From a halophilic archaeon SHRA6 (GTDB lineage Archaea; Halobacteriota; Halobacteria; Halobacteriales; Haloferacaceae), in assembly GCA_005239175.1 (NCBI GenBank), contig ML241294.1, forward strand, positions 693,275-757,274: DNA of 64,000 bases, read 5' to 3'. How positions within the stretch are numbered: position 1 is the stretch's first letter; every line of letters begins with the position of its first letter. The notes under the pieces were generated by a model. That model had not been told where the DNA came from. It ran no database searches and saw only the letters and a program-made list of their open reading frames with translations. The translations under genes were made by a program, and so were the position numbers. Positions 1 to 64,000 of the stretch are shown here, piece after piece.

Positions 1-114
1 GAATATATGAGTATGCAGTCTGAACATAACAAACTGATATCAGAGTTGTTTGAGAGACAGATTTTATAAGCACACACAGGGAGCACATAATCTAGCAGAG
101 AGTGGCTAGAAGAA

Positions 115-205
115 ATGGGATTTTCGTGCTTCATTCTCTATATTCAGCACGATTGCTAAAACCTAACACCTGTAGATGATATCAACAGGGCCGAATTATA
201 TATTT
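115..205 (+). repeat. solo IS-end relic, copy 1
   Basis: A stretch with a CTCTATATTCAGCACG-like core followed about 50 bases later by a degenerate ATCAACAGGGCCG. The same two blocks, spaced similarly, recur near 18.7, 30.2, 36.8 and 38.0 kb, with single blocks elsewhere. I read it as a decayed terminal fragment of an insertion sequence or MITE. The rest of positions 1-267 shows no gene. Confidence 0.45.
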
Positions 206-267
206 AGTTAACCATGTCCGTATAGAGAGGGCAATCTATTATCCGTGTTCGGTGGGTAATATTTGAT

Positions 268-672
268 ATGGTCACACATAAGGAAAATGAAAATATTCGC
301 ACGTATAACCACCCAATAGCTGACCAGCACATCGATGCATCACCCCAGGACGGAGTAACGGTTGAAGACGTGCACGCGTTCCTTGAGGAAGTCGCCGAAG
401 TCATCTCAGAGGAGTATATTAGGGATACCGCAGGCGCGATGCCTTACGAGGCACTCGCAGAGAACGAAGACTGCGTAGGAACGTACAACGCTACGTGGGA
501 GGTGATTTTCGAGGAAATCGGGCTCACCCTCGACTCAGCCGAATACGATGAACCGTTCGTTGATTACGCGCAATACGCAGTAACTACATCGCACCAGCGT
601 CATGCGGTCGCTGAACTGGGAATGGATCACAACCAACCAACCTACATGCTCGTCGCTTCCAAGGACGAGTAA
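268..672 (+). CDS. hypothetical acidic protein
   Basis: A 134-residue protein that I do not recognise. It is strongly acidic, as expected for a soluble cytoplasmic haloarchaeal protein, and has no signal peptide, membrane segment or metal-binding cluster. The middle section (about residues 30-55) is rich in valine and glutamate and probably helical. The ATG at 268 follows an AT-rich stretch, which fits a leaderless transcript. Codon use is typical of haloarchaea, so I treat it as a real gene; the opposite-strand frame is a shadow. The neighbours are accessory genes, so it may belong to a mobile or defence island, but nothing inside the protein supports a specific role. Confidence 0.6.
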   Translation: MVTHKENENIRTYNHPIADQHIDASPQDGVTVEDVHAFLEEVAEVISEEYIRDTAGAMPYEALAENEDCVGTYNATWEVIFEEIGLTLDSAEYDEPFVDYAQYAVTTSHQRHAVAELGMDHNQPTYMLVASKDE

Positions 673-1015
673 GATGAGGACGATCCGGGCGCGAGGTGTA
701 CTAGTTCGACTGTCAAACGAATCGACCTTTCTGGCGTGAGGAAGCTGAATTCAGCCAATTCAAATCAAGATGTTCTGACAAGTAATTCAAAGTAACCCTG
801 TTGGAATCCTATACTTCAATGACGTTCTCGTCTGAAACAGTTGCTTACTGAAAACTGCGTATTGATCCTGAAGCGTACTACCATCTCAAAGAGATAGAGT
901 CCGTCTCTTAGGATGACCAGTGGATGTATATCAACTTAGAGGCGTTGTCCCAAGTGAATCGGTTTCCATAATTATCGTATCATAATCCTACTGTTACTCA
1001 ATCATTGCCTCTAGA
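673..1015. other. intergenic gap, no gene seen
   Basis: Low-complexity AT-rich sequence with stop codons in all frames. A short stretch near 860-960 reads like a remnant of coding sequence (IDPEAYYHLKEIES), but it is too short to identify. Confidence 0.4.
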
Positions 1016-2002
1016 TTACATCCACCCAAGCGTCGCGTTATGCTGCGCAACATATTGCCGTTTCAAGTTCCCCTCTTGCAGCGGGATTCGCTCTCCGGCT
1101 CGGTCAATAATTGTTCGATTGAGCAGCTCACTTTGGGTTTCGAAGTCAGGATTCACGTGAAGTCGGTACTCCTGATCAATCGTGAACAGCCCTCGATCGA
1201 AGGCTGCGTGATGCGTCTTACTGAGTGCCCACACGTTTGCGAGTTCTGCCCTGTGTTCGGGGTAGTCACTCCACGATAGAACATGCGCTACGTCCAACAG
1301 CCAGGGGTGATCTACGCCAGAAACTGGGCAGGTTCGGTCATAACGGGATAGCACTGTCGCCCGAAACTCCGGATCGACCGACCGAGCTTGGATTGTCGCT
1401 TCATACGTCCCAGCACGCCCCACAGTATCACTCACCGACGGGACCCAGTCAGAGTCTGCCCACTCTTCGACGGCCGTTGCAACAAACTGGTGGCCGTCAT
1501 CTGTCAACATGTACTCGGTGCCGCGTTTCTCAACGAGCCCCATGCTCCGCAGCCAGTTCACTCGCTGAATCGCCATGCCTGTCTCTCCACGACTCCATCC
1601 TAACTCTGGGTGTGTATCGAGTTGCTGTTTACTCACCTCTGCGAGTGTCATTGGCCCAGCAACTAGCGCATACAACAAGCTCCGAAGCCCAACGTTCCGA
1701 TCGCACATGATTCGAAGGAGGGTCGCTACGTCACCCTGTTCAACGTATTCCTGGCCAGCACTCCCAAGTTCCCAATGATCGTTTGCCTGACGGAGAAATC
1801 CAACCTGTTGTAAATATCTCACCCGCCGCATTATCGAATCCCGACTTGAGACGTTCGCAAACGACCCTCTGTGCCACCCTACGAGTTCATCCGATGTTGG
1901 GTGATGCGCTGCAACAAACTCAAGAATCGCATCCAACGTCTCAACGTAGTGTGTCCCACCACCAAACATCGGGACGATACTCCGCAGCCGATCCGGAGAC
2001 AT
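1016..2002 (-). CDS. HNH endonuclease with N-terminal winged-helix-like region
   Basis: Probable restriction-type nuclease. The C-terminal third holds an HNH_2-like module: a CPVSG start, DVAHVLSWSDYPEHR with the central His, an Asn-containing NVWALSKTHHAAFDRG block and a downstream Asp. This is the usual beta-beta-alpha-metal arrangement of DNA endonucleases. The first 200 residues have two segments resembling winged helices (RRVRYLQQVGFL and QRVNWLRSMGLVEKRG), likely for DNA or modified-base recognition. I choose the ATG at 2002 (MSPDRLRSIV). A 50-residue extension up to 2152 is open but basic and hydrophobic, unlike haloarchaeal protein. It lies beside a TBP paralogue and a PLD-helicase/methylase pair, so a defence role is likely. 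Target unknown. Confidence 0.8.
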   Translation of the reverse strand: MSPDRLRSIVPMFGGGTHYVETLDAILEFVAAHHPTSDELVGWHRGSFANVSSRDSIMRRVRYLQQVGFLRQANDHWELGSAGQEYVEQGDVATLLRIMCDRNVGLRSLLYALVAGPMTLAEVSKQQLDTHPELGWSRGETGMAIQRVNWLRSMGLVEKRGTEYMLTDDGHQFVATAVEEWADSDWVPSVSDTVGRAGTYEATIQARSVDPEFRATVLSRYDRTCPVSGVDHPWLLDVAHVLSWSDYPEHRAELANVWALSKTHHAAFDRGLFTIDQEYRLHVNPDFETQSELLNRTIIDRAGERIPLQEGNLKRQYVAQHNATLGWM

Positions 2003-2185
2003 ACCGATACGGTCACAGCGCTGCGTGATGATCTTTTGGCTCAACAATCCGAGAAATAGTATTTTGCTTTTTCTTGAGTAGAGTGAAACAGCCAATTCTA
2101 TTTTGAAGTTGGCGGATAGGTTAGTGCAAGATACGGTACGTGTATCTCGCATGGAGAGGTTGTTTCATATATTCTAATAATCGAT

Positions 2186-2743
2186 TTAGTCGTCTAAGTC
2201 GAGATTCTCGGTGAACGACTCAATCGTATCGATAACTGTGTCAAGATCGCTAAGTCCGGTGCAGAGAAGTTTCCCGCTGGCGAAAACGAGAATAACTGCT
2301 TTTGGTTCTGAATTACGGTAAATCAGTGCAGGAAACTGTTCTGGTTCATACTCAACATTTTCCAACCCGAGTTGTAACGCTAACGGTTCAAGTTGTAAAT
2401 TCTGATTGAGCGTGGCTGTTACAACGATATTGCTTACTTTTGACTCAGGAGTAAACTCGAATTTAAGTAAGTCTCGCATCACAGCGTTTACACGTTCGAC
2501 GATATTTTCGAACTGTTCAACAGAAGCAATCCCAGTGATAGAACAACGGCCAGATCGATAGAATGCAACGTACGTATTATCTGGTGCAAAATTTGTCTGT
2601 AACCAGTGATTTTCTGCAGGTTCATACGTTACACTCGTAATTTCACTCCTTCTGGTGAACGTGTCGGCTAATGCATTTAGATCAAGTTCTTGACGATAAG
2701 GAATCCACCCGGCAACATTGACAACCTCAAAATCGAAGTCCAT
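2186..2743 (-). CDS. diverged TATA-box-binding protein paralogue
   Basis: A 185-residue protein with the two-fold repeat of archaeal TBP. Each half starts with a VVNVAG/VSNIVVTATLNQ strand, continues with a leucine-rich helix (LDLNALADTF and LQLEPLALQL) and includes an FYRSG/FASGK strand followed by TG and a second helix. The second half keeps FPALIYR, matching the FPGLIFR block whose Phe intercalates at the TATA box. The first half has lost this block (NHWLQTNF), so DNA contact may be asymmetric. Length is that of normal TBP. Haloarchaea often carry several tbp genes, including accessory ones near mobile elements. It may direct transcription from local promoters. The start ATG at 2743 is the only good one. 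Confidence 0.85.
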   Translation of the reverse strand: MDFDFEVVNVAGWIPYRQELDLNALADTFTRRSEITSVTYEPAENHWLQTNFAPDNTYVAFYRSGRCSITGIASVEQFENIVERVNAVMRDLLKFEFTPESKVSNIVVTATLNQNLQLEPLALQLGLENVEYEPEQFPALIYRNSEPKAVILVFASGKLLCTGLSDLDTVIDTIESFTENLDLDD

Positions 2744-3197
2744 TATAGATTGATTATAATTCCCAGTATTAACGATAGGGGGGTAAGCTTAGACGGTACA
2801 AGAAGTAATCTAACCTGCTATTTTATCCGCCCTTCACCGCCAAAATACTCTGTAGAGGCCCTTGTTGAAATTGACACTGTCTATATATGCTAATTCCGCC
2901 GAAGTCAGTCTATTGACCGCGGTCCTGATCAGATTTGGAACGAGATTAGTGTTCTCTCGTCTGAGGTCTGCTCTGTAGGAACTCTGGCAGTCTCAAAAGT
3001 CTAATGCTGCTGAAATCCTCAATAGTTCTGTCTCTGCTGTAATCAGCTGATATGGCTCTACTAGACAGTACCTCTTGCTTCAATTATACGCTTTTTGACC
3101 GGAGACTACCGGAGCTACGGCAAACTGCGTTCAGCACTCTACTGCAGGTCACAGGGCTAAATACTAAGACAGCGTGAGGGTTATATTTGCTAACACG
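2744..3197. other. intergenic gap with IS-end relic
   Basis: No gene is seen. At about 2855-2900 there is a CTTGTTGAAATTGACA block followed by a CTATATATGC block, the inverse orientation of the relic family found at several other places. The rest is AT-rich. The promoters of the TBP gene and of the PLD-helicase gene must lie here, but no confident TATA box can be picked. Confidence 0.4.
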
Positions 3198-6100
3198 ATG
3201 CTTTCGCTTCCTCCCCTCGTCGATAACACCGATCGAACGCTCGAAGATACATACAAGAAGATCATCCCACAAATCGAAGAAGCACGCATTGCAACAGGGT
3301 ATTTCTACCTCTCTGGGTTTGATTTGTACCGCGAAGACCTCCAAAACCTCGCTGACCCAGATGAACTCGGCAACGCCCCACTACGAATTTTGATGGGCCG
3401 ACAAACAAATCGGGGAACTGTTGATGAAATCGAAGAGGGACAAAGTCTGCGTCAGGAACTAAAACAAGAAGTGCAAGACAGCATTGCAGACCTCAACAAT
3501 GCCCAAATCGGTCGATTAGACCGGCTTCGAGACTTCATTGCGGAGGGACTTGTGAGTGTCCGTGTCCGAAATCCTGAGAATGGCTACTTCCATGCAAAAG
3601 GCGCATCATTCCGAGCCCCGCTCGAAGACGAAGATGGATGGGTCGAAGAGGGTACAGACACGCGTGCTTGCGCGACTATTGTTGGGTCATCCAATTTCAC
3701 TGCCAGTGGACATCGGAATAATATTGAGCTGAATCTTACAAGCCAGGATCAGCACAAGGCAGAGAAATTCGAAAGCTGGTATGATAACCAATGGGCGAAT
3801 GCTGAAGACTTCAGCGAAGAGATCATTCGTATCATCGACAATAGCGATCGATATCAAGACTGGCAAGAACAACAAGAAGACGGCCCTGATGATGATCCGA
3901 CGACAGAAGAATTGGGGACATACATTGAGCCGTTCGAACTGTACAAGCTCTTGGCTTATGACGAACTAAACGGGAATGTTAACATCCGGGACAGCCCGTT
4001 GTACTACTTCCAAACACTCGGATACGAAAGCGCCAAAGAGAAGCTCTCCCAATTTAACGGCTGCATCATCTCAGATTCAGTCGGTCTCGGAAAGTCCTTC
4101 ATTGGCGGTGAACTCCTGCATGATTACCGCCAACAAGGTGAGCGCTGCCTGCTTATTGTACCCGCAAATCTCACTGAGCAATGGACTGATCTCCTACAAG
4201 ATGACACCGATGAGGATGGGAACCCATACTTTGGGTTAGACGTTGACGGGACACATCTCGATGTGATGAGCATCAGTAAGTTCCAACGGTTAACATTTGA
4301 CGAAGCACAGGACCTGAGAGACGCGTTTGACGTTGTTTTGATTGATGAAGCTCACCGCTTCCGGAATCACGGAAAGTGGCGGCCTAGCCCTGATGACGAC
4401 GACGATTACAAAGGCACACGGCGACACGCGAATCTCAGGCAACTTCGCGGGAAGACGATGATTATGCTCACCGCGACACCGATCAACAACTCTGCGACTG
4501 ACCTGAAACATCTCATCAGCCTCTTTACGAGTGGCGAAGAAATTCGCAACAAGACATCGCTCGACTTCGACGCATTCGACGACTACATCGAGTTATCTAA
4601 AATCCGTAAGCAGATCGCTGCTGGCAAAGAAGAGGTGAGTGACGAAGAACAACAACGCATTACTGAGCAGTTACAACGCCACTCTGAGGAGATCTCGAAG
4701 ATCCTCAACGAAGTGATGGTGCTCCGGACTCGAAAGCACGTCAAAGACCAAATACAGGATGGTGAAGACTTCGAGATGAGTTTCAAACCACCAATCCTCA
4801 ACAAACAAGAATACTCGCTGCCACCGGCCTACCAACCAATCTACCGGATGCTGCCAGATGTCATGGATGCCCTACATCTGCCACACATAACGGTAAAAAA
4901 CCCGAACGCAGGCGGGACGCTCAAAGCGCTGTACAAACTCAATTTGTTGAAACGACTTGAGTCGTCCACATTCGCGTTTGTACAATCAATTGAGACGCTA
5001 CATCGCAGTGAACGCCAACTCCTTGGACTGCTCGAAGAACTGCCTGAAGACCAATCGATCGATAACCTCCGAGCAATGCAAGATGACGAGCAACCAGAGA
5101 CGCTTGATGATTTTGTACAGGGAGCAGATGCAGTCGAAGATCTTGAGCAGACACTCGAAGAATTCGGATTTGATACGACCGCTGTTCGAGCAGAAGACCC
5201 GGATAGTGAGAAAGAACTCGCTGATGCGACAGTCGGTGAGGTTATCACATATATTAGAGAAGACTTGACGCTTCTTGCGTACTTCCTCTCGCAATTTATC
5301 GGAGATGTATCGCACGACTCAGGTACCGTGAGTGATCTGTCTGTCTCGACCCGTCAATGGCTGCATGAGCACAACGCTGGCATCCTCCCAGATATTCCCG
5401 AAGATGAATTGAATCCAATTCTCTACCCGCATAGCGACTTGCGTGACGTTGATGCTGTGACTCATGACTACTACGAAGCCGTTTTTTCACTTCGAGAATT
5501 TCGAGACCCGAAAGTCGATCGTCTTGCAGATGTCCTCAACGATCATGACCAGAAGGTACTGATCTTCACGCAGTATCGGGCGACCGCAGACTATGTCTAT
5601 CGCACGTTACGAGACAACCCAAACTCACCATTGACCGGAGCAAATAGTGCGGTAATCAAAGGTGGCGACGAGAACAAACAGGCGATTATCCAACGGTTCG
5701 CCCCAGAAGCATCCGGGTATCAGCAGACTCTTGCTGAATCGGGAGAGTCTGAACTGCAGTACGTCGTGGCGACTGACACACTCAGTGAGGGTGTGAATCT
5801 GCAGGACGTGCACGTGGTCGTGAATTACGATTTGCCATGGAATCCAATGCGGATCGTACAGCGTGTCGGGCGTATCGATCGTATTGGGAGTACCGCAGAG
5901 AAGCACGTACACAACTTCTACCCAGATGGCGATATTGAAGCTGCAATTAAACTCCTGAAACGACTGCAGGCGAAAATCAATGATATCGCTCTTATTGTCG
6001 GGAAAGAGAACAATATCCTCGATCCGAATGAAAACCAGTTATTAGAGAAAACCGGTGTGGACTCTGAAAAGACGATCGGTGAGTTACAGGTTGATGAGAT

Positions 6101-6998
6101 AGAAGACTCGCTACAGAAGTCACGCGAGATAGAAGATGTAAATGAATTGGATGATACAAGTAAAAATCCACTACTGAGAAATGCGGGGAGTAACGAGAAC
6201 GCAGCATTTGAGCGGTACCTATTGAAACAAGAATTGAATGAGGATTATGGGTTGATAGAAGACGACTTCGAATACGCTGAAGAGTACTTCGATACGCCAC
6301 CAGCAGACAGAGACTTTCTATACACGAACGTCACAGGTCATGAATCTGGCCCACGACCAGGAGTATTCGGACTCGCACATCTCTGGTTTGATAATGACGA
6401 CCACGAATCACCGCTCGGACGTGTTCGCCGAGCATTCTACTACAAACCATTCGCTGACGACGTGAAAGAACGCCCTGTGAGCACACTCAAGATTAACCCA
6501 ACAGTGAAAGGTGAGCCAATCACGGGAAATACAGAAAATGTGCTGGCAAACCGAGACGCAATTCAGGAAGTTCTTGATAAGCGTTTAGAAGCGATTCGGA
6601 GCAGTCAGACAGAGGGAATATTTAAGCAAGGAAATAAATTCTCGAAAGAACAGGAGACAATTTTGGATTATATTGACCACTATTTATTACCAAACTACGG
6701 GGAAACGCCTGTTCCCATAGAAGAGTACGATACACTCGAAGAATGGGCTACTGATCTCCATGAACGACTTCATGACGTGAAATTAGCGAACACCGATGAA
6801 GATCAGATTCTCAGAGATACTTTCCGTCATAACGAGCAGTACGATTCGTTCCCGAACTGGCCCACGATCGAATTCCTCGAAGAGCTTGAGGCATTCTTAG
6901 AGGAAAACGTAGAGGTGTCTACCGAGTATCAAGCGAATCTTGTCGGTGAAAGTGAGGTTCAAACCAGTCTAATGTGCTGGGGCGTGATAGGAACGTAA
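3198..6998 (+). CDS. PLD (HKD)-SNF2-type helicase/nuclease
   Basis: Large (about 1,266 aa) DNA translocase with its own nuclease domain. An N-terminal phospholipase-D-like domain shows YFHAKG (His132, Lys134) and GSSNFT (163-168). The helicase core follows: Walker A VGLGKS (295-300), DEAH (383-386), LTATP (424-428), a coiled insertion, then motifs V/VI with SEGVNLQ and QRVGRIDRIG (888-897). This HKD-plus-Snf2 order is known from defence-type helicases. I choose ATG 3198 (MLSLPPLVDN); a GTG at 3174 is also possible. It ends 24 bases from the end of the convergent methylase gene. Likely role: ATP-driven scanning and cleavage of unmodified DNA, the methylase marking self. The pairing is inferred. 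Confidence 0.85.
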   Translation: MLSLPPLVDNTDRTLEDTYKKIIPQIEEARIATGYFYLSGFDLYREDLQNLADPDELGNAPLRILMGRQTNRGTVDEIEEGQSLRQELKQEVQDSIADLNNAQIGRLDRLRDFIAEGLVSVRVRNPENGYFHAKGASFRAPLEDEDGWVEEGTDTRACATIVGSSNFTASGHRNNIELNLTSQDQHKAEKFESWYDNQWANAEDFSEEIIRIIDNSDRYQDWQEQQEDGPDDDPTTEELGTYIEPFELYKLLAYDELNGNVNIRDSPLYYFQTLGYESAKEKLSQFNGCIISDSVGLGKSFIGGELLHDYRQQGERCLLIVPANLTEQWTDLLQDDTDEDGNPYFGLDVDGTHLDVMSISKFQRLTFDEAQDLRDAFDVVLIDEAHRFRNHGKWRPSPDDDDDYKGTRRHANLRQLRGKTMIMLTATPINNSATDLKHLISLFTSGEEIRNKTSLDFDAFDDYIELSKIRKQIAAGKEEVSDEEQQRITEQLQRHSEEISKILNEVMVLRTRKHVKDQIQDGEDFEMSFKPPILNKQEYSLPPAYQPIYRMLPDVMDALHLPHITVKNPNAGGTLKALYKLNLLKRLESSTFAFVQSIETLHRSERQLLGLLEELPEDQSIDNLRAMQDDEQPETLDDFVQGADAVEDLEQTLEEFGFDTTAVRAEDPDSEKELADATVGEVITYIREDLTLLAYFLSQFIGDVSHDSGTVSDLSVSTRQWLHEHNAGILPDIPEDELNPILYPHSDLRDVDAVTHDYYEAVFSLREFRDPKVDRLADVLNDHDQKVLIFTQYRATADYVYRTLRDNPNSPLTGANSAVIKGGDENKQAIIQRFAPEASGYQQTLAESGESELQYVVATDTLSEGVNLQDVHVVVNYDLPWNPMRIVQRVGRIDRIGSTAEKHVHNFYPDGDIEAAIKLLKRLQAKINDIALIVGKENNILDPNENQLLEKTGVDSEKTIGELQVDEIEDSLQKSREIEDVNELDDTSKNPLLRNAGSNENAAFERYLLKQELNEDYGLIEDDFEYAEEYFDTPPADRDFLYTNVTGHESGPRPGVFGLAHLWFDNDDHESPLGRVRRAFYYKPFADDVKERPVSTLKINPTVKGEPITGNTENVLANRDAIQEVLDKRLEAIRSSQTEGIFKQGNKFSKEQETILDYIDHYLLPNYGETPVPIEEYDTLEEWATDLHERLHDVKLANTDEDQILRDTFRHNEQYDSFPNWPTIEFLEELEAFLEENVEVSTEYQANLVGESEVQTSLMCWGVIGT

Positions 6999-7022
6999 AT
7001 AGATTCCAAGGCGCGGCTACAA

Positions 7023-10000
7023 TTACGGTTTAGGACCTTCCTGTTCAAGAGTATCGTATTTTTCAGAAACCCTCTCGAAATACTCTTCCGACATCACTCG
7101 TGGGTTCTGTACTCTGTGGAAGTCGTTGAGAACGAACTCTACATCCTCACGGTTCAGTCCATACGCGTGAAACGCTGCGGCATCGATCTCTGCCTGAAGT
7201 TCACGACGTTTATCCTTGTTACTCGCAGGATCTATTCCACCGAGACGATCACGCATTTCCTCGAATTCGCTCCCATAGCAATTGAGTCGGGCAGCTCGTG
7301 TCGAGATATACTCAAACCAGTCATCACCATCGGTGAGGTGCGGCACCTGAGATTCTTTGAATTTATACATGACCACTGTCGTGTCAATCTTTGTCCTCAT
7401 TAGGAAATCAAATGGAATGCTATTAAGCAACCCAACGGTTACCAAGAGTTCCCTATCGGAGAATATACGCTCGTATACGTCGTGAAGTGGTTTCTTCGAC
7501 AAATCATCTTTGTCTGGTTCAATAGAGTACGGTCGAATCGTGTGGAGTTTGTTGTGGCATACCACCTCTGGTGGAATGACTGAGGCAATCATCGTTCGCT
7601 CGTTTGTCGAGTTCGTGATATCCCTGTAAACAATCCTGTATTCTGTACAATCTAATAACACGTCTTCCTCTGAGAGTTCTTCACCGCGATGCTGGTTCAG
7701 TGTTTTATTGACAAACTTCTTCTGAGATCCTGAACCGTCAAATGCATTGTAGAGCCCCCGTTTTAATTTTCGATAGTTCTTTTCTCGAATTCGCCGTTTT
7801 GCACTTTTGTCAGGGTCACGGCCTTCATTAACACTCCAAAATTTCGGTGCCTCAATATTGTCCACGTAGTCCGGACTGTAGGTATACTGGTAGACGTTAC
7901 TCCCACCAAGAACGGGATAATCTCCCCTCTCTTCCTCTTCAACGAATCTATCACGGTCATTAGTCCGGTCGAGTTCACGGTAAGGCTGTGCAAACCAACT
8001 ACCGTTATCCTGTTCCGAAATAGGGGGATGGTCAAGGATTTTCTCCAATACTTCGACTTCTTTCTCTTCTTCAAGATACGGGAAAATACGTGCCTCAGGG
8101 GAGTACTCTTCAAGGACCTTGCGAGAGAGATACATTCCATCACTCTCTAGATTTCTCAGGAGGCTCAGGTCACCGTCCCTATACCCACCGTACACCTCAT
8201 CTGTCTCACCCGAACCCTTGAAGACCGGTACACCGAAGACGAACTGGTTATGAACGCCCTCAAAGATACCACGATTCATGAAGATAGGTAACGCCTTCAG
8301 ATTAGTCTCGTTGAGAAGGTGGAGACGCAAGTCCTTGGCCGATGCACCGTTTAACAGCACGCCTGGTAGAACTTGACTGACATAACTTTCATCTCGTGCA
8401 AGTTTGAAAACACGCTCAAAGAATAGAGCAGACAAATCATTTTCAGTTGTTGATTTGGTTCCCCCAACGATAGGACTCTGCAGTTCATAGTCAGGAGAGT
8501 TACTGTAATACTCTGCACGCATTTTCATTTCGTCTTGATACTGCTCCCACCCCGCTGCTATTTTTTCATCTTGGAGAAGTTTCTCCTGCATTTCGTCCTT
8601 ATCGTCTGGCATCCGTGTTCTGAATACTTCATCGTACTTCGAAAAGTAGTCATCTCGAAGAGGCTTGAGTCGATCCCATGGAGGATTCCCGATTAGGACA
8701 TCAAATCCGCCAGTAGAGTATACCTCTGCAAATTCGAGTACCCAATGGAATGGTGAGAACTCTTGGAGTTCTTCCATTTCCATATCATTATATCCCATCC
8801 CGTGAAAACGGTCGAGAATACTTTCATCGAAGTCTTGACTGTACTCCTTTATAAGTTGTTCTGCCTCAGAGCGCTTTACCCTAGCTATATCACTGCTGTT
8901 GGTGCTTTTATGTTGACGGATCGCTTCCAAAACGTCACCAAATTTGCTCTCGACTTTGTTCTCTAAAGCCCCCCACTCAAGTAGAGTATTCTGGCTTGCG
9001 TCCGTCTCGTCGTCATCCATAAACGACACGTACCCTATCAACGAGTTCCCTTGTCGAATATTGAAATCAATATTGGGAAGTGGTTCAACCTCCCTCGGCT
9101 CGTCTTCGATGTCAGCGACCATCGATAACCAAAGACGGAGTTTACAGATCTCAACTGCACCTTCGTCAATATCAACACCGTAGAGGTTGTTCAGAATAAT
9201 TGTACGCTTTGCGTACAGCGACACCCCACCCTGCCCTTCGTTGATCTCTTCTAACTCATCACGAGTTCGAGATTCCATCTCCCAACCTTTGGCCTCTTGT
9301 TCGAGTTGTTCGAAGAACTCGATACATTGTATATAAATATCTACCAATACGTCCTGAGCTGCGAGCAGGAACGCGCCACTCCCAACTGCCGGGTCTAGGA
9401 TGTGTGCCTCTTTTAAGATATCGTGGTACAGCGTTTCGACGTGCTTTGTCTCCACGCTCTCAGTTGGAACCTGTTGAGTCATCGTGCCACCATCTGCTAT
9501 GGCAGGTTCTCCACCGGGTTCCATATTTGAGAACCCGAACACGTCATCTATGTCGTTGTATTCAGCATCCACAGCATCGTTGAGTTGGTCAAGCAGATAG
9601 GGGTGGATAGTACTGCGAGACATGAAGCCAGTGATCTCTTCGGGTGTGTAGTATGCCCCCATCTCTTTCTGGTTAACCGTTTGCTCAAAGATATGTCCAA
9701 GAATAGCTGGGGAGAGATTCTTTGGATCCACGATATCGAGGCGCTCGTCAACATTCCAATTCCAATCAGACAAGAATTCAAGAATATCGTCAAATAATTC
9801 ATTCGTCACCTCAGGGGAGTCACCGAGTTTCGCATCCGGGAATTCCTCTTCTACAGAATTCTTAGCGAATAACCCACCGTTTAAGTATGGCAGACTGCCA
9901 AATTCTGGGCTCTTTTTATTCTCTGCAAGGTAATCAAAAAATAATGGGTCATAGAACTCCTCATATCTATCTCCTCCTTCATCAACGACTTTACTAGGTT

Positions 10001-10634
10001 GTTTGTGTAGGTAATCCGAATTACGATCAAGAAGGCGTTTTTCTTGGATGAAGTACAAGAAAATCATTCGGTCGAGAATAACCTGCACGTAGCGTCGTTT
10101 TGCATCACCCCGGTCGTCCGGAATACCTGAAACCTCCTGTACAAGATCAGTCCGGAGTGATTCGAATCCCTCGTAGAATTCTTTGACAACCTGTTGGGTG
10201 TCGTATAGGGTATCGTAGATAGCCGTCGAAGATCCGTATTCGATTGAATTGAGTTTCTTTAGAACGGTGTTTTTCTCCCCGCTATCTCGGGTGAATTGTT
10301 CTTTCGAGAATGAGATCTTCTGGTGTTTAATCCGCCCGTGCTGCTGACCTTCCCAGCTCCGCATTCGTGTTAGAAATGTGAATTCTTCAAAATCATTTGT
10401 AGCGACGAGATTCGTGTGCCGCGATCGATTTGCTGGTTTGAAGTCTGTCGCGGATTCGCCAGGGCCAGCCTTAACAAGAACAACAAATTCGTCATCGGCG
10501 AGTTGGAGGACAAGTTCATTCTCTTCGCCGAGATTCGGGCGGGGTTTCAACCCGCGTTTCTTGAATGAATCTGCGACATCTTCGAGTGAATCCCACTCTG
10601 CAATGTCGCTTGCAGTGATTTGTTGTTGAGTCAT
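7023..10634 (-). CDS. Eco57I-type adenine-specific methylase with specificity region
   Basis: A 1,203-residue enzyme of the PglX/type IIG size class. Residues 1-330 form an acidic N-terminal region ending in the conserved AYYTPEEIT block. Motif I is ILDPAVGSGAF (Asp414 onward), followed by LYGVDIDEGAVEICKLRLWL. Motif IV is GNPPW (650-653), typical of N6-adenine methylases. The C-terminal 450 residues resemble a target-recognition region, with PYLEEEKEVEVLEKI and paired helices at the end. No PD-(D/E)XK triad is obvious in the first 100 residues, so cleavage may come from the neighbouring PLD-helicase. No PglZ, BrxC or DrmB gene lies nearby, so it is not complete BREX or DISARM. Confidence 0.88.
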   Translation of the reverse strand: MTQQQITASDIAEWDSLEDVADSFKKRGLKPRPNLGEENELVLQLADDEFVVLVKAGPGESATDFKPANRSRHTNLVATNDFEEFTFLTRMRSWEGQQHGRIKHQKISFSKEQFTRDSGEKNTVLKKLNSIEYGSSTAIYDTLYDTQQVVKEFYEGFESLRTDLVQEVSGIPDDRGDAKRRYVQVILDRMIFLYFIQEKRLLDRNSDYLHKQPSKVVDEGGDRYEEFYDPLFFDYLAENKKSPEFGSLPYLNGGLFAKNSVEEEFPDAKLGDSPEVTNELFDDILEFLSDWNWNVDERLDIVDPKNLSPAILGHIFEQTVNQKEMGAYYTPEEITGFMSRSTIHPYLLDQLNDAVDAEYNDIDDVFGFSNMEPGGEPAIADGGTMTQQVPTESVETKHVETLYHDILKEAHILDPAVGSGAFLLAAQDVLVDIYIQCIEFFEQLEQEAKGWEMESRTRDELEEINEGQGGVSLYAKRTIILNNLYGVDIDEGAVEICKLRLWLSMVADIEDEPREVEPLPNIDFNIRQGNSLIGYVSFMDDDETDASQNTLLEWGALENKVESKFGDVLEAIRQHKSTNSSDIARVKRSEAEQLIKEYSQDFDESILDRFHGMGYNDMEMEELQEFSPFHWVLEFAEVYSTGGFDVLIGNPPWDRLKPLRDDYFSKYDEVFRTRMPDDKDEMQEKLLQDEKIAAGWEQYQDEMKMRAEYYSNSPDYELQSPIVGGTKSTTENDLSALFFERVFKLARDESYVSQVLPGVLLNGASAKDLRLHLLNETNLKALPIFMNRGIFEGVHNQFVFGVPVFKGSGETDEVYGGYRDGDLSLLRNLESDGMYLSRKVLEEYSPEARIFPYLEEEKEVEVLEKILDHPPISEQDNGSWFAQPYRELDRTNDRDRFVEEEERGDYPVLGGSNVYQYTYSPDYVDNIEAPKFWSVNEGRDPDKSAKRRIREKNYRKLKRGLYNAFDGSGSQKKFVNKTLNQHRGEELSEEDVLLDCTEYRIVYRDITNSTNERTMIASVIPPEVVCHNKLHTIRPYSIEPDKDDLSKKPLHDVYERIFSDRELLVTVGLLNSIPFDFLMRTKIDTTVVMYKFKESQVPHLTDGDDWFEYISTRAARLNCYGSEFEEMRDRLGGIDPASNKDKRRELQAEIDAAAFHAYGLNREDVEFVLNDFHRVQNPRVMSEEYFERVSEKYDTLEQEGPKP

Positions 10635-10846
10635 ACATTATGAAAATCGACTAATACTTATCAATTTATGGGGTACACGACTGCAACTATCTAACCTATA
10701 GGATTGCCTGGTCTGATTCTCATATTTTGATATAATGGAGAAAGTCCGTGGCATATTAAGCACATATGATACTATAATAATTAGAATCATCTGTCCAAAG
10801 ACCGTATTTTTGAACATTTATTATAAAAGAAGACCTAACGACACGC

Positions 10847-11677
10847 ATGGTGCGTCAGATCCTATCTAAGCACTCACATCATCTACTCAGTCTGTCAATC
10901 CTTTGTAGTATTCCGCTGGCACTAACTGCTCTACATACACTCTTTCCGTCCAAAATTCAACAACAGCTCGTATTCCATTATTCTGATCCCAATATCTTAA
11001 CAGCGTGGACATCAGCGTTCTTCCACAGTAGCACGAATCATCTGCAGTCAAACCTGTTAGGCTATGGATTAGCTGTGATTCCATCATATTTTTTATACGA
11101 CTATTGGGATCGGAGATACCTGTTTTGGGTGATTGTTGTGCTCTTATTTGTTGTCACACCGTTCGTCACTACGCTTACTGACTATTTTATCGGATACCTT
11201 CATTGGGGAATATTCACCGACGAGATCTCATCGCGGGGCTTCTCAGGGATAGTCAGTGCATTTGGTGGGATGCTTCTTGGTGGAGTCACTTTATTTTCAG
11301 CTGCAGAGTATGGTCAGTTCAAGGCATTGAACGTAGCACTGACGGCCATACTCGTAGGGGTTGCAATCCTCTCATACATGTCCGGAATCCTGAGCCCAAA
11401 GATTGGTGGCCTACTCGTAATCGGTATACTGGGGACACTATCTTCTTTTGTAACGCTTGAGGACGTGAGAGATACGGGTCGGCTTCTTCGTAAAATACAA
11501 GCAGATCGGGATGATCTCAGTTATATTGTCTATTGTGGATTTGTGGTAGGCGTTATTATAGCCATTATGTTTCCTCTCGATGTCGTTCAAGACGGTATGT
11601 TCGTGAATATTATTTCGCACGGTTCGGGTTTCGTGTTTGGGGTACTCGTTACTCTCGGTGTGGGTAGACTAGCCTAA
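10847..11677 (+). CDS. rhomboid-family intramembrane serine protease
   Basis: A 276-residue polytopic membrane protein with six or seven hydrophobic segments. It shows the three rhomboid signatures: the HxxxN oxyanion motif in TNHLQSN (His65, Asn69), GxSG in RGFSGI (catalytic Ser133), and a C-terminal SHGSGFVFG with the catalytic His258. Rhomboids cleave transmembrane helices within the membrane. The substrate is unknown. The hydrophilic loop between the fifth and sixth segments (about residues 204-225, DVRDTGRLLRKIQADRDD) is cytoplasmic-like. The gene stands alone between the methylase and a small HTH gene, with gaps on both sides. An AT-rich stretch upstream (10790-10830) could hold the promoter. 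Signal to the defence genes beside it is speculation. Confidence 0.85.
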   Translation: MVRQILSKHSHHLLSLSILCSIPLALTALHTLFPSKIQQQLVFHYSDPNILTAWTSAFFHSSTNHLQSNLLGYGLAVIPSYFLYDYWDRRYLFWVIVVLLFVVTPFVTTLTDYFIGYLHWGIFTDEISSRGFSGIVSAFGGMLLGGVTLFSAAEYGQFKALNVALTAILVGVAILSYMSGILSPKIGGLLVIGILGTLSSFVTLEDVRDTGRLLRKIQADRDDLSYIVYCGFVVGVIIAIMFPLDVVQDGMFVNIISHGSGFVFGVLVTLGVGRLA

Positions 11678-11793
11678 CCAAGAGTGAATAGTCACACCGC
11701 CTTTGGGGAGGATTTTAACCGTTACCAGAAAAATTCAATAGCAATCCTAGTGGCAGTCAGAAGAGGATGATCGGACTCAAGTAGTCTTATTTC

Positions 11794-12030
11794 TCACGGG
11801 TCAGCTACTAATTTCCACAGGAGTGCATTTCCGACTTTCTGGCTCTCGATATTCCCCTCCTCTTCAAGATTTTGTAACTTCAGATACGCTGTCCGTCGAT
11901 CACAACCGACGTAATCCGCCACGTCTGTCGTCCCGGTCGCGCCGAGTTCCTCAAGTGCCCGGAGAAAATCTTCCCGAGGATACTCCTCGCTGAACCGACC
12001 ACTGCTCTCGTCACGCTTCCGGTCGCTCAT
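11794..12030 (-). CDS. small winged-helix transcription regulator
   Basis: A 78-residue DNA-binding protein. After a charged leader, residues 18-70 form a winged helix: FLRALEELG, TTDVADYVGCDRRTAYLKLQNLEEEG (recognition helix) and a short wing ending in ALLWKL. This is a common haloarchaeal type used for local control of plasmid or defence genes. It diverges from the RAMP operon, with a strong TATA box in the 170-base gap between them. The simplest model is that it regulates that operon, itself, or both. No ligand-binding domain is present. Target and direction of control are not known. Confidence 0.75.
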   Translation of the reverse strand: MSDRKRDESSGRFSEEYPREDFLRALEELGATGTTDVADYVGCDRRTAYLKLQNLEEEGNIESQKVGNALLWKLVADP

Positions 12031-12095
12031 ATTTACGACATTGGTTGCAGTTTACTAATGATTGCTGGGATGATTTCCATTAGTCGAACGACCAA

Positions 12096-12110
12096 AGGTT
12101 TATATATACT
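12096..12110 (+). promoter_or_regulatory. TATA-box promoter of the RAMP operon
   Basis: AAAGG followed by TTTATATATACTG is a clear archaeal BRE/TATA arrangement. Transcription should begin about 25 bases downstream, near 12128-12132, leaving an untranslated leader of about 80 nt, which is unusual in haloarchaea where leaderless mRNAs dominate. Confidence 0.65.
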
Positions 12111-12163
12111 GCAGTTTAAAAGATGGTTGTGAACTCAGCCAGAGGGCATGAATCAAAAAAATG

Positions 12164-12190
12164 CCCAGGTGTTGTAGCACCCAGGCTGGG
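12164..12190 (+). other. hairpin in the leader of the RAMP operon
   Basis: CCCAG (12164-12168) pairs with CTGGG (12186-12190), and inside it GGTG pairs with CACC around a TTGTAG loop. It lies in the predicted 5' leader just upstream of the first start codon. It could be a control structure or a lone repeat-like RNA hairpin. No second copy was seen in the window. Confidence 0.4.
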
Positions 12191-12213
12191 TTCCAAATCT
12201 GGTGCAAGAACCC

Positions 12214-12837
12214 ATGAAAAATTCAAATACAAAAGCACAAGAAGGCATCGACAAATTATTCATTGAAGATATAAACCAGTTGGAACATATCGCTATCGGG
12301 GAAGGGGCCGAGACCTGTCATGTATGTGACGAACCTGTGCAGGAAGGAGATTCGGTTGCAGTATACGTTAGTCGCGTGATTTCGACGATTCCGTATACTG
12401 TCGGTCCAATTTTTTGTCAAGAACACAAGACTACTGCTGAGATGACGTGCTTCCGCGATCGGCGCGAGCTGATCGTAGGTGGGCGCGTTGGGACGGTGAG
12501 TGACGCGGCGATGCAGTCCACGTATTCCGTACTGCTGGCTCCGGAGGTGGAGCTGGTGAGCCCGATCGGCTCACGTGAGGCATACACACAGGGGGAATAC
12601 GCAGCGCTGCGGGCGCAGTCACTGCGTGCTGACGGAAGTCATCAGATGAGCGTTAGCGGGATCGACGAGCAAGCGCACGAGACACAGACAGCGCACCCCG
12701 ATTCAAGGGGTATGCATTGCGAGATACCTAGTCCGGCGATCGAGCAGGGGATGGCATCAAATACCGACCCAGCCGTCGAACAGACCGTACCTGACGGAAA
12801 TGACGGAGATGACGTGATAGGGGGTGATGCAGCGTGA
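12214..12837 (+). CDS. zinc-binding protein, first gene of RAMP operon (Csf1-like?)
   Basis: About 207 residues. The N-terminal half has a CHVCDEPVQEGD knuckle followed some 30 residues later by a FCQEH pair, giving a CxxC...CxxH zinc site. The second half is low-complexity and rich in Gly, Asp and Ser. Type IV Csf1 proteins are of similar size and also carry a zinc finger, so it could be the small or large-subunit equivalent here, but sequence similarity is not evident to me. I use ATG 12214; a GTG at 12202 is in frame. It overlaps the next gene by four bases (GTGA), which indicates a translationally coupled operon. Confidence 0.6.
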   Translation: MKNSNTKAQEGIDKLFIEDINQLEHIAIGEGAETCHVCDEPVQEGDSVAVYVSRVISTIPYTVGPIFCQEHKTTAEMTCFRDRRELIVGGRVGTVSDAAMQSTYSVLLAPEVELVSPIGSREAYTQGEYAALRAQSLRADGSHQMSVSGIDEQAHETQTAHPDSRGMHCEIPSPAIEQGMASNTDPAVEQTVPDGNDGDDVIGGDAA

Positions 12838-13853
12838 GACCAGCCGACGCGGACGGCTTCGAGACGGCACACTTGGATGGTGAATACGACCTGCCGGCGC
12901 TGTCGGAATCGACATTTCCCAAGGTCTACATCGGGATGGATGCGGACTTGCTTGCGCCTGGCGACGGGATCGTGACGGATCGCCATCATGCGTCGGCGGA
13001 TCGCTACGAGGCGGATGATCCGATGAATCAGATTGGCGGGCAGATATCGTCGTTTGCGCTGTCGGGATGGCTGCGCCACGCGTGTGAGCGCGTACTACAG
13101 ATGGGCGGTTCGACGGCCTGTCACCCTGGTGAGCCAAACGCGGATTACAAGCGCGCGAACGTGTACGAACGCGACCTCGACGCGGGCTATCACGAGAAAG
13201 GATCCTGCGTTGATGAGGGCGATAGCGACACGGGCTGTGTGGTGTACGAGCTGTTTGGTGGCTTTGGGTCGAAGCCAGGCGAGTTGATCCGGCATCCGGT
13301 GTCGTTCTCGCCGGTGCGCCGGCAGGTGGACGTGCTGCGTGGCGAGGCAGAAGCGCATTTCCGCCAGTTGCACACGCAGGTGCGATCGCGGAATGAGGCC
13401 GATGGGGGGCAGCCGTTGCGGCATGCGACGCGTGATGTCGTCGGGAACCTCGAAGGAACGTGGTTGCTCCAATTGCGATCTTTGCGCCCAGAATTTGTTG
13501 GCTTGCTGATCGAGGCGGTGTCGTTTTTGGACGCCTACAACTCTAAGTACGAGTTTCAGCTTGGCGGCGCACGGAATTTCGGCGCGGGTATCGTGGATGT
13601 CGGGCTGGTAAATCCGCTGTACACCGATCGAGAGATTCGCCGAGTGTACAATCGCGCGCAGAAGCCGACAACGGCGATGAGGACAAAAGACACAAAATGG
13701 CGAGATGTGTACCGCAAAGAGTTCGTGCGGGCCTTACAAGAATCGCTGAGCGACGAGGATGGCGAGCTGCCGCCAGCGATCGACGGTGCCAGTGCTCGTG
13801 GAAATGACAGTGACTCGCGTGCCGCTGACGATACGCAGGGTGATGGCCAATGA
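12834..13853 (+). CDS. Cas7-like RAMP protein (Csf2/Csm3-type)
   Basis: A 339-residue protein with features of Cas7-type RAMPs. ISSFALSGWLRHACERVL corresponds to the PGSSLRGALR helix. CVVYELFGGFGSKPGELIRHPVSFSPV matches the CxxCxLFG...R..V/F.D region that follows. EFQLGGARNFGAGIVDVGLVNP is a typical glycine-rich RAMP loop. Such subunits form the crRNA-binding backbone in type III and IV effectors. It starts with GTG at 12834, overlapping the upstream stop, and ends in the ATGA overlap with the next gene. No Cas10, Cas1/2 or repeat array is nearby. The assignment to the RAMP superfamily is fairly secure; the exact type is not. Confidence 0.72.
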   Translation: MRPADADGFETAHLDGEYDLPALSESTFPKVYIGMDADLLAPGDGIVTDRHHASADRYEADDPMNQIGGQISSFALSGWLRHACERVLQMGGSTACHPGEPNADYKRANVYERDLDAGYHEKGSCVDEGDSDTGCVVYELFGGFGSKPGELIRHPVSFSPVRRQVDVLRGEAEAHFRQLHTQVRSRNEADGGQPLRHATRDVVGNLEGTWLLQLRSLRPEFVGLLIEAVSFLDAYNSKYEFQLGGARNFGAGIVDVGLVNPLYTDREIRRVYNRAQKPTTAMRTKDTKWRDVYRKEFVRALQESLSDEDGELPPAIDGASARGNDSDSRAADDTQGDGQ

Positions 13854-15040
13854 GTGGTGACGGGGAGGGGGGCCTCCCGAGTGAGATTGGCGAGGAAAAT
13901 GAAGATTTCCCGAGCAAGATTACGAAGGGAGAGGGGGGTGCCCCGAGTGAGATTGGCGAGGAAAATGAAGAGTTCCCGAGCAAGATTGGGAAGGGAGAGA
14001 GGGGTGCCCCGAGTGAGCCTGGCGAGGAAAATGAAGATCTCCCGAGCAAGATTGCGAAGAGAGAGGGGGGCCTCCCGAGTGAGACTGGTGAGAGTGGCGA
14101 TGGGGAGGGGGGTCTCCCGAGTGAGGAAATTGGCGGAACCGAGGCAGATCCATTGGTCGCGGTGTACCGCCACGACGTGCACAAGTTGCGTGGTCGGGAA
14201 CACACAGCCGCACACGACGAGTGGTATGGCGTTCGCGTCAACGAGGATGTCCCGCTGGGTGCAGATCGGGATGCAGCGGTATTGAGTCGGCCACGGGGCG
14301 AGCCCGAGCAGACGGTGTCGAATCATGCGTCGCCGTTCCGATTATCCCTCGTCACCGGTGAAGCGATGGCCGAGTCTGATCGGATCTTGGCAGCGACGGA
14401 CGGTGGATTCCGAGAGCTGATTCAATCTGACGATCCGGCAGAGTTGCATGCAGCGTGGCTCACGAGCGACGTCGCGGCGGCGTTCAACGAGTCGATATTC
14501 TACCCATATTCCTCGCTAAAATACCACGTGTTGCTGGCGGGTGCCTTGTTGTCGGCATACCGCGACGGCTACGCGTTCGAGGATCTGTATGTGGCGGTGA
14601 CGCCCGGTGAGGCGGCTGCTGAGACGAGGACAGCAGCAGCGGCGAGGGCGAGCGAGGCGGTGACGTCGTTTGAGACGGTATTGTGGTCGCCGACGTTGAC
14701 GATCGATTTGACGGCAGCCCCCGGCGATCGACCAGCAGCGTCACTGGGCCCGGCTCCGGCGCGATCGTTTGCGGACGTGTGGTCGCGGCTCCCAGCCCAT
14801 CCGTTTCAGGTGGACGACGCACGCCTGCGGATGGTCGTGGATGCACAGCTTCGGCGGATTCGATCGTGGTCGGTGGCCTTGCAGTTCATCGAAGAAGTGT
14901 CGGGAGATGGCATGCGCCGATCGCTGGCTGGCGAGGGCCAGCATGTCCTTATGGCTCCCAAGAATTCTGGCAGTGGCGGAGAGACGGATCCAACATCGCA
15001 GTCACGTCGTTCGAGTGGATCTGATGGGGGTGATCGATGA
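13850..15040 (+). CDS. unknown operon protein with N-terminal 22-residue repeats
   Basis: A 396-residue protein in the middle of the RAMP operon. Residues 5-93 are more than three tandem units of 22 residues (consensus EGGLPSEIGEENEDFPSK plus four), acidic and probably disordered. From about 100 onward there is a globular part that I do not recognise: AVYRHDVHKLRGREH, a long alanine-rich helix region (220-255), and a DDARLRMVVDAQLRRIRSWSVALQFIEE helix near the end. Its position between Cas7-like and Cas5/6-like genes suggests an effector subunit, perhaps the large or helical (Cas8/Cas11-like) one. It could also be an accessory protein. Four-base ATGA overlaps join it to both neighbours. Confidence 0.6.
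   Translation: MSGDGEGGLPSEIGEENEDFPSKITKGEGGAPSEIGEENEEFPSKIGKGERGAPSEPGEENEDLPSKIAKREGGLPSETGESGDGEGGLPSEEIGGTEADPLVAVYRHDVHKLRGREHTAAHDEWYGVRVNEDVPLGADRDAAVLSRPRGEPEQTVSNHASPFRLSLVTGEAMAESDRILAATDGGFRELIQSDDPAELHAAWLTSDVAAAFNESIFYPYSSLKYHVLLAGALLSAYRDGYAFEDLYVAVTPGEAAAETRTAAAARASEAVTSFETVLWSPTLTIDLTAAPGDRPAASLGPAPARSFADVWSRLPAHPFQVDDARLRMVVDAQLRRIRSWSVALQFIEEVSGDGMRRSLAGEGQHVLMAPKNSGSGGETDPTSQSRRSSGSDGGDR
13862..14130 (+). repeat. in-frame 66-bp tandem repeat
   Basis: CCCCGAGTGAG-like landmarks recur exactly 66 bases apart (near 13879, 13945, 14011 and 14077), and a shortened unit follows. Each unit codes for 22 residues. Differences between units are few, so the expansion is recent or kept uniform. 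Confidence 0.85.
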
Positions 15041-16017
15041 GCCGGATCCAACAGGTTCTGTTCCAATTGGACGCCGAGTACTATGGCCATCCGTACTACG
15101 TGACCGGGAATGCGCTGTACAATGCGATCGCTCAGCGAGTTGAGTCGGCGACACGACGAGCGATGTGCGTGAGCCACGGTGTCTTCTTGCCGGGCGAGTA
15201 CGGCTCGTATCCGGCGTGGCACTCACAGAGCGGGTCGCTCGGCAAGATCGGATCGGAATTACCGCCGGTCGAGTCCTACGAGGACTTGTTTCTGTTACGG
15301 GACGCCGCACACCGGTGGTTGAAATCGTCACGGCCGCGTGATGTGCACAATGCCCATCCGATGCAGACCCACGGCGGTCGAGTGACGTTTGCGCCTGTGA
15401 CCTGGTTTGGCCGACCGCCCGAGTTCGCTACTTCAAAACGTGGTGTGCGGTGGTACGTCCACTGTTATTTGCATGCTGGCTCGGCCGTTGATGATGGGAT
15501 CCTGCCGGTGCCGGCAGAGGTCCTCGATGGATTGCAGGTTGGCGGCGGACGCAACTACGGATTTGGCGCACTGTCGCACGTAGACTCACAGCTGATCGAT
15601 ACCGACGAGTTGTCGTTCGATCGAGTGGCCGCGGCTGATGAGCACGTCATAGAGCTCATCTCGCCGTTTGTGACTGCGAGTTCCTATCCTGGTGCTGATG
15701 ACCAGTCAGTGCCGTGGTGGTGGGACGTGGCTCGCTCAGACGCACCTAATGGCCGCGTGAGCGACTCGACGACTGAGCCGACACGAGATGCGAGCGATGG
15801 GCTGCGCCGGCGCGCAGAGCGGCTGGCTGCCGATGGATCAGTGTATGAGATCGAGACGATCGATCACGGCCAACGCGTCGGCTATGCGGGCGATGCGCCA
15901 ATTGAGACAGCGAAGAATGGCGTGCTGCGGATCGGGACGCATGCACGATATGGCTTCGGTGAGCTTTGGCTCCGGCCGGCGAGCGATGATCGTGTTTCTG
16001 ATCGAGGTGATCACTGA
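15037..16017 (+). CDS. RAMP protein with two glycine-rich loops (Cas5/Csf3- or Cas6-like)
   Basis: A 326-residue protein closing the operon. It opens with a beta strand and helix of ferredoxin-fold type (QQVLFQLDAEYY then TGNALYNAIAQRV). The central LQVGGGRNYGFGALSHV and C-terminal GTHARYGFGELWL are G-rich loops characteristic of Cas5/Cas6-family RAMPs. A His-containing GVFLPGEYGSYPAWHS stretch precedes the first loop, but I cannot identify a catalytic triad, so crRNA processing is uncertain. It could be the Csf3/Cas5-equivalent that caps the 5' end of a guide. ATG at 15037 overlaps the stop of the repeat-bearing gene. A 110-base gap separates it from the HNH gene downstream. Confidence 0.68.
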   Translation: MSRIQQVLFQLDAEYYGHPYYVTGNALYNAIAQRVESATRRAMCVSHGVFLPGEYGSYPAWHSQSGSLGKIGSELPPVESYEDLFLLRDAAHRWLKSSRPRDVHNAHPMQTHGGRVTFAPVTWFGRPPEFATSKRGVRWYVHCYLHAGSAVDDGILPVPAEVLDGLQVGGGRNYGFGALSHVDSQLIDTDELSFDRVAAADEHVIELISPFVTASSYPGADDQSVPWWWDVARSDAPNGRVSDSTTEPTRDASDGLRRRAERLAADGSVYEIETIDHGQRVGYAGDAPIETAKNGVLRIGTHARYGFGELWLRPASDDRVSDRGDH

Positions 16018-16128
16018 GGCAGGTAGCTCGACGGCACTGAGACGATCCACCCGGGAATTCAATTGAAGCGATACACCACAGGATAGCTACCCGGCGACGC
16101 GATTACCAACGACTACGATAGACCGATC

Positions 16129-17193
16129 ATGGCTACAAACAATACCGCCGATCAGACCCGCGACGAGTTGCACCGAAAACAGACCGAAGCTACCGATAGT
16201 GCTGAATCCGAAACCTCGGACCCAGACAATTGCCATAGCACCGTGAGCCAACAGCGCCAATCTGAGGTGTTAGACCGCGACGGCCATCAATGTCGGATTT
16301 GCGGCCGGCTTGGGCCCGAGCGTGGCGGACTCGCTTCGCTGCACATCCACCACATCGAACGAAACCCAGACAACATCGACGAAGACGATCCACAAAATCT
16401 GACGACGCTGTGTCGATCCTGCCATAATTGGATCCATCTGCGATCGACGCCGGCCGACTCGCCCACACCGCTGACCGACACAGACTTGAATGTGCTGCTG
16501 CCCCAGGATATCGAGATCCTGCAGTATCTAGCAGATCAAGGGCCGGCGCGTACGGGCGATATTGTATCCGCGCTAAATATCGATTTGTCCGTCGCAGCCG
16601 TCCGCGAACGGCTGTGGACACTGATGGGCTTGGATAATATCGTCGAATCGCGTGATCAACAGATCGTGGATAAGGACATCGAAACGGGTGAGTGGGGGCT
16701 CTCTGAGCAGATCGAAACTTCAGCTCGGGGGCACGTCCCCGATGACCCGCGGCTATTGATACAGCGATTTGAGGATGAACAGGTGCGACAGGCCGTAAAT
16801 CGCGGTATTAGCCGTGATGCGATCATGGATGTCTTAGACGTATCGCGCCGAACAACGTTCAACAAGGAGAAGCGCGCCTGTGCCTTCGGATTCCCGCTCA
16901 GCGTGTTTTTGCATGGCAATCGAGAGTCGGCAGATCGAGACGTCAGCCGCGACGACAGTAGTGGTGAGCCTGAGCCTGAGTCGGCTGACGGCGACCAACA
17001 GCGGACACTCGCTGAAACGCTCAACGACGATCTCGAACCAATCGAGACCTGGGGCGTAGTTGATGGGCTCAGCACCGCTGAGACAGACTCGATGGCTGCT
17101 GATGAAGATCAGCGAGAAGCCGATCGAACAGCACTGCGCGAGAAGCTCCACGCCGCGATTGACGCACTCGAAGCCGCAGACACTGCGCTGTGA
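16129..17193 (+). CDS. HNH endonuclease with winged-helix domain
   Basis: A 354-residue protein. Residues 40-105 are a complete HNH module: RDGHQCRICG, LHIHHIERNPDN (the His-His pair) and NLTTLCRSCHNWIH, with four zinc-binding cysteines. A winged-helix-like block follows at about 118-165 (ILQYLADQGPARTGDIVSAL). A further helical DNA-binding segment (GISRDAIMDVLDVSRRTTFNKEKR, about 224-250) resembles a recombinase-type HTH. The tail is acidic. Such HNH-HTH proteins occur on haloarchaeal plasmids and proviruses. It follows the RAMP operon on the same strand and has similarly high GC compared with the AT-richer flanks, suggesting a shared origin; whether it acts with the RAMP proteins is unknown. 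Confidence 0.82.
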   Translation: MATNNTADQTRDELHRKQTEATDSAESETSDPDNCHSTVSQQRQSEVLDRDGHQCRICGRLGPERGGLASLHIHHIERNPDNIDEDDPQNLTTLCRSCHNWIHLRSTPADSPTPLTDTDLNVLLPQDIEILQYLADQGPARTGDIVSALNIDLSVAAVRERLWTLMGLDNIVESRDQQIVDKDIETGEWGLSEQIETSARGHVPDDPRLLIQRFEDEQVRQAVNRGISRDAIMDVLDVSRRTTFNKEKRACAFGFPLSVFLHGNRESADRDVSRDDSSGEPEPESADGDQQRTLAETLNDDLEPIETWGVVDGLSTAETDSMAADEDQREADRTALREKLHAAIDALEAADTAL

Positions 17194-17251
17194 TCGACTG
17201 ATGTCCACCCGTAGGGCGTGACTTTTTATTCCGGGGTTCTTTGACCTTGTT

Positions 17252-17330
17252 GGCTCTGTTGAAATCCTTAAGCACTGATAGGATTGGCGTGCGAGATACA
17301 GAGAGCTAGTTGAGCGCTTCAGAATAATCG
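17252..17330 (-). repeat. solo IS-end relic, copy 2
   Basis: GGCTCTGTTGAAATCC followed about 40 bases later by GCGTGCGAGATACAGAGAG. This is the inverted orientation of the relic family (TTTCAACAGAGCC end plus a GAGATA..GCGCTGTATTCAGC block). It lies immediately downstream of the HNH gene and so marks a junction between two cassettes. Confidence 0.5.
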
Positions 17331-17424
17331 GGAGATCCGATCATACGGGCCAGCCCAGAGTCTCACGCTATAAGCCGGTAATTACTGTAACAACAGTTAT
17401 CTACGGCCGACATTATCAGGAAAT

Positions 17425-18612
17425 ATGGGTTCACCGAAACGCGATTTCTTTCGTTATATCGATGGAGAGGAATCGCAAACAGACTTTTTTGTTTCGTTGC
17501 TTGATCAGACGGACACTGCTCGGGTCCTCAACGCAATCCACGGTGATCTCAAATTTGACGATAGTGCCTACGTGAGGGCAACCCAGCGTGACGGGCTTCC
17601 TCATCATCCGGATCAGAACGATAAACGACGGACAATTGACTGGGTTGTCGAGGACGATACGAAACTCGTTGGGTACGAGTCAAAGACTGGTACTGACTCG
17701 CTTTATCCCAAACAACTACGCGAAGAACGCCGAAAGCTCGAACACAATGCCGGCAGGAAGGATGTCTACCTGTTCGGCATAACAGAGGACGTACACAAAC
17801 CTGACTTCGATGCCGATGCAACGTGGTTGAGTTGGTTCGACGTTGGAGCGGCAGTAATCGATATTGAGAACAAATCAGAAGCAATTGAGATCATGTCCGA
17901 TCTATTCAAACACAAGGGTTACGAGGGCTTCACCGGATTCGCACCGTTCGAAAGAGACGAAGCTTGGTTCATTACGCATCAGAATGATGCAGTCGATCTC
18001 GCATTTGAGGTAGATAAATATGCAGATGGGCTATCTCTCTATACAAAGAGGACGAATCATACAGACTTCTACAATCGGGCCAAGCGAAACCTCAATAAAA
18101 TTAAAAAGAACGACCACCATTCGCTCGGACCCTCCTACTACATTTTCGCGTACCAACCGGACGAGTACTTCGGCGATGCAGATACCGATTACAACACCTC
18201 GGGTGGAGTTGGTTGGTATCTTGCGATCGTTGTCCCTGCACTACAGAACGAGGTCTACGTCCATCTAAACACCTATCTCAGCAAGGACGATACTTCGAAG
18301 AAATTCTTCAACCAATACTCGAAACAGATTGCCCGACTTATCGAGGAAAACGACATGGAACTCCATGCCTCTGCGAATAGCCTATTCTCTGAAAAGAGTC
18401 CAACCAGCCATACGGATTCTGAAGAGATCAGTGCATTAATCGAGAATGAAGGTGGTAAAGGCCGGTTCAAGCGATTCCGTATTGGTTGGGAGGTAGACAC
18501 AAACCAATCTCCTGAGGATATCGTTGAGGACGTGACGGAGAAGATAGAGGAACTTCACGAGATTTTCTACAATGGTGTTGAACGCCGAACGGAGTATGCA
18601 GAGATCGATTAG
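17425..18612 (+). CDS. putative PD-(D/E)XK nuclease-type protein
   Basis: A 395-residue acidic protein, not assigned to a named family. Residues 72-95 read IDWVVEDDTKLVGYESKTG: an Asp ending one strand, then an E-S-K in the next, as in PD-(D/E)XK restriction-type nucleases, followed by a helix with Gln (LYPKQLREERRKLEH). Beyond that is a DVYLFGITEDVHKP strand. The C-terminal 200 residues are unassigned, with aromatic-rich stretches (YYIFAYQPDEYF, GGVGWYLAIVVPAL). It is a single gene with gaps and relic IS ends on both sides. Within this cluster of nucleases a defence role is likely but unproven. Confidence 0.6.
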   Translation: MGSPKRDFFRYIDGEESQTDFFVSLLDQTDTARVLNAIHGDLKFDDSAYVRATQRDGLPHHPDQNDKRRTIDWVVEDDTKLVGYESKTGTDSLYPKQLREERRKLEHNAGRKDVYLFGITEDVHKPDFDADATWLSWFDVGAAVIDIENKSEAIEIMSDLFKHKGYEGFTGFAPFERDEAWFITHQNDAVDLAFEVDKYADGLSLYTKRTNHTDFYNRAKRNLNKIKKNDHHSLGPSYYIFAYQPDEYFGDADTDYNTSGGVGWYLAIVVPALQNEVYVHLNTYLSKDDTSKKFFNQYSKQIARLIEENDMELHASANSLFSEKSPTSHTDSEEISALIENEGGKGRFKRFRIGWEVDTNQSPEDIVEDVTEKIEELHEIFYNGVERRTEYAEID

Positions 18613-18699
18613 GGTTGGAGACCAGCGTCTCTCGGCTTGCCTGGTGAGTTTTAATTGCATCGACCGATTTGACCTGACCAAATGTGAGAGAAGTATTGT

Positions 18700-18775
18700 G
18701 CGAGATATGCGCTGTGTATTCAGCGCGTCTCTAAGAACATATTACCGAATGAGAATTTCAACAAAGCCATAGTTG
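18700..18775 (+). repeat. solo IS-end relic, copy 3
   Basis: GAGATATGCGCTGTGTATTCAGC, then about 35 bases on GAATTTCAACAAAGCC. Same family and spacing as the copies near 30.2 and 38.0 kb. The 220-base gap after the nuclease gene holds nothing else. Confidence 0.55.
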
Positions 18776-18832
18776 TCTGTTTGAGGGCAGGTCAACTACT
18801 CAGTGGGGTAACTCACACTCCGTTCGTTTCAA

Positions 18833-19441
18833 TTACGCTCTCGCGTTATCGTATGCCCAAAGAGCCATATCAACTTGTCTCGCGGAGAAATCCTCGGCAT
18901 CCGCGATCTCCCGTATGTGATTCATATAATACTCATACGACTCTGAACTTTTCAAATACGTTCGAAAGTGTTCTAAGAAGCTGGCGTACTCCGAATACTC
19001 AGAAGATTCTATGATTTCTGGCTTTGCACCTACAAGGCCTCTAAATGCCCTGTAGTCAATAATCGCGTAGTTTGACGGTTTGGCGACTGTCAAGACGGTT
19101 GATGCCATCGGAACCCCGACTCCACTAAGTTCAGTTAACGCACTGATCGCTTCCGTATCTGTTGAGGCCTTCAGAGCGGCTTGGGTCTGTTGTGTAACTT
19201 CTTCAGTAGAATTCTTTTTAATATTGGTGTCATTTCGGCTACTTTGAAGCTTCCACTGACTGATGCGGAGTAACTCTTCAACTGAGAGCTTATATTCTCG
19301 TGACTGAATCGCAGTGGATATTGAACCAAACAACGGGTTACTGTCTTGTTGCCACTCTCTAGACTCATCCAAATATTCTATTGGTTTATCCTCCCATTCC
19401 TCTCGAAACCTTGTTACCCATTGTTGAATGTCTATATTCAT
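18833..19441 (-). CDS. helix-hairpin-helix protein (DNA glycosylase-like fold)
   Basis: A 202-residue protein with one clear feature: ALTELSGVGVPMASTVLTVAKPSNYAIIDYRAFRGL at about 115-150. This combines a helix-hairpin-helix (LSGVGVPMAS) with the following helix and an Asp (IID), as in the HhH-GPD core of base-excision glycosylases. The usual iron-sulphur cluster is absent and the protein is short, so it may bind DNA without being a glycosylase. The N-terminal half is helical and charged. Related haloarchaeal proteins are annotated hypothetical. It points away from the PD-(D/E)XK gene. Start ATG at 19441 is the natural one. Confidence 0.55.
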   Translation of the reverse strand: MNIDIQQWVTRFREEWEDKPIEYLDESREWQQDSNPLFGSISTAIQSREYKLSVEELLRISQWKLQSSRNDTNIKKNSTEEVTQQTQAALKASTDTEAISALTELSGVGVPMASTVLTVAKPSNYAIIDYRAFRGLVGAKPEIIESSEYSEYASFLEHFRTYLKSSESYEYYMNHIREIADAEDFSARQVDMALWAYDNARA

Positions 19442-19525
19442 TTACCAGATCTTCATACAATCAAACCACAAAAGCATGTGTATCGCCACCAGAAAGTTGT
19501 TGCTCCGGTCTAGAAGGTTAATACG

Positions 19526-19681
19526 ATGAATCGACCATCAGAAGATGCAGACGCAGGAGATATTGCGCGATTCCTTGAAGAAGATTTTTGGGAACAAGTT
19601 TCTACATCGATGGAGATAACTGACAAAGAACAGTTAGATGACGATACAGACGAATCACGCGGAGAGGCAAAGAAAGAGTAA
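19526..19681 (+). CDS. small acidic protein (51 aa)
   Basis: A short frame opening with MNRPSEDADAGDIARFLEED. It is extremely acidic and typical of haloarchaeal composition, with no membrane or metal motif. The opposite-strand frame over the same stretch gives a serine-rich, un-haloarchaeal sequence, which argues that the plus strand is the coding one. The function is unknown. Confidence 0.5.
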   Translation: MNRPSEDADAGDIARFLEEDFWEQVSTSMEITDKEQLDDDTDESRGEAKKE

Positions 19682-19820
19682 TTTGGTGGTCTACAATCAG
19701 TAACCACGAGGAGCCGATCATTGAGTTATTGCTCATGTTTCCGTGATGGCTACACTCTCTGTATCTCGCACATGGCTCCGATCACCTCCTGAGGATTTGA
19801 ACAGAGTCGCTTGAGTGAAC

Positions 19821-19967
19821 TCACTCCAATTTCTGTAGATCTACTACCGACTGGCATATCTGCATCGCCTGCCGTATGTGATAATTTTTCTCAGTCGAAT
19901 TGTCTGCCTCAAGCGCTTTCTTGAGATGGTCCTGACAACTTTCTGTCGGAGCAGTCAATTGAGACAT
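19821..19967 (-). CDS. small conserved-type haloarchaeal protein (48 aa)
   Basis: It starts MSQLTAPTESCQDHLKKALE and ends near IRQAMQICQSVVDLQKLE. Two helices with paired His/Cys residues (CQDHL and YHIRQAMQIC) are seen. From memory, similar peptides of about 50 residues occur in many haloarchaea, but this was not checked. Start ATG at 19967, stop TGA at 19821-19823. The role is unknown. Confidence 0.55.
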   Translation of the reverse strand: MSQLTAPTESCQDHLKKALEADNSTEKNYHIRQAMQICQSVVDLQKLE

Positions 19968-20081
19968 ACAGAATACTACGAGATGTCACTGATAAATATA
20001 ATTATATTACTCGGATGCACTACCCGAGAATCTCATTGGACGGTTTCTTGAAGATGAGGTGCTGCGTGGGGGGGTATCGAG

Positions 20082-20112
20082 ATTTTATTCTGTGAAGTTT
20101 AACAGAGCCAAT
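20082..20112 (+). repeat. solo IS-end relic, copy 4 (partial)
   Basis: GTTTAACAGAGCC with the adjacent TTTTATTCTGTG block, i.e. only the outer terminus of the relic family. It lies upstream of the wHTH gene at 20240. Confidence 0.35.
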
Positions 20113-20239
20113 CTGGTTTATTTTGCAACTTTTCTCTGGGGCGGCCAAGCTCTCGGGCGTACTGATACGCACCCGACAGCCTAAGCAGATAAGAATAGCA
20201 TCCCGAAGAGTGATATATTCACGCCCCATAGTTGACTCG

Positions 20240-20770
20240 ATGCCAGAATCTCCCCCGGCGTTTAAGGATGTGAACGAACGCGCCAAAGAGGAGTGGAAAC
20301 GAGATACCACCCCCTTCGACCGTGTGCGGTCAGTGATGCGCACGGCGTACGAGCCCATGAGCGCCGCTACCGTCGCCGAGAACGCCCTCACGTCGGAGCA
20401 GACAGCCCGCAAGCACCTTCGCTCGCTGGTTGAACACGGCTACGTGGCAGAGACCGCGTCACCAGATTCAACAGGCACGCTCTATCGGCGGGCCAAGGAC
20501 TCGATCGCGCTCGAACAAGCTCGGCGGATCCTCGACGAGACAGACACCGATACACTCTCGACGCGCGTGCTGCAGATGCGCGAGGAGCTCCGAGCGTACG
20601 CCGACCGATTCGGCGCGAACTCGCCCGAGGAAGCGGTCCGGTCCCATACAGGGATTGACTCAGAGACGCTCTTAGAGTGGCGAACGACGCGGCGGAACCT
20701 CTCATTCGCTGAGGTGGCGCTCGCGCTCAGCGCGGTCGAAAACCCCACTGGTGGGGCAGAATCAGTCTGA
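20240..20770 (+). CDS. winged-helix regulator, first gene of a two-gene operon
   Basis: A 176-residue protein. Residues 28-80 form a winged helix: VMRTAYEPMSAATVAENALTSEQTARKHLRSLVEHGYV and a short wing ending LYRRAK. The following 60 residues are a long helix (QARRILDETDTDTLSTRVLQMREELRAYADRFG) and a TLLEWRTTRRNLSFAEVALALSAV dimer-like tail. This is a common haloarchaeal HTH type (DUF7342-like, from memory). I choose ATG 20240; the 39 upstream residues are basic and unlike the rest. Its stop overlaps the start of the next gene by one base. The arrangement resembles toxin-antitoxin pairs in which the HTH member is the antitoxin, but this is not shown. Confidence 0.78.
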   Translation: MPESPPAFKDVNERAKEEWKRDTTPFDRVRSVMRTAYEPMSAATVAENALTSEQTARKHLRSLVEHGYVAETASPDSTGTLYRRAKDSIALEQARRILDETDTDTLSTRVLQMREELRAYADRFGANSPEEAVRSHTGIDSETLLEWRTTRRNLSFAEVALALSAVENPTGGAESV

Positions 20771-21246
20771 TGCAATTCGACAGTGGAGACGACGAATCTC
20801 ACGCGCTTCGGGGCACTATCGACGTGACGAAACTCGATGCGTTTCGAGATGCGTTCACCGCTATCGAGCCGATGGCCTCAGGCGCAATCGATGACCGACT
20901 CAACCCCCGAGAACTCCGGCTCACGATACCGTATGGCGTTGGGGAAGCAGAGAAAACCCTATTCACGGTTCGTTGGACGACGGTGGACGACTATAATATA
21001 CATTATTCGGATACGTCCGGGCGCAACTGCCGATGGGATATCCACCCGCACGACTTTTCAGCACCGCCCGACGAGCGGCACTTCCACCCGCCACCAGACG
21101 CGTCAAGCGCAGATACCCACGTAGAAGCGTCGTGTCTCAGGGAACCCTCAATTGAGATCGTTGCCCGGGGAATTCACCTCTTATGGCGACAGGCATTGGA
21201 CGAGGGGTCGATGGCAAATATCAACGTCGGAACGAACCTCCCCTGA
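20770..21246 (+). CDS. partner of the wHTH gene, possible toxin-like protein
   Basis: A 158-residue protein translationally coupled to the preceding HTH gene (TGATG). The centre reads FTVRWTTVDDYNIHYSDTSGRNCRWDIHPHDFSAPPDERHFHPPPDA, with several aromatic and His residues on strands. This pattern resembles TumE/DUF6516-type proteins that pair with HTH antitoxins. Downstream is a helix ending HLLWRQAL. Haloarchaea carry many such HTH-plus-partner pairs. Assignment as a toxin is a guess from context and His-rich motif; it might equally be a structural partner of the regulator. Confidence 0.6.
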   Translation: MQFDSGDDESHALRGTIDVTKLDAFRDAFTAIEPMASGAIDDRLNPRELRLTIPYGVGEAEKTLFTVRWTTVDDYNIHYSDTSGRNCRWDIHPHDFSAPPDERHFHPPPDASSADTHVEASCLREPSIEIVARGIHLLWRQALDEGSMANINVGTNLP

Positions 21247-21566
21247 CCGCAATCAGCACTCAGTGATTTGACCCTCATTCATGACTTTCTCATTAGCATC
21301 GAGATCCACGTTACGAAAAACAGCTCACGGATTGTCACGACTTTTGTTCTGGTACGCCTGATACGTGCCGGTTGTGAGTGATATCGTCATGCTGCCAAGC
21401 TACGAATCCTACTCTGAGTCTGTGTTGCACGTTTCGGTCCCTCTCGCTTTCGCTGATATCGTATAGTGAAAAAGTTGGCAGTTCCCTAACCGTGTTTCTG
21501 GCTGGGTGTTTGCTCGCTCGTCATTTGTTCCACCCTGTGGTGAACGATTATTAGCTCAACACAACA
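21247..21566. other. intergenic gap, no gene seen
   Basis: A 320-base gap with no open frame of note. It must contain the promoter of the PLD-ATPase gene, but I cannot pick a convincing TATA box within 40 bases of the ATG at 21567. Confidence 0.4.
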
Positions 21567-23867
21567 ATGTCAAATACTCACATGCCAGAGCAGGTTGATC
21601 TCCCAATAGGTGGTGAGCCAGAAACAACAGGACATATTGAACTCTTCAGGAGCTATAATCGGTTCGAGACATATTTTGAGGGCGCTACCCGGATGCGTGT
21701 CGTGACGTACTGTGATTCTCCGGAATTTATTCTTGAACTGTTCGATCGGGTGGAGTCGCTTGAACGGTTGGAAGTGGTCGTGGGGGACGTTGCGGATTAT
21801 CGAGAGCGACTGATCGATAAGCCGGAACTTGCAGATCGTCTTGAACGGCTCAAGCGTAACGGTGAGTTGGTGATCTATCTTTGTGAAACGAAGGAAGTAC
21901 ACAGTAAACTCTACTTGATTGAGTATAGCGAAGAGCAGCCCAATTCGGCAGAAAGTGACGAGACGGATGCTTCACAGCAAACCTTCGAATGGGCCGACTC
22001 AGAGTCAGCTACAGGTGGTGATGAGACGGATATTGACGAGTCTGAGGCTGCTGCAGAAACAAAAGAAGCCCGTCCGGCGACGGCGATCGTTGGCTCTCCA
22101 AACCTGTCGAAAAATGCGTGGACACGACAGGCGAATACTGGTGTTGTATTTGAAACAACGACAAAAACACCGTTGTGGGATGCAGTCGTAGACTTCTACG
22201 AGGAGCATCGATCCTACAACAACGAAGGCCCGTTTCTCGATGATCTTACTGAGCGATTGGAACGAACTGCTGATGATCGGGCGGAGGTAGTCTCGCTGTA
22301 TACTGAGGGAAAAGTCAAGACCCGAGATGAGGTGAGCGAACTTCACGGTCGGCTCGATGAGCGAATTGAATCAGAGGTGGACGAAGTTGATCTAGTACTT
22401 GGCGATGAGACGGATTTGAGCGAAGGTGCTGAAGCGGAAATCGACAACCAAGACAAACCAGAAGACGAAGCGAGTGAGTCGTCGGCTGACGCGTTAGACC
22501 CGAGTGAGGAAAATACAACCCGGATCAACCTCTCGCTGTTGGGACACAGCGATGATGCGATCGAAGCATTGTCCCGAATGACGAATTACGACGCGTCCCT
22601 ATCTGGTGATTCGTTAACTACGACGCCACAAGCGGTCCAACAGTACAAGCGCGATGTGTATGAGGTACCGACGATGCGTGTCCGGCGGACGCAGTTGAGC
22701 GACGATGGGGCCGTGGAATTTGGACAGAGACTGAGTTTCCATTCTGATGGACGCGTCTATCGGGTTGGCAATCCGATTCCGAACGATCCGCGTGTTGTTG
22801 CTACTGCGTTATCCGATTTAGAGCAGTATTTTGAGACGGTAGATAAGTACGGAAACTGCAATGATGCGAATGCGGTGAAAGCGCACATGGCAGAGGCGTT
22901 ACTGTGGATGTTCTGGGCACCGTTTGTGAACCGCGATGCAACGTTCTATGACCAGTATGGAATTGATCTTGATAAGGCGCTTCCGAATCTCTATATTTAC
23001 GGAGAGTCCGATGCTGGGAAAGGAACGTTCGCGCAGTTTGCTCTGTCAATGATCAGTGGTGGACGAGTGTTGAATCCGGTTGATGCGGATGAAGTCGGTA
23101 AGCGAAAGATTCGTGGAATGCGCTCTGCGAATACTGCGTTCCCTGTCGTTGTCGATGACATCACGAAAACGACCGTGAATCGGTTAGATACATTCCGGAA
23201 TTATTGGGGCAATTGGACGCCAGACGCAAGTTACCCGTTGTTTGCGTTCATTAGCAATGACAAGCGACCTGACGAGTGGTTTCGGAACCGATCGAAGATC
23301 CTGCATTTCAACGTGAATTTCGATACGAGCTACAAGGGCGAAGCCGAAGTGAATCGCCTGATTGAGCAGGACAATCCGGTGTTTCTCTGGTTCACTCACA
23401 AAATGCTGACGCGTGAGCTAACACTCTCGAACGATGATGATGCGCTACGAACAGCTCGAACAGTGATGTTAGAACTGTACGACTATGCTGACCGTGATGT
23501 ACCAGCGTGGTTCCCGCGTCGGCCAGCCGAGCGTGAGCACGATGCGGGTCGTGATCGGTGGTTTGACCTGCTCAAACGAGAGGATGTTGCAACAGAAGAT
23601 CAGGGCGAACGGCTACGTGTGTCATTCCCCGAAGAGATGTCTACAGACACCTACACGTACGCCCGTGATCCGCCTACGGTTGCACGCGTTGAGCGACGTG
23701 GTCGAGATCTGTTGATCAAATCCCCAGATGAGTTCTTAGACTGGCTAGGAGAGGTGCCTACTGGCGTTGAATTAGATAGACGAATTAGTAGCGACCCCAC
23801 CACAGAAACGAATGAAACAGCACCTGATGACGGCATACTCAACAAAGTCCGTGGATTATTCAATTGA
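21567..23867 (+). CDS. PLD nuclease fused to P-loop (SF3-like) ATPase
   Basis: A 766-residue fusion. The N-terminal PLD-like domain has VHSKLYLIEY (about 111-120) with the HxK pair and, after an acidic low-complexity insert, IVGSPNLSKNAW (about 174-185) as the second half. An acidic linker follows (270-315). The C-terminal domain is an ATPase: LPNLYIYGESDAGKGTF (Walker A), AFPVVVDDITK (Walker B) and FAFISNDKRPDEWF (sensor-like), resembling SF3/D5-type helicases. The order nuclease, linker, NTPase suggests an ATP-gated DNA-targeting enzyme. It is a single gene with no close partner. A decayed copy of its last 40 codons lies near 30.9 kb. Family name unknown to me. Confidence 0.75.
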   Translation: MSNTHMPEQVDLPIGGEPETTGHIELFRSYNRFETYFEGATRMRVVTYCDSPEFILELFDRVESLERLEVVVGDVADYRERLIDKPELADRLERLKRNGELVIYLCETKEVHSKLYLIEYSEEQPNSAESDETDASQQTFEWADSESATGGDETDIDESEAAAETKEARPATAIVGSPNLSKNAWTRQANTGVVFETTTKTPLWDAVVDFYEEHRSYNNEGPFLDDLTERLERTADDRAEVVSLYTEGKVKTRDEVSELHGRLDERIESEVDEVDLVLGDETDLSEGAEAEIDNQDKPEDEASESSADALDPSEENTTRINLSLLGHSDDAIEALSRMTNYDASLSGDSLTTTPQAVQQYKRDVYEVPTMRVRRTQLSDDGAVEFGQRLSFHSDGRVYRVGNPIPNDPRVVATALSDLEQYFETVDKYGNCNDANAVKAHMAEALLWMFWAPFVNRDATFYDQYGIDLDKALPNLYIYGESDAGKGTFAQFALSMISGGRVLNPVDADEVGKRKIRGMRSANTAFPVVVDDITKTTVNRLDTFRNYWGNWTPDASYPLFAFISNDKRPDEWFRNRSKILHFNVNFDTSYKGEAEVNRLIEQDNPVFLWFTHKMLTRELTLSNDDDALRTARTVMLELYDYADRDVPAWFPRRPAEREHDAGRDRWFDLLKREDVATEDQGERLRVSFPEEMSTDTYTYARDPPTVARVERRGRDLLIKSPDEFLDWLGEVPTGVELDRRISSDPTTETNETAPDDGILNKVRGLFN

Positions 23868-24111
23868 ATTGCCTACTGCGTGATGCTGCCTAATTGTCTG
23901 TAGATGTAGACGCTGACTTTAGTACAGAAATCTTGTTGCATTGGGGTGGCCCAGAGGAGGTGTTACATGCATTGCTATGCAGTACTCGGAATCATCGAAC
24001 GCCTGTCGTACTGCTCATGCGTGATCCTGGGGCCCTTCACAAGTCCTGTGTCTCTCGTATGTGATGGGGCAGTGGTAGCTCAAACAGTCGCGTACGCTCG
24101 TGAGGTGACGA
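23868..24111. other. intergenic gap
   Basis: Nothing recognisable; short frames only. Confidence 0.4.
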
Positions 24112-24261
24112 TTATTCTGGCCGAACTGGCTCCTTACAGTCAGAGCATTCAGCGTACAAGCGGTGCTCACCTTCAACTTTGTATTCGATAAGTATCTCGC
24201 TTGGCGAGACCAGCGTCCCACAGAAGGGGCACGTACCGAGACTAGTTGCTGCTTGTGACAT
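24112..24261 (-). CDS. DUF7837-type small zinc-ribbon protein
   Basis: A 49-residue protein starting MSQAATSLGTCPFCGTLV. Two CxxC knuckles (CPFC and CSDC) separated by a strand-rich ILIEYKVEGEHRLYAE make a complete zinc ribbon. Very similar small proteins are widespread in haloarchaea. I choose the ATG at 24261 because the 13 upstream residues are not conserved-looking. The role is not known; small haloarchaeal zinc-finger proteins often act as regulators. Confidence 0.8.
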   Translation of the reverse strand: MSQAATSLGTCPFCGTLVSPSEILIEYKVEGEHRLYAECSDCKEPVRPE

Positions 24262-24501
24262 GGGTAAGGGGAGGAACTTAGAGCGTGTGACAATGCCCAA
24301 GTTCCAATTACAATTTTGTGTTCTGTTTATAAATACCTGTGCCGACCACAGTGAAAATGAAAACGAAAGGTATGCTGCCCTATAGGTGTACTAATCGGCG
24401 ATCCTAACTGCGTGTATCTCTCCCAAATTTAGCTACGCGATCGCCTGTAGGTACGCGCCACTCATCCTCACGGCTATGTGCCTGATTGTTGCTAGTTGGA
24501 T

Positions 24502-24579
24502 ACGATATGGTCGTGCTGTGAGTCCGGCTGCCCGGCCGTGAGTTTACTATCGGCCCTTCTCAGCGCACTCCTTCGCCGA
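24502..24579 (+). repeat. direct repeat flanking a nuclease cassette, left copy
   Basis: An 80-base block containing ATATGGTCGTGCTGTGAGTC and, further on, CTATCGGCCCTTCTCAGCGC. It matches the block at 26067-26145 with roughly three-quarters identity by eye. The two enclose the PD-(D/E)XK gene. The 24262-24726 gap has no gene. Confidence 0.6.
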
Positions 24580-24726
24580 AAATTGGTGGATAATAGAACA
24601 TTCTGTAGAATAGATTTGCACGCTCTTACTCACACCCACTTTCAGGTACAAATTCGATCTTGTTCGTTGTCTTAGTAAGCCGATCTAATCAGTCTCTCCA
24701 CCAGATAACTTAATAACAGGACATGA

Positions 24727-25857
24727 GTGAACGGTTGTATGCGTATCTTCCAATCTAGTTCCATAAAAAAATCCCCGACAGCGATGCCAGCAAAAGAGCG
24801 ACCGATTTTACCTGCTGGTGATGAAGGAGGAGAGGGTGATGGCAAACTAGAAGAATGGCTTAATGCGTCGCCAGATACCATTCTCGATGAGCGATTATTA
24901 CTCTTCGCTCGGCAACCTAGTCTCCCGACCGGCGAAGCTGATTTGATCGGTCTCGATCGGTTCGGTAATTGTGTTGTGGTCGAAATTAAGATGGGTACCT
25001 CCGGATCTAAGTCCGCCTCCGAGGCGAGTATTGTTAGCCAACCTCAATTGTACGCACAGGCCCTCGACAGATTCAGTTACCATGATCTAGACGCACTCCG
25101 TGAGGAATACGTCGCCAAAGGTTGCGTAGTCCCATCAGAAGTCGCGCAACAAGACTCGCTAATTGGAGCTTTCAATTCGTTTTTCGACAAGGACCGAGAC
25201 CCTTGGGAACTCAATCAGGGACAGCGGATGGTCATCGTCGCAGAGCGCATTACGCCCCAGACTCGTCAGTCTACACGATGGCTTCGAGACCAGGGGCTTG
25301 ACATCCAAGCTGTAGAACTCCAACGGTTCGACCTTCCATCTGGTGAGACTTGTTTTGGAGCCGTGACCATCGTTGATTACGACGAAACCCGTTCACGACA
25401 ACCTACGCAGTCGAAGCCTGGTGATCGGGTTTTCACAATCGGGGTATTCACCAAGGCATTCCCCCATCTGCAAGATATTTTAAGCACTGATCATATGGAC
25501 TCCGTTCTCGGAAATCTCACGACTAACTACCCGTATCTCGAATCGAGAGCGCCTGGTCATCCAAATGCTGTCAGATACGCGTTACGGGTAAATCCCTACG
25601 GGGACAACGAAGTGAAGGTTGCAATCGATGCGTCGGGTGATGGGAGTTCATCTGCGGTGAAAACCATTCAGAAGCACCGCAATCGATTTGAGGAGCGGAA
25701 TTTCTTAGTTAGCGAGCGAGAATCGTTGCGAATTGTGGTGGACACATGGGAGAATATCGAGATCGCTGATCTTCGACGAGATGCATTTATTGAGCGGGTC
25801 GCGGCTCGATACATCGAGTTAGTCGAACTATCTCATACGATATTTGATTCAACCTGA
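24727..25857 (+). CDS. NucS/RecB-like PD-(D/E)XK nuclease-type protein
   Basis: A 376-residue protein with a classic nuclease core near the N-terminus: LEEWLNASPDTILDERLLLF, then TGEADLIGLDRFGNCVVVEIKMG with the Asp and the E-I-K of PD-(D/E)XK, and a following QPQLYAQAL helix with the conserved Gln. This is the layout of NucS/DUF91-type enzymes that act on single-stranded or branched DNA. A VIVAERITPQTRQSTRWLRDQGLDIQAVEL segment completes the fold. The C-terminal 150 residues are unassigned. Start ATG 24727 is used; ATG 24784 would remove 19 residues outside the core. It sits as a single gene between two direct repeats, as expected of a transferable cassette. Confidence 0.75.
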   Translation: MNGCMRIFQSSSIKKSPTAMPAKERPILPAGDEGGEGDGKLEEWLNASPDTILDERLLLFARQPSLPTGEADLIGLDRFGNCVVVEIKMGTSGSKSASEASIVSQPQLYAQALDRFSYHDLDALREEYVAKGCVVPSEVAQQDSLIGAFNSFFDKDRDPWELNQGQRMVIVAERITPQTRQSTRWLRDQGLDIQAVELQRFDLPSGETCFGAVTIVDYDETRSRQPTQSKPGDRVFTIGVFTKAFPHLQDILSTDHMDSVLGNLTTNYPYLESRAPGHPNAVRYALRVNPYGDNEVKVAIDASGDGSSSAVKTIQKHRNRFEERNFLVSERESLRIVVDTWENIEIADLRRDAFIERVAARYIELVELSHTIFDST

Positions 25858-26066
25858 AGAGACCTCTCCTTCGGAATTCCCGAATTCGAAGTGTTCACGC
25901 CAAAACAGATGGGGCGAACACGAGACCACGAGCGCCATTATTTATTGTGCTGTTTCTTTGCTTCGTCGAAGAAATCTCAACTACAACCGTAGAGACAACC
26001 CAAGAAGTACCGTGATCATAGCGAGACAACTCTTTCAGAGTATTCACCTGCCGGCTGCCGGTTAGA

Positions 26067-26145
26067 CGTAATATGGTCATGCTGTGAGTCTGGCCCCCCG
26101 GCCGGGGGCCTCCTATCGGCCCTTCTCAGCGCATTCACTCGCCGA
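26067..26145 (+). repeat. direct repeat flanking a nuclease cassette, right copy
   Basis: Block with ATATGGTCATGCTGTGAGTC and CTATCGGCCCTTCTCAGCGC, matching 24502-24579. In this copy the middle has become a GC-rich hairpin. It lies just beyond the 3' end of the DUF3006 gene. Confidence 0.6.
26092..26110 (-). terminator. GC-rich hairpin after the DUF3006 gene
   Basis: GGCCCCC (26092-26098) pairs with GGGGGCC (26104-26110). It is placed 50 bases beyond the stop codon of the minus-strand operon, so it may help end transcription. No clear T-run follows, so this is tentative. Confidence 0.35.
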
Positions 26146-26158
26146 GAGCTGCAGTCTT

Positions 26159-26455
26159 CTACTGATCTTCTTTATCCGACAGCCGGCTCGACAGGCGATC
26201 GAATCGGTCCTGTGCAGCTGCTTTTCGATCAGCGGTCTGGTCTGGTTCGTACTCAATCTCTTGTAGTACTCCATCTTGCACCGTCACAGTAAGGATCGCG
26301 TCAGCGTGTCTGCCTTCCGTCGGCAACACGTCCTCATCAACGAGAGCGCTGCCAACATCAGTGCCGTCGGCTTCAAAAAAGACTCTGGCGAGATCGTCTT
26401 CGATCGCATCGACAACGGCGGTGTAGGTGCCATCCGCCACATCAATCTCTGTCAT
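26159..26455 (-). CDS. DUF3006-type protein
   Basis: A 98-residue acidic protein beginning MTEIDVADGTYTAVVDAIED. The opening strand pair, DLARVFFEADG and a hydrophobic ILTVTVQDGVLQEIEYEPD strand match DUF3006, a small beta-rich family often found next to ComEC-like metallo-beta-lactamase proteins. The C-terminus is a charged helix. ATG at 26455 overlaps the stop of the upstream MBL/lamin-tail gene by one base (TAATG), so the two are translationally coupled. No signal peptide is present, so it remains in the cytoplasm, unlike its partner. The biochemical function of the family is unknown. Confidence 0.85.
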   Translation of the reverse strand: MTEIDVADGTYTAVVDAIEDDLARVFFEADGTDVGSALVDEDVLPTEGRHADAILTVTVQDGVLQEIEYEPDQTADRKAAAQDRFDRLSSRLSDKEDQ

Positions 26456-27873
26456 TAGTATGTCTCCTCTAGCACAACAGCCCCATCGTCATCGCGGACA
26501 ATGACTGTATCGCCGTCATTATTCCACACTGGTGATCCTGAACCCCAGAATAATTCTGTCTCAGTGTCCGTCCCGCTTCCCGTTCGCAACGTGATCGTCG
26601 CATTCGGCTCTACCTCAACACCAGCAGGGAACGTGTACGATCGCCCTGCCGCATCTTCGACAGTCCACCCGCTCAAATCAAGCGGCTCGCTTCCCATGTT
26701 CTCAAACACGACGTACTCATCATTGAGATTTTCTCGATCATCGCCTTCAGCGTCAGCATTGATTTCTGCAATGCTGAGCTCCCCATCAGCAGTCGAATCA
26801 TCATCACCGGAGTCATCTTCCTCGGCGTCTTGATCAATTGAGACAACCTCATCAGATCCCGTAATACGGGTTCGCTCGACAGGGTCTGGTCCCGTTGCTG
26901 GTTCGATTGGCTCACCATCGCGGAGCTCCGATGAGTCTGTCGGCGCATCTTGTTGGGTTTGAATACTCACGTTCGTCCCATCACTGACAAACACGGTATC
27001 GCCGTGTGTGGCGGTCCACATTGTCGGGATCGATCGTTCGCTGAGACGCGCTAACACTTCATCGTGAGGATGTCCATACTGCGAGTCATAAGCACTAGAG
27101 ATAACAACGGCCTGCGGTTGGGCAGCGTCAAGCAGTGCATCACTTGTTGAACTCGATGAGCCGTGGTGGCCAGCCTTCAGGACCGTCGCTTGCAGTTCGT
27201 CGCCGTACTCATCAACAAGGTATTCTTCTTGTTCGGCTTCCGCATCACCGGTCAGCACAAAGCTCGTCGTCCCGTGTGTTAATTTCAGCACGATGCTGTT
27301 TTCGTTCCTGTCTTCGTCCGCAAGATACGGGTCGGGCGGGCCAAGCACATTCACATCCACGTCATCAAAGTCGATCGTGTCGCCCTCTCGGGTCTCATAC
27401 AGTGTGACCTCGTGAGCTTCAATCGCATCAAGATACTCTGAGTACGTGTTTGTGCTGGCCGTAATCCCAGGGTCGTACACCGCTCCGATACCGTCTGCCT
27501 CAGTTTCGTAGTGCTCGATGATCGCTGCATTGCCCCCGATATGGTCAGCATCGCCGTGTGATGTCACCAAATGATCAATGCGATCGATCTCATGTTGACG
27601 CAGATACGCTAACACATGTTCACCGTCGTCGTTGTAGTGCCCTGTATCGACGAGCATCGTCTCCCCATCCGGCGAAATTATGAGCGTACTCACTGATTGG
27701 CCGACATTGATATAGTGAACTTCGAGCGAACCGACACTCTCTCCCGACGACTCGACAGGATCTGAAGTGTTGTCCGTACTCCCAGTATCGCCCCCTGAGA
27801 GTCCGCCCGCACAGCCAGCGAGGAGCACAATAACAACGATGAGCCCGATACGACTCGCGTCTCTGAGTGACAC
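26455..27873 (-). CDS. secreted lipoprotein: ComEC-like metallo-beta-lactamase with lamin-tail domain
   Basis: A 472-residue exported protein. A short N-terminal hydrophobic segment ends in LLAGCAGG, a lipobox, so it is probably a lipid-anchored surface protein. Residues 50-310 are a metallo-beta-lactamase fold of the ComEC/Rec2 C-terminal type: TSHGDADHIGG metal motif, LTGDAE and KAGHHGSSSS. An acidic spacer follows. The last 110 residues are a lamin-tail (LTD) beta-sandwich: LSIAEINADAEG, EYVVFENMGSEPLDLSGWTVED and WNNDGDTVIVRD. Such proteins are thought to be extracellular nucleases, perhaps for DNA use as nutrient. The start is GTG at 27873. The operon continues with DUF3006. Confidence 0.85.
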   Translation of the reverse strand: MSLRDASRIGLIVVIVLLAGCAGGLSGGDTGSTDNTSDPVESSGESVGSLEVHYINVGQSVSTLIISPDGETMLVDTGHYNDDGEHVLAYLRQHEIDRIDHLVTSHGDADHIGGNAAIIEHYETEADGIGAVYDPGITASTNTYSEYLDAIEAHEVTLYETREGDTIDFDDVDVNVLGPPDPYLADEDRNENSIVLKLTHGTTSFVLTGDAEAEQEEYLVDEYGDELQATVLKAGHHGSSSSTSDALLDAAQPQAVVISSAYDSQYGHPHDEVLARLSERSIPTMWTATHGDTVFVSDGTNVSIQTQQDAPTDSSELRDGEPIEPATGPDPVERTRITGSDEVVSIDQDAEEDDSGDDDSTADGELSIAEINADAEGDDRENLNDEYVVFENMGSEPLDLSGWTVEDAAGRSYTFPAGVEVEPNATITLRTGSGTDTETELFWGSGSPVWNNDGDTVIVRDDDGAVVLEETY

Positions 27874-28050
27874 ATCTGACCTCTGGGAAAGCTCACTCTT
27901 AGTCTTTTGCTGAGTAGATCTCTACAATTCGGGACTTGTTGAAACACTCAAAGACTGACAATACCTACGCGCTGAATATAGAGGTTCTATTCAGCCGGAC
28001 GGATGTATCTCGCCAGTCCGGATCGTGATCTCCAACCTGTTACTGGTGTG
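27874..28050. repeat. gap with inverted IS-end relic, copy 5
   Basis: At about 27938-27995 GGGACTTGTTGAAACACTCA is followed by CTACGCGCTGAATATAGAG, a degenerate and inverted version of the same relic family. Confidence 0.35.
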
Positions 28051-30075
28051 TTACGACAGTTCGAACTCGAAGCGTGCGCCACCGTCAGTCTCATCAGTTA
28101 CTCTGACCGTCCAGCCGTGTGTTTTCGCAATATCGCTGACGATTGAGAGTCCTAATCCCGTTCCGTCCGTGTTTGTCGTGACACCGTGGTCGAACACCGT
28201 ATCCTGCTGCTCCGTTGGAATACCTGTACCGTCATCTTCCACGTAGAATCCATCATCATCGGGTAACCGGCCAACAGTAACTGTCACGTTGTTCCCGCCA
28301 TGTTCAACCGCGTTTCGAAAGAGATTCTCGAACATCTGAATCAACCGGCCGTTGTCTCCCGATACGATCGGTATATCCTCATCAATTTCGAGCGTCGCCT
28401 CGTGTGTATCGACGTATCCCCATGCTTCGGTTGCAACGATACCGATATCTACCTCCGTTGACTCGGTGATTGTCGTTTCACCCCGCGCAAGGGTGAGCAG
28501 ATCTTCGATGAGGCGTTCAATGCGGTTGTGTGCATTCTCGACCTTCTCGAAGTGGGCAGGGTCCTGCGTCTCTTGAGCGATATCTGTGAAACCGATTGCG
28601 ATGCTCAATGGATTCCGCAGGTCGTGGGCCACGACACTTGCGAACTGGTCAAGTTGCTCGTTCTTTCGTTCGAGGGCTTGTCTTTGTTCGATGAAGTCGG
28701 TGACGTCGGTCTGAATACCAATCAGGCGAATCGTCGTGTTGGGGTCACCTGTTTCCACAATCCCACGTGCCCGCACCCACCGCTGTTTGCCATCCGTTGG
28801 TTCTACCCGAAAATCTGCTTTGAATTCTTCACCCGTTTCGACCGCAGTATCGATTGCATCTTGAACTGCCGGGAAGTCTGCCTCGTGAATACGACTGGCG
28901 AACGCATCAACTGTCCCCGGAAATTCACCGGGATCGTACCCAAACAATCGTTCACTAGCTTCATCCCAGACGATCGTATTGGTGTCGGGATTCCACTCCC
29001 AGACGCCCGTGTTTGTCTCCCTAAGTGCAAGTTCGAGGCGTGTATTCAATTCCTCAAGTTCACGTTCGCGGTGTACACGCTCGGTGATATCCCGGCAGAC
29101 GAGTAGCTGCCCGACTACCATCTCGTAATTGTCAGTTAGCGTGGTCTGACTGACGGTGAAGTGTCGCGGTTTACCTTCAATCTCGGTGACAATATCTACA
29201 TTTTGATTGCCCGAACGCTGTATTGTAGCTGCATCGCTTCCTAACACCGCTGTTATGTGTGTTCCCAATAGCTTTCTTTCATCTCCGAATCGTTCGGTAG
29301 CTGCATTGTTGGCCGTCACGATTGCTCCTGTTTCATCTAACACAAACACGAGCTCATTCATCTCCGCTAATACTGTCTGACGGGCGATCGGCAATGCATC
29401 AAGCAACCGAAGCCTGAACGTGGCGTACATCAGTCCTGTTGCTGTCACAAAGAACGCGGCGGTTGTCAAATCGAGTCGAATGATACCAAGTCGGAGTAAT
29501 ACGTTACATCCGATCGGTATTGAAACAGCAACAAGAACCACGAACAATTGGCGTTGATTTCCATACATCCCTTTTAGCAGCATTCGCAGAAGAACCGCGA
29601 TCGCAACGGCTGTCAGGATCCAGTTGTAGGAGACATGAAAAATAAAAAACGGAGTTACGACGAACTCGTATCCCTGAACGACGGTTTCGGGTGTCGCAAT
29701 TTCTAATAGCCCGTCCAAACTGGGCGTAAGAACCACCACGAGAGAGAGAACAGGCTTAATCGACAGTAGCGAAACGATCCGTTTGCGTATCACATCCTCT
29801 CTACCCGTATACTCAAACGAAAACAACAGTAGTCCGATAATCGTAATGTCCGCACCTACCATCCTCAGTGGTATTCCGACAGGTGGTGCAGGATTTGCAG
29901 GTGTCCACACCTGTATTATGTCCGCGAGCAACCAGATCAACAACCCGCCAAATAGAACGATGAGAGACGTTGCTGCCCGTCGCTCCCGATTGTCGAACAG
30001 ATAATAAATAAAAACTAGTCCGAGAACGAAATTACCGATTAATAAGACTCGAAGAAGTTGTATATCTAGTGCCAT
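28051..30075 (-). CDS. 7TM-PAS-PAS sensor histidine kinase
   Basis: A 674-residue membrane kinase. Residues 1-230 hold seven hydrophobic segments of the 'histidine kinase N-terminal 7TM' type common in haloarchaea. Next come two PAS domains (NELVFVLDETGAIVTANNAA and the NTGVWEWNPDTNTIVWDEA block with a PAC-type WVRARG). The dimerisation box is FASVVAHDLRNPLS with phospho-acceptor His484. The ATPase domain has FRNAVEHGG (N box), DDGTGIP (G1) and GTGLGLSIV (G2). All catalytic boxes are intact. No response regulator is adjacent, as is usual in haloarchaea. Signal unknown. It is the only clearly regulatory gene in this half of the island. Confidence 0.9.
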   Translation of the reverse strand: MALDIQLLRVLLIGNFVLGLVFIYYLFDNRERRAATSLIVLFGGLLIWLLADIIQVWTPANPAPPVGIPLRMVGADITIIGLLLFSFEYTGREDVIRKRIVSLLSIKPVLSLVVVLTPSLDGLLEIATPETVVQGYEFVVTPFFIFHVSYNWILTAVAIAVLLRMLLKGMYGNQRQLFVVLVAVSIPIGCNVLLRLGIIRLDLTTAAFFVTATGLMYATFRLRLLDALPIARQTVLAEMNELVFVLDETGAIVTANNAATERFGDERKLLGTHITAVLGSDAATIQRSGNQNVDIVTEIEGKPRHFTVSQTTLTDNYEMVVGQLLVCRDITERVHRERELEELNTRLELALRETNTGVWEWNPDTNTIVWDEASERLFGYDPGEFPGTVDAFASRIHEADFPAVQDAIDTAVETGEEFKADFRVEPTDGKQRWVRARGIVETGDPNTTIRLIGIQTDVTDFIEQRQALERKNEQLDQFASVVAHDLRNPLSIAIGFTDIAQETQDPAHFEKVENAHNRIERLIEDLLTLARGETTITESTEVDIGIVATEAWGYVDTHEATLEIDEDIPIVSGDNGRLIQMFENLFRNAVEHGGNNVTVTVGRLPDDDGFYVEDDGTGIPTEQQDTVFDHGVTTNTDGTGLGLSIVSDIAKTHGWTVRVTDETDGGARFEFELS

Positions 30076-30179
30076 ATAGTTAAAATGTAATCTGAATAGG
30101 TCTACCTTGTCAACTGAATTAAAAAGTATTCCTGAATCTATGTCTCTAATTGAGGAATACAGTCGAAAGTCAAACTCCT

Positions 30180-30260
30180 ATTTATGCAAGATATGCGCTC
30201 TATATTCAGCACGGCCCCCAACAAACTATCAGCGACAGAGAATTTCAACAGAACCAAATT
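30180..30260 (+). repeat. solo IS-end relic, copy 6
   Basis: CAAGATATGCGCTCTATATTCAGCACGG block, then GAATTTCAACAGAACC about 40 bases on. One of the best-preserved members of the relic family. It lies between the kinase gene and the small gene pair; 30076-30433 is otherwise empty. Confidence 0.55.
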
Positions 30261-30433
30261 TCACTAAATCATTGTCACTGAGCCCTGATTTGTTATTTAC
30301 GTGATCTGTACTGAGCGATCAACGGTAGGTGGTGAGTCAGGTGTACGAACTACTCTAACTACTTGTGCCAACCGTTCTATGCCACCCCACAACCACCGAT
30401 ATTTTATATATAATCACGACACCAGCCGTATTG

Positions 30434-30637
30434 ATGCCAGATTGGCACCCACAAGACTGGTGTATTATTGTAGAAGCGTTGGACGATCATCTCCACCCAC
30501 ACGACCCACCGTGGCGACAGGCTCGGATTGAGTCGCTGATCGCCGATATCGAGCGGATGCATGGTCTGTCATCCACAGAATTGATTTGCCAAGCCTCGAC
30601 CGACGGTCGCTATCTCACGGAGGCCCAAGAGCGATGA
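30434..30637 (+). CDS. small hypothetical protein
   Basis: A 67-residue protein starting MPDWHPQDWCIIVEALDDHL. It is rich in Trp, His and Asp, with one long helix (ARIESLIADIERMHGL). No metal-binding pattern is complete. The ATG at 30434 follows an AT-rich promoter-like stretch (ATATTTTATATATAATC near 30398-30413), about right for a leaderless start. Its last codon overlaps the start of the next gene (ATGA), so the two make a coupled pair. I do not recognise it. Confidence 0.6.
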   Translation: MPDWHPQDWCIIVEALDDHLHPHDPPWRQARIESLIADIERMHGLSSTELICQASTDGRYLTEAQER

Positions 30638-30801
30638 GTCGTCATCGATTTGTCTCACGTCGCTCGGTTGTTTGGGCGATTGTGACCGCCCTCGGGGTTG
30701 CTGGCGGTGCAACGATCGTCGCCTCAGAAACTGACACCGGAGACGATCGGGAAGCTCCGACCGGTACAGTAGAGGGGACAGCCAATACCACCACCGACTA
30801 G
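30634..30801 (+). CDS. small exported or membrane-anchored peptide
   Basis: A 55-residue product beginning MSRHRFVSRRSVVWAIVTAL. An Arg-Arg pair precedes one hydrophobic segment (VVWAIVTALGVAGGATIVA), and the tail is short, acidic and Thr-rich. This looks like a signal anchor, with a possible Tat-type start. It is coupled to the preceding small gene by a four-base overlap. The function is unknown. Confidence 0.6.
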   Translation: MSRHRFVSRRSVVWAIVTALGVAGGATIVASETDTGDDREAPTGTVEGTANTTTD

Positions 30802-30863
30802 CTGGCGACGTGAGATCTACTCAGTTGTGTTTCAAGCCTCGAATCCGGCAGAAATGATCGATA

Positions 30864-30977
30864 TACGTCTGCGCGTACGCCCGTGATCAACCCAAGGTTA
30901 CATGCGTTAAAACACGTCGTCGTGATCTGCTGATCAGATTTCCGATTGATTTCTTGGACTTGTTAGAGATTAGATAA
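30864..30977 (+). pseudogene. decayed C-terminal fragment of the PLD-ATPase gene
   Basis: Read in one frame this gives AYARDQPKVTCVKTRRRDLLIR, then FPIDFLDLLEIR and a stop (written in two parts). The end of the PLD-ATPase at 21567-23867 reads YARDPPTVARVERRGRDLL followed by IKSPDEFLDWLGEV. The match is clear both as protein and as DNA (TACGCCCGTGATC). No upstream part is present, so a second copy of that gene once stood here and was mostly deleted. Flanking 30802-31026 is AT-rich and empty. Confidence 0.75.
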
Positions 30978-31026
30978 TACTCACGAGGTTTTATAAGTGA
31001 GAGCAAATTGAATAATAATTAGATAG

Positions 31027-31587
31027 ATGACACAACCATCAATTGCCTCGTCTAAGACTTATCCACCTGAAAGAAGAGTCGAGGTCTCGGCGAGCGGATC
31101 TACATCTAGAATTCACTTGCCAGAGAGACTAGTTAGCGAAGTTGGATTTACCATAGATGAAGTTTTAGAAAATCCTGATTTTCTCAGAGATCCCAACTGC
31201 ACGGCAAAACATGACGTAATGGTTGCCTGGTATTATCATAAAGAGGAGAACAAGGCAATCCTCTCAGACATATCTATTTATCATCATCCGGAAGTAGAAT
31301 TGGTAGGCGTCTGTACGCTCCAATCACTCAAGATATCAGATTTCGAGGCAGGAGAGCATGGAGGGGCACGAGTGTCCCTAATTACGGGTTTTCCGGACGA
31401 ACTTTATGAATTGCGTGATAGCAATCAAGTTGTACTGTCGGCAGCCTATGCAGAGCGGTGCTCAGATCTTGATGGTAGTTTTATTTCTGTATATCCTGCT
31501 TCATTATACGACCAAGGAGAGCTACCGAACGTAGATGTGACACCACAGCCGACGGGGAGTAGATACGCACATCAAAATTCAATCTAA
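31027..31587 (+). CDS. hypothetical protein with AbrB-like N-terminus
   Basis: A 186-residue protein that I do not place in a family. The N-terminus (RRVEVSASGSTSRIHLPERLVSEVGF) has a strand-turn-strand pattern that recalls swapped-hairpin AbrB domains, followed by a stretch containing EVELVGVCTLQSLKISDFEAG that could be a small beta-barrel. No catalytic motif is visible. A TTTATAAG element about 35 bases upstream of the ATG suggests a leaderless promoter. It stands alone beyond the PLD-ATPase remnant. AbrB resemblance is weak and should not be taken as an assignment. Confidence 0.55.
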   Translation: MTQPSIASSKTYPPERRVEVSASGSTSRIHLPERLVSEVGFTIDEVLENPDFLRDPNCTAKHDVMVAWYYHKEENKAILSDISIYHHPEVELVGVCTLQSLKISDFEAGEHGGARVSLITGFPDELYELRDSNQVVLSAAYAERCSDLDGSFISVYPASLYDQGELPNVDVTPQPTGSRYAHQNSI

Positions 31588-31782
31588 GATCAGGTATGAA
31601 GAATTTAACAGAGCCGGATTTTGATGTATTTCGACGTAAGGCGATACCAATTTGAAGAACACTGACAAGTACTGGCTGGGAATCATCGTCGCCGCCGCAG
31701 GATTCATTATGATACGATATTACTGTTCAGAGCGAAAAATCCCTCCAAGAGTGGCCTAGAGTGATGCAGAGGAAGGTATCGA
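31588..31782. other. gap with IS-end relic and small open frame
   Basis: TTTAACAGAGCC at about 31605 is the outer end of the relic family. Beyond it, a TTG-started frame near 31650-31760 would encode a 35-residue single-pass membrane peptide (core WLGIIVAAAGFIMIRYY). I do not count it as a gene. Confidence 0.3.
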
Positions 31783-32904
31783 TTACAAGACTTGTTCAAT
31801 TTGAGAGTCACCAAGAGGGTCAGAACACTTGAGCAGTCCGACAGAGAGATCTACAGAACCAAGATGAGATTTAGCTACCTCTATTTCGTCATCTGGGACT
31901 GCAATAAGAATGTTATCTAATTCAGATGCCCTGTGATACGTTGGTACTTGCTCAGTGAATAATCGGTTCCAATCGGGATCGGGGCCCTTGACTTCAATAC
32001 CAGTCATTGAATCGCCTGTAGTAATCAATAGATCAATTCGTGGAGCACTCCGAGTGGATGTCTCACCAAAGAACCGTTCAACCATATTAGGATCGTCTAT
32101 CTTAACAAGGCTTGGTAGCTCAACTTCAACAGCGACATCGACATCTGGTTGTTCAACGTAGTGACACCAGACGGCATGAGCAACATCTGATTCAGTAACT
32201 TTCGGTCTTGAAGTCCAATCAGATGTGCGATCAAAATAAGATGCCTCTTTTTGAACACGTAAATTTCCGGTCTCTACGTCGAAGCGTAAGATACCAACCT
32301 CTTGTAAAACAGGATCTATCCACTGATCTCTCATAGTAGAAGAATGACCTTCTATCGATGCAGAATCGTACTCTTCTAGATTCTGCTTGACGGTTCCAAG
32401 ATCACCCCTTCGTTTTAGTTCCCTGAACAATTTCTCTTTACTCTCGTTAAGCAACTTCACATAATATGCTGTTTTAGAAATTTCTCTTGATTGTGAATTC
32501 CGGACCGTCCCCTTGATACCACGAAATGCTATCGATGATTGGCCCAATTCAAGACGATTGATTAGCTGAGATACCTCGGGGTGTATATCTAATCGAGTAT
32601 CATCGTCATGGTCTGTCTCTGGCGTACAAACATAGAGCCGATCAATTTTTCCGGTCTTAGCTTGATCAATCACCTGTTCTAAGTTACTAGTGTCGGTCTC
32701 AAACGCATCAACTGCCGTTTTTATTTCTATTCCGATCTGATCGTCAAGTTGAAATTTGTTCTCATCGGGTAGCGATACGTTGATGAGAATGTCAACTTTT
32801 GAACTACCTATCCCAGCTTCGGGTCCACGAACTGAAAGAGTAGGCCAGTTACTCGTTTCAAAAAGACGGCGAATTGCATGGTGATAATTTTCTTCTCTTT
32901 CCAC
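31783..32904 (-). CDS. protein with two PD-(D/E)XK nuclease-like domains
   Basis: A 373-residue protein in which a nuclease-type motif appears twice. Near the N-terminus: SSKVDILINV...DDQIGIEIKTA (Asp, then E-I-K). Near the C-terminus: APRIDLLITTGDSMTGIEVKGP (Asp, then E-V-K). The strand-turn-strand spacing is normal in both. Between them lies a helical section with a LGTVKQNLEEY...VLQEVGILRFDVE stretch that may be a winged helix. Two active sites in one chain could allow both strands to be cut by a monomer, or one may be degenerate. Single gene on the minus strand. The target is unknown; a restriction or repair role is likely. Confidence 0.65.
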   Translation of the reverse strand: MEREENYHHAIRRLFETSNWPTLSVRGPEAGIGSSKVDILINVSLPDENKFQLDDQIGIEIKTAVDAFETDTSNLEQVIDQAKTGKIDRLYVCTPETDHDDDTRLDIHPEVSQLINRLELGQSSIAFRGIKGTVRNSQSREISKTAYYVKLLNESKEKLFRELKRRGDLGTVKQNLEEYDSASIEGHSSTMRDQWIDPVLQEVGILRFDVETGNLRVQKEASYFDRTSDWTSRPKVTESDVAHAVWCHYVEQPDVDVAVEVELPSLVKIDDPNMVERFFGETSTRSAPRIDLLITTGDSMTGIEVKGPDPDWNRLFTEQVPTYHRASELDNILIAVPDDEIEVAKSHLGSVDLSVGLLKCSDPLGDSQIEQVL

Positions 32905-33447
32905 AGGATTTGCGCAGTGGGGTTGATTTACCGTCTCTGACTAGATCCTCAAGAGGCGGCCAGATACTGTTAGTCATACTGAAAATATTGTTTGACACTA
33001 CATATGTGCTTTGGGTAGCCGTGATTATATTCTTCACTCCGCACGCTCTATATTGGTTAATTATCAGTTTATTTATCATACTAAATTTTGATATGATTGA
33101 TATATAAAACGCAAGAGGGCGATTGGAGTCTTGAGTAAATTGCTCACGGATAATTCAGGCCAATATCAAAACAACCCCACGGGAGTCGATCTCAATTCTT
33201 CCGCTGAGTAGGTCCTTGTCACTCGTACCAACACAGAAGTGAGCAAATACATATTATTTTTTATAATTTTTTGGGAGGTAACAATGCGATTCGGATGAGA
33301 TCTAAAAACAGTAGATATCGTGCTACAGAGATGCCAATCCCAAATTTGTCATTAGCTCAATTATGTCTTGCAGACAATTTTTACACGCAGACATATTTGT
33401 CTTTTGATATTATATATACCTTCTGACCACGTACAGATCACTGAGAC
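32905..33447. other. AT-rich intergenic gap
   Basis: No gene is supported. About 33035-33060 carries CCGCACGCTCTATATTGG, one block of the relic family. A TATTATATATACC stretch at 33408-33420, about 30 bases ahead of the recombinase ATG, is a good TATA candidate. Confidence 0.4.
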
Positions 33448-34758
33448 ATGACGACCAACACCAAGGAAAATGATACAGCCGAGCCACAAGAATACCGAGA
33501 TTGGTGCCATGATCTATCTGAGCTACAAAAGATAGGTGAAGAAATATTGGAAAATTGGAAGGATCAGCACCCGAAGTCGCCAAGAGACTATCCGACAGTG
33601 AAGTGGTTGGACGACAACGGATACTCACATCTACGATGGGTACTCAGCGAAAAGCACAGTATGGGTGTTCCCGAGTTTTTTATTTTGATGACATCTGCAG
33701 GGAGGGCAAAAGGATTTGAGTGGGGTTTCGGCGATGTTGCTACGATTGAGCGATGCAGAGCCTATCTTGATGATCAGGCGGAGTGCCGGAACTGGCAACC
33801 ATCCACAAAACGGTCCAACAGATCTCGTCTTAACGGATTTCTCAGCAGATTTGTAAATGAGTATGGTGATGATGCTATTATTTCGCTGGCAAATGATCCG
33901 AGAGTCGAAACTGAAGCCTACGATACATTTAAGCTAGTGGCGAAGACGTTCAGAGCCGAATCGAAGTCGGATGACTCTGCGCACGCTTATATACGAGCTG
34001 CCCATCGATTTTTTGAGTGGCTCGAACGATCTGGGCGAATCGAATACGATCCGATGAGAGATATCGAAGACGAATTCCGATGGGAGTGGACCTCTGACCC
34101 CACCAGCCTATCTGATGGGCAAGTTAGACGGTTGTGGGTCGTTGCTGACACAGATGAAGAAAAAATGTTAATTATTGGATATTGTGTGTGGGGTGTCCGT
34201 ACGAGCGAGCTTGCTGGTATCCACAGGACGCAGTTTAATTTCAATCTAACAGATCCAAAAATTAAGTTTGGAGAACGAGCGCGAAAAAATGGACCAGGGG
34301 AAGTAAGTCTCATGTTTGGTCTTGAGCCACTTGCCAATCTTTTGGATCGACGATCGACGCGACGACCAAATTGGAATGGATATCTTTTCCCAAGCGATAA
34401 TGAGAATAGAGAATTCCTCTGCGCGAAGGAAATGCGTGATCGTTTCAAAGAACTCTGTCGAAAAGCTGAAATTACTATAGACGAAGAAGTGCCGACGCCA
34501 AAACAGGGTCGTTCATTCTATTATAACATCTTGCTTGAAGCAGATATTGATCTCTTGCAAAGAGCTGCCGAATTAGCAGAAGAGCAGGGTGCATCAGACC
34601 CAAAATCAGTGAGGGACCATTATTTAACATCGGAACAACGTCGGCAGTATCGACGCGTATTTTTCCGACACCGGATTCGACAGGTGCTACCAGAGGATGC
34701 CTATCTAGAGTCCGATACTAATATTGAATCTGACCGGACACTTGGCGATTTTAACTAA
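33448..34758 (+). CDS. tyrosine-recombinase-like protein, first of a tandem pair
   Basis: A 436-residue protein with integrase architecture: an N-terminal SAM-like helical domain (RSRLNGFLSRFVNEYGDD, then SAHAYIRAAHRFFEWLERSGRI) followed by a catalytic-type domain. SLSDGQVRRLWVV and YCVWGVRTSELAGIHRTQF give the first active-site Arg. The second part is unusual: KQGRSFYYNIL stands where HxxR is expected, and DHYLTSEQRRQYRR holds the candidate Tyr. It may be a degenerate recombinase or an accessory partner. The stop at 34758 is 31 bases ahead of the next recombinase's preferred start, so they are probably co-transcribed. Such pairs occur on integrated haloarchaeal elements. Confidence 0.65.
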   Translation: MTTNTKENDTAEPQEYRDWCHDLSELQKIGEEILENWKDQHPKSPRDYPTVKWLDDNGYSHLRWVLSEKHSMGVPEFFILMTSAGRAKGFEWGFGDVATIERCRAYLDDQAECRNWQPSTKRSNRSRLNGFLSRFVNEYGDDAIISLANDPRVETEAYDTFKLVAKTFRAESKSDDSAHAYIRAAHRFFEWLERSGRIEYDPMRDIEDEFRWEWTSDPTSLSDGQVRRLWVVADTDEEKMLIIGYCVWGVRTSELAGIHRTQFNFNLTDPKIKFGERARKNGPGEVSLMFGLEPLANLLDRRSTRRPNWNGYLFPSDNENREFLCAKEMRDRFKELCRKAEITIDEEVPTPKQGRSFYYNILLEADIDLLQRAAELAEEQGASDPKSVRDHYLTSEQRRQYRRVFFRHRIRQVLPEDAYLESDTNIESDRTLGDFN

Positions 34759-34789
34759 CACACAAATTACAACTCACAGCACAAAACAA

Positions 34790-35971
34790 ATGTCTAGCCG
34801 CTCTAACGACGTAGAACTGCTGAAAGAACGCCTCTCTGATAATCCAACAGAGGAATTTATAGAGGCGATTGCCTCTAGCGTAGTCAGCGAAATGGCAGAT
34901 TCGTTTCCCGAGCTATCGCTAAAAGTTCGACCAGTAAGTGAGGTCCTCAAAGAGTTCCGAGCAAAGAAGTTGGACAAAGTCAAGTCAGAACAACAGTACA
35001 ACAGAAAGCTAGATTATCTCAAGACATATCTCTTAGACGAAGTCGGTCTCGGGACAACCGAAGACCTCACCAGTGAAGATATTGAGCGCTATTATCAGTG
35101 GCGGAAGTACGATTCGCTATCGCGGGATGAACCATTAGCCAAGACCACATTAAAAGACGATATGTACCTCTTCCGAGAGTTTATCCGTTATTTGATCGAG
35201 CATCGTATGGCCCCGGTTCGCTTCGAAAAGTCCGTCAAAATCCCCAAAGTAGATTATCCGGCAGGAGAAGGGGTTGACGAGAAGCAACTTGATCCGAAGT
35301 TGGCAAAAGCCTCCTTAGAGTATTTGCGAAAGTTCGAATACGCCGATGTAGAGCATATCTCAATGGAGCTGATGTGCCAGTCAGCCCCACGGAGAGGGGG
35401 TCTAATCGGCCGTGACGTGCCAGACTTTGTTTACGACGAAGGTATTCTTAAGTACGAGACCCAGGAAACGACGCCGCTCAAAAACGACGAGGCTAGCGAA
35501 CGCGAGGTATCTCTCTATGGAGATGTGTCTGAGATAATTAAGGATTATCTCAATCACCAGCGACCCCCTGTAACTGACAAAGACGGGAGAGAGCCACTAC
35601 TCACAAAAGGTTACGGTAGAATGAGTTCGTCGACATTGAAAAAAATCGCCTACAAGTGGACTCGACCTTGTGCGGTCGGACTTGAGTGTCCCCATGATCG
35701 TGATCCCGAGGAGTGTGAAGCTGCTCAAAAGAACAATTCTGCGTTTAAGTGCCCGAGTAGCCGAGCACCGCATCATATTCGCACGGGGTACATTACGGAT
35801 CAAAAAAACAGAGGTGTGTCCTCGGATGCGATCGATCAGCGGTGTGATGTTAGTCCTCGTGTCCAAGATCTGTGGTATGATCTTCCCGACTCAGCAGAAG
35901 AGCGTGAACGTTACGAGGATGAATTTAGGGATGCTGATGATGATCCTGACTCTGGGTTCAACCACTCGTAG
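34790..35971 (+). CDS. tyrosine recombinase/integrase, second of a tandem pair
   Basis: A 393-residue integrase. The core-binding domain is at about 45-140 (NRKLDYLKTYLLDEVGLG, LYQWRKYDSL-type, FREFIRYLIEHR). In the catalytic domain, SAPRRGGLIGRDV has the first Arg and PHHIRTGYI the HxxR box. The last box reads VQDLWYDLPDS, where related integrases have HYD. A zinc-like CPHDRDPEECEAA...KCPSS insert matches the other integrase at 38078. I choose ATG 34790; an upstream in-frame start would overlap the preceding gene. Its 3' end abuts a fragment of an IS5 transposase, so the C-terminus could be slightly altered. Confidence 0.75.
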   Translation: MSSRSNDVELLKERLSDNPTEEFIEAIASSVVSEMADSFPELSLKVRPVSEVLKEFRAKKLDKVKSEQQYNRKLDYLKTYLLDEVGLGTTEDLTSEDIERYYQWRKYDSLSRDEPLAKTTLKDDMYLFREFIRYLIEHRMAPVRFEKSVKIPKVDYPAGEGVDEKQLDPKLAKASLEYLRKFEYADVEHISMELMCQSAPRRGGLIGRDVPDFVYDEGILKYETQETTPLKNDEASEREVSLYGDVSEIIKDYLNHQRPPVTDKDGREPLLTKGYGRMSSSTLKKIAYKWTRPCAVGLECPHDRDPEECEAAQKNNSAFKCPSSRAPHHIRTGYITDQKNRGVSSDAIDQRCDVSPRVQDLWYDLPDSAEERERYEDEFRDADDDPDSGFNHS

Positions 35972-36288
35972 AGTGACGTGAACTCACGATGGTTAATCAG
36001 TGGATGAACCTCGTATTGACCGGAAAGCTGCCTGATTTTCTATTCATCATACCCTTTGTCCCCGAGAAGAATGTCGATATTCTCAGGATTTCGCTTGATC
36101 AACCACGGCGCGATCTGACTCTCGTGTATTCGTGTTGTCGTCACTGGCAAATCGAGAATTTCGTTTACTTCCGCATCGTACCGGTGATTCTTCCGTCCAA
36201 TATCCATAGACCGGTGAACTGCATAGGTCACCATCACGATGCTCAGAACCCCTACAGTGACCGTATTCTTCTCCTTCTGGTCTTTCAC
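35972..36288 (-). pseudogene. IS5-type transposase remnant
   Basis: The minus strand reads NHRYDAEVNEILDLPVTTTR, then HESQIAPWLIKRNPENIDIL and LGDKGYDE, a DDE transposase section with the DKGYD motif. A TAG replaces the next Gln codon, then KIRQLSGQYEVHPLINHREF and TSLY continue in the same frame. N- and C-terminal parts are missing, and no inverted repeats remain next to it. The relic IS ends scattered over the island may come from the same element. Confidence 0.75.
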
Positions 36289-36432
36289 CGTACTAATTTA
36301 ACCGACTTTTCGTGAGTAGAATTCTGTCCCAACAAAGGGTAGCGATGTTAAGTCGATTAAATTCCTTCCTCCAAATTATCAGAAAGCACAAAAAAGACAG
36401 TCTTAATGAACATCATTTGAGATTTGGTACTC

Positions 36433-36738
36433 ATGGTTGCTTGGGCGATCTACGCTGGTGAGCATCGAGAAGCATACTGCTCCTCCGGAACAAAGGGCGA
36501 TGACAAAGAGATTCTTGGAGATACAATTGCTCTGTGGACGCGTGATATGACTGGTCTCATCGATTGGGATGATGCTGGCAAAATGGCGTCAATAGCGTTC
36601 TACTATAGTGATCTCAGGGAGCGAGACATTCGATCCATTTTTAATGACTCCGGAGAGGGGCGAAATCCCGGAGAGCCCCCATGGGAACTCCAACATCCCG
36701 AAGAAGACGATCAGGTGCTGAAAGTCCAAAGAGAATAG
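36433..36738 (+). CDS. small hypothetical protein
   Basis: A 101-residue frame starting MVAWAIYAGEHREAYCSSGT. It is acidic after the first 20 residues, with WTRDMTGLIDWDDAGKMASIAFYYSDLRERDIRSIF in the centre. No family is recognised. The codon use looks haloarchaeal. It lies between the IS5 remnant and an IS-end relic, so it may be part of a mobile element or a fragment. A TTG at 36424 is an alternative start. Confidence 0.45.
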   Translation: MVAWAIYAGEHREAYCSSGTKGDDKEILGDTIALWTRDMTGLIDWDDAGKMASIAFYYSDLRERDIRSIFNDSGEGRNPGEPPWELQHPEEDDQVLKVQRE

Positions 36739-36759
36739 TCAATCTATCTGCTACAGTAA

Positions 36760-36845
36760 CCGATACGCGCGCTGTATTCACCCCGCCGTTGAAACGTATT
36801 AACAGACTGGGGAATTCAATAAACCTCTCAGGCGGCTCTGTTGAA
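36760..36845 (+). repeat. solo IS-end relic, copy 7
   Basis: GATACGCGCGCTGTATTCACC block followed by TTGAAACGTATTAACAG and a GGCTCTGTTGAATAG. The outer end is duplicated or inverted here, which could mark two abutting copies. Confidence 0.5.
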
Positions 36846-36924
36846 TAGAAAGAGTGAGTTCAGCACAATAGTGACATTAAAATAACAAACGTGACTTGAA
36901 ATTGGCGTGGAACCTAACCGGGGC

Positions 36925-37917
36925 TCAGTCGTCACGGCCCAGACCCAGTGCCGCCCCGTGCACTCTCTCCGCATATTTGATAAGTTTCTCCTCGTCACCC
37001 GAAACAATAGCGCTTCGAAGCACATTGTCCGGTAACTTGTCAAATACACCAGAGAACTCGGTAGGATTGAAAACTGTGGCGCGCTGTGAGGTGAAGCTTG
37101 ATCCGCCATCCGCCCAATGACCAATCCGGAAATATATAGCATCCGAATCAGGTGAACGCTTGATACTTGCCCGTGCTATGTACTGCTTTTCTTTGCGCGG
37201 ATGTCGATAATCATGTTCCACTAAGGCTGCACTGTCACCCTGGTCTTGCAATGGCGGATCGCTGCTCTGGCCCAGTTCGATAAGAGGTTGGAAGTCGACG
37301 GAGCCGGGTGAAAATACGAGATCACCAATTGTTTCTCCGTTGACCATTTGTTCCGACAGTTTGTGGAATAGCGTGCAAAATTCCTCTACGGGCATCCACA
37401 TGGTTCCTGTGGAGTCGTCTGTCCATGCGCTGGCATCTTCACCCTCAGTTCGAGTCTCGTCTTCTAGGCGTGCTTCAACGCCACTTTCTGTTACTCTAAG
37501 TGCAATGCTCTTACGCCGCGTTGAGGTCGCTTCGTATGGTACTAAGCGGTAGTGCGGCACGTAGTCGATTTCAGCACCAAATCGCTCCTCCAAGGAAATC
37601 ACTTCTGGGGTCTTTTTACGGCCTTCATCAGAGAGGTTGTCTGCACCACAAATCAAGATATCTGCGTCGTTCTCAACCTCTTGTTTGTGGTGGCCATGAG
37701 CAATAAAATTTGCCGAGAGGTGCTCAACCTCAACATATACGTCCTCACTTGATTCTACGTCCCGCATGTGAAGATCCGGGTACGCTTCCTGCCCTTCCAC
37801 CAGCAAGAGCCCCAATCGGTGAGCCCTGTTGAGGAAGTGTTCGCGGACATCACGTTCGTTCGTTAATTTTGCATCTATTTTTCCATCAAAGAGTAAGTCT
37901 CTCTCAGACACACTCAT
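36925..37917 (-). CDS. hypothetical protein, possible nuclease-fold N-terminus
   Basis: A 330-residue protein. Residues 35-95 read LLVEGQEAYPDLHMRDVESS...VYVEVEHLSANFIAHGHHKQEVENDADILICG. The PD pair, the later strand with E-V-E and a helix with His/Lys, then a final hydrophobic strand, give the shape of a PD-(D/E)XK fold, but the usual Lys of E-x-K is missing. The C-terminal half has an ARASIKRSPDSDAIYFRIGHWADGGS section that I do not recognise. It may be a degenerate nuclease, a substrate-recognition component or something unrelated. Single gene with relic repeats on both sides; ATG at 37917. Confidence 0.5.
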   Translation of the reverse strand: MSVSERDLLFDGKIDAKLTNERDVREHFLNRAHRLGLLLVEGQEAYPDLHMRDVESSEDVYVEVEHLSANFIAHGHHKQEVENDADILICGADNLSDEGRKKTPEVISLEERFGAEIDYVPHYRLVPYEATSTRRKSIALRVTESGVEARLEDETRTEGEDASAWTDDSTGTMWMPVEEFCTLFHKLSEQMVNGETIGDLVFSPGSVDFQPLIELGQSSDPPLQDQGDSAALVEHDYRHPRKEKQYIARASIKRSPDSDAIYFRIGHWADGGSSFTSQRATVFNPTEFSGVFDKLPDNVLRSAIVSGDEEKLIKYAERVHGAALGLGRDD

Positions 37918-37984
37918 ACATCACTGAGAGTGTATAAATACTCTCGGCCGAAGCACAAACGAACACAGTATCATAGATAGACCG

Positions 37985-38062
37985 AGCAGACGTGTAAGAT
38001 TCGCGCGCTGTATTCAGCATGGCTGTTGAATTCTATCACCGGTTGAGGATTTTAACAGAGCC
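37985..38062 (+). repeat. solo IS-end relic, copy 8
   Basis: TTCGCGCGCTGTATTCAGCATGG, then about 25 bases later TTGAGGATTTTAACAGAGCC. This is the rightmost copy found and one of the most complete; it lies just after the 3' end of the integrase gene. Confidence 0.55.
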
Positions 38063-38077
38063 TGAGGTATGGAACTA

Positions 38078-39091
38078 CTACAAGTTATCTAGATATTCTC
38101 TCCGCTGCTCCATCTTTTCTCGTTCTGTTCGACGGTCATAATGTTGTTCGATCACTCGCTGGCTCACATTCGCTCGGTCGCTGACGACTTTATTTGGCAT
38201 GTCGCTGTTCAGACTGTGCGTGATGCTTCCGCGGCGGATTGCGTGGGGACTCACGCTTGACGGACACCGGCAGGCAGTATCCCGATGTACTGCCGAACAC
38301 TCTCCGAGACCACGGTCGTGTGGGCACTCAGTACTGTAGACACAGGGACGCGTCCACCGGTAGACGTAGGCACGAAGTGTTGATTTGCTCGTCCGTCCTT
38401 TCCGCGAGGCTAATAATGGTTCTCGCCCGTATTCGTCGGTAACTGATGGGCGCTTGTTTTCGAGCCAATCGTTGAGGAGTTCACATAGCTGATCCGAGAG
38501 TGCGACCATTCGCTCACCTCTCCCTTGGTTTTTGATTGGTGTACCCGTGTCCGGGCGATGACGGATTTTGATACACTGTTCATCTGGGTCATAATCATCC
38601 ACATCGAGAGCGTGAACACCACCGACACGCATCATTGTGTGCCACATCAGCGCAATCGAAACGTGCTGAATACTTGCGTACTCGAACTTTTCCAAATGGG
38701 CGAGTACTTTTGAAGCACTGTCGCTGTCCAACATTACGTCCCGAGAGTTCTCGTCGGCGGTGATCGATGGGGACAGGACCTTCTCACTCAGGTCTTGTTC
38801 CACAGCGTCGATCGACTCTAGCCATCGAGTAAAGACGCGAAGTGTATCCATCTGTGTCTTCTCACTGACCTTGTTTAGGTCACCGTCCTCTCGTCGCCAG
38901 AGCCGGTACCTGTGGAGTTGGCGACCAGTGAGCGTGTTGAGGTTCTCGATTTCCTCGACTTCGTTACACCAGCGGACAAAGTGTCCGAGACGGTACTTGT
39001 GGCCTTTGAGCGAGGCCTCTGAGAGTTCGTTTCCTTTGTCTGCAAGGTACAGTTCAAGCGCGGTTTCGGCATCGATTGGTTCGAGACTCAT
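38078..39091 (-). CDS. tyrosine-type site-specific integrase
   Basis: A 337-residue integrase with all expected parts. SAM-like domain: ALELYLADKGNELSEASLKG, then GHFVRWCNEVEE and LRVFTRWLESI. Catalytic domain: HTMMRVGGVHALDVDDY (first Arg), PHAIRRGSI (HxxR) and RVIEQHYDRRTEREKMEQRR (HY with the nucleophile Tyr). A CPHDRGLGECSAVHRDTACRCPSS zinc-type insert sits between, as in many haloarchaeal element integrases. I choose ATG 39091 (MSLEPIDAET); the 34 residues upstream are basic and Trp-rich. A truncated paralogue with the same start is found at 51.5 kb. Confidence 0.88.
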   Translation of the reverse strand: MSLEPIDAETALELYLADKGNELSEASLKGHKYRLGHFVRWCNEVEEIENLNTLTGRQLHRYRLWRREDGDLNKVSEKTQMDTLRVFTRWLESIDAVEQDLSEKVLSPSITADENSRDVMLDSDSASKVLAHLEKFEYASIQHVSIALMWHTMMRVGGVHALDVDDYDPDEQCIKIRHRPDTGTPIKNQGRGERMVALSDQLCELLNDWLENKRPSVTDEYGREPLLASRKGRTSKSTLRAYVYRWTRPCVYSTECPHDRGLGECSAVHRDTACRCPSSVSPHAIRRGSITHSLNSDMPNKVVSDRANVSQRVIEQHYDRRTEREKMEQRREYLDNL

Positions 39092-39730
39092 AATATGTTG
39101 TCTCCGTTCAAGCGAACCCCATGAATCTCGGTGACCGCCAATCACGAACCAACGGTTACAGCATCTGAATCGGCCAAAAGTAAGGGTTGACACGCCGCGT
39201 GACCAAGGCCCGTCGCGCCCGTTCTGTCACATGACGATCCGAATCCAATAGACGGCAGTAAGTCATATATAAATACTTCTACCGGCACTGTCTAGCTAAC
39301 GACCTCCTCAGCTGGCGTTCTTCCATTGAGTAATTGATGTGGTCGTTGATGATTATAGTAATGTTCGAATTGTTCAAGCCATTGGCGGACGCTCAATCGA
39401 CTGCCCACCCATGAATTATGGACGCGATCAACGCGCATTTTGAGGGTGTGAAACCATTTTTCAATCAGGCTTCATTCGACGTAGTCAAGCCGACCGCTCA
39501 GCCCTAATCAAGCGACTGCAGTCTGATACCGATAACCATCAACGAGAAACACCGTCTCGGAGATATCGTGTTTTTCGGAGAGTTCGTGCAGAAACGCAGC
39601 CACCGAATCGGTGCCATGCCGTCCAAACAATTGAACGTCAAGAATAATTTTTGTCTCAATGTCTATTGCAGCGTACAGCCAAGACCATTCTCCGTTAATC
39701 TTGATAGCAGTTTCGTCAACCGCGACCCTT

Positions 39731-39800
39731 GACGGCTTCGCCGTCCTCAGAACGCGAGGCGTTCTGATGGGCTGCACGAGAACATGTTCTCGGTGAACGT
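39731..39800 (-). repeat. palindrome-rich insert in the IS6 copy (PATE-like)
   Basis: Three perfect palindromes follow each other: GACGGC-TTC-GCCGTC (39731-39745), CAGAACGC-GAG-GCGTTCTG, and GAGAACATGTTCTC. This block is absent from the second IS6 copy. It keeps the transposase frame open. It resembles the palindrome-associated elements derived from IS200/IS605. Confidence 0.55.
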
Positions 39801-39954
39801 CGGTGGGGTCAGAAATACTATCAGATATTCGATGTATCCACCGAAATATAGCTTGATAAGAGCGTTCTACGCCAAATAGTCGAAGAACTTCTTGTGTTTC
39901 TCTGAGAGAACATCCGGTCGCGTGGAGTCGGACGGCGAACGCCCTGACGGGCGT

Positions 39955-40009
39955 CCCCAGAAATCAAAGAGTTCTGGTGTGCGAACGAGACGCACAGCGT
40001 CTCGGTAAC
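39955..40009 (-). repeat. PATE-like insert, copy a
   Basis: It holds GAGACGC-ACA-GCGTCTC (39987-40003) and the nearby AGAAATCAAAGAGTTCTGG block. The same insert at the same codon position occurs at 41516-41571. The pattern is that of IS200/IS605-related palindromic elements (PATEs) described in haloarchaea. Confidence 0.6.
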
Positions 40010-40017
40010 GTCGCCGT

Positions 40018-40025
40018 CCGCTCAC
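40018..40025 (+). repeat. 8-bp target duplication, left
   Basis: CCGCTCAC, repeated at 40723-40730 on the other side of the inner IS. Length 8 matches IS6-family transposition. Confidence 0.85.
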
Positions 40026-40722
40026 GGCGGTGTTCAGATAAGTATGAAGAGTGAGGCGGTGTGTTTTCTGAGTGATTCATGCCCGAAAACACACGCCTCA
40101 GCGGTAGTATCGACCAGATCGAATTAGGTTTTGTGGAACGAGAAGCGATACCGAGATTGCTGATGAAGCTCGGTATTCAGCTCCATCTTGCTAGTCTATC
40201 ACTTTCGAATACTGTTTCTATTCTTGAAATATTCGGTGTCAAACGTGCTCGATCAACCGTCCATAATTGGGTTCATAAGGCCGATCTACAGCCCGAATCT
40301 GGTCGGTCTCCGGATCACATTGCGGTTGACGAGACTGTGATCCGACTCAACGATGAGCAATATTGGCTGTATGCCGCCGTCGATACTGAGACAAACGAAT
40401 TGCTCCATACAAAGCTTGAACCGACGACAACAAAGGTTCTCGCTCATTCGTTTCTGACGGAACTCTCCGAGAAACACGACGTCTCTGACGCCGTGTTTCT
40501 CGTCGATGGATGGCACTCGTTACAAGATGCGTGTAAACGCCACGGCTTCGATTTCAGATACGAAAAACACGGAATTCGGAACAGCATTGAACGTGTCTTT
40601 AGAGAGATAAGACGTAGAACTTTCTGTTTCTCAAACTGTTTCAGCAACGCCGAAGCAGAAACCGCCGACGAATGGATCAGATCATTCAGTTTCGCATGGA
40701 ATCAGCTTATCTGAACACTACC
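40026..40722 (+). mobile_element. complete IS6-family element (697 bp)
   Basis: The left end GGCGGTGTTCAGATAAG and the inverse of the right end, GGTAGTGTTCAGATAAG, match at 15 of 17 bases. It is flanked by the 8-bp duplication CCGCTCAC. It contains one intact transposase gene and has inserted into the broken IS6 copy around it. Intact ends and gene suggest a fairly recent insertion. Confidence 0.9.
40079..40714 (+). CDS. IS6-family transposase
   Basis: A 211-residue DDE transposase of the short haloarchaeal type. N-terminal HTH: ILEIFGVKRARSTVHNWVHK. Catalytic residues are in HIAVDETVIRL (first Asp), DAVFLVDGWHSLQ (second Asp) and a C-terminal IERVFREIRRRT (Glu). Spacing is normal for IS6. 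The C-terminus is about the usual length, so the protein should be functional. It differs clearly from the two broken copies beside it, so it belongs to a separate IS within the family. The promoter is presumably in the 50 bases between the left repeat and the ATG. Confidence 0.9.
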   Translation: MPENTRLSGSIDQIELGFVEREAIPRLLMKLGIQLHLASLSLSNTVSILEIFGVKRARSTVHNWVHKADLQPESGRSPDHIAVDETVIRLNDEQYWLYAAVDTETNELLHTKLEPTTTKVLAHSFLTELSEKHDVSDAVFLVDGWHSLQDACKRHGFDFRYEKHGIRNSIERVFREIRRRTFCFSNCFSNAEAETADEWIRSFSFAWNQLI

Positions 40723-40730
40723 CCGCTCAC
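40723..40730 (+). repeat. 8-bp target duplication, right
   Basis: CCGCTCAC, identical to 40018-40025. Confidence 0.85.
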
Positions 40731-40911
40731 GCTCCCAACATTCATAATTCGCCGTGTTCAACGTCTCTTTGAGCAGTTCTTGGTTGAGCATAGACACCTA
40801 AACCAACGAACCGCTCCTTTCTCAAACTGGCTTACCTAGACAGTGCCACTTCAAAGAAATATCAATTATACTTATATTATAAATTCTACAGCATGACCTT
40901 TGGGGAACTGT

Positions 40912-41648
40912 CTAGTTTAGCACTTTGTCAGCTGGTGTTCTTCCACCGAGCGATTGATGGGGTCTTTGGTAGTTATAATAATGTACAAATTGTTCAAACC
41001 ATTTGCGTGCGCTCAGCCGACTGCCCACCCATGAATTATGGAAGCGGTCAACGCGCATTTTGAGGGTGTGAAACCATTTTTCCATGAGGTTTCGTTCGAC
41101 GTATTCAAGCCGACCGCTCAGCCCTAATCGAGCAAGGGCAGTCTGATAGCCGAAGCCATCAACGAGAAACATAGTCTCGGAAAGATCATGTTTCTGTTGG
41201 ACTCCATGCAGAAACGCAGCCGCCGGATCAGTACCATGGCGTCCGAACAACTGTACGTCAAGAATCAACTTTGTGTCGATATCTATTGCAGCATACAACC
41301 ACGACCACTCACCGTCAATTTTGATAGCGGTTTCGTCAACTGCGACCCGCTTCGGCTGCGACTCAGGCGGATCGGGAACGCTATCAGATATTCGATGTAC
41401 CCACTGAAAGATCGCTTGACGAGAGCGTTTTACGCCGAATAGTCGAAGAATTGCTTGTGTTCTCGAAGTGAACAACCGGTCACGTGGAGCCGGACGGCGA
41501 ACGTCCTGACGGGCGTCCACAGAAATCAAAGAGTTCTGGTGTGCGAACGAGACGCACAGCGTCTCGTTAACGTCGCCGTCCGCTCACGCACCCAACATTC
41601 AAGATTCGCCGTATCTAACGCTTCTTCGAGCAAATCTTGGTTGAGCAT
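40912..41648 (-). pseudogene. IS6-type transposase, frameshifted and interrupted
   Basis: The intended protein begins MLNQDLLEEALDTANLECW. After VRERTAT the reading frame is broken by about 55 bases of palindromic insert, resumes as PVRTFAVRLHVTGCSLRE, then is lost again by a missing A. From ILRLFGVKRSRQAIFQWVH onward the DDE core is complete (KRVAVDETAIK, SETMFLVDGFGYQ, LEYVERNLMEKWF). The 205-residue open frame that remains lacks a genuine N-terminus. Confidence 0.85.
41516..41571 (-). repeat. PATE-like insert, copy b
   Basis: GAGACGC-ACA-GCGTCTC at 41549-41565 and AGAAATCAAAGAGTTCTGG near 41521. Nearly identical to copy a and at the same site in the transposase gene, so the insertion predates the duplication of the host IS. 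Confidence 0.6.
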
Positions 41649-42385
41649 GAACACCTAAACCATTGATCTGCTCGTTTCTCAAACTATCTTATCTAGACAG
41701 TGTCGTATCGAGAAAAATATCAGATATATAGAGTAAAATTACCCGGAGGGATTCACTCAGCAGTTCACCTTTCACGACCGACTGTGGCTGACTATCACTC
41801 TCCCGGGAAGCCGGCTGGATCGTCTGAAGCATATGGAGAAATCGACTGGGGATGAATGAGGTCTCTAGGACAAACTGAACCGCATGGCTATCGAAGCCAC
41901 TCGGCATCTGAGATTGGTGGGTTGTGGGAGAAATCTACTGTCTCAAAATACTGAGAAAATACTGTGTCGTGTGGGGCTGTCGTATCCGGATCGCCTGCGG
42001 CTGTGTCCTGAAAATGAGTCGCTGCGGAGGGCAGCCAGACTGGCGCCTGAAGGATGGTCGTGGGGGACACCATGAGTAGACTGAGAGTAGCCAGTCTAGT
42101 ATCTTCTCCCCTTCACAGCAGTGCAGTGGTGGTTCTCCTTGAGGGATAGGGGTGAATTGCGGTCCAAACTATATAGTGTAGTCTTACACTTGTCCATGGG
42201 GCCTTGACCCTCCCACCATAGGGGTAGATGCATGTTTCTATCAGTCGCAGCGATTCAAAATCGATCGCAAAATGAACCGTGAAATAAACTCTGCGAGTAG
42301 AATCGAAGATTTTCCAGAGAAAAGTGCTATGTTGCTCGAAATCGATCGAATTGTCGAAATATGCCAGGCAATTCTTAACGATGGT

Positions 42386-42429
42386 ATGGGGACACCGTTC
42401 AGTCTGGCGGTTTTTCTGGGTGTCCCCAT
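42386..42429 (+). repeat. 11-bp perfect inverted repeat in a gene-free stretch
   Basis: ATGGGGACACC (42386-42396) and GGTGTCCCCAT (42419-42429). The region 41705-42726 has no gene. The left arm is the first of several GGGGACA motifs in it. Confidence 0.6.
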
Positions 42430-42454
42430 GAAAATTTTAGATTGCAATATCTCA

Positions 42455-42490
42455 GGGGGACAGCAGTCACGTCTAGTTTTTCACGATTTT
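42455..42490 (+). repeat. GGGGACAGCA...GTCTAGTTTTTCA element, copy 1
   Basis: GGGGACAGCAGTCAC then GTCTAGTTTTTCACGATTTT. Matches 42643-42677 over about 35 bases with few differences. Confidence 0.6.
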
Positions 42491-42642
42491 CTATTCTGCT
42501 AAATTACTCTATCTCGACCTTCGAAACAAAATACTGGCCTTCTAAAAACACGAAATAAAGTATCAATAGCTCTCATGGGGAAGCGCTTTGTACAACGATT
42601 ATTTCGGGGTTTACTCTCGATTATGTACGCAGTGTCTTATCA

Positions 42643-42677
42643 TGGGGACAGCAGCGTAGTCTAGTTTTTCAGAATTT
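42643..42677 (+). repeat. GGGGACAGCA...GTCTAGTTTTTCA element, copy 2
   Basis: GGGGACAGCAGCGTA then GTCTAGTTTTTCAGAATTT. Located 188 bases from copy 1. A looser relative (GGGGACACCATGAGTAGACT) is at 42063. Confidence 0.6.
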
Positions 42678-42726
42678 GCTAATCTCGGCGTTGCTTACCC
42701 GCCTGTGAGCGGCGCGTCCAGTTCAG

Positions 42727-44310
42727 TCAAGCGAGTGAGCACTTCCAACAACACCTGTGCCCACCGCAGCTAGTGGCGGTGATAACACAGACGATCGCCT
42801 CAAGCACTTCAACGTACACCTCATATGGCAGTTTCGGATCGTCGATCGTCACCATGTCCTCGTCGTCGCTATCGTCGCCATCGGCGTCGTCGGCCTTGTC
42901 GGAGTCATCATCACTCCAGTGATCGAGCTCTTCTGGTTCGAGGAAATCATGTTTAAGTCCATACCAAACGAGCACATCCGATGGGATCGACGTCTGCTCA
43001 GGCACAATGTTTCTCGTGCGAGCGAACTTCCACAGCGCATACTTCTCAGATTCCGTAAATGAATCATACGGGTTCTCGACCGATCGATTCATGTCGTCGA
43101 TCTCGCTGGCCATCTCAAACAGCGCCAGATGCTTGCCGTGGTAGACGTTTTCGTATTTGTGGTCATACGCCACTGGGTCTTCGTAGCCGGTGCCTGCTGT
43201 GGGAGATAATATCACGAAGTAATTCTCGCTGTCGCCGAAGTGTCCATACGGATTCTTCGCTCGGTAGCCGGGCTTGTAGCCGAGGTCTCGAACGGTGAAA
43301 TTGTAGATCGGATTGTACCGGCCAGTCGCCACCTTCGGCCCGATCGGCGTACTCTTGGGGATCGACTGAAGGAGTGTCACTGTGGGTGCCACCTGGCGTG
43401 GTCGGTTCGACAGCTGGGTGTTCGCTTGGATGGATGCGTGGCAACAGGCCAAACATTGAGAGGCTGATCCCGTCCATGGCTTGTGGGTCCGGCGTGGTTT
43501 CTGCAATCGACGCCAGTGGGTTCAGGCCGGTTGGGTAGGTTCCGATCAGATTCTCGGGCATGTCGATCGCTGCGAGCCAGCCAGCGTCCGTGGCGTGTCC
43601 ATCACCTGCCGAGGGACCCACCGGGATCACATCTCCGGTGTAACTGTCTGTGGAAGCATCTGGGAGGAGTGCTTCGACCATGACCGCCGGCGGAATGAGT
43701 CCAAGCCAGCGGTTCTGGAGGTAATCATCCAAATCTCGCCTTTCGTCCCCAAACTGTGGGAGTTCGATCAACCAGACGTCCGTGCCCTCGTAGTCAGCAG
43801 GCCCGGCTTCGGCGTTGGTGATCGGGCCGTCAGGGATGGCACTCGTCTCGTCATCGATCGCCGTTGGGGGCGTCGAAGCGTCAGTATCGTCAGTCGGCCC
43901 GGTGTCGTCAATCGGGTCGATGCCGGCGGCGATCTGATACTGTTCGAATGCTTCGGCTGGATCGTCGGGGATATCCTCAGGGATCTCGTCGGCAAGCACA
44001 TGGGATTCATACACTTTGGCAGCGGCTTCGACACTCCCGGTTGTCGTCTCGGAGCGATCGGGCGTGTATTGGTCTAAGAGCAAGGACATATCGGCGGCGC
44101 TGTCGATACCGGGGCCGTACTGGTCGATCGTGAGGCCCGCTTGACTGATCGGGCCGTCTTGGTGGGCTGTTGGATCGAAGACGTGTGTCGGGATGGCTTC
44201 GGGGTCGATCTCGAGGTCGGCTTCGGCACAGAAGTTTCGAGGCGATCGGTAGTGTCAGTCGTGAGCGCCCCAGTGAGTGACTCTGGTGAGAGATTTTCGG
44301 AGTCTCCAGC
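42727..44310 (-). pseudogene. frameshifted viral/plasmid replication-type protein relic
   Basis: The minus strand shows one protein in three frames. Upstream: ENLSPESLTGALTTDTTDRL (near 44300), then after a shift AEADLEIDPEAIPTHVFDP and MSLLLDQYTPDRSETTTGSV (to about 43380), then after another shift RYNPIYNFTVRDLGYKPGYR and FGDSENYFVILSPTAGTGYE. VWLIELPQFGDERRDLDDYL is like the TOPRIM/primase-type section of haloviral or plasmid primase-helicases. No helicase part is left. The continuous frame from 44089 to 43163 and that from 43506 to 42727 overlap and should be read as one broken gene. Confidence 0.6.
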
Positions 44311-44359
44311 AAAGCTATGAAACTAAATATGTAGGTTCAGGCGAACAAAATGCAATACA

Positions 44360-44367
44360 TTTATAAA
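44360..44367 (+). promoter_or_regulatory. TATA box of the dehydrogenase gene
   Basis: TTTATAAAT centred about 26 bases before the ATG at 44390, the position for a leaderless transcript. Confidence 0.65.
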
Positions 44368-44389
44368 TATTGTTTATCCATAATACCTC

Positions 44390-45373
44390 ATGCCAAGTCA
44401 AGAGTGGAAAGTACTTCTGCCTAAATCCATTGACGAAAGTGGCCCAAATTCTATCGAAGACATCGCAACGTTCACTTCAATAAAAGAACTCGGGGTCGAG
44501 TCTGCTAATTTGTCTCCCCACATCGCTACTTTTGACGCAGTCATTCTGCGACATGGTCAATTAACTCAGGAGGTTATTGAGCAAGCAGATAATCTGAAAG
44601 TGATAGCCAAACACGGCGTGGGGCTTGATAACGTTGACATCCAAAGCGCAACGGAACAGGGAATAGTTGTTTGTAATACCCCAAACGCAAATTCTCATGC
44701 AGTAGCCGAGCATGCACTTACTCTCCTGCTTGCGACTACCAGACGACTACCAGCCATGGATTCTGCGACTCGAAATGGGCAATGGGACCAAAGTCAGTGG
44801 AATATCAATGAACTACGGGGACAAACACTTGGATTGTACGGCTGTGGGGACATTGCTCATCAGTTAGTCGAGGTTTCAAGAGATATTGGCATGAATTACA
44901 TCGGCTATGATCCATATATTGACGATGACGATCTTTCGAATGATATCACAAAAGTGGATAAGCAAACGCTGTTCTCAGAAGCTGATGCTGTGAGTATCCA
45001 TGTTCCGCATACGGAGGAAACGCATCATGCAATTTCGACATCAGAACTAGCGTTGCTTTCGTCAGATGCAATAATTATTAACACCGCTCGGGGACCAGTA
45101 GTCGATGAAAAAGCGCTTATCAGCGCTCTCGATAACGACGAGCTGGCTGGAGCTGGTCTGGATGTGTTCACAGAGGAACCACCATCTACGTCGAATCCAT
45201 TATTCGACATGGAGTGTACAGTAGTGACCCCACACATTGCAGCATCAACAGCCGAATCCCTCAAGCGTATGGCCCAGAGGGCAGCTGCCAATGTCCGCTC
45301 AGTCTACAATGGAGAGCTCCCTGATTCAACGGTCAATCCTGAAGTATTCGAATCCAAAAGTTCAATCCTTTAG
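44390..45373 (+). CDS. D-isomer-specific 2-hydroxyacid dehydrogenase
   Basis: A 327-residue NAD(P)-dependent enzyme of the SerA/glyoxylate reductase family. Features in order: KHGVGLDNVDIQSA and NTPNANSHAVAEHAL in the substrate domain, the GxGxxA dinucleotide motif in LGLYGCGDIAHQLV, NTARGPVVDEKAL (catalytic Arg), GAGLDVFTEEPP (Glu) and TPHIAAST (His). All three catalytic residues are present. It converts a 2-keto acid to a D-hydroxy acid or the reverse. The neighbours are an HpcH/HpaI aldolase, an IclR regulator and a TRAP transporter, so it should act in catabolism of an imported hydroxy or sugar acid rather than in serine synthesis. No ACT domain, consistent with that. Confidence 0.9.
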   Translation: MPSQEWKVLLPKSIDESGPNSIEDIATFTSIKELGVESANLSPHIATFDAVILRHGQLTQEVIEQADNLKVIAKHGVGLDNVDIQSATEQGIVVCNTPNANSHAVAEHALTLLLATTRRLPAMDSATRNGQWDQSQWNINELRGQTLGLYGCGDIAHQLVEVSRDIGMNYIGYDPYIDDDDLSNDITKVDKQTLFSEADAVSIHVPHTEETHHAISTSELALLSSDAIIINTARGPVVDEKALISALDNDELAGAGLDVFTEEPPSTSNPLFDMECTVVTPHIAASTAESLKRMAQRAAANVRSVYNGELPDSTVNPEVFESKSSIL

Positions 45374-45439
45374 GGGGGGCAGATGATTAATTGGATTTGA
45401 TATTATTCTCCTGCTTTCGTGGCCGCAACGGAGTTCTTC

Positions 45440-46231
45440 TTACGTGGATTCTTTGATTTTTTCCAATCGAGGTCCCACTACACTGCGAAGTGCTGCAATC
45501 TCTCCGCTACTTATACGTAACAACTGGACTCCATTGTTGATCATCTCTTGTGCCTCGGTTGCACTACTTGCTAGTCTTCCAACAGGAATGTCAAATGATT
45601 TGCTTGTTTCACGGATTTCATCAATCGTTGCTTCAACCTCAGGATGGTCGGTTTCAAGTGGGTGTCCGAGTGACACAGACAGATCAGCTGGACCGATCAC
45701 GATAAAACCGAGCTCCTCTACCTGCAATATCTCATCTAAATTCTCTACTGCAGTCGTATTTTCTATCATCACACCTACCGACGTATTTTCGTCTTCTCTC
45801 TCAACATATGATCGGTCTAACTTACTGCCCCAACCACTGACTCGAGAGGCTGCAATGCCCCGCTCTCCAACAGCATTACCATATGAAAACCGTGACGCCT
45901 CCACAGCTTGTTTAACTTCTTCGGCTGTCTCTATACGGGGAATTAAGATATTGCGGACCCCTGAATCCAAGACCTTCCGAATTAGCGCTGGTTCATTGTT
46001 CGATAGTCGGACGAGTAACTCGGTTTCAGCTACTTCAGCCGCACGTGTGAGATCTTCAAAAATCCCACTATCGTATGCTGCGGGGCCTATGTGCTCAAAG
46101 TCGATCCACACAAAATCCAGACCCAAGTTACCGTAAATTTCGATGATAGATGACTCGTGTGTGATTGACTGTGCTCCTAAAATCACGTCTCCGTTTTCGA
46201 ACTTCTGTTGAAGCTGATTATTTTGACTCAC
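45440..46231 (-). CDS. HpcH/HpaI-type aldolase
   Basis: A 263-residue class II aldolase of the 2-keto-3-deoxy sugar acid type. Recognisable parts are FVWIDFEHIGP (general-base region), ELLVRLSNNEPALIRKVLDSGVRNILIPRIET (metal-site Glu and PRIET), VMIENTTAVENLDEI and VIGPADLSVSLG. It splits a 2-keto-4-hydroxy acid into pyruvate or a similar keto acid plus an aldehyde. It is convergent with the dehydrogenase gene (66 bases apart) and divergent from the IclR gene. Together they make a plausible two-step degradation route. The exact substrate is not evident. ATG at 46231. Confidence 0.88.
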   Translation of the reverse strand: MSQNNQLQQKFENGDVILGAQSITHESSIIEIYGNLGLDFVWIDFEHIGPAAYDSGIFEDLTRAAEVAETELLVRLSNNEPALIRKVLDSGVRNILIPRIETAEEVKQAVEASRFSYGNAVGERGIAASRVSGWGSKLDRSYVEREDENTSVGVMIENTTAVENLDEILQVEELGFIVIGPADLSVSLGHPLETDHPEVEATIDEIRETSKSFDIPVGRLASSATEAQEMINNGVQLLRISSGEIAALRSVVGPRLEKIKEST

Positions 46232-46570
46232 TTGTCAACAACTATCGGAACGTAACTTAATACCTTGTATCTATTATGTCAGGTGCATAATTAGAATGTC
46301 AGCGGATTACATTTAGGATGAACGCCCGATTTTGCCGAGAGTTCATACATTCTGAAACAGTAGCCAAGAACTGCGACAGAGTCACGCATGCTACATGATT
46401 GATCGAAGACAACATCATAAGTATACGAATTGCTCACAAGCCATGAGGACACTAACGTCCGGTGAAGATCTGGCCCGTAGAACGGGTAGACAAGATCGGC
46501 CTATAGTACAGGAGTGATTACTTGGACGAGGTTGCCAACGAGACAAAACGTTAATCAGTGTAATTATAAA

Positions 46571-46585
46571 TTCTACATAATAGAA
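46571..46585 (+). promoter_or_regulatory. palindromic operator type A, copy 1
   Basis: TTCTACATAATAGAA, an imperfect palindrome. It matches the site at 46722-46736 in 14 of 15 positions. Confidence 0.55.
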
Positions 46586-46665
46586 CCGTTAGACGTTGGC
46601 ACTGAATAGCAGATCGAACTGATGTGGACATTTTTATTTATAATGATCGTCCATCGGAGTAATCT

Positions 46666-46687
46666 ATTACAAAAGTATTCTTGTAAT
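46666..46687 (+). promoter_or_regulatory. palindromic operator type B, copy 1
   Basis: ATTACAA - 8 bases - TTGTAAT. Perfect 7-base arms; 27 bases from the start of copy 2, i.e. somewhat under three helical turns. Confidence 0.55.
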
Positions 46688-46692
46688 ATTCC

Positions 46693-46714
46693 ATTACATA
46701 CGTATGTTTGTAAT
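46693..46714 (+). promoter_or_regulatory. palindromic operator type B, copy 2
   Basis: ATTACA - 10 bases - TGTAAT, with a perfect ACATACGTATGT palindrome inside. The same outer arms as copy 1. Confidence 0.55.
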
Positions 46715-46721
46715 CTATTAT

Positions 46722-46736
46722 TTCTACATAGTAGAA
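46722..46736 (+). promoter_or_regulatory. palindromic operator type A, copy 2
   Basis: TTCTACATAGTAGAA, a palindrome around its central base. Placed eight bases after the second type-B site. Confidence 0.6.
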
Positions 46737-46943
46737 GGATTTGAAAAGCCTGCCTATGTGAATTTAGTTGTTAGATGAACCACCTGCCACGGAATTCCCA
46801 TGAGCACTAACCTACTAATTGAGCGATCGACCTCCATGTGTTCACTATCTTGTTTTCATTCGGTACCCTCCGTCATGAGTAGATTGATACCTCTGTTTCT
46901 ACTATGCAGAAAACTTATACAGATAGTCGTCGCACACAGTAAT

Positions 46944-47741
46944 ATGTCCCAAAATCAAAGCACGAACCATTTGCAGACTCTCGAAAGGAGCTTCAACATA
47001 ATCCACTTATTGATGGAAGAAGGGCCGATTCACCTCTCAGACGTTGCAGATCGCTTGAATATGGCTGAGAGTACTACGCATCGATACCTACAGACGCTCC
47101 ATAGCCTAAGATACGTCTCTCGAGAGGGAGAGAGATATCAGCTTGGGCTAAGATTTGCTAGGTTGGGAACTGCGGCACGGGCTCGGAATCCAGGATACGC
47201 TAAAATAAAGCCGTACGTCGAAAGGCTTGCAGATAATACCGGAGAACGAGCTCACTTTATCGCTGAAGATCATGGATTAGGCGTTTATCTATATCAGTCG
47301 GTGGGCGAAAGTGCAGTGAAAGTAGGAGCAAATATTGGACGGCAAGTCCGTCTCCATTGTTCCGCTGCGGGTAAGGTTATTTTATCACACTACGAGTCAG
47401 CTCGAGTGAATGAAATACTCGATATGTGGGGACTGCCGCAAAACACCGAGCATACCATCACAAATCGGGGTGCTTTATTCAAAGAGCTGGAGAAGGTCAG
47501 AGAGCGTGGATTCGCATTCAATCGAGAAGAAGCTGTAGAGGGTGTGCATGTGGTGTCGGTTCCAGTTAAACCCAAAGGGATACTTATTGGAACGCTCTGT
47601 ATTGCGGGGCCCTCACATCGATTGAAGGGAAGTTGGTTTGATGAAGAACTCCCAGAGTTACTACTCTCAACGGCGAATGAATTAGAATTGAATATTGAAT
47701 ATGACAGCGAAGGTCAGCAAGCGGATCACTTGGTTGAGTAA
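46944..47741 (+). CDS. IclR-family transcription regulator
   Basis: A 265-residue regulator. N-terminal winged helix (about 10-65): SFNIIHLLMEEGPIHLSDVADRL then ESTTHRYLQTLHSLRYVSRE. The C-terminal IclR effector domain contains GERAHFIAEDHGLGVYLYQSV, RLHCSAAGKVILS, RERGFAFNREEAVEGVHVVSVPV and GTLCIAGPSHRL, all typical. It probably binds a small acid derived from the transported substrate. I choose ATG 46944 (MSQNQSTNHL). The upstream open extension (from 46800) is hydrophobic and basic and would cover no known domain. It diverges from the aldolase across the palindromes, so autoregulation and control of the aldolase are both reasonable. Confidence 0.9.
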   Translation: MSQNQSTNHLQTLERSFNIIHLLMEEGPIHLSDVADRLNMAESTTHRYLQTLHSLRYVSREGERYQLGLRFARLGTAARARNPGYAKIKPYVERLADNTGERAHFIAEDHGLGVYLYQSVGESAVKVGANIGRQVRLHCSAAGKVILSHYESARVNEILDMWGLPQNTEHTITNRGALFKELEKVRERGFAFNREEAVEGVHVVSVPVKPKGILIGTLCIAGPSHRLKGSWFDEELPELLLSTANELELNIEYDSEGQQADHLVE

Positions 47742-48127
47742 TGACGATGAACGTGAACGTATGTCGCACTTCGGGGTGGGTTCCTTAGGATGGAGACTGC
47801 TCATCTTTGCTGATAGCTGGTCCCAGGTGAATCAAGGGTCAGAGAAAATGGACGATTCCAACACGCACACGTGAGCCTTCGATAGATCGGGGTGGCAGTC
47901 GAATAAAATCTCACGATGTGTTTTGATTGGGCTCATAAGCGGCAAAGTCCCGAGCTGGTGGAATGAGTCCTATCGGTACACAACAGCGAATTTGATCCCT
48001 TTTGCTGAAAATTTGATCTACTAGCCAGTCTCAAGATCTGGCCCTCAGTATCGATCGGGTATAAGCGATTTACAGAATTGATGCTGATCGGTATAATTAA
48101 ATAATTATAATATATACTTCTGTATGC
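47742..48127. other. intergenic gap
   Basis: No gene seen. The last 40 bases are very AT-rich (TATAATTAAATAATTATAAT around 48092-48111) and probably include the promoter of the TAXI gene. Confidence 0.4.
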
Positions 48128-49231
48128 ATGCGAGAACTTACCAGCCGCAGAAGGGTACTAGAGATTGTCGGTGGGACTGGCGCAGTTGCCCTTGCAGGGT
48201 GTACTGGAGGTACAGACGACAATGGGAATGGTGAAGACGGAGGGAATGGTGAAGACGGAAGCGACGACAGCGGCGGAAATGGAGGCCAAACCACTATTAC
48301 TCTGGGGACCAGTTCCGATGGTTCGTCTTCGTGGACGATCGGCCAGGCGATGCAGGCAGAGGTACAGCGAAATACAGATATCAGGTTAGCAGCTGAGCGG
48401 ACCGATGGGTATGCGTCGAATATTGGACTTGCAGCAGAAGATGGCGTCGATGTTATTATGGTATTTAATAACATGTACCGAGATGCCATTGAAAGTCAAT
48501 TCAATTACGAGGGCGAAGATTATGAAGTAGAGGATCTTGGATGGCAGGGTATGTCGACGTTGTCTGGGGAGTATCTTTTAGTTACCTCTGAGGATTCAGA
48601 CGTTGAGTATTACCGTGACTTGGAAGGACGAGATGTCGCTACATTCCCAACCGGGACCGGGATCAAACCGCAATTCGACTCGTTCATGAATCGAGCTCTT
48701 GATTTAGATCCCGAAGAGGATATGAACCGACTCGATCTTCCATACACCGACCATTCTAGTGCCCTAAGTCAGGAAAGAGTCGACGCGTGTGGATTCTTTA
48801 CCCATAATAATGGCGAAATATGGTCTGGAACATGGCAAGAGTTATCTGCGCAAAATGACATCCGACCAGTTCAGATTCATCCAGACAGTTTGGAAGAGGC
48901 AAAAGAAACGATGGGTAATCAACTTCGAGAACAAGAGTTTCCTGTCGTCGATCAAGAGGGGTTCAACGGTGTGGAAGCCCCCTGCGTGTTCCTAGTCGGG
49001 TTCACTGTTATTGATCAAGATGTCTCGGCAGAGGCGTGGTACGAGGTTAGCGAAGCGATCGTCGAAAATATTGAAGAAATTCGAGAGGCAGCCGACCTGC
49101 TTTGGGATGTTAGCGCCGAGGAAAACTTCACTGCAGGCATTTATGAAGATTATCCCGTTCATCCAGGCGTTGCAAACTTCTTAAAAGATAAAGGCTGGTG
49201 GGACGACAACTGGACCGTAGGCGGAGAATAA
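48128..49231 (+). CDS. TAXI-family TRAP transporter substrate-binding lipoprotein
   Basis: A 367-residue exported protein. The start (MRELTSRRRVLEIVGGTGAV) has a Tat-type Arg motif and ALAGCTGG is a lipobox, so it is likely Tat-exported and lipid-anchored. A Gly/Asp/Asn-rich spacer (about 30-57) follows. The mature part, TITLGTSSDGSSSWTIGQAMQ, VDVIMVFNNMYRDAI, DLEGRDVATFPTGTGIKP and HPGVANFLKDKGWW, is typical of TAXI-type TRAP binding proteins. It captures an organic acid outside the cell and hands it to the fused permease encoded 42 bases downstream. The substrate is probably that degraded by the enzymes to the left. Confidence 0.88.
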   Translation: MRELTSRRRVLEIVGGTGAVALAGCTGGTDDNGNGEDGGNGEDGSDDSGGNGGQTTITLGTSSDGSSSWTIGQAMQAEVQRNTDIRLAAERTDGYASNIGLAAEDGVDVIMVFNNMYRDAIESQFNYEGEDYEVEDLGWQGMSTLSGEYLLVTSEDSDVEYYRDLEGRDVATFPTGTGIKPQFDSFMNRALDLDPEEDMNRLDLPYTDHSSALSQERVDACGFFTHNNGEIWSGTWQELSAQNDIRPVQIHPDSLEEAKETMGNQLREQEFPVVDQEGFNGVEAPCVFLVGFTVIDQDVSAEAWYEVSEAIVENIEEIREAADLLWDVSAEENFTAGIYEDYPVHPGVANFLKDKGWWDDNWTVGGE

Positions 49232-49273
49232 ATAAGACTTAACAAGAATCGACAATGAGATAAGGCCGCCACA

Positions 49274-51220
49274 ATGATTTTTCCATCAAAAATGTCCAAA
49301 AAAACTGAGAAATTATCAACATATATACAATATCTGATTATACTAGTCGCAGCTGCCCTCTGGAGTGTAATGTTTTGGTATGGCTCCACATATAGCATAC
49401 CCCAGGCATTGTACGGAATATTCTTTTTGGGCGGTAGCATCATAGTCTATTCACTGGTTGAGTTAAAAGATGCGCTAGAAGCGAACACACGGTACCGGAG
49501 CATTCTAATGGCAGTTCTAGCCGCAACTGGCGTTGTAATAACTATTATATCATATCTCGAGTATGATAATATGCTAAACTCACGAGCGACGAGCCCTGAG
49601 ACACTTCATTACATACTCGCAGTAGGTGTGATAGTTGTTGTTCTTTATTTGACATACGATGCCTTCGGGAGTGTATTCTCAGTGATCGTATTACTGACCT
49701 TCCTGTATGCCTACTTTGGGCCGCAGTTCCCCGGTGTGTTCTTTCACACCGGAATGAGTGAATTTCGTATTTTAGAAGTAAGTGTTATAAATATGGCCGG
49801 AATGTACGGACGGCTCACACAAGTTGGGGCAACCATGGTTGCACCATTCTTGCTTTTTGCAGGACTAATAAAGGGATTCGGAGGATTCGGTGTAATGTTA
49901 GGGTTCTCGACCTGGATCGCAAAATATCTCCGGACAGGTATTGCACAGATGGCGACAATAATGAGCATGGCTGTAGGGTCGATCTCAGGCAGTGCAGCTG
50001 CAAACACTAGCATCACAGGATCATTTACCATCCCACTTATGAAAGAGAGTGGCATTGATAAGGAGAAGTCTGCGGCAATCGAGTCTGTTGCTTCTTCAGG
50101 AGGACAGATTCTCCCACCTGTGATGGGTGTCGCAGCCTTTCTTATGGCTGACTTACTCTCGTTGCCAATATTCACGATCTTTACCGCTGCGCTCATTCCA
50201 GCAATCGTCTACTATGTGATCGTCGCCAACGGAGTACGGTGGATTGCAATATCCTGTTTAGATGACGATGAGTCCCTGGAGGTTGATGAGGAGACCACCA
50301 ACAACATCGATGGGCATGAAATGGTCACTATTGTACCTGAAATGCCATCATTGTTGTATGGTACGCAATTTCTTCTTGCGATAGCGTATCTTCTCTATGC
50401 GCTTGGGGTTGAACGTCAACCGGTGCTGATTGCTGGGAATAGGACTGTTGCTCTGTCCATTATTCTTGGGATCACATACATTTCGATAGATAAGATATAT
50501 TTCTCAAAAGATACAGTAGGTATAAAAGAAACTATTACTGACATCATAGAACTGATCAAACTTGGGATGGTCGATGGAGCAAAGACTACTGCAGGGATAA
50601 TGATAATTCTGGCGAGCATCGGGGCAGTGATAGATATCCTGCTTACTACCGGGTTCCCCACAATGTTGTCACTTGTATTGACTGATATTGCGGGAGAGTC
50701 GCTCTTCGCTCTACTGATCATGACAATGGTCACAGCTATTCTCCTTGGTATGGGGATGCCAACACCAGCGGCATATCTTATTGTCGCAATTCTATTGGCA
50801 CCAACGCTTACCCAAGCTGGTATTTCGGAACTCAATGCTCACTTTTTTGTGTTCTATTACGCTATCCTCTCAGCGATTACTCCTCCAATTGCAGTTGGTA
50901 TCATCATCTCATCATCAATTGCTAATTCAAACTTCTGGAAGGCGAGCTACGAGGCATTAAAACTCGCAATCCCACTGTTCGTATTACCGTTTTCCTTTGT
51001 GTACTATCCAATGATCATTTCACCTGAAGCATCAGGCTATCTGTTGGGGGGGCTATATGGGGTCTTAGTTTTGGGAGCATTGTTGTTGATAAGTTATGGT
51101 CTAAATGCATCAAATATACCGCTCACAGATATGTCTAATAACAGGTATTTGATTCCATACAAGGGCACATTGCTCACTGTTGGGACAGTTATATTATCAA
51201 TTCCAATTGTATTATTTTAA
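49274..51220 (+). CDS. TRAP transporter fused permease (4TM + 12TM)
   Basis: A 648-residue membrane protein with 16 or more hydrophobic segments. It is the fused type in which the DctQ-like small part precedes the DctM-like large part. Family signatures: GSISGSAAANTSITGSFTIPLMKESG (first substrate loop), ASSGGQILPPVMGVAAFLMA and GMGMPTPAAYLIVAILLAPTL (second symmetry-related loop). It uses an ion gradient, presumably sodium, to import the acid bound by the TAXI lipoprotein. It is in an operon with that gene. An ATG at 49292 is an alternative start. Confidence 0.92.
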   Translation: MIFPSKMSKKTEKLSTYIQYLIILVAAALWSVMFWYGSTYSIPQALYGIFFLGGSIIVYSLVELKDALEANTRYRSILMAVLAATGVVITIISYLEYDNMLNSRATSPETLHYILAVGVIVVVLYLTYDAFGSVFSVIVLLTFLYAYFGPQFPGVFFHTGMSEFRILEVSVINMAGMYGRLTQVGATMVAPFLLFAGLIKGFGGFGVMLGFSTWIAKYLRTGIAQMATIMSMAVGSISGSAAANTSITGSFTIPLMKESGIDKEKSAAIESVASSGGQILPPVMGVAAFLMADLLSLPIFTIFTAALIPAIVYYVIVANGVRWIAISCLDDDESLEVDEETTNNIDGHEMVTIVPEMPSLLYGTQFLLAIAYLLYALGVERQPVLIAGNRTVALSIILGITYISIDKIYFSKDTVGIKETITDIIELIKLGMVDGAKTTAGIMIILASIGAVIDILLTTGFPTMLSLVLTDIAGESLFALLIMTMVTAILLGMGMPTPAAYLIVAILLAPTLTQAGISELNAHFFVFYYAILSAITPPIAVGIIISSSIANSNFWKASYEALKLAIPLFVLPFSFVYYPMIISPEASGYLLGGLYGVLVLGALLLISYGLNASNIPLTDMSNNRYLIPYKGTLLTVGTVILSIPIVLF

Positions 51221-51480
51221 TACGACAATTTCTATCTCAGATTAAATATTGTCTCTACGTTTGATTGGAGTGTTATCAATCGCTGTCTTTACCACATGTA
51301 AATAGGTTTAGAATAGAGTACGCCAAGTAAACATCCATTGCAAGCTCACAAGACGAATCTTACTAATTTCAATCCCTGTATCACATACCTTTCACTACTA
51401 GATTTTAGCGAGTGACTTTTGAACGATTACTGGACACCTCTCAGTAGTCGATAGGGTGGGTGCCACCGATCGAATCGGTG
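51221..51480. other. intergenic gap
   Basis: AT-rich, no gene and no clear terminator. Confidence 0.35.
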
Positions 51481-51855
51481 TCAACAGCTACTCTGCAGAC
51501 TCTCGATCGATATACTGCGTTTCCCACTTGACGCGTGCAGCAACCTCTCGCTGGCCCCGTCGAGAAAGGAGAACAAGATCGACTCAGCCCACTTGATGAA
51601 CACCCGTAGCGTGTCTATCTGTGTTTTCTCCGAGGCTGGTGCGAGATCGCCGTCACGACGACGCCAGAGACGATATTCGTGGAGGACCCGTCCGGTGAAT
51701 TCGTTCATATTGTCGATATCTCTGTCGCCACACCAGCGGACGAAATGACCGAGACGAGATGAATGAGAGTACAGTGTCGCTTTCAATACCTCTGTCTCAC
51801 GATCGGCAAGGTACAGTTCTACACCGGTTTCCGGTTTGAGTGGTTCGAGGCTCAT
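51481..51855 (-). pseudogene. truncated integrase joined to a foreign 3' end
   Basis: Starts MSLEPLKPETGVELYLADRE and follows the integrase at 38078 through GHFVRWCGDRD, YRLWRRRDGDLAPASEKTQI and DTLRVFIKWAESI. There the match stops. In another frame the next bases read DLVLLSRRGQREVAARVKWE, then TQYIDRESAE and a stop, which looks like the end of a winged-helix protein. So a deletion has joined the first third of an integrase to the tail of a different gene. The catalytic domain is lost. Confidence 0.75.
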
Positions 51856-52125
51856 CGCTCTTGGTGTGACCCGCAATTAGCCCCGATCTGAACCCTCCAA
51901 TTTCGGGCAGCACAGCCCCGAAAGGACAATTCGTTACCGGCGGTAACGTGCGCCCGTCGCGTCCGTGTCGTTGCAGTACGTTTCCAAACACAGGACGGCG
52001 TGGACTTTCTTTTTAAAGAGCCCCACCATCTTGCGGATCAAGTTTGTAATGCTACATCACGGAGGTCACTTCCGTCTGGCGATTCACAGTGAACCAGGAT
52101 AATTGGTTTCGTATTAATAACTGGG

Positions 52126-52692
52126 TCACTCTTTCACCAGTTCGTCGCGGGGATAGTCCGTGAACGTCCCGTCTGTGAAGACCGTCATCCGTCCATCCTC
52201 CTCACTGAGTGTAATTGCTGCGAGTATCTCCGCACGAGTTGAATTTTCAAGTGCGCTCATGTGTCGGGCTCCCATCCATTCCGCATAGGGGACACTGTCA
52301 TTCTGTTCGCGTTCGGCAGTGGATAACTGCCTGATCCGCACCATTTCTTCCTCTATCGTCCCATCGTTGTTGATTATAACTGCCCCGTCACAAGTAAACG
52401 CGATCTTCTCAGCGGTCTCGCTCAGCGCATCAAGTGAGGAAAAGATATCCGGGCAGTTCTCGACCAGCCAACGGTTCGCTCCCATCGGTTCCGCGCACGC
52501 GGCCGCAGAATCACGTTCGACGACAAAATACAGACCCGGGCCGCGAGCGTGAGGGTCGTCCCACCGGTCAAACCCGAGACTAATTCTCTTAACGCACCAT
52601 TTGATCCGCTCGACCATCACCTCCCCCTCTAAATTATCCCCGCCCGAGTCCGTTGGTTCAATACTCATCACAGGATTATCCATTGGTAACAT
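52126..52692 (-). CDS. DisA_N-domain protein (diadenylate cyclase-like)
   Basis: A 188-residue protein with the nucleotide-binding domain of DisA/DacZ. Visible are a FTCDGAVIINNDGTIEEEMVRI block with the DGA motif, WMGARHMSALENSTRAEIL in the place of the G-x-RHR-A-A motif, and a closing TLSEEDGRMTVFTDG strand. In true diadenylate cyclases both motifs bind ATP and the second has RHR; here it is RHM, so activity for c-di-AMP synthesis is uncertain. Haloarchaea have short DisA_N-like proteins in addition to the essential DacZ, which is longer. The N-terminal 60 residues are charged. A later Met at residue 9 could be the start. Confidence 0.75.
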   Translation of the reverse strand: MLPMDNPVMSIEPTDSGGDNLEGEVMVERIKWCVKRISLGFDRWDDPHARGPGLYFVVERDSAAACAEPMGANRWLVENCPDIFSSLDALSETAEKIAFTCDGAVIINNDGTIEEEMVRIRQLSTAEREQNDSVPYAEWMGARHMSALENSTRAEILAAITLSEEDGRMTVFTDGTFTDYPRDELVKE

Positions 52693-52789
52693 ATAACTAG
52701 ATTTCCGATGATAAAGCCCCCATATTTTTCAACGAATCTATGTTTTGAGTAACCGGGTGAATCAGGAACCTCTCTCCGATTGGTATCTG

Positions 52790-53061
52790 TCACAATTGAC
52801 ATCTGGCAGTGATATCTCCGTTGCTGATTACATCCTGTATATTCAACAATCCTGACGGAACTCAGATAATTGATGAGTCACCAGATGATGTTGTTTCGGT
52901 TTAGCACCTCACAAACGAAATCAGCACACAAAACAACGTAGGAACAACACTGGTCAACATCCAATTATATCACACGCCCCCTTCCTCGGCTGGCAGATGC
53001 TGGCGTTCTTGAATATGACCAGAAAATCAAACAGTACACCATCAGGGAGATCTCAAATTAG
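52790..53061 (+). pseudogene. DUF7344-type HTH protein remnant
   Basis: One frame reads NNPDGTQIIDESPDDVVSV, a stop, then HLTNEISTQNNVGTTLVNIQ and LYH. A one-base shift leads to LPRLADAGVLEYDQKIKQYT ending at 53061. Intact members of the family (for example the gene at 55875) have a HSHLPKLEAAGYIEWDRE segment in this place. So it was a regulator of that family and is now lost through a stop and a frameshift. Confidence 0.55.
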
Positions 53062-53570
53062 AGCACCGTTTGAATAGCATTTCAGCGATTTTCCAAGGCG
53101 AGTGACTAACTCCCGAATAAAGCTTACTTCGCAAAGCGTGGATGACTCAGTAAATCAACAACAAGAGAAACACGACGGTCGTCTTCTACTTTCTCAACGG
53201 CTATCAGTTCAAGTATGACGACAAGAGCAGAACGATCCTGAAACAGTCGGCCCGACGAAGCAACTGTGGATAGCGCGGATACCATCGAGTAGTTTGAGAA
53301 GTCCCCGATCCACAGCTCGGTTATACTCGTGCATGAGCGATTCGGTCGGATCTCGTCGGTACCTGACGTTCACAAAAACTACGTCTTCACCGACGTTGAG
53401 AAGTTCACCGTGACACCAAGCGCAGAATACAGGTATCGGCCGTTAGTGCTTTCATCAGCTCATACAGCCCCGACCAGCGCCATCTCTCGAACTGATCGAA
53501 CAGCCATTTGACGCAGTCCGACAGATGTTGCCTCGTCACGAGCGACAGCAGGTTGTTACCACCCAGAGTA
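53062..53570. other. gene-free stretch, decayed coding sequence
   Basis: Short open frames on both strands (for example a minus-strand DCVKWLFDQFERWRWSGLYE stretch near 53450-53520), none with a start, length or composition that supports a gene. Probably remains of a transposase or other mobile gene; I cannot identify it. Confidence 0.35.
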
Positions 53571-55643
53571 TCAGTCGTTCTGAGGAGGGTCTGACGGCGT
53601 CGGAAGTCTGATGTTAATTGTTGTACCCGACTGTGATTCGGGTACTTCGATTTCGCCATCGAGATTTGTGACGATCCAATACGCGAGATACAGGCCGAGG
53701 CCTTGCCCATGAACGAGTGGCTCTTCTTTCCCGTCAGCCAGTACCTGTTGTTCGTCTTCGGGAAACCCCGGCCCCTCATCAGCGATCGTAATCACAACCT
53801 GTTCGTCGCTTGTGGTGACAGTGACAGCAACAGTCGGCTGTGGGCCAGCGTGTTCGGCGGCGTTTTCAAGTAGTTCCCATATCGCCGTCTCAATTTGTGG
53901 CAGCGTCTCAGCAGCTGCCGTCTCGGGAATAGCAGCGGTTACCGATGTATCCGGATAGCGCGCTTGGAGTTGAGCGAGTGAGTCGGTAATGATCGGGACG
54001 ATGTCAACGGTCTCCAGTTCTGGCGACAGGTCACGGTTCGCTTCGATACGACGAGCCGATTCAGTGATGTCCAGCAGGCGGTCGGCCGCTCGGACGATTG
54101 CGTCGGCGTTCGATTTAGCATCGCCATCAAGCTCAGTCGCCAGCATCTCGGCACGCCCGTTGATCACCGTCAGCTCGTTGCGAACATTGTGTCGCAGCAC
54201 GCGATTCATGACGCTGATCAAGCCTTCTCGCTGGCGCCTTTGACTCGCGTCTCGTACCATCGCTTGTACGGCAACGATGTCATTTGGCGTCCGGGCACTC
54301 CGATCGACGCTTGGCTCGTATATTGGAACCATTCGCACGTCGACGTACACGGTGCGGCCTGAGCGGGTCTTGATCGGGAGGTCACGCACTTGGAGTGACT
54401 TGCCGCGTGCAACCTCCGCAAAATAATCGGTCGCTTCGTCGAGTGTCTCTTCGTCCGGGGCGAGCATCGAGATTGGCTCGCCGGTGAGTTCGTCTGGCGT
54501 ATATCCAAGGAGCTCGTCAACTGACGGCGAGACAAACCTGAATCGGTTCTCTAAATCGATCTGGAAGATGAACGAGAAGCTTGCCGACATAATGGCTCGA
54601 TAGAGTTCGTTTCGTTGCGCAAGTTCGCTCTCTCGTTGGATGAGCCTGCGTCGTTGGCGTTCCGAATCGGTAACATCGGTGAACCCGAGGAGCGTGACTG
54701 TCGAGTTGTCGAGAGTCATCGACGTGGAAGAAACGAAGTAGTAGGTTGACAGGCCGTCGTCTTCGCGTTCAATGATTTTCTCATCCCGATCCCGTGTGGC
54801 AGCCACCGCTGGGAGCACAGTGGCAAGTTTCTCGCCGACGGCCCCTTCGAGCTCCGGAAACGCATTCACAGCAGCCGTCGAGAAATCTTGAATTCGGTCG
54901 TTGCGATCGACGACGATTGTTGCATCAGCGGTTTGCGCCGCCGCCCCAATAGACAGAAACTGGTCACCGAACAGATGCACTGCCCCAGTGGCAAACGCTG
55001 CGACGCCGATCGGTGCATAGATGAAGTTGATCAGCTCTGGTGTCGCGATCGCGATCAGATCAAGGGTAACAGGCAGTGCTAAGAGGCCCGTGAAGATGAC
55101 CAGTGGTCTCGTATCGTATTCGGACGCAACATATAACTCGAAAATCATGAACAGTCCAATAGCCGCAAGCGTGTACGACAGGCCGGTTGATGCCCAGTGT
55201 ATTACTCCATGGTCAATCGCCAAATAGCGAAACGGCGTGGTTTGTTCAGTTGTCGTGTAGTACAATCCGTGGATTGGGTTGGTGAGTTTTATTGTCACCA
55301 CAGTGAGAAACACACCGACCCCGAGCCGACGGAGTGTCGTGTCCCTATGCAACCGGCGACCGGTGTAGGCAGACGCAAAGTAGAGCCACGCCCACACTGT
55401 TGCGAACCCAAATACCAGACCGACCGTATACGTGGCCTCTCGATACGGATCAGGGATGATAAAGAACGCCGTCTTTAGTATTCCCCAAATACCAGTCGCC
55501 GCAAGCAAGCCAACTAGTCCATAGCGTATCTCGGTGCTCGCAAGCGTCATAACCCGTGGAATCGTCAAAAAACAAATAAGCCCGCTGAGGAAAAATAGGG
55601 CGATATATACGATCCCAGCTGGTGTCATCCACGGGGCAGTCAT
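53571..55643 (-). CDS. 7TM-PAS sensor histidine kinase
   Basis: A 690-residue membrane kinase. Seven hydrophobic segments at 1-220 are of the haloarchaeal 'histidine kinase N-terminal 7TM' type. Two PAS domains follow: DATIVVDRNDRIQDFSTAAV and FIFQIDLENRFRFVSPSVDE with a PAC-type VYVDVRMVPI. The phospho-acceptor box reads MNRVLRHNVRNELTVI with His485. The ATPase domain has ELLENAAEHAG (N), DEGPGFPEDE (G1) and GLGLYLAYWIV (G2). Everything is intact. The same RHNVRNEL/RHNLRNAL type of box is shared with the LOV kinase downstream. No response regulator adjoins it. Signal unknown; the first PAS sequence has no haem or flavin signature. Confidence 0.9.
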   Translation of the reverse strand: MTAPWMTPAGIVYIALFFLSGLICFLTIPRVMTLASTEIRYGLVGLLAATGIWGILKTAFFIIPDPYREATYTVGLVFGFATVWAWLYFASAYTGRRLHRDTTLRRLGVGVFLTVVTIKLTNPIHGLYYTTTEQTTPFRYLAIDHGVIHWASTGLSYTLAAIGLFMIFELYVASEYDTRPLVIFTGLLALPVTLDLIAIATPELINFIYAPIGVAAFATGAVHLFGDQFLSIGAAAQTADATIVVDRNDRIQDFSTAAVNAFPELEGAVGEKLATVLPAVAATRDRDEKIIEREDDGLSTYYFVSSTSMTLDNSTVTLLGFTDVTDSERQRRRLIQRESELAQRNELYRAIMSASFSFIFQIDLENRFRFVSPSVDELLGYTPDELTGEPISMLAPDEETLDEATDYFAEVARGKSLQVRDLPIKTRSGRTVYVDVRMVPIYEPSVDRSARTPNDIVAVQAMVRDASQRRQREGLISVMNRVLRHNVRNELTVINGRAEMLATELDGDAKSNADAIVRAADRLLDITESARRIEANRDLSPELETVDIVPIITDSLAQLQARYPDTSVTAAIPETAAAETLPQIETAIWELLENAAEHAGPQPTVAVTVTTSDEQVVITIADEGPGFPEDEQQVLADGKEEPLVHGQGLGLYLAYWIVTNLDGEIEVPESQSGTTINIRLPTPSDPPQND

Positions 55644-55874
55644 TGATCAATTTATCAGTAGTATTGCAGAAGTATAAAAAGTGCGTTCCGGGCTAAATCC
55701 TACGGTCTGTAACGGAGGCGGCCCGATAGTGGACTGCGATTTCAAGTACTGTTGTCATTTTTATTCTTAATACAGCCGCGACAGTTTACACGTTACTTGT
55801 ACTATTGTCGTGAAGTAGTCGTAACAAAACCACAGCCTCATTATTATTAAATATACGATATGAACAGGGCTTAA

Positions 55875-56243
55875 ATGTTTCTGAGCCAATATTATTATAT
55901 GAGAGACACAAGCGAGGAGGGGTTCGCGAGCGTCCTCTTACATCCTCGAGTCGACCAAATGCTCGAAATCGTGTCTAAGCGTCCTCGTCGCTTGGTTCTC
56001 CTGTTATTGCAACAGGAGACGATCGAATTGACAAACAACGGGATTGGGTATGAAACCAGCGAGCCGGCCGTGCCCAACATTGAGCTCACACACAGCCATT
56101 TGCCGAAGCTAGAGGCTGCAGGATATATCGAATGGGATCGAGAGACGAGCGTAATCTCGAAAGGCCCACACTTCGACGAAATCGAGTCATTTCTTGGATT
56201 GATCGAGAATCATACCGACGAACTCCCTCCTGGCTGGCCGTGA
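55875..56243 (+). CDS. winged-helix protein (DUF7344-type)
   Basis: A 122-residue protein. From about residue 25, HPRVDQMLEIVSKRPRRLVLLLL is the first helix pair and IELTHSHLPKLEAAGYIEWDRETSVISKGP the recognition helix and wing, as in the DUF7344 family of haloarchaeal regulators. It is often found beside sensor kinases and may act as output or modulator. The ATG at 55875 sits about 25 bases after an ATTAAATATAC element, consistent with a leaderless start; an internal ATG at 55899 is possible. It diverges from the 7TM kinase and precedes the LOV kinase on the same strand. Confidence 0.75.
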   Translation: MFLSQYYYMRDTSEEGFASVLLHPRVDQMLEIVSKRPRRLVLLLLQQETIELTNNGIGYETSEPAVPNIELTHSHLPKLEAAGYIEWDRETSVISKGPHFDEIESFLGLIENHTDELPPGWP

Positions 56244-56550
56244 TAATGTTGCACACAAATCCGCTCCTGCATTCGCGGTAGATCCCAGTCATCAATCGGC
56301 GGTTGGCGAAGTTAGAGTGGTTACACACCAGCGACACGATGTATCAATCTGACGCGTAACCGTAGCAGATGGCGTTCCTCTTGGGTGAGCTCGATCAGCG
56401 GCACGCTGTCGGACGATCCACAGCCCCGAACACTCGCAGTACTCTTGTCGATCGTGATAGTTAGATCACAACAACTGGCTCAATGTAGTACCACATAATC
56501 TGTTGAGCACGCCCCGAAGGCATTTGCTTGATCCCCTCGGTAGTTCGAGT

Positions 56551-58299
56551 ATGTCTATAGAGCCAGTGCCGGAGTTGTTTTGTGTTCACTCCGGTCTGGA
56601 AATCGTCTATGCGAATCCCGCGTTTTGCACATTCGTGCAAGCGGAATCTCAAGAGCAACTCATCGGTACCTCGCTTGTAGATATCGTCGCGTCAGACTAC
56701 CACTCGCCACTCCGAGAGCGTGTGGGCCGCATTGAAAATGGCGATGAACCCACCTTCGGACTGAATATTGAGTTCCAAACAATTACTGGCGAACCACAGT
56801 ACGCGATCCTCGTGAGTTCGGTGGTCGAATGGGATGGCACCGATCGGGTGCAAACATCGGTGTTTCCGATTGCTGGGGCGGACTCCGCGGCCGGTCGGTT
56901 GCTCTACAATCAAGCCATGGACGAAGCCCCCATTGGGATCACGGTTTCGGATCCGTCCCAGCCCGACAATCCACTCATACACGTTAACGATGGATTCTGC
57001 AAGCAGACCGGGTACGACCGCGAGGAAATCCTCGGACGGAACTGTCGGTTTCTGCAGGGAGAGGCCACACGCGAGGAGCCAGTCGCGCGAATGCGAGCGG
57101 CGATCCAGGCTGAAGAGCCCACCACTGTCGAGCTACAGAACTATCGAAAAGACGGCACGATATTCTGGAATCGCGTCACGATCATCCCGATCGAAAACGA
57201 CGCCGGAACAGTCACCAACTACCTCGGCTATCAGCAGGACATTACCGATAAGAAGCGATACGAACAGGATCTCTCGTTGTTCAAAACGCAGGCCGAGGAG
57301 TCCGAGAAAGCCATTGTGATCACCGATTCTGATGGACAGATCCAGTACGTCAATCCAGCCTTTGAGCGGGTAAACGGATATACTCCGGCCGAGGCGATCG
57401 GTCGGACCCCTCGGATTCTCAAATCGGGTCAGCAAGATGCAGAGTTCTATGCAGCGTTATGGGAGACAATCACTGCTGGTGAGGTCTGGGAGGCAGAGCT
57501 GGTAAACAAAACAAAGTACGGTGAGTTGTACGAGGCCAAACACACCATCACTCCGGTGACGGATGCGAAAGGCACGATAACTCACTTTGTGGGAATCGCG
57601 GAGGATATCACCGAGGACGTGCTTACGAGGCAGACGCTTGGTGTCCTGAATCGCGTCATGCGACACAACTTGCGGAACGCACTCAACGTGATTGACGGGC
57701 ACGCAGAGTTGTTGGAAGATGAGGAGTTAGATCCCAAGGCACGTCAGGCGTCGGTCACAGCAATCCGAGACCAGGCCGCCTCGATGCAAAAGATCGGCGA
57801 GAAGACAGCGGAGATTCGCTCGATCTGGAATCCGGCTAAAACACACGAGATGTGGGAGCAGTTCGATATTGCGTCACTTGTCGAAACGTATCAGCGTCAG
57901 TATCCGGATGCGGACATCTCCTGGACGGGAGCGGATGACGGAGACATTCAGGTTCGGAACGCAGAGTTGTTCGAGAATGCGATGGACGAGGCCGTTACGA
58001 ACGCGATCGAACACACCGAGCAGTCAGCACCTGAAGTGACGATCACGATCCACCGAGACACGGATACCGACCAGGTGCAAATAACCGTCGCTGACAATGG
58101 GCCCGGAATCCCAGAGCTCGAACGGCAGGCGATCAAGTCGGGTGAGGAGACGCCCCTCGGTCACAGTCTCGGGATTGGGTTGTGGGTCATGGAGTGGAGC
58201 ACGACAACACTCGGTGGCGAATTGATAATTGCAGACAACGAACCCCGAGGGAGCGCGGTCACGTTTCAGCTGCCTGGACGCGGCGTAAATAGCGAGTAG
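56551..58299 (+). CDS. PAS-LOV-PAS histidine kinase, likely blue-light sensor
   Basis: A 582-residue soluble kinase without membrane segments. First PAS: ELFCVHSGLEIVYANPAF. The second PAS carries the LOV flavin motif GRNCRFLQG with Cys165, the residue that forms the photoadduct with FMN, and also FCKQTGYDREEIL, NYRKDGTIFWNRVTI and NYLGYQQDIT, as in LOV domains. Third PAS: AIVITDSDGQIQYVNPAFERVNGY. Then MRHNLRNALNVI with His372, and ATPase boxes DEAVTNAIEHTE, ADNGPGIPE and LGIGLWVMEW. I choose ATG 56551; a TTG at 56503 would add a short Pro/Ser-rich leader. Probably controls a response to blue light. No cognate regulator is next to it. Confidence 0.9.
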   Translation: MSIEPVPELFCVHSGLEIVYANPAFCTFVQAESQEQLIGTSLVDIVASDYHSPLRERVGRIENGDEPTFGLNIEFQTITGEPQYAILVSSVVEWDGTDRVQTSVFPIAGADSAAGRLLYNQAMDEAPIGITVSDPSQPDNPLIHVNDGFCKQTGYDREEILGRNCRFLQGEATREEPVARMRAAIQAEEPTTVELQNYRKDGTIFWNRVTIIPIENDAGTVTNYLGYQQDITDKKRYEQDLSLFKTQAEESEKAIVITDSDGQIQYVNPAFERVNGYTPAEAIGRTPRILKSGQQDAEFYAALWETITAGEVWEAELVNKTKYGELYEAKHTITPVTDAKGTITHFVGIAEDITEDVLTRQTLGVLNRVMRHNLRNALNVIDGHAELLEDEELDPKARQASVTAIRDQAASMQKIGEKTAEIRSIWNPAKTHEMWEQFDIASLVETYQRQYPDADISWTGADDGDIQVRNAELFENAMDEAVTNAIEHTEQSAPEVTITIHRDTDTDQVQITVADNGPGIPELERQAIKSGEETPLGHSLGIGLWVMEWSTTTLGGELIIADNEPRGSAVTFQLPGRGVNSE

Positions 58300-58494
58300 G
58301 GCACTGAGAGGTACTTCAGAGATACCGTGGTGGGTACGAAGGTTGTATCTTGAGGGGCCGGTATCAACGACCGGGGGACTTCCAAGAGCGACATGACAGA
58401 GGAAAAGAAAAATCCTACAGAGACAGCTGCAACGTTCGTCCGAACCTGAACGATCGACCCACCGTTTTATTCGTTCTCTGGTCGTAGCTATCAC

Positions 58495-58914
58495 ATGATA
58501 TCACGCGTCCTCGTTCCGATGGACGACTCGGAAATGGCACAGCGGGCCCTTGAGTATGCCCTCGAGAACCATCCGGACGCAGCGATTACCATTTTGCATG
58601 TCGCGGGAGGACCCTCAGGGATGGGAGGGGCGGTTACCGCGCTCGCGCTCGAGGACGATATCGAAGAGGCTGCCGAAGAGCGCGCACAGGAGGTATTCGA
58701 TCGCGCCAGGGAGTTCGCCGCCCAGTACGATGTCGAGATTACCACCGAGGTTCAGGTGGGCCATCCCGCTCGGGCAATTTTGAACAGGGCCGAAGACTTT
58801 GATGTGGTCATCATTGGGACCCACGATGGCTCGCTCGCCGATCGGCTGGTCGTCGGGAACGTCGCCCAGAAGGTGTTCCGCAACTCGCCGGTCTCTGTCG
58901 TCGTCGCTCGGTGA
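58495..58914 (+). CDS. universal stress protein (UspA family)
   Basis: A 139-residue single-domain Usp. It starts MISRVLVPMDDSEMAQRALE, the typical first strand with its Asp, and contains AITILHVAGG, ARAILNRAEDFDVVIIGTHDG and the nucleotide-binding loop GTHDGSLADRLVVGNVAQKV, then PVSVVVAR at the end. The glycine pattern suggests an ATP-binding subtype. Haloarchaea have many such proteins, used under starvation or other stress. It is a single gene with gaps of about 200 bases on both sides; the boundary from accessory to core-like sequence is near here. Confidence 0.92.
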   Translation: MISRVLVPMDDSEMAQRALEYALENHPDAAITILHVAGGPSGMGGAVTALALEDDIEEAAEERAQEVFDRAREFAAQYDVEITTEVQVGHPARAILNRAEDFDVVIIGTHDGSLADRLVVGNVAQKVFRNSPVSVVVAR

Positions 58915-59131
58915 GTGGGAGTTCCAATCGGTTCGAGCGCTGTCTGTTCGCTGGCTATTGATTCCTTCGGAGGTTGCGGCGGTGTGCGACGACGCTCGAT
59001 CGACGTCCGCTGGCTTAGTGATTTTGACAGCCACCCTTGACTGAAGGCGCAACACTTCTCGATGGAGTGTGATCGCCGGCGTTCACGGCAATTGCAAAGT
59101 AGTTTTGTGTGATTACTGAATAATACATCTG

Positions 59132-59773
59132 ATGAATAACTGGCAGACGTATGTAGTTACACAGGGTTCTGTGTCCGGCGATCGAGCAACGCCCGAGATC
59201 GTCGAGGCGGCGATCGCCGGCGGAGTCGACGTCGTACAGCTCCGAGAGAAAGGAATCGACGCACAATCGCGCTACGAGCTTGGCGTCGAGGTTCGAACGC
59301 TAACGGCGGCTCACGACATCCCCCTGATCGTCAACGATCGGATCGATCTGGCTGCGGCGATAGACGCCGACGGCGTCCACCTTGGACAAACAGACCTTCC
59401 ACTTGAGGCTGCCCGCGAATTACTCGGCGAGGACGCGATTGTCGGCTGTTCGACTGCAACCGTCTCAGCGGCCCAGGTAGCGGTCGAAGCAGGTGCAGAC
59501 TACCTCGGCGTCGGCGCAGTGTACGAGACGACCTCCAAGGACGTCAGCGACGATCGCAATGGGATCGGGCTCGACCGCGTGTCGGCGATTGCTGAGGCGG
59601 TCGACGTGCCGATCGTCGCGATCGGCGGCATCACCGCCGACACTGCCCCCGCCGTCCGCGCTGCGGGTGCAGACTGCGTTGCCGTGGTGAGCGAAATTGT
59701 TGCGGCCGACGATCCCGAGGCGGCGACACGCGCGCTTGCGACCGCGAGCAAAGAGGTGTCTGCGGATGTCTGA
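59132..59773 (+). CDS. thiE: thiamine-phosphate synthase
   Basis: A 213-residue TIM-barrel enzyme joining the pyrimidine (HMP-PP) and thiazole (HET-P) halves into thiamine phosphate. The family motifs are all seen: VDVVQLREKGID (phosphate/pyrimidine site), LIVNDRIDLAAAIDADGVHLGQTDLP, IVGCSTATVSAAQVA, ADYLGVGAVYETTSKD and IVAIGGITADTAPAVRAAGADCVAVVS. Normal length. It overlaps thiM by eight bases, so both enzymes of the thiazole branch are made together. No THI-box riboswitch was seen upstream; haloarchaea often use protein regulators instead. Confidence 0.96.
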   Translation: MNNWQTYVVTQGSVSGDRATPEIVEAAIAGGVDVVQLREKGIDAQSRYELGVEVRTLTAAHDIPLIVNDRIDLAAAIDADGVHLGQTDLPLEAARELLGEDAIVGCSTATVSAAQVAVEAGADYLGVGAVYETTSKDVSDDRNGIGLDRVSAIAEAVDVPIVAIGGITADTAPAVRAAGADCVAVVSEIVAADDPEAATRALATASKEVSADV

Positions 59774-60650
59774 GGGCGATCGGCCAGCGGACGCGACCGA
59801 CCGGACGAACTCAGCGGCACCCATCGGTCCCGAGGAGACGGCTGCAGCGTCCTTAGGGTCGATCCTCGACGCCGTCGAGGCGACACAACCGTTGATACAG
59901 TCGCTCGTCAACCGCGTGACGACAAACGACGTGGCGAACCTCACGTTGCACTGGGGCGCGCTCCCAGTGATGGCTGACGCACCCGGCGAGGCCGCAGAAA
60001 TGGCCGAAACCGCGAACGCAATGTTGTATCACACCAGCCCCATGTCGGACGCGCGAATCGAGGCGATCCGCGAGACCGCCGCAGTTGCGGAGAGCCGCGG
60101 GGTTCCGATGGTGCTCGATCCGATCGGCGCTGGCGCGACCCCCACGCGCAATGACGTGCTCTCAGACCTGCTCACAGAATGGCCCTTCGCAGTCATCAAG
60201 GGCAACTACGGCGAAATCTCCGCGCTTGCCGGCGAGGACGCGGTCGTCCGGGGCGTCGAGTCAGTGGGCGAGTACGAGCAGATCGCCGAAACCGCCCGAT
60301 CGCTGGCGCGCGAAACTGGTGCGGTCGTTGTCGCCTCCGGGACGGCAGATGTCGTCGCAGATGCCGATCGAGCGTACCGAATTACCGCCGGCCACGAGAT
60401 GCTCGGCGAGGTCGTCGGCACCGGCTGTATGCTTGGCGCCTCTATTGCGTCGGTATGTGGCGCGATCGACGATCCGTTGACCGGGAGCGTCTACGCCGCC
60501 CTGGCGTACGGGCTGGCCGGCGAACACGCAGCTGCCTCGGAGTTCGGGGGCCCCGCGAGCTACAAGACTGCGCTGTTGGATACCGCCTGGGAATTTGAGT
60601 CAGCAACGGTCGGTGACCTAGCGCTTGACGATCGGATCGAACGCATCTGA
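59766..60650 (+). CDS. thiM: hydroxyethylthiazole kinase
   Basis: A 294-residue ribokinase-like enzyme that phosphorylates 4-methyl-5-(2-hydroxyethyl)thiazole. Characteristic parts: PLIQSLVNRVTTNDVANLTLHWGALPVM, VLDPIGAGATPTRNDVL, VIKGNYGEISALAGE and the C-terminal GEVVGTGCMLGASIASV, where the Cys is the usual catalytic one. I choose ATG 59766 (MSEGDRPAD), overlapping the stop of thiE. A 23-residue basic extension upstream is not plausible. Together with thiE it forms the salvage branch of thiamine synthesis. Confidence 0.95.
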   Translation: MSEGDRPADATDRTNSAAPIGPEETAAASLGSILDAVEATQPLIQSLVNRVTTNDVANLTLHWGALPVMADAPGEAAEMAETANAMLYHTSPMSDARIEAIRETAAVAESRGVPMVLDPIGAGATPTRNDVLSDLLTEWPFAVIKGNYGEISALAGEDAVVRGVESVGEYEQIAETARSLARETGAVVVASGTADVVADADRAYRITAGHEMLGEVVGTGCMLGASIASVCGAIDDPLTGSVYAALAYGLAGEHAAASEFGGPASYKTALLDTAWEFESATVGDLALDDRIERI

Positions 60651-60653
60651 CGC

Positions 60654-60983
60654 TCAGTTGTATCCGCGCCACCGCCGACCGCACTCCTTGCATTTGAAGA
60701 ATCGGGTCGGTGGTTCGTCGGCGGACGCGGTCTGTTTGATCGTATACCACGCCTCGTTGTGGCCACACTCGTCGCAAATCACGTCAGTCGCGGTTGGTTT
60801 CCCCTCGAAGTTTGCCCCTTCTTCGGTCTCGATCACGTCGTCGTCGCTTTGTTTTTCTGTCGAAACGAACTCGGCGGCGCGCGCTTCGTCGCGGTCGCTC
60901 CGCGCGCCGCAGTCGTCATTGGTGCAGACCATCGATCCGCCGTCCGACACCATCATCGAGCCGCAGCTATCGCAGAACTGCAT
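60654..60983 (-). CDS. tfs: transcription factor S (TFS)
   Basis: A 109-residue archaeal TFIIS/RPB9-type factor. N-terminal zinc ribbon MQFCDSCGSMMV...MVCTNDDCG and C-terminal ribbon VICDECGHNEAWY...EPPTRFFKCKECGRRWRGY. The acidic pair normally used for RNA cleavage (D-E in the tip loop) appears as ADEPPTRF, close to the standard form. It rescues backtracked RNA polymerase by cleaving the transcript. I choose ATG 60983; 30 extra upstream residues are not part of the family. It is convergent with thiM, four bases apart. Confidence 0.94.
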   Translation of the reverse strand: MQFCDSCGSMMVSDGGSMVCTNDDCGARSDRDEARAAEFVSTEKQSDDDVIETEEGANFEGKPTATDVICDECGHNEAWYTIKQTASADEPPTRFFKCKECGRRWRGYN

Positions 60984-61021
60984 ATCATCACTACGCTGTC
61001 GATCGACATAGGTCTGCGGCT

Positions 61022-61495
61022 TCACAGCCGCTCGAATTTGAACCGTGGGCCCTCCGCTGTAACCATCGGACACCCCCGGACCCGAAACCGATCGCTGTCG
61101 ACTACCTCGAGGATCTCTGTACCGTCGTGTTCACACCGGAGATTCGGCGGCTCCGAGAGATACGGACACTGCTGGCAGTAGGTTCGTTTGTCCAAGACGT
61201 CCTCGCTGGCGTCCAAATTGCGCTCGGACAGGTCCTCAGCGATCGGCGCTGAGTCACCGCTTGCGTCGTCAAAGTCACGTTGTGATTCGGTGACGTCGTT
61301 TAGCAGCTCTTTGCCGTCGATCGAGTCCACGTCGACCGATTCAAACAGTCCCGTCTCCTGTGCGGACCGCCGCGATTCGACTCGATCGGCAAGATCGGCC
61401 AGCGGCCCCTCCCGGTCCCCTCCTGACTCCGCAGGAGGATCGTCGTCGGTTGGTTCGTGCTCGCTGGCCGGACGATCGTCTTCCTCACTGGTCAT
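61022..61495 (-). CDS. hypothetical acidic protein with Cys-rich C-terminus
   Basis: A 157-residue protein. The first 100 residues are very acidic and low in complexity (MTSEEDDRPASEHEPTDD and similar). The C-terminal 55 residues are conserved-looking: KRTYCQQCPYLSEPPNLRCEHDGTEILEVVDSDRFRVRGCPMV, with CxxC, C and C that may bind zinc. I choose ATG 61495; the reading frame continues upstream inside the next gene but has basic composition there. It overlaps the preceding coiled-coil gene by 11 bases and lies upstream of tfs, so these three may be co-transcribed. The function is unknown. Confidence 0.7.
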   Translation of the reverse strand: MTSEEDDRPASEHEPTDDDPPAESGGDREGPLADLADRVESRRSAQETGLFESVDVDSIDGKELLNDVTESQRDFDDASGDSAPIAEDLSERNLDASEDVLDKRTYCQQCPYLSEPPNLRCEHDGTEILEVVDSDRFRVRGCPMVTAEGPRFKFERL

Positions 61496-62357
61496 TTGAT
61501 TCCTCCTCGGATGGTGGTTTGTCTTCGGACGGTTCCGCGCCGCTTTCGATGGCCGGACGATCCGCTGTTTCGATCGTCGCCCGGCCGATAAATCGCATTC
61601 CTGGATCGATGCCGTCGAACCACGACGCACAGTGTGGACACTGCGGGGCGTCGAGCAGCGACAGCGTCACCGGCTCGCGGCACTGCTCGCACTTGCCCTG
61701 GGTCACGTTCTTTCGATTGGCTTCCTGTTTGAGTTCGGCCGCTTGCTCACGCGTCGCCTGAGCCTGCTCGATCGCCGCAAGCCGAGGTCCGAACGAATCG
61801 ATCGCCTCGCCGATCGTTTCAACCTCGGCCTCGAGATCGACGACAGCCTCGTCGTGTGCCTCAAGGATCGTCTCGTAGTTATCGAACCCCGAAGCGAGTT
61901 CGGCCTCGAGCGCGTCGAGGGTGGATTCGAGTGATGCGATCCGTTCACCGATCGCTGGGTGATCGTGGTTTGCCCCAGCGAGGTCCGGATGACTGTGATC
62001 GTCGTCAGCCTTCGATTTGGCCTCACGCAACACGTCGATGATCCGACTCCGCGTATCTTCGATCTCCTCGGTAAGCCGAGATTCGACCGCCTCGATCTCG
62101 GCGTCGGCTGCTGGAGTGTCCGGGTGAAGGTCAGTCTCGATCGAATCCACTCGCGTCTCGATCGTGGCCAGTTGATCGAGCAGCTCGTCGAGCCGATCGT
62201 CGAGTTCGCCGCGTGGATCCCCTTCCTCAATCAGCCTGAACGCCATGACTGCGCGAGCGAGGGCTGACTCGAACGTCCGATCGTGCTCGGCCGCATAGTC
62301 ATCGAGCCACGACTCGAGGTCTGCGGGCAGCTCGATCGACTGGGCGTCACGAGACAT
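61485..62357 (-). CDS. coiled-coil protein with C-terminal zinc finger
   Basis: A 290-residue protein. The N-terminus (QSIELPADLESWLDDYAAEHDRTFESALARAVMAF) resembles a ribbon-helix-helix. Residues 50-210 are a long acidic coiled coil with heptad Leu/Ile/Ala. Then KCEQCREPVTLSLLDAPQCPHCASWFDG is a zinc ribbon. The tail is acidic and disordered. The architecture suggests a DNA-binding structural or chromatin-like protein that forms rods or dimers. It overlaps the next gene by 11 bases. I do not know a named family. Confidence 0.7.
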   Translation of the reverse strand: MSRDAQSIELPADLESWLDDYAAEHDRTFESALARAVMAFRLIEEGDPRGELDDRLDELLDQLATIETRVDSIETDLHPDTPAADAEIEAVESRLTEEIEDTRSRIIDVLREAKSKADDDHSHPDLAGANHDHPAIGERIASLESTLDALEAELASGFDNYETILEAHDEAVVDLEAEVETIGEAIDSFGPRLAAIEQAQATREQAAELKQEANRKNVTQGKCEQCREPVTLSLLDAPQCPHCASWFDGIDPGMRFIGRATIETADRPAIESGAEPSEDKPPSEEESNDQ

Positions 62358-62410
62358 CTACACCGATACTGGTTGGTCTGGCTACTTAAGCGTACACCGG
62401 AAAATATCAA

Positions 62411-63247
62411 TCAGCGAATCTTCCTGACGTCGCTGATGTCGAAGCCGCCATCGTGTATTTCGGTCTCGAACTGGACGATGTTCTCGGATTCAATCCGTGA
62501 AAGAACACCACGGAACTCGCGGATGATCATAACACGGGCGCGTTTCGAGCCGCCAGTCTCCCACGAAAACACGAACGTGCCGCCGGAAGCGTCCATGAGC
62601 TGGCCGAACTGCGGCTCCGAAATCGTCTCGGTGTTGACGACGACCAAGATAAGCCCGCCCCACTCGTAGGCGGCACGCTTGAGTCCGCGCATCAACATGG
62701 CAATGTCACTCCACTGGGTGTCCTCGTTGATCGAGCCGATTAGATCGGTTAATGAATCCAAGACAACGAGGTTGCCCGGGGCGTGTTCGGAGAGGTACCC
62801 ACCGAGGGAGCCAAACACCGAATCTCGACGCCGGTCCTTCGTGAGATCGGTGATTTTCACCGCCTGTCCGGAGTACCACTCGCGGGGAATAGCACTCGCG
62901 TGGAAGTACTCGGCGGAGAAGTCACGGAACGTGATCTTCGGGACGGCTGCCTCGACGATCTCCTCGTCGAGGGTGTACCGCAGCTCCCGCTCGATCGCCC
63001 CTTGACTCGCAGTAATCGACAGATAGTGAATCTCATCGGGAAGTCGCGTCTCCGCTGCCGGCTCGCCGTAGTACAGTTCGAACAACTCAGGGTCCGTGTG
63101 GCCGATCGCGTGCATCGCCGCGCTCGTGTGAATGAACTCGCGAGCACCCGCTCCGGACTCGCCGGCCAAGAGGACGACGTTGCCGGGTGGCGCACCGCCT
63201 TTGAGCGTCTCGTCCAGCTGTGAGATCCCGAACGGGATATTCTGCAT
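62411..63247 (-). CDS. RecA/KaiC/RAD55-type ATPase (HTR-like)
   Basis: A 278-residue protein with a single KaiC-like domain. It starts MQNIPFGISQLDETLKGGAP, then VVLLAGESGAGAREFIHTSA where Walker A is expected. The normal GK(T/S) has become AR, so ATP binding may differ or be lost. Walker B is NLVVLDSLTDLIGSI, and LILVVVNTETISEPQFGQLM follows. The C-terminal region (RVMIIREFRGVLSRIES) is typical of haloarchaeal RAD55-family proteins called HTR-like. These are presumed to signal or assemble on DNA or chemoreceptor-like partners. Lies downstream of a 190-base gap with 19-bp repeats. Confidence 0.85.
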   Translation of the reverse strand: MQNIPFGISQLDETLKGGAPPGNVVLLAGESGAGAREFIHTSAAMHAIGHTDPELFELYYGEPAAETRLPDEIHYLSITASQGAIERELRYTLDEEIVEAAVPKITFRDFSAEYFHASAIPREWYSGQAVKITDLTKDRRRDSVFGSLGGYLSEHAPGNLVVLDSLTDLIGSINEDTQWSDIAMLMRGLKRAAYEWGGLILVVVNTETISEPQFGQLMDASGGTFVFSWETGGSKRARVMIIREFRGVLSRIESENIVQFETEIHDGGFDISDVRKIR

Positions 63248-63299
63248 ACCTTTTCGTCTCGCTTGCGGCGCTTAGCCGTTATGGCCGTCTACGAGGGCC

Positions 63300-63429
63300 G
63301 ATCGCTGCGACATAGGACGATCGCTGCGATGCAGGACGATCGCTCGGACACAAGACGATCGCCACAACACAGGACCGCTGCGACACAGAAAGATCGCACC
63401 AATACAAGACGATCGCTGCGACGACAACC
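63300..63429 (+). repeat. 19-bp tandem repeat (seven units)
   Basis: Consensus GATCGCTGCGACACAGGAC. Units start at 63300, 63319, 63338, 63357, 63376 (16 bp, GAT missing), 63392 and 63411. The first and second are closest to the consensus. It lies in the gap upstream of the KaiC-like gene. Confidence 0.85.
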
Positions 63430-63440
63430 GGCGGGCGCGA

Positions 63441-64000
63441 TCACTCGGGAGCGACGGTCGCGCCCTCGTTGCGGCCGGAAACGACACGAACCTCGCCGTC
63501 GTGACCGCTCGCCGCAAGCGCCTCTCGGCCAGCATCCGCCGCAGCGTCGGCGTTTTCGGCGTCCGTGACAGCATAGACGATCGGCCCCCACGAGGACTGT
63601 CCCGCGCCGTAGACGGCCGCGGTGGTGTCGAGTTTATCAACGATTTCGCCGACCGGTGGACGATAGACACCGCCCTGTTCGTCGGCATACCACGCGCCGT
63701 TGAGCCGGCCGAGCTCGGAAATCGCGTCGCCGAACGCCTCCGCGTGGCCGTCGGCGATCGCCGGCAGCACTCGCCGGAGCACCAGTCCCGCGATCCGATC
63801 GGCCATCGCAGGATCGGCGCGTTCGACAACCGATCGCATACTTTCGTCTTCGGCCACCCCGTCGCGGCCGCTCTCTGCGTTTGGAATCACGAGGAGGAAC
63901 CGCCACCGCTCAGGAATCTGGTGGCGGGCGAGTATCGGCGGGACACGCCACGTTCCATCGGCTGGTCGCTCTGTGGTGAATCGTGCGGTCGGGTGCCCAC
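63441..64000 (-). CDS. beta-RFAP synthase-like GHMP protein, partial
   Basis: The C-terminal 186 or so residues of a GHMP-superfamily enzyme, cut by the window edge. The visible part: HPTARFTTERPADGTWRVPP, then IPERWRFLLVIPNAESGRDG, MRSVVERADPAMADRIAGLV and AAVYGAGQSSWGPIVYAVTD, the last being the glycine-rich GHMP third motif. This matches archaeal beta-ribofuranosylaminobenzene 5'-phosphate synthase, which makes the methanopterin-type precursor; in haloarchaea the product may serve a modified folate. The stop is at 63441. The N-terminal ATP motif lies beyond the window. Confidence 0.8.
   Translation of the reverse strand, partial: GHPTARFTTERPADGTWRVPPILARHQIPERWRFLLVIPNAESGRDGVAEDESMRSVVERADPAMADRIAGLVLRRVLPAIADGHAEAFGDAISELGRLNGAWYADEQGGVYRPPVGEIVDKLDTTAAVYGAGQSSWGPIVYAVTDAENADAAADAGREALAASGHDGEVRVVSGRNEGATVAPE

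What the first reader, a model, noticed from the sequence alone, without database searches (positions are those of the whole stretch)
12164..16017. CRISPR-less RAMP operon of type IV/III-like make-up
Seen: four overlapping genes (GTGA, ATGA, ATGA): a zinc-binding protein, a Cas7-like RAMP (SGWLRHACERVL, ELFGGFGSKPGELIRHPVSF, GGARNFGAG), a repeat-bearing unknown and a RAMP with two G-rich loops (VGGGRNYGFGALSH, HARYGFGELWL). Known: Cas7 plus Cas5-type RAMPs and a zinc-finger Csf1 are the minimum of type IV effectors. Inference: this is a guide-RNA-binding effector without adaptation genes, helicase or local array, perhaps using crRNAs from elsewhere or another small RNA. The third gene has no counterpart that I recognise.
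Basis: partly seen in the sequence, partly recalled or inferred. Interest (0 to 1): 0.88.

Follow-up and report, generated by a model that had tools for sequence, protein, structure and literature searches.

The report
Haloarchaeal CRISPR-derived RAMP operon (HRAMP)
This is a haloarchaeal version of a known, stripped-down CRISPR relative called HRAMP; its unrecognised third protein looks like a shrunken Cas10, and its messenger RNA carries conserved signals that may hint at how it gets its guide RNA.

Summary
In detail: four overlapping genes at 12214-16017, followed by an HNH gene. This is not a new kind of system but HRAMP (haloarchaeal RAMP), described in 2019 as an array-less, type III-derived set of Cas7, Cas5, an unknown protein and nucleases. 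Gene 2 has relatives in 101 of 391 Halobacteria genomes. Gene 4 matches Cmr3 in 37 of 37 members. Type IV is not supported.

It keeps HDxxK in 38 of 38; GGDD is missing in 37 of 38. No sequence profile supports this link. (2) Relatives, not the window, hold an 18-nt repeat series in an open frame before cas5, conserved as nucleotides in three reading frames. (3) An 18-nt element containing ATTGAAGC, the H. volcanii crRNA 5' handle, precedes HNH in 42 of 44 HNH loci and is absent from 7 of 7 loci with the other nuclease gene. The operon leader is a covarying RNA, but widespread.

What guides HRAMP, if anything, is unknown; this genome has no Cas1 or Cas6 match.

The parts
11794..12030 (-). small HTH protein (TrmB-like), divergent from the operon, probable regulator
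   Evidence: Pfam TrmB E 2.9e-4, below the gathering score; 35 of 54 clade A loci have a match, upstream on the opposite strand where printed
12132..12216 (+). structured leader RNA (three-way junction) of the operon
   Evidence: model R1, 73.2 bits; this sequence is one of the 48 that built the model. Covariation. No Rfam match there. Not HRAMP-specific
12214..12837 (+). gene 1: protein with conserved cysteines, possibly zinc-binding
   Evidence: C35 and C68 invariant, C38 in 90% or more of 26 aligned sequences; no Pfam, NCBIfam or PADLOC Cas match
12834..13853 (+). gene 2: Cas7-like RAMP
   Evidence: PADLOC Csm3 E 0.0019; 12 of 30 aligned sequences match that model at E <= 0.01. 43 PDB fold matches at E <= 0.001, all class 1 or Cas7-11 effector entries by title except 7x8a_A, whose title says only 'a bacterial protein complex'
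13850..15040 (+). gene 3: compact Cas10-like protein with HDxxK motif, no GGDD
   Evidence: AlphaFold2 model of 14144-15037, pLDDT 86; Csm1 Z 12.3; motif counts. No sequence-profile match
13865..14092 (+). 66-nt tandem repeats (3.5 copies) in the N-terminal extension of gene 3, encoding acidic ...PSE(I)GEENE(D/E)FPSKI... repeats
   Evidence: translation
15037..16017 (+). gene 4: Cas5 (Cmr3)-like RAMP
   Evidence: PADLOC Cmr3 E 3.2e-7; 37 of 37 aligned sequences match
16061..16078 (+). conserved HNH-linked element AATTGAAGCGATACACCA, containing ATTGAAGC
16129..17193 (+). HNH endonuclease (weak HTH_23 match at 223-244, E 0.13), the nuclease partner of this HRAMP locus
   Evidence: Pfam HNH E 1.7e-8; 44 of 54 clade A loci

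Best explanation
The operon is a member of the published HRAMP family: a strongly reduced type III CRISPR effector without array or adaptation genes. Most likely gene 3 (a compact Cas10 with a retained HD motif but no cyclase motif), gene 2 (Cas7 backbone) and gene 4 (Cas5, expected to hold the 5' end of an RNA) form one ribonucleoprotein, and the neighbouring HNH (in relatives also an RNase H-like or PD-DExK-like) nuclease does the cutting, as an antiviral or anti-plasmid defence. Shown here: gene order, family matches, predicted folds of genes 2 and 3, spread, nuclease linkage, no Cas1 or Cas6 match in this genome. Inferred: that the proteins form one complex, that it binds RNA, that it is defensive. 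Not known: the guide RNA and the target.
For: Cmr3 match in 37 of 37 aligned gene 4 sequences. Csm3 matches and the Cas7-type fold list for gene 2. Cas10 fold for gene 3 with RHD.HK in 38 of 38. The make-up given for HRAMP in passages of PMC8730458 (Cas5 and Cas7 homologues, nucleases, uncharacterised proteins, Haloarchaea, somewhat closer to type III) and PMC12669027 (array-less, derived from type III, mostly HNH and PD-(D/E)xK nucleases) fits on the points tested: 44 of 54 clade A loci have HNH and 8 of 54 the alternative gene. No Cas1 or Cas6 match in the window's genome.
Against: The founding 2019 paper could not be read, so identity with its accessions was not checked. Gene 3 is linked to Cas10 by fold and a short motif only: no Cas10 profile match in 38 sequences, no PDB sequence match, the Csm1 profile run over the own genome hit another place and not gene 3, and Foldseek's own figures are weak (best E 0.03; TM 0.21-0.40 and rmsd 9-18 for ranks 1-23). 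The gene 2 model is of middling confidence (pLDDT 69). No experiment showing a complex, bound RNA or defence was seen.
Confidence: 0.92

Rival explanations
1. HRAMP supplies its own guide: the operon mRNA is cut into short RNAs at tag-like elements (the CACTGGAAACGGGGTGTG series before cas5 in relatives, and ATTGAAGCGATACNCCA before HNH), and the Cas5-like protein holds these tags as it would a crRNA 5' handle.
For: The 18-nt motif is conserved as nucleotides in three reading frames (37, 5 and 13 copies). In 12 genomes picked because they carry it, all 33 sites lie within 2.6 kb of a gene 2 match. The HNH element is in 42 of 44 HNH loci, all 21 exact copies of its core in 391 genomes lie within 4.1 kb of a gene 2 match (in G053 that match is a weak fragment), no frame is regularly open across it, and it contains ATTGAAGC, the handle reported for H. 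volcanii P1 crRNAs (passages read).
Against: The HNH element goes with HNH, not with the RAMPs (0 of 7 loci with the other nuclease gene). The repeat series is in 18 of 52 clade A loci and not in the window. No conserved pairing around the HNH element (own -17.2 against permuted -17.6 kcal/mol). No clear excess of targets near the locus for its constant part (21 against 16.4 expected). The stretches between repeats are partly conserved and the one locus tried found no plasmid match. The motif resembles the sequence just before the cas5 start codon, so it may have a translational role.
Confidence: 0.14
2. The conserved elements are cis-regulatory signals of the operon: leader RNA and pre-cas5 element tune translation, and the HNH-linked element is an operator or RNA site for the HNH protein or another regulator. 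HRAMP itself binds cellular RNA without a dedicated guide, or none.
For: All three lie upstream of genes. The leader is shared with many other genes (matches in 218 of 391 genomes). The HNH element follows the HNH gene and not the RAMPs.
Against: Does not by itself explain the repeated copies inside a translated frame, or that all sites found lie at HRAMP loci.
Confidence: 0.55
3. Type IV-like effector with a Csf1-type zinc protein, using crRNAs from other arrays.
For: The gene 2 fold also fits type IV-A chains (Z 11.1, tied with SsoCsm at 10.8). Gene 1 has conserved cysteines.
Against: Sequence matches are to type III Cmr3 and Csm3. A Cas10-like protein is present. No Cas6 match in this genome, and a Cas6 match in only 22 of 50 genomes with clade A HRAMP (hand count).
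Confidence: 0.04

Closest known systems
HRAMP (Makarova et al. 2019, FEMS Microbiol Lett fnz079; reference seen in PMC8730458, paper itself not held)
   Same: Haloarchaea; diverged Cas5 and Cas7; unknown conserved protein; HNH or PD-(D/E)xK nucleases; no array; closer to type III
   Different: Added here: gene 3 has a Cas10-like predicted fold with HDxxK; conserved RNA-level elements. This window's copy lacks the RNase H-like gene and the repeat series before cas5
Type III effector (Csm/Cmr), Cas10 (Csm1/Cmr2)
   Same: Cas10-like, Csm3-like and Cmr3-like subunits
   Different: The conserved part of gene 3 is under half the size of the Csm1 chains it matches (298 against 616 or more residues) and lacks GGDD; no Cas6 match or array in this genome. 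Other type III partners were not searched for
Type IV-A (Csf1-Csf3)
   Same: Small class 1 set; Cas7 fold of gene 2 alignable
   Different: No Cas match for gene 1, none of the four genes has a helicase match, type III sequence affinity
s479 sRNA of Haloferax volcanii (PMC8155600, passages read)
   Same: Non-array RNA bearing the ATTGAAGC handle
   Different: s479 is encoded beside cas genes, appears to be matured by Cas6 and bound by Cascade; the element here also occurs in genomes without a Cas6 match and shows no conserved pairing of its flanks

Membership tests
HRAMP | diverged Cas7 homologue | tested here: met
HRAMP | diverged Cas5 homologue | tested here: met
   37 of 37 aligned sequences match Cmr3
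HRAMP | uncharacterised conserved protein in the same operon | tested here: met
   gene 3 in 53 of 54 clade A loci and 10 of 10 clade B loci
HRAMP | HNH or PD-(D/E)xK-type nuclease neighbours | tested here: met
   HNH at 16129-17193. 44 of 54 clade A loci HNH, 8 of 54 the alternative gene, called PD-DExK here by eye: two of these proteins scanned, no Pfam match. 0 of 10 clade B loci by these queries
HRAMP | no CRISPR array or adaptation genes at the locus | tested here: met
   no Cas1 match in the genome; no match to a typical repeat; the tandem repeats found in 12000-16300 lie inside genes 2 and 3
HRAMP | restricted to Haloarchaea | tested here: inconclusive
   the 31 loci of the genome-contig scan are haloarchaeal by title, or in L058 an uncultured archaeon, but that scan finds close relatives only
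HRAMP | identity with the accessions listed in the founding paper | not testable with these tools
   paper not held
Cas10 family (gene 3) | overall Cas10 fold | tested here: met
   Z 12.3, rmsd 4.2, 239 aligned; all 50 rows are type III Csm or Cmr entries with chains of 616-976 residues, taken as Cas10 by size and title. Foldseek alone is weak
Cas10 family (gene 3) | HD motif | tested here: met
   RHD.HK in 38 of 38; its equivalence to the Cas10 HD signature is from recall
Cas10 family (gene 3) | GGDD cyclase motif | tested here: not met
   1 of 38, in the C-terminal tail only
Cas10 family (gene 3) | sequence-profile match to Cas10 | tested here: not met
   0 of 38; none in the PDB profile search
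Type IV CRISPR-Cas | Csf1 large subunit | tested here: inconclusive
   gene 1 has no Cas match in Pfam, PADLOC or NCBIfam at E <= 1; its only match is PDC-M05B, E 0.053. No fold test was done for gene 1
Classical CRISPR array (repeat series of relatives) | identical repeats with unrelated, foreign-derived spacers | tested here: inconclusive
   18-nt repeats recur at 24-145 nt (one 291), 32 of 37 spacings multiples of 3; flanks partly conserved; no plasmid match for one locus tried

The most novel reading that the evidence does not exclude
HRAMP is not guide-less. Its own operon mRNA carries hidden guide precursors (a repeat series embedded in a translated frame before cas5, and an ATTGAAGC-tagged element before HNH) that are loaded by a miniature type III complex of mini-Cas10, Cas7 and Cas5, in hosts that need neither Cas6 nor a CRISPR array.
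Probability: 0.13. Interest if true: 0.93.

Novelty: new member of a known kind. Interest (0 to 1): 0.6.

Why it matters
HRAMP has been a puzzle since 2019: CRISPR-type RNA-binding proteins with no visible guide RNA. If gene 3 is a compact Cas10, HRAMP becomes a complete miniature type III effector (large subunit, backbone, cap), with a predicted HD nuclease and no cyclic-nucleotide signalling. The conserved RNA-level elements give concrete places to look for guide or regulatory RNAs, and small-RNA sequencing in a culturable haloarchaeon could decide it.

Tried and rejected
Type IV membership: the sequence evidence points to type III. crRNAs from other arrays in this genome: no Cas1, Cas6 or typical repeat match. 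Cas6 matches are in 22 of 50 genomes with clade A HRAMP, against 131 of 391 overall (counted by hand from the listings).

Repeats of the window as a CRISPR array: they are in frame in gene 3 and encode acidic repeats; relatives have a different repeat at a different place. The repeat motif of relatives has no match in the window; the four best sites in the genome have 3 mismatches in 18. As an ordinary protein-level repeat: the same 18 nt are read as TGNGV, HWKQG or LETGC in different copies. Divergence by codon position 1, 2, 3 was 0.077, 0.032, 0.05 in one frame class and 0.09, 0.013, 0.103 in another, so not clearly third-position.

HNH element as part of a conserved hairpin: flank pairing is no better than in permuted pairs (1553 of 2000 permutations at least as strong). 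As protein-coding: the three frames from -60 to +60 are open in 0, 9 and 9 of 42 loci. Targets of its constant part near the locus: 21 against 16.4 expected. A counterpart before the other nuclease gene: 10-mers of L036, one mismatch allowed, recur in at most 4 of 8 upstream stretches. Complementarity between repeat and HNH element was considered by eye and dropped, since variant elements such as that of L032 show no matching variation. Exact HNH element in viral contigs: 3 stretches; only L138 was looked at, an unrelated phage, so taken as chance. With one mismatch in 391 genomes, 9 of the 24 matches lie away from any gene 2 match (by hand).

Leader RNA as HRAMP-specific guide: rejected, since its model matches 218 of 391 genomes. 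Sequence link of gene 3 to Cas10: none. No Csm1 over the cut-off in 145 Halobacteria to compare with; the 93 genomes with weaker matches are hit, in the listed rows, in the N-terminal part of the model, which I take as other HD proteins. HRAMP in viruses: none for gene 2 in the phage records; a gene 4 scan of viral contigs found no relative.
Full report
What is there. Four ORFs run 12202/12214-12837, 12834-13853, 13850-15040 and 15037-16017 on the + strand, each overlapping the next by four bases (GTGA, ATGA, ATGA). An HNH gene follows at 16129-17193 (Pfam HNH E 1.7e-8). The window lies in a 3.36 Mb genome of five contigs, 99% complete; Halalkalirubrum salinum is 98% identical in gene 2. The neighbourhood is defence-like: a PLD/SNF2 helicase (PADLOC 'HKD+Snf2', E 1.6e-78) and a type IIG-like restriction-methylase (E 1.4e-68) lie upstream.

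Gene families. Gene 4 matches Cmr3, the type III Cas5 (E 3.2e-7); 37 of 37 aligned sequences match the same model. Gene 2 matches Csm3 weakly (E 0.0019); 12 of 30 aligned sequences match that model, and the best Csm3 match of any of them is E 2.7e-6. An AlphaFold2 model of gene 2 (30 sequences, pLDDT 69, pTM 0.73) gives 43 PDB matches at E <= 0.001. By title these are type III Csm, type IV-A and type VII complexes and Cas7-11/Craspase, save 7x8a_A ('a bacterial protein complex'); the best is SsoCsm, E 2.8e-6. VIA-align gives Z 11.1 to a type IV-A3 chain and 10.8 to SsoCsm, which are tied. So the RAMP reading is right, and by sequence the affinity is type III.

What went into the alignments. 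From the non-redundant references (lists capped at 45) I used 30 of 31 for gene 2, 38 of 45 for gene 3, 37 of 45 for gene 4 and 26 of 43 for gene 1. For the leader I used 48 of 52 distinct sequences, leaving out L052, L085, L096 and L100.

Gene 3. The conserved part (window 14144-15037, 38 sequences in all) gave a confident model (pLDDT 86, pTM 0.84). Foldseek alone is weak (best E 0.03, 0 matches at E <= 0.001), but ranks 1 to 23 are all type III-A Csm or Csm1 entries by title, with chains of 632-801 residues; unrelated folds begin at rank 24, E 1.0. VIA-align gives Z 12.3, rmsd 4.2, 239 aligned residues to T. onnurineus Csm1, and all 50 listed rows are type III Csm or Cmr entries with chains of 616-976 residues; I take these chains as Cas10 by size and title. 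The motif RHD.HK is present in 38 of 38 sequences, and GGDD in 1 of 38, in the C-terminal tail. The motif resembles the HD..K signature of Cas10 HD domains (recalled, not from a call). Against this: no profile or PDB sequence match, and the Csm1 profile run over the own genome hit another place (C3) and not gene 3. I read gene 3 as a compact Cas10 that kept the HD site and lost the cyclase; the link rests on fold and motif.

Known system. PMC8730458 (passages read) describes haloarchaeal RAMP, HRAMP, citing Makarova et al. 2019: diverged Cas5 and Cas7 with nucleases and uncharacterised proteins, somewhat closer to type III. PMC12669027 (one passage read) calls HRAMP and ARAMP array-less, derived from type III, most often with HNH and PD-(D/E)xK nucleases. 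The locus fits on the points I could test. The founding paper is not held. In the library searches, two papers describe HRAMP, and two more (PMC8406640, PMC11640852) appear in the listing as holding the 2019 reference; I did not open them. Searches for Cas10 with haloarchaea and RAMP, and for a structured leader RNA in haloarchaea, showed nothing on these points by their listings. From memory, the 2019 abstract speaks of 'an uncharacterized conserved protein'.

Spread and anatomy. Gene 2 has matches in 101 of 391 Halobacteria genomes, in a close clade (A, about 60-100% identity) and a farther one (B, about 50-56%), plus a few more distant or broken copies. From 71 loci plus the window, 64 had distinct gene 2 sequences: 54 clade A and 10 clade B. 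Of the 54: gene 1 in 54, gene 3 in 53, gene 4 in 52, an RNase H-like gene in 46, HNH in 44, and in 8 an alternative gene that I call PD-DExK by eye (two of these proteins scanned, no Pfam match). The 10 clade B loci have genes 2-4, none of the nuclease genes by these queries, and gene 1 in 2. The gene at 17425 is in 1 of 54 (the window) and so not part of the system. Gene 2 is also on 21 plasmid records and on no phage record.

Guide question. In the window's genome there is no Cas1 match, no Cas6 match and no match to a typical repeat at up to 3 mismatches. Among 50 genomes with clade A HRAMP, 22 have a Cas6 match at E <= 0.001 (hand count), against 131 of 391 overall. So HRAMP occurs without a host Cas6 match.

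Repeat series in relatives. In 30 of 52 clade A loci with genes 3 and 4, these genes lie 150 nt or more apart. In 28 of those 30 one frame stays open across the whole gap and ends in an overlap with the gene 4 start; L034 has its only earlier stop at -2, and L051 is not open. In 18 of the 52 loci this gap holds 55 copies (up to 3 substitutions) of CACTGGAAACGGGGTGTG. Spacings are a multiple of three in 32 of 37 cases, most often 48. The copies fall in three reading frames (37, 5 and 13) with the same consensus but for one base, so they encode TGNGV, HWKQG or LETGC: the constraint looks to be on the nucleic acid. In 12 genomes chosen because they carry the series, 33 of 33 sites (up to 1 mismatch) lie within 2.6 kb of gene 2, and the reversed control has none. 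A similar sequence stands directly before gene 4 in many loci (by eye), so a translational role is possible. The window itself has no copy.

HNH-linked element. GATTGAAGCGATACNCCA (up to 4 substitutions) lies between gene 4 and HNH in 42 of 44 HNH loci (missing in L034 and L037), in 0 of 7 loci with the other nuclease gene (an eighth, L039, lacks gene 4 and was not tested), and in L087, where no HNH was found. In 41 distinct sequences each base of TTGAAGCGATA is kept in 37 or more, while most flanking positions carry under 0.6 bits. No frame is regularly open across it (0, 9 and 9 of 42). In 391 genomes all 21 exact matches of the 17-nt core lie within 4.1 kb of a gene 2 match (in G053 only a weak fragment). 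With one mismatch there are 24 more, of which 9 lie away from any gene 2 match; the reversed pattern has 5 at up to one mismatch (positions compared by hand). ATTGAAGC is the 5' handle of H. volcanii P1 crRNAs and of sRNA s479, which appears to be matured by Cas6 and bound by Cascade (PMC8155600, passages read). Against a guide: the element tracks HNH rather than the RAMPs, shows no conserved pairing of its flanks and no clear excess of targets near the locus. The 8-nt identity was noticed after the fact.

Leader RNA. The 5' leader (window 12132-12216) folds as a three-way junction. In 48 aligned leaders 78.5% of cells pair, against 28-43% when slid; 14 of 19 pairs show changes on both sides; helix 2 is the weakest, with 56% paired. 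On the model-fitted alignment, which leans towards the structure, the figures are 83.7% and 17 of 19. The model finds the leader in 54 of 55 clade A loci searched, most of which built the model (L096 missing), and strongly in one clade B locus, L055. No Rfam family matches there. It is not HRAMP-specific: 218 of 391 genomes match at E <= 0.001, with up to 11 matches per genome, which is also the number of candidates scored per genome, so counts are lower bounds. I fetched 40 copies lying away from clade A gene 2. One (L164) is beside a clade B gene 2 and one (L161) near a gene 4-like piece; several precede gene 1 relatives, and most precede other small proteins, many with paired cysteines (by eye).

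Judgement. The finding is real but is the known HRAMP system. The Cas10-like fold of gene 3 and the RNA-level elements are additions that I did not find in print by the searches named above; the founding paper itself I could not read. They make the open question of an HRAMP guide testable; they do not answer it.

Noticed in passing
window:12132-12216; loci L140-L199: A covarying three-way-junction leader RNA with no Rfam match has matches in 218 of 391 Halobacteria genomes (up to 11 each, a lower bound), before many small genes, several cysteine-rich (SWIM-like CxCPD...CKH, CxxC, by eye). Looks like an undescribed haloarchaeal cis-regulatory RNA family.
   Followed up: partly
L047:1987-2271; L049:10930-11214; L035, L086, L091 and others: A small acidic reading frame between genes 2 and 3 in many loci encodes two copies of a motif like LDELxxPxxELRxxQE; the window instead has PSE/PSKI repeats in the gene 3 extension. 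Possibly repeated interaction motifs.
   Followed up: partly
L039, L160, L167, L176: Apparent deletion derivatives: loci that lack genes 3-4 or 2-4 but keep leader, gene 1 or a relative, and a nuclease gene; L039, L160 and L167 keep a copy of the repeat motif.
   Followed up: no
L043, L044, L046, L100 (gap between genes 3 and 4): A Halorubrum group has a different, longer repeat in the same gap (CGATATGGTCGTGCGGTGAGTC...), encoding AIWSCGESxGRT-like units (by eye).
   Followed up: no
window:3174-10634: PLD/SNF2 helicase (PADLOC HKD+Snf2) facing a type IIG-like Eco57I methylase; the same pair stands beside HRAMP in L036 (82% and 66% identical), so the two systems may sometimes travel together.
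   Followed up: partly
window:1016-2152, 24727-25857, 26455-27873: Other defence-like genes by PADLOC: an HNH restriction-type protein, a PDC-S11-like protein and an LmuA-like protein.
   Followed up: no
L055:9005-9096: A clade B HRAMP locus carries the same leader RNA (77 bits) before a different first gene, so the leader can be exchanged between genes.
   Followed up: no

Follow-up and report, generated by a model that had tools for sequence, protein, structure and literature searches.

The ATPases of SauUSI and CglI/NgoAVII belong to SF2. Both systems are precedents for motor-driven phospholipase D (PLD) nucleases, with helicase-like ATPases of other superfamilies than the one considered here (PMC7913695, PMC4267653, PMC5737866). 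SauUSI carries its PLD nuclease and its SF2-type motor in one chain together with a modification-reading domain, and shreds foreign DNA (PMC7913695). In CglI/NgoAVII, the PLD domain resides in the R subunit, a DEAD-family ATPase forms a subunit of its own, and cutting is site-specific (PMC4267653, PMC5737866). PLD proteins were also listed by an earlier survey among the nucleases of pAgo operons (PMC6299218). AgaP is the Argonaute-associated PLD protein of the APAP (long-A pAgo + PLD) system of Natrinema pellirubrum. With its pAgo, N. pellirubrum AgaP (NpAgaP) restricts plasmids and an ssDNA virus; alone it is toxic, and this toxicity is neutralised by pAgo. Plasmid restriction goes through the PLD site, whose residues are needed for activity, and the HxK motif of this site was described as a "unique split" (PMC11442185). 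How the system distinguishes foreign DNA from the chromosome was left open in the same study, which proposed that pAgo might be assisted by separate helicases (PMC11442185).

We analysed a 64,000-nt stretch of a haloarchaeal genome (hereafter the window). It contains a complete ORF of 766 aa (21567..23867; this and all features below are on the + strand), an orphan AgaP-family gene predicted to encode a PLD nuclease followed by an SF3-like ATPase, in single copy in the source genome. A tblastn search of plasmids returned homologues on many haloarchaeal plasmids, annotated as tyrosyl-DNA phosphodiesterase or PLD-like. One of them, from N. pellirubrum DSM 15624, was the closest characterised homologue, with 52.6% identity over 99% of the query. 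This protein (L046) has H105, K107, E112, G119, S120, D122, G157, S158, and N160, all in exact agreement with the residue numbers given for the published AgaP (PMC11442185). The first-pass annotation knew no named defence family with this domain order, a statement that did not hold, as the window protein is an AgaP-family member ~53% identical to NpAgaP over its whole length. The two share domain order, catalytic residues, haloarchaeal range, and type of C-terminal tail. They differ in that the window gene has no pAgo, and in the length of an insertion in the PLD site (61 versus 49 residues). Judged by its sequence, the window protein is therefore a member of the AgaP family but not of an APAP system, because no pAgo was found adjacent to the gene or in the genome, and its regulation must differ from that of APAP. 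No family was assigned to the whole protein by Pfam, PADLOC, PHROGs, or NCBIfam, and an Rfam search gave no matches. The ORF is not a chance one, since 80 of 344 Halobacteria genomes encode homologues and pairwise dN/dS among full-length orphan relatives is ~0.06–0.11.

The N-terminal half (residues 20–235, 21624..22271) is predicted to be a PLD nuclease domain with a single HKD motif. PF09565/PF13091 matches were weak and stayed below the Pfam threshold (RE_NgoFVII, 8e-5; PLDc_2, 0.0017), and Foldseek pointed to the NgoAVII R protein (4rct), which is also the closest solved sequence homologue of this half, and, by fold, to Nuc (1byr). The catalytic HxK half-site is H112-S-K114 (21900..21908), aligned with H105/K107 of NpAgaP, for which mutational data exist (PMC11442185). 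The GSPN half-site, G176-S-P-N179 (22092..22103), corresponds to G157/S158/N160. H112 and K114 were invariant in 43 of 43 homologues, and the S and N of GSPN in all 42 rows with letters at these positions. Between the half-sites lies an acidic insertion predicted to be disordered (residues ~121–170, 21927..22076). The HxK–GSxN spacing was 61 residues in the window clade, 44–49 in the N. pellirubrum group, 74 in Halosimplex, and 15 in most of the family. As 15 is the usual spacing, what was published as a split motif is an ordinary one that carries an acidic insertion in one subclade, a reading of the alignment that is new here.

The C-terminal half carries a complete set of SF3 motifs: Walker A GESDAGKG with K485 (residues 479–486, 23001..23024), Walker B VVVDD with D531 (527–531, 23145..23159), which forms a strand in the model, motif C/sensor 1 SNDKRP with N564 (563–568, 23253..23270), and a downstream arginine, R575 (23289..23291), a candidate arginine finger by analogy with SF3 helicases. 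In the family alignment, G479, G484, K485, D531, N564, P568, and R575 were invariant in 43/43, and Walker B position D530 was D in 24/43. Yet this half had no match at all in Pfam, including SF3, D5, and DUF927. Structural modelling was more informative. A full-length AlphaFold2 model built on the family alignment reached a mean pLDDT of 78.5, with the acidic stretches 124–166 and 281–316 (the latter a linker, 22407..22514) predicted to be disordered (pLDDT <50) and residues 739–766 of low confidence. A second model, of residues 318–738 only, reached a pLDDT of 87.2. From these models and the fold comparison, the putative SF3-like ATPase domain was placed at residues ~400–727 (22764..23747). 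Foldseek against the PDB with the full model put SCCmec Cch (DUF927) on top, then SV40/JCV large T antigen; the 318–738 model again gave Cch and T antigen, with NrS-1, and further down SaPI5 primase-helicase, B19 NS1, AAV Rep40, and D5. SF3 proteins thus head the list (E 2.6e-6 to 1e-3), but their TM-scores on the ATPase part were only 0.24–0.38. Since these are below 0.4, kinship with SF3 helicases is remote, and it is by inference that we speak below of ring formation and helicase action. On motifs and fold comparison, the nearest description of this half would be an SF3-like ATPase of remote kinship.

These data bore out most of what the first-pass annotation had read from the sequence, namely HxK and GSPN half-sites, an acidic linker (two disordered stretches in the model), Walker A, Walker B, and a sensor Asn, in the order PLD nuclease then SF3-like ATPase. 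Of the domains that it named for a search, PLDc_2 did appear in Pfam, though below threshold, while DUF927/D5/SF3 emerged from fold comparison only. SauUSI likewise joins a PLD nuclease and a motor, but the motor of the window protein is SF3-like, and no target-reading domain was recognised in it. Cch and other SF3 helicases are the closest in fold to the C-terminal half; unlike the window protein, they have no PLD nuclease, stand among replication neighbours, and have a replicative role. "ATPase", "Walker", and "AAA" have 0 occurrences in the main text of the AgaP paper (PMC11442185), so that the motor half appears undescribed there.

We then considered how the family is distributed. pAgo, counted by match to PDLC02388, was present in 46 of the 344 Halobacteria genomes, and 33 of these 46 also had an AgaP homologue (Fisher P=3e-14); genomes with at least two NurA genes were enriched as well (31/54, P=2e-9), both P values overstating the evidence because close relatives are not independent. 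AgaP homologues and pAgo were less than 1 kb apart in 21 pairs and 1.6–30 kb apart in 8 more. At 8–30 kb on the same contig (G003, G065, G052, G151, G095, G225, G127), the pAgos were, except in G127, more divergent, with bit scores of ~350–410 versus ~1000; such distant pairs perhaps form a larger, looser Argonaute island. Phages and viral contigs held no relatives of the PLD-ATPase, and a draw of 394 genomes from the phylum gave one weak PLD-only match outside the order and none else.

Inspection of 70 loci showed three partly overlapping sets of neighbours: pAgo within six genes in 21, an AddAB-like set (UvrD-like, PD-(D/E)XK, and UvrD+PD-(D/E)XK proteins) in 16, and a Mre11-Rad50-NurA-HerA set in 17; 31 loci had none of the three. 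In L052, L060, and L061, pAgo, PLD-ATPase, and a resection set stand side by side. Most Rad50-like neighbours had a CPxC zinc hook and a Walker A motif. That AgaP relatives lie beside AddAB-like or Mre11-Rad50-NurA-HerA operons is a new observation. Adjacency is no proof of joint action, but the pairing is recurrent and the two operon types are interchangeable, which suggests a second role for these repair machines, as the degrading arm in defence by Argonaute. Incidentally, we noticed that accessory Mre11-Rad50-NurA-HerA operons adjoin AgaP homologues in L052, L061, L060, L070, L065, L099, and L103, and that some such operons carry an extra protein of ~220 aa. According to a review, H. volcanii lacks HerA and NurA; contrary to this, PF09376 matched 337/344 Halobacteria genomes and the H. 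volcanii control.

In the family tree, the window protein and L031–L036 formed a seven-row clade (support 100), sister to pAgo-linked Halosimplex proteins and then to N. pellirubrum-type AgaP (SH-aLRT 100). The search for pAgo was negative in the window genome and in the other genomes of this seven-genome clade, one of which is a MAG. The simplest reading is that pAgo was lost. Both active sites were nevertheless invariant in the orphans, and the low dN/dS was obtained at dS values of 0.3–1.7. With purifying selection and intact motifs in the absence of pAgo, the window gene appears to be a maintained orphan, which is also new here. Orphans differed from pAgo-linked members at 14 scattered positions, most of which fall in the PLD half and outline no clear lost interface. 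Upstream of the gene, 16–46 nt before the ATG, lies an imperfect dyad (TCATTTGTTCCACCCTGTGGTGAACGATTAT, 21521..21551; 0 chance matches expected in the window), matched at the same position in L031–L034 and L036. From its position and conservation, this promoter-proximal stretch might be an operator. Only this short dyad is kept upstream of the gene, and no small conserved antitoxin ORF was seen there.

At the other end, the protein closes with a conserved tail, GILNKVRGLFN (23832..23864; family consensus G-F/V-L-S-R-L/V). An acidic linker followed by a terminal G-[FV]-[LF]-S-R-[LV], or by a sequence close to it, was present in 68/70 members versus 2/586 other ORFs, and this is likewise a new observation. 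The tail resembles the C-terminus of E. coli MinD (EEEKKGFLKRLFGG), whose helix attaches to membranes once ATP-dependent dimerisation has placed two copies side by side (PMC8155659). The hydrophobic moment of the AgaP tail was not exceptional (shuffle p ~0.17–0.20; median at the 76th percentile of other C-termini), but this comparison lacks power, since E. coli MinD itself scored no higher (0.48). A membrane role is hence suggested by the likeness of the motif. The tail may serve to anchor assembled rings at the membrane, at the entry point of foreign DNA, or else to dock a partner.

The most probable reading, in our view, is that of an ATP-driven PLD nuclease of the AgaP family encoded by an orphan defence gene. 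The SF3-like ATPase would assemble into a probably hexameric ring able to load onto DNA and move along it. The PLD domains, with one HKD motif each, would dimerise for metal-independent cleavage of the engaged DNA. The resulting ATP-gated nuclease would destroy incoming or extrachromosomal DNA. In pAgo-linked relatives, guided pAgo would both license and restrain the nuclease, and AddAB-like or Mre11-Rad50-NurA-HerA neighbours would degrade the ends that it makes. With pAgo lost in the orphan clade, restraint and trigger must come from the protein, its expression, or another partner. Candidates would be the state of the ATPase with the acidic loops, tight expression through the conserved dyad, or some other partner. 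The stand-alone setting noted by the first-pass annotation agrees with the lack of pAgo beside the gene, and the gene might be a single-protein defence system, although NpAgaP acts together with its pAgo and is toxic on its own. A bolder version seems rather unlikely to us. It holds that this is a pAgo-free, self-contained, guide-free enzyme, an SF3-type ring with PLD domains, which the MinD-like tail would tether to the membrane when ATP-bound on DNA, and which would destroy DNA as it enters. If true, membrane-tethered cutting at the entry point would also account for the sparing of the chromosome by APAP systems. Two features absent from the AgaP main text, a helicase-type ATPase and a membrane-helix-like tail, bear on the discrimination of foreign DNA and on the help expected from helicases. 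Moreover, a maintained clade without pAgo is a natural test of the PLD-ATPase acting alone and of why it is not lethal.

A different possibility was that the protein replicates or maintains an integrative element, as a self-loading SF3/DUF927-like helicase whose PLD half nicks the origin. As a matter of fact, its best fold match, Cch, is a DUF927 helicase of a mobile element (PMC7581432), and a tyrosine recombinase directly follows the gene in L031–L034 and L036. A common block of ~16 kb, ~99% identical, is shared by L031, L032, L033, and L036, from four genera, which together with the recombinase indicates recent mobility. In a sister species of the same genus, a copy reduced to the C-terminal part, from residue ~456, abuts tRNA-Glu. 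However, no recombinase adjoins the window copy, the family has no match in phages or viral contigs, and an immune role has been demonstrated for NpAgaP, a close relative (PMC11442185). The survey of genomic context also went against replication: the annotated clusters of the 70 loci contained pAgo, resection machinery, and defence genes, with no recurrent primase, polymerase, or SSB. We consider this explanation quite unlikely. A known replication protein with conserved replication neighbours, the identity against which the first-pass annotation had weighed its own, was not what we found: the fold is helicase-like, but the neighbours are those of pAgo, resection, and defence.

The truncated copy in the same genus, and a second one in another genome that keeps only the N-terminal part, show that the gene is dispensable. 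This could mean that the orphan is a silent, toxin-like remnant without present function, heading for loss, all the more so as toxicity of AgaP without pAgo is known from the published system (PMC11442185). It is very unlikely, however, given the dN/dS values, the retention of all catalytic residues, and the conservation of the dyad. Finally, that a pAgo-independent partner nearby, such as the RAMP-protein operon 4–9 kb upstream, replaces pAgo as guide-bearing or recognition part is highly improbable and was not adopted, for although the window, L031–L033, and L036 have RAMP-like (15037–16017) and HNH homologues upstream of the gene, and L034 has an HNH homologue there, with different intervening genes between loci, the operon is several kb away and occurs in 95/344 genomes, mostly with no PLD-ATPase nearby, so that shared residence in a defence island suffices.

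The window neighbourhood is defence-rich. It holds two gene pairs, PLD-Snf2 helicase with type IIG methyltransferase and DUF7342 with TumE-like, as well as the HNH-containing RAMP operon, within an AT-richer island (GC 0.42–0.57 over most of the window versus ~0.61–0.62 at its right end). The first of these pairs (3174–10634) consists of a PLD (HKD) + Snf2 helicase protein of 1274 aa, convergent with a type IIG-like methyltransferase of 1203 aa.

The RAMP-containing operon (12202–17193) is conserved in haloarchaea (L135, L136, L120, and L121). Its content is BrxL (PF13337, 1e-140), a ~190 aa protein, a weakly Csm3-like RAMP, a ~290 aa protein, a Cmr3-like RAMP, an RNase_H_2-like protein, and an HNH protein; the window copy is devoid of BrxL and of the RNase H-like gene. 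Homologues of the Cmr3-like gene were present in 95/344 Halobacteria genomes. No CRISPR array was found near the window copy, a Cas10-like GGDD protein was absent with most copies, and among the papers searched none joined BrxL, RAMP, and haloarchaea. The BrxL-RAMP operon is possibly an undescribed defence system.

Directly upstream of the PLD-ATPase gene (20123–21246), a DUF7342 winged-helix protein precedes a weakly TumE-like protein, a possible toxin-antitoxin pair; a TumE-like homologue lies downstream of the gene in L031–L034 and L036. On the other side, a 99-nt direct repeat (24481–24579 and 26047–26145, 77% identical) flanks a nuclease-like gene (24727–25857). Similar short stretches were seen in L034 and L039, and the repeat is possibly a MITE-like element.
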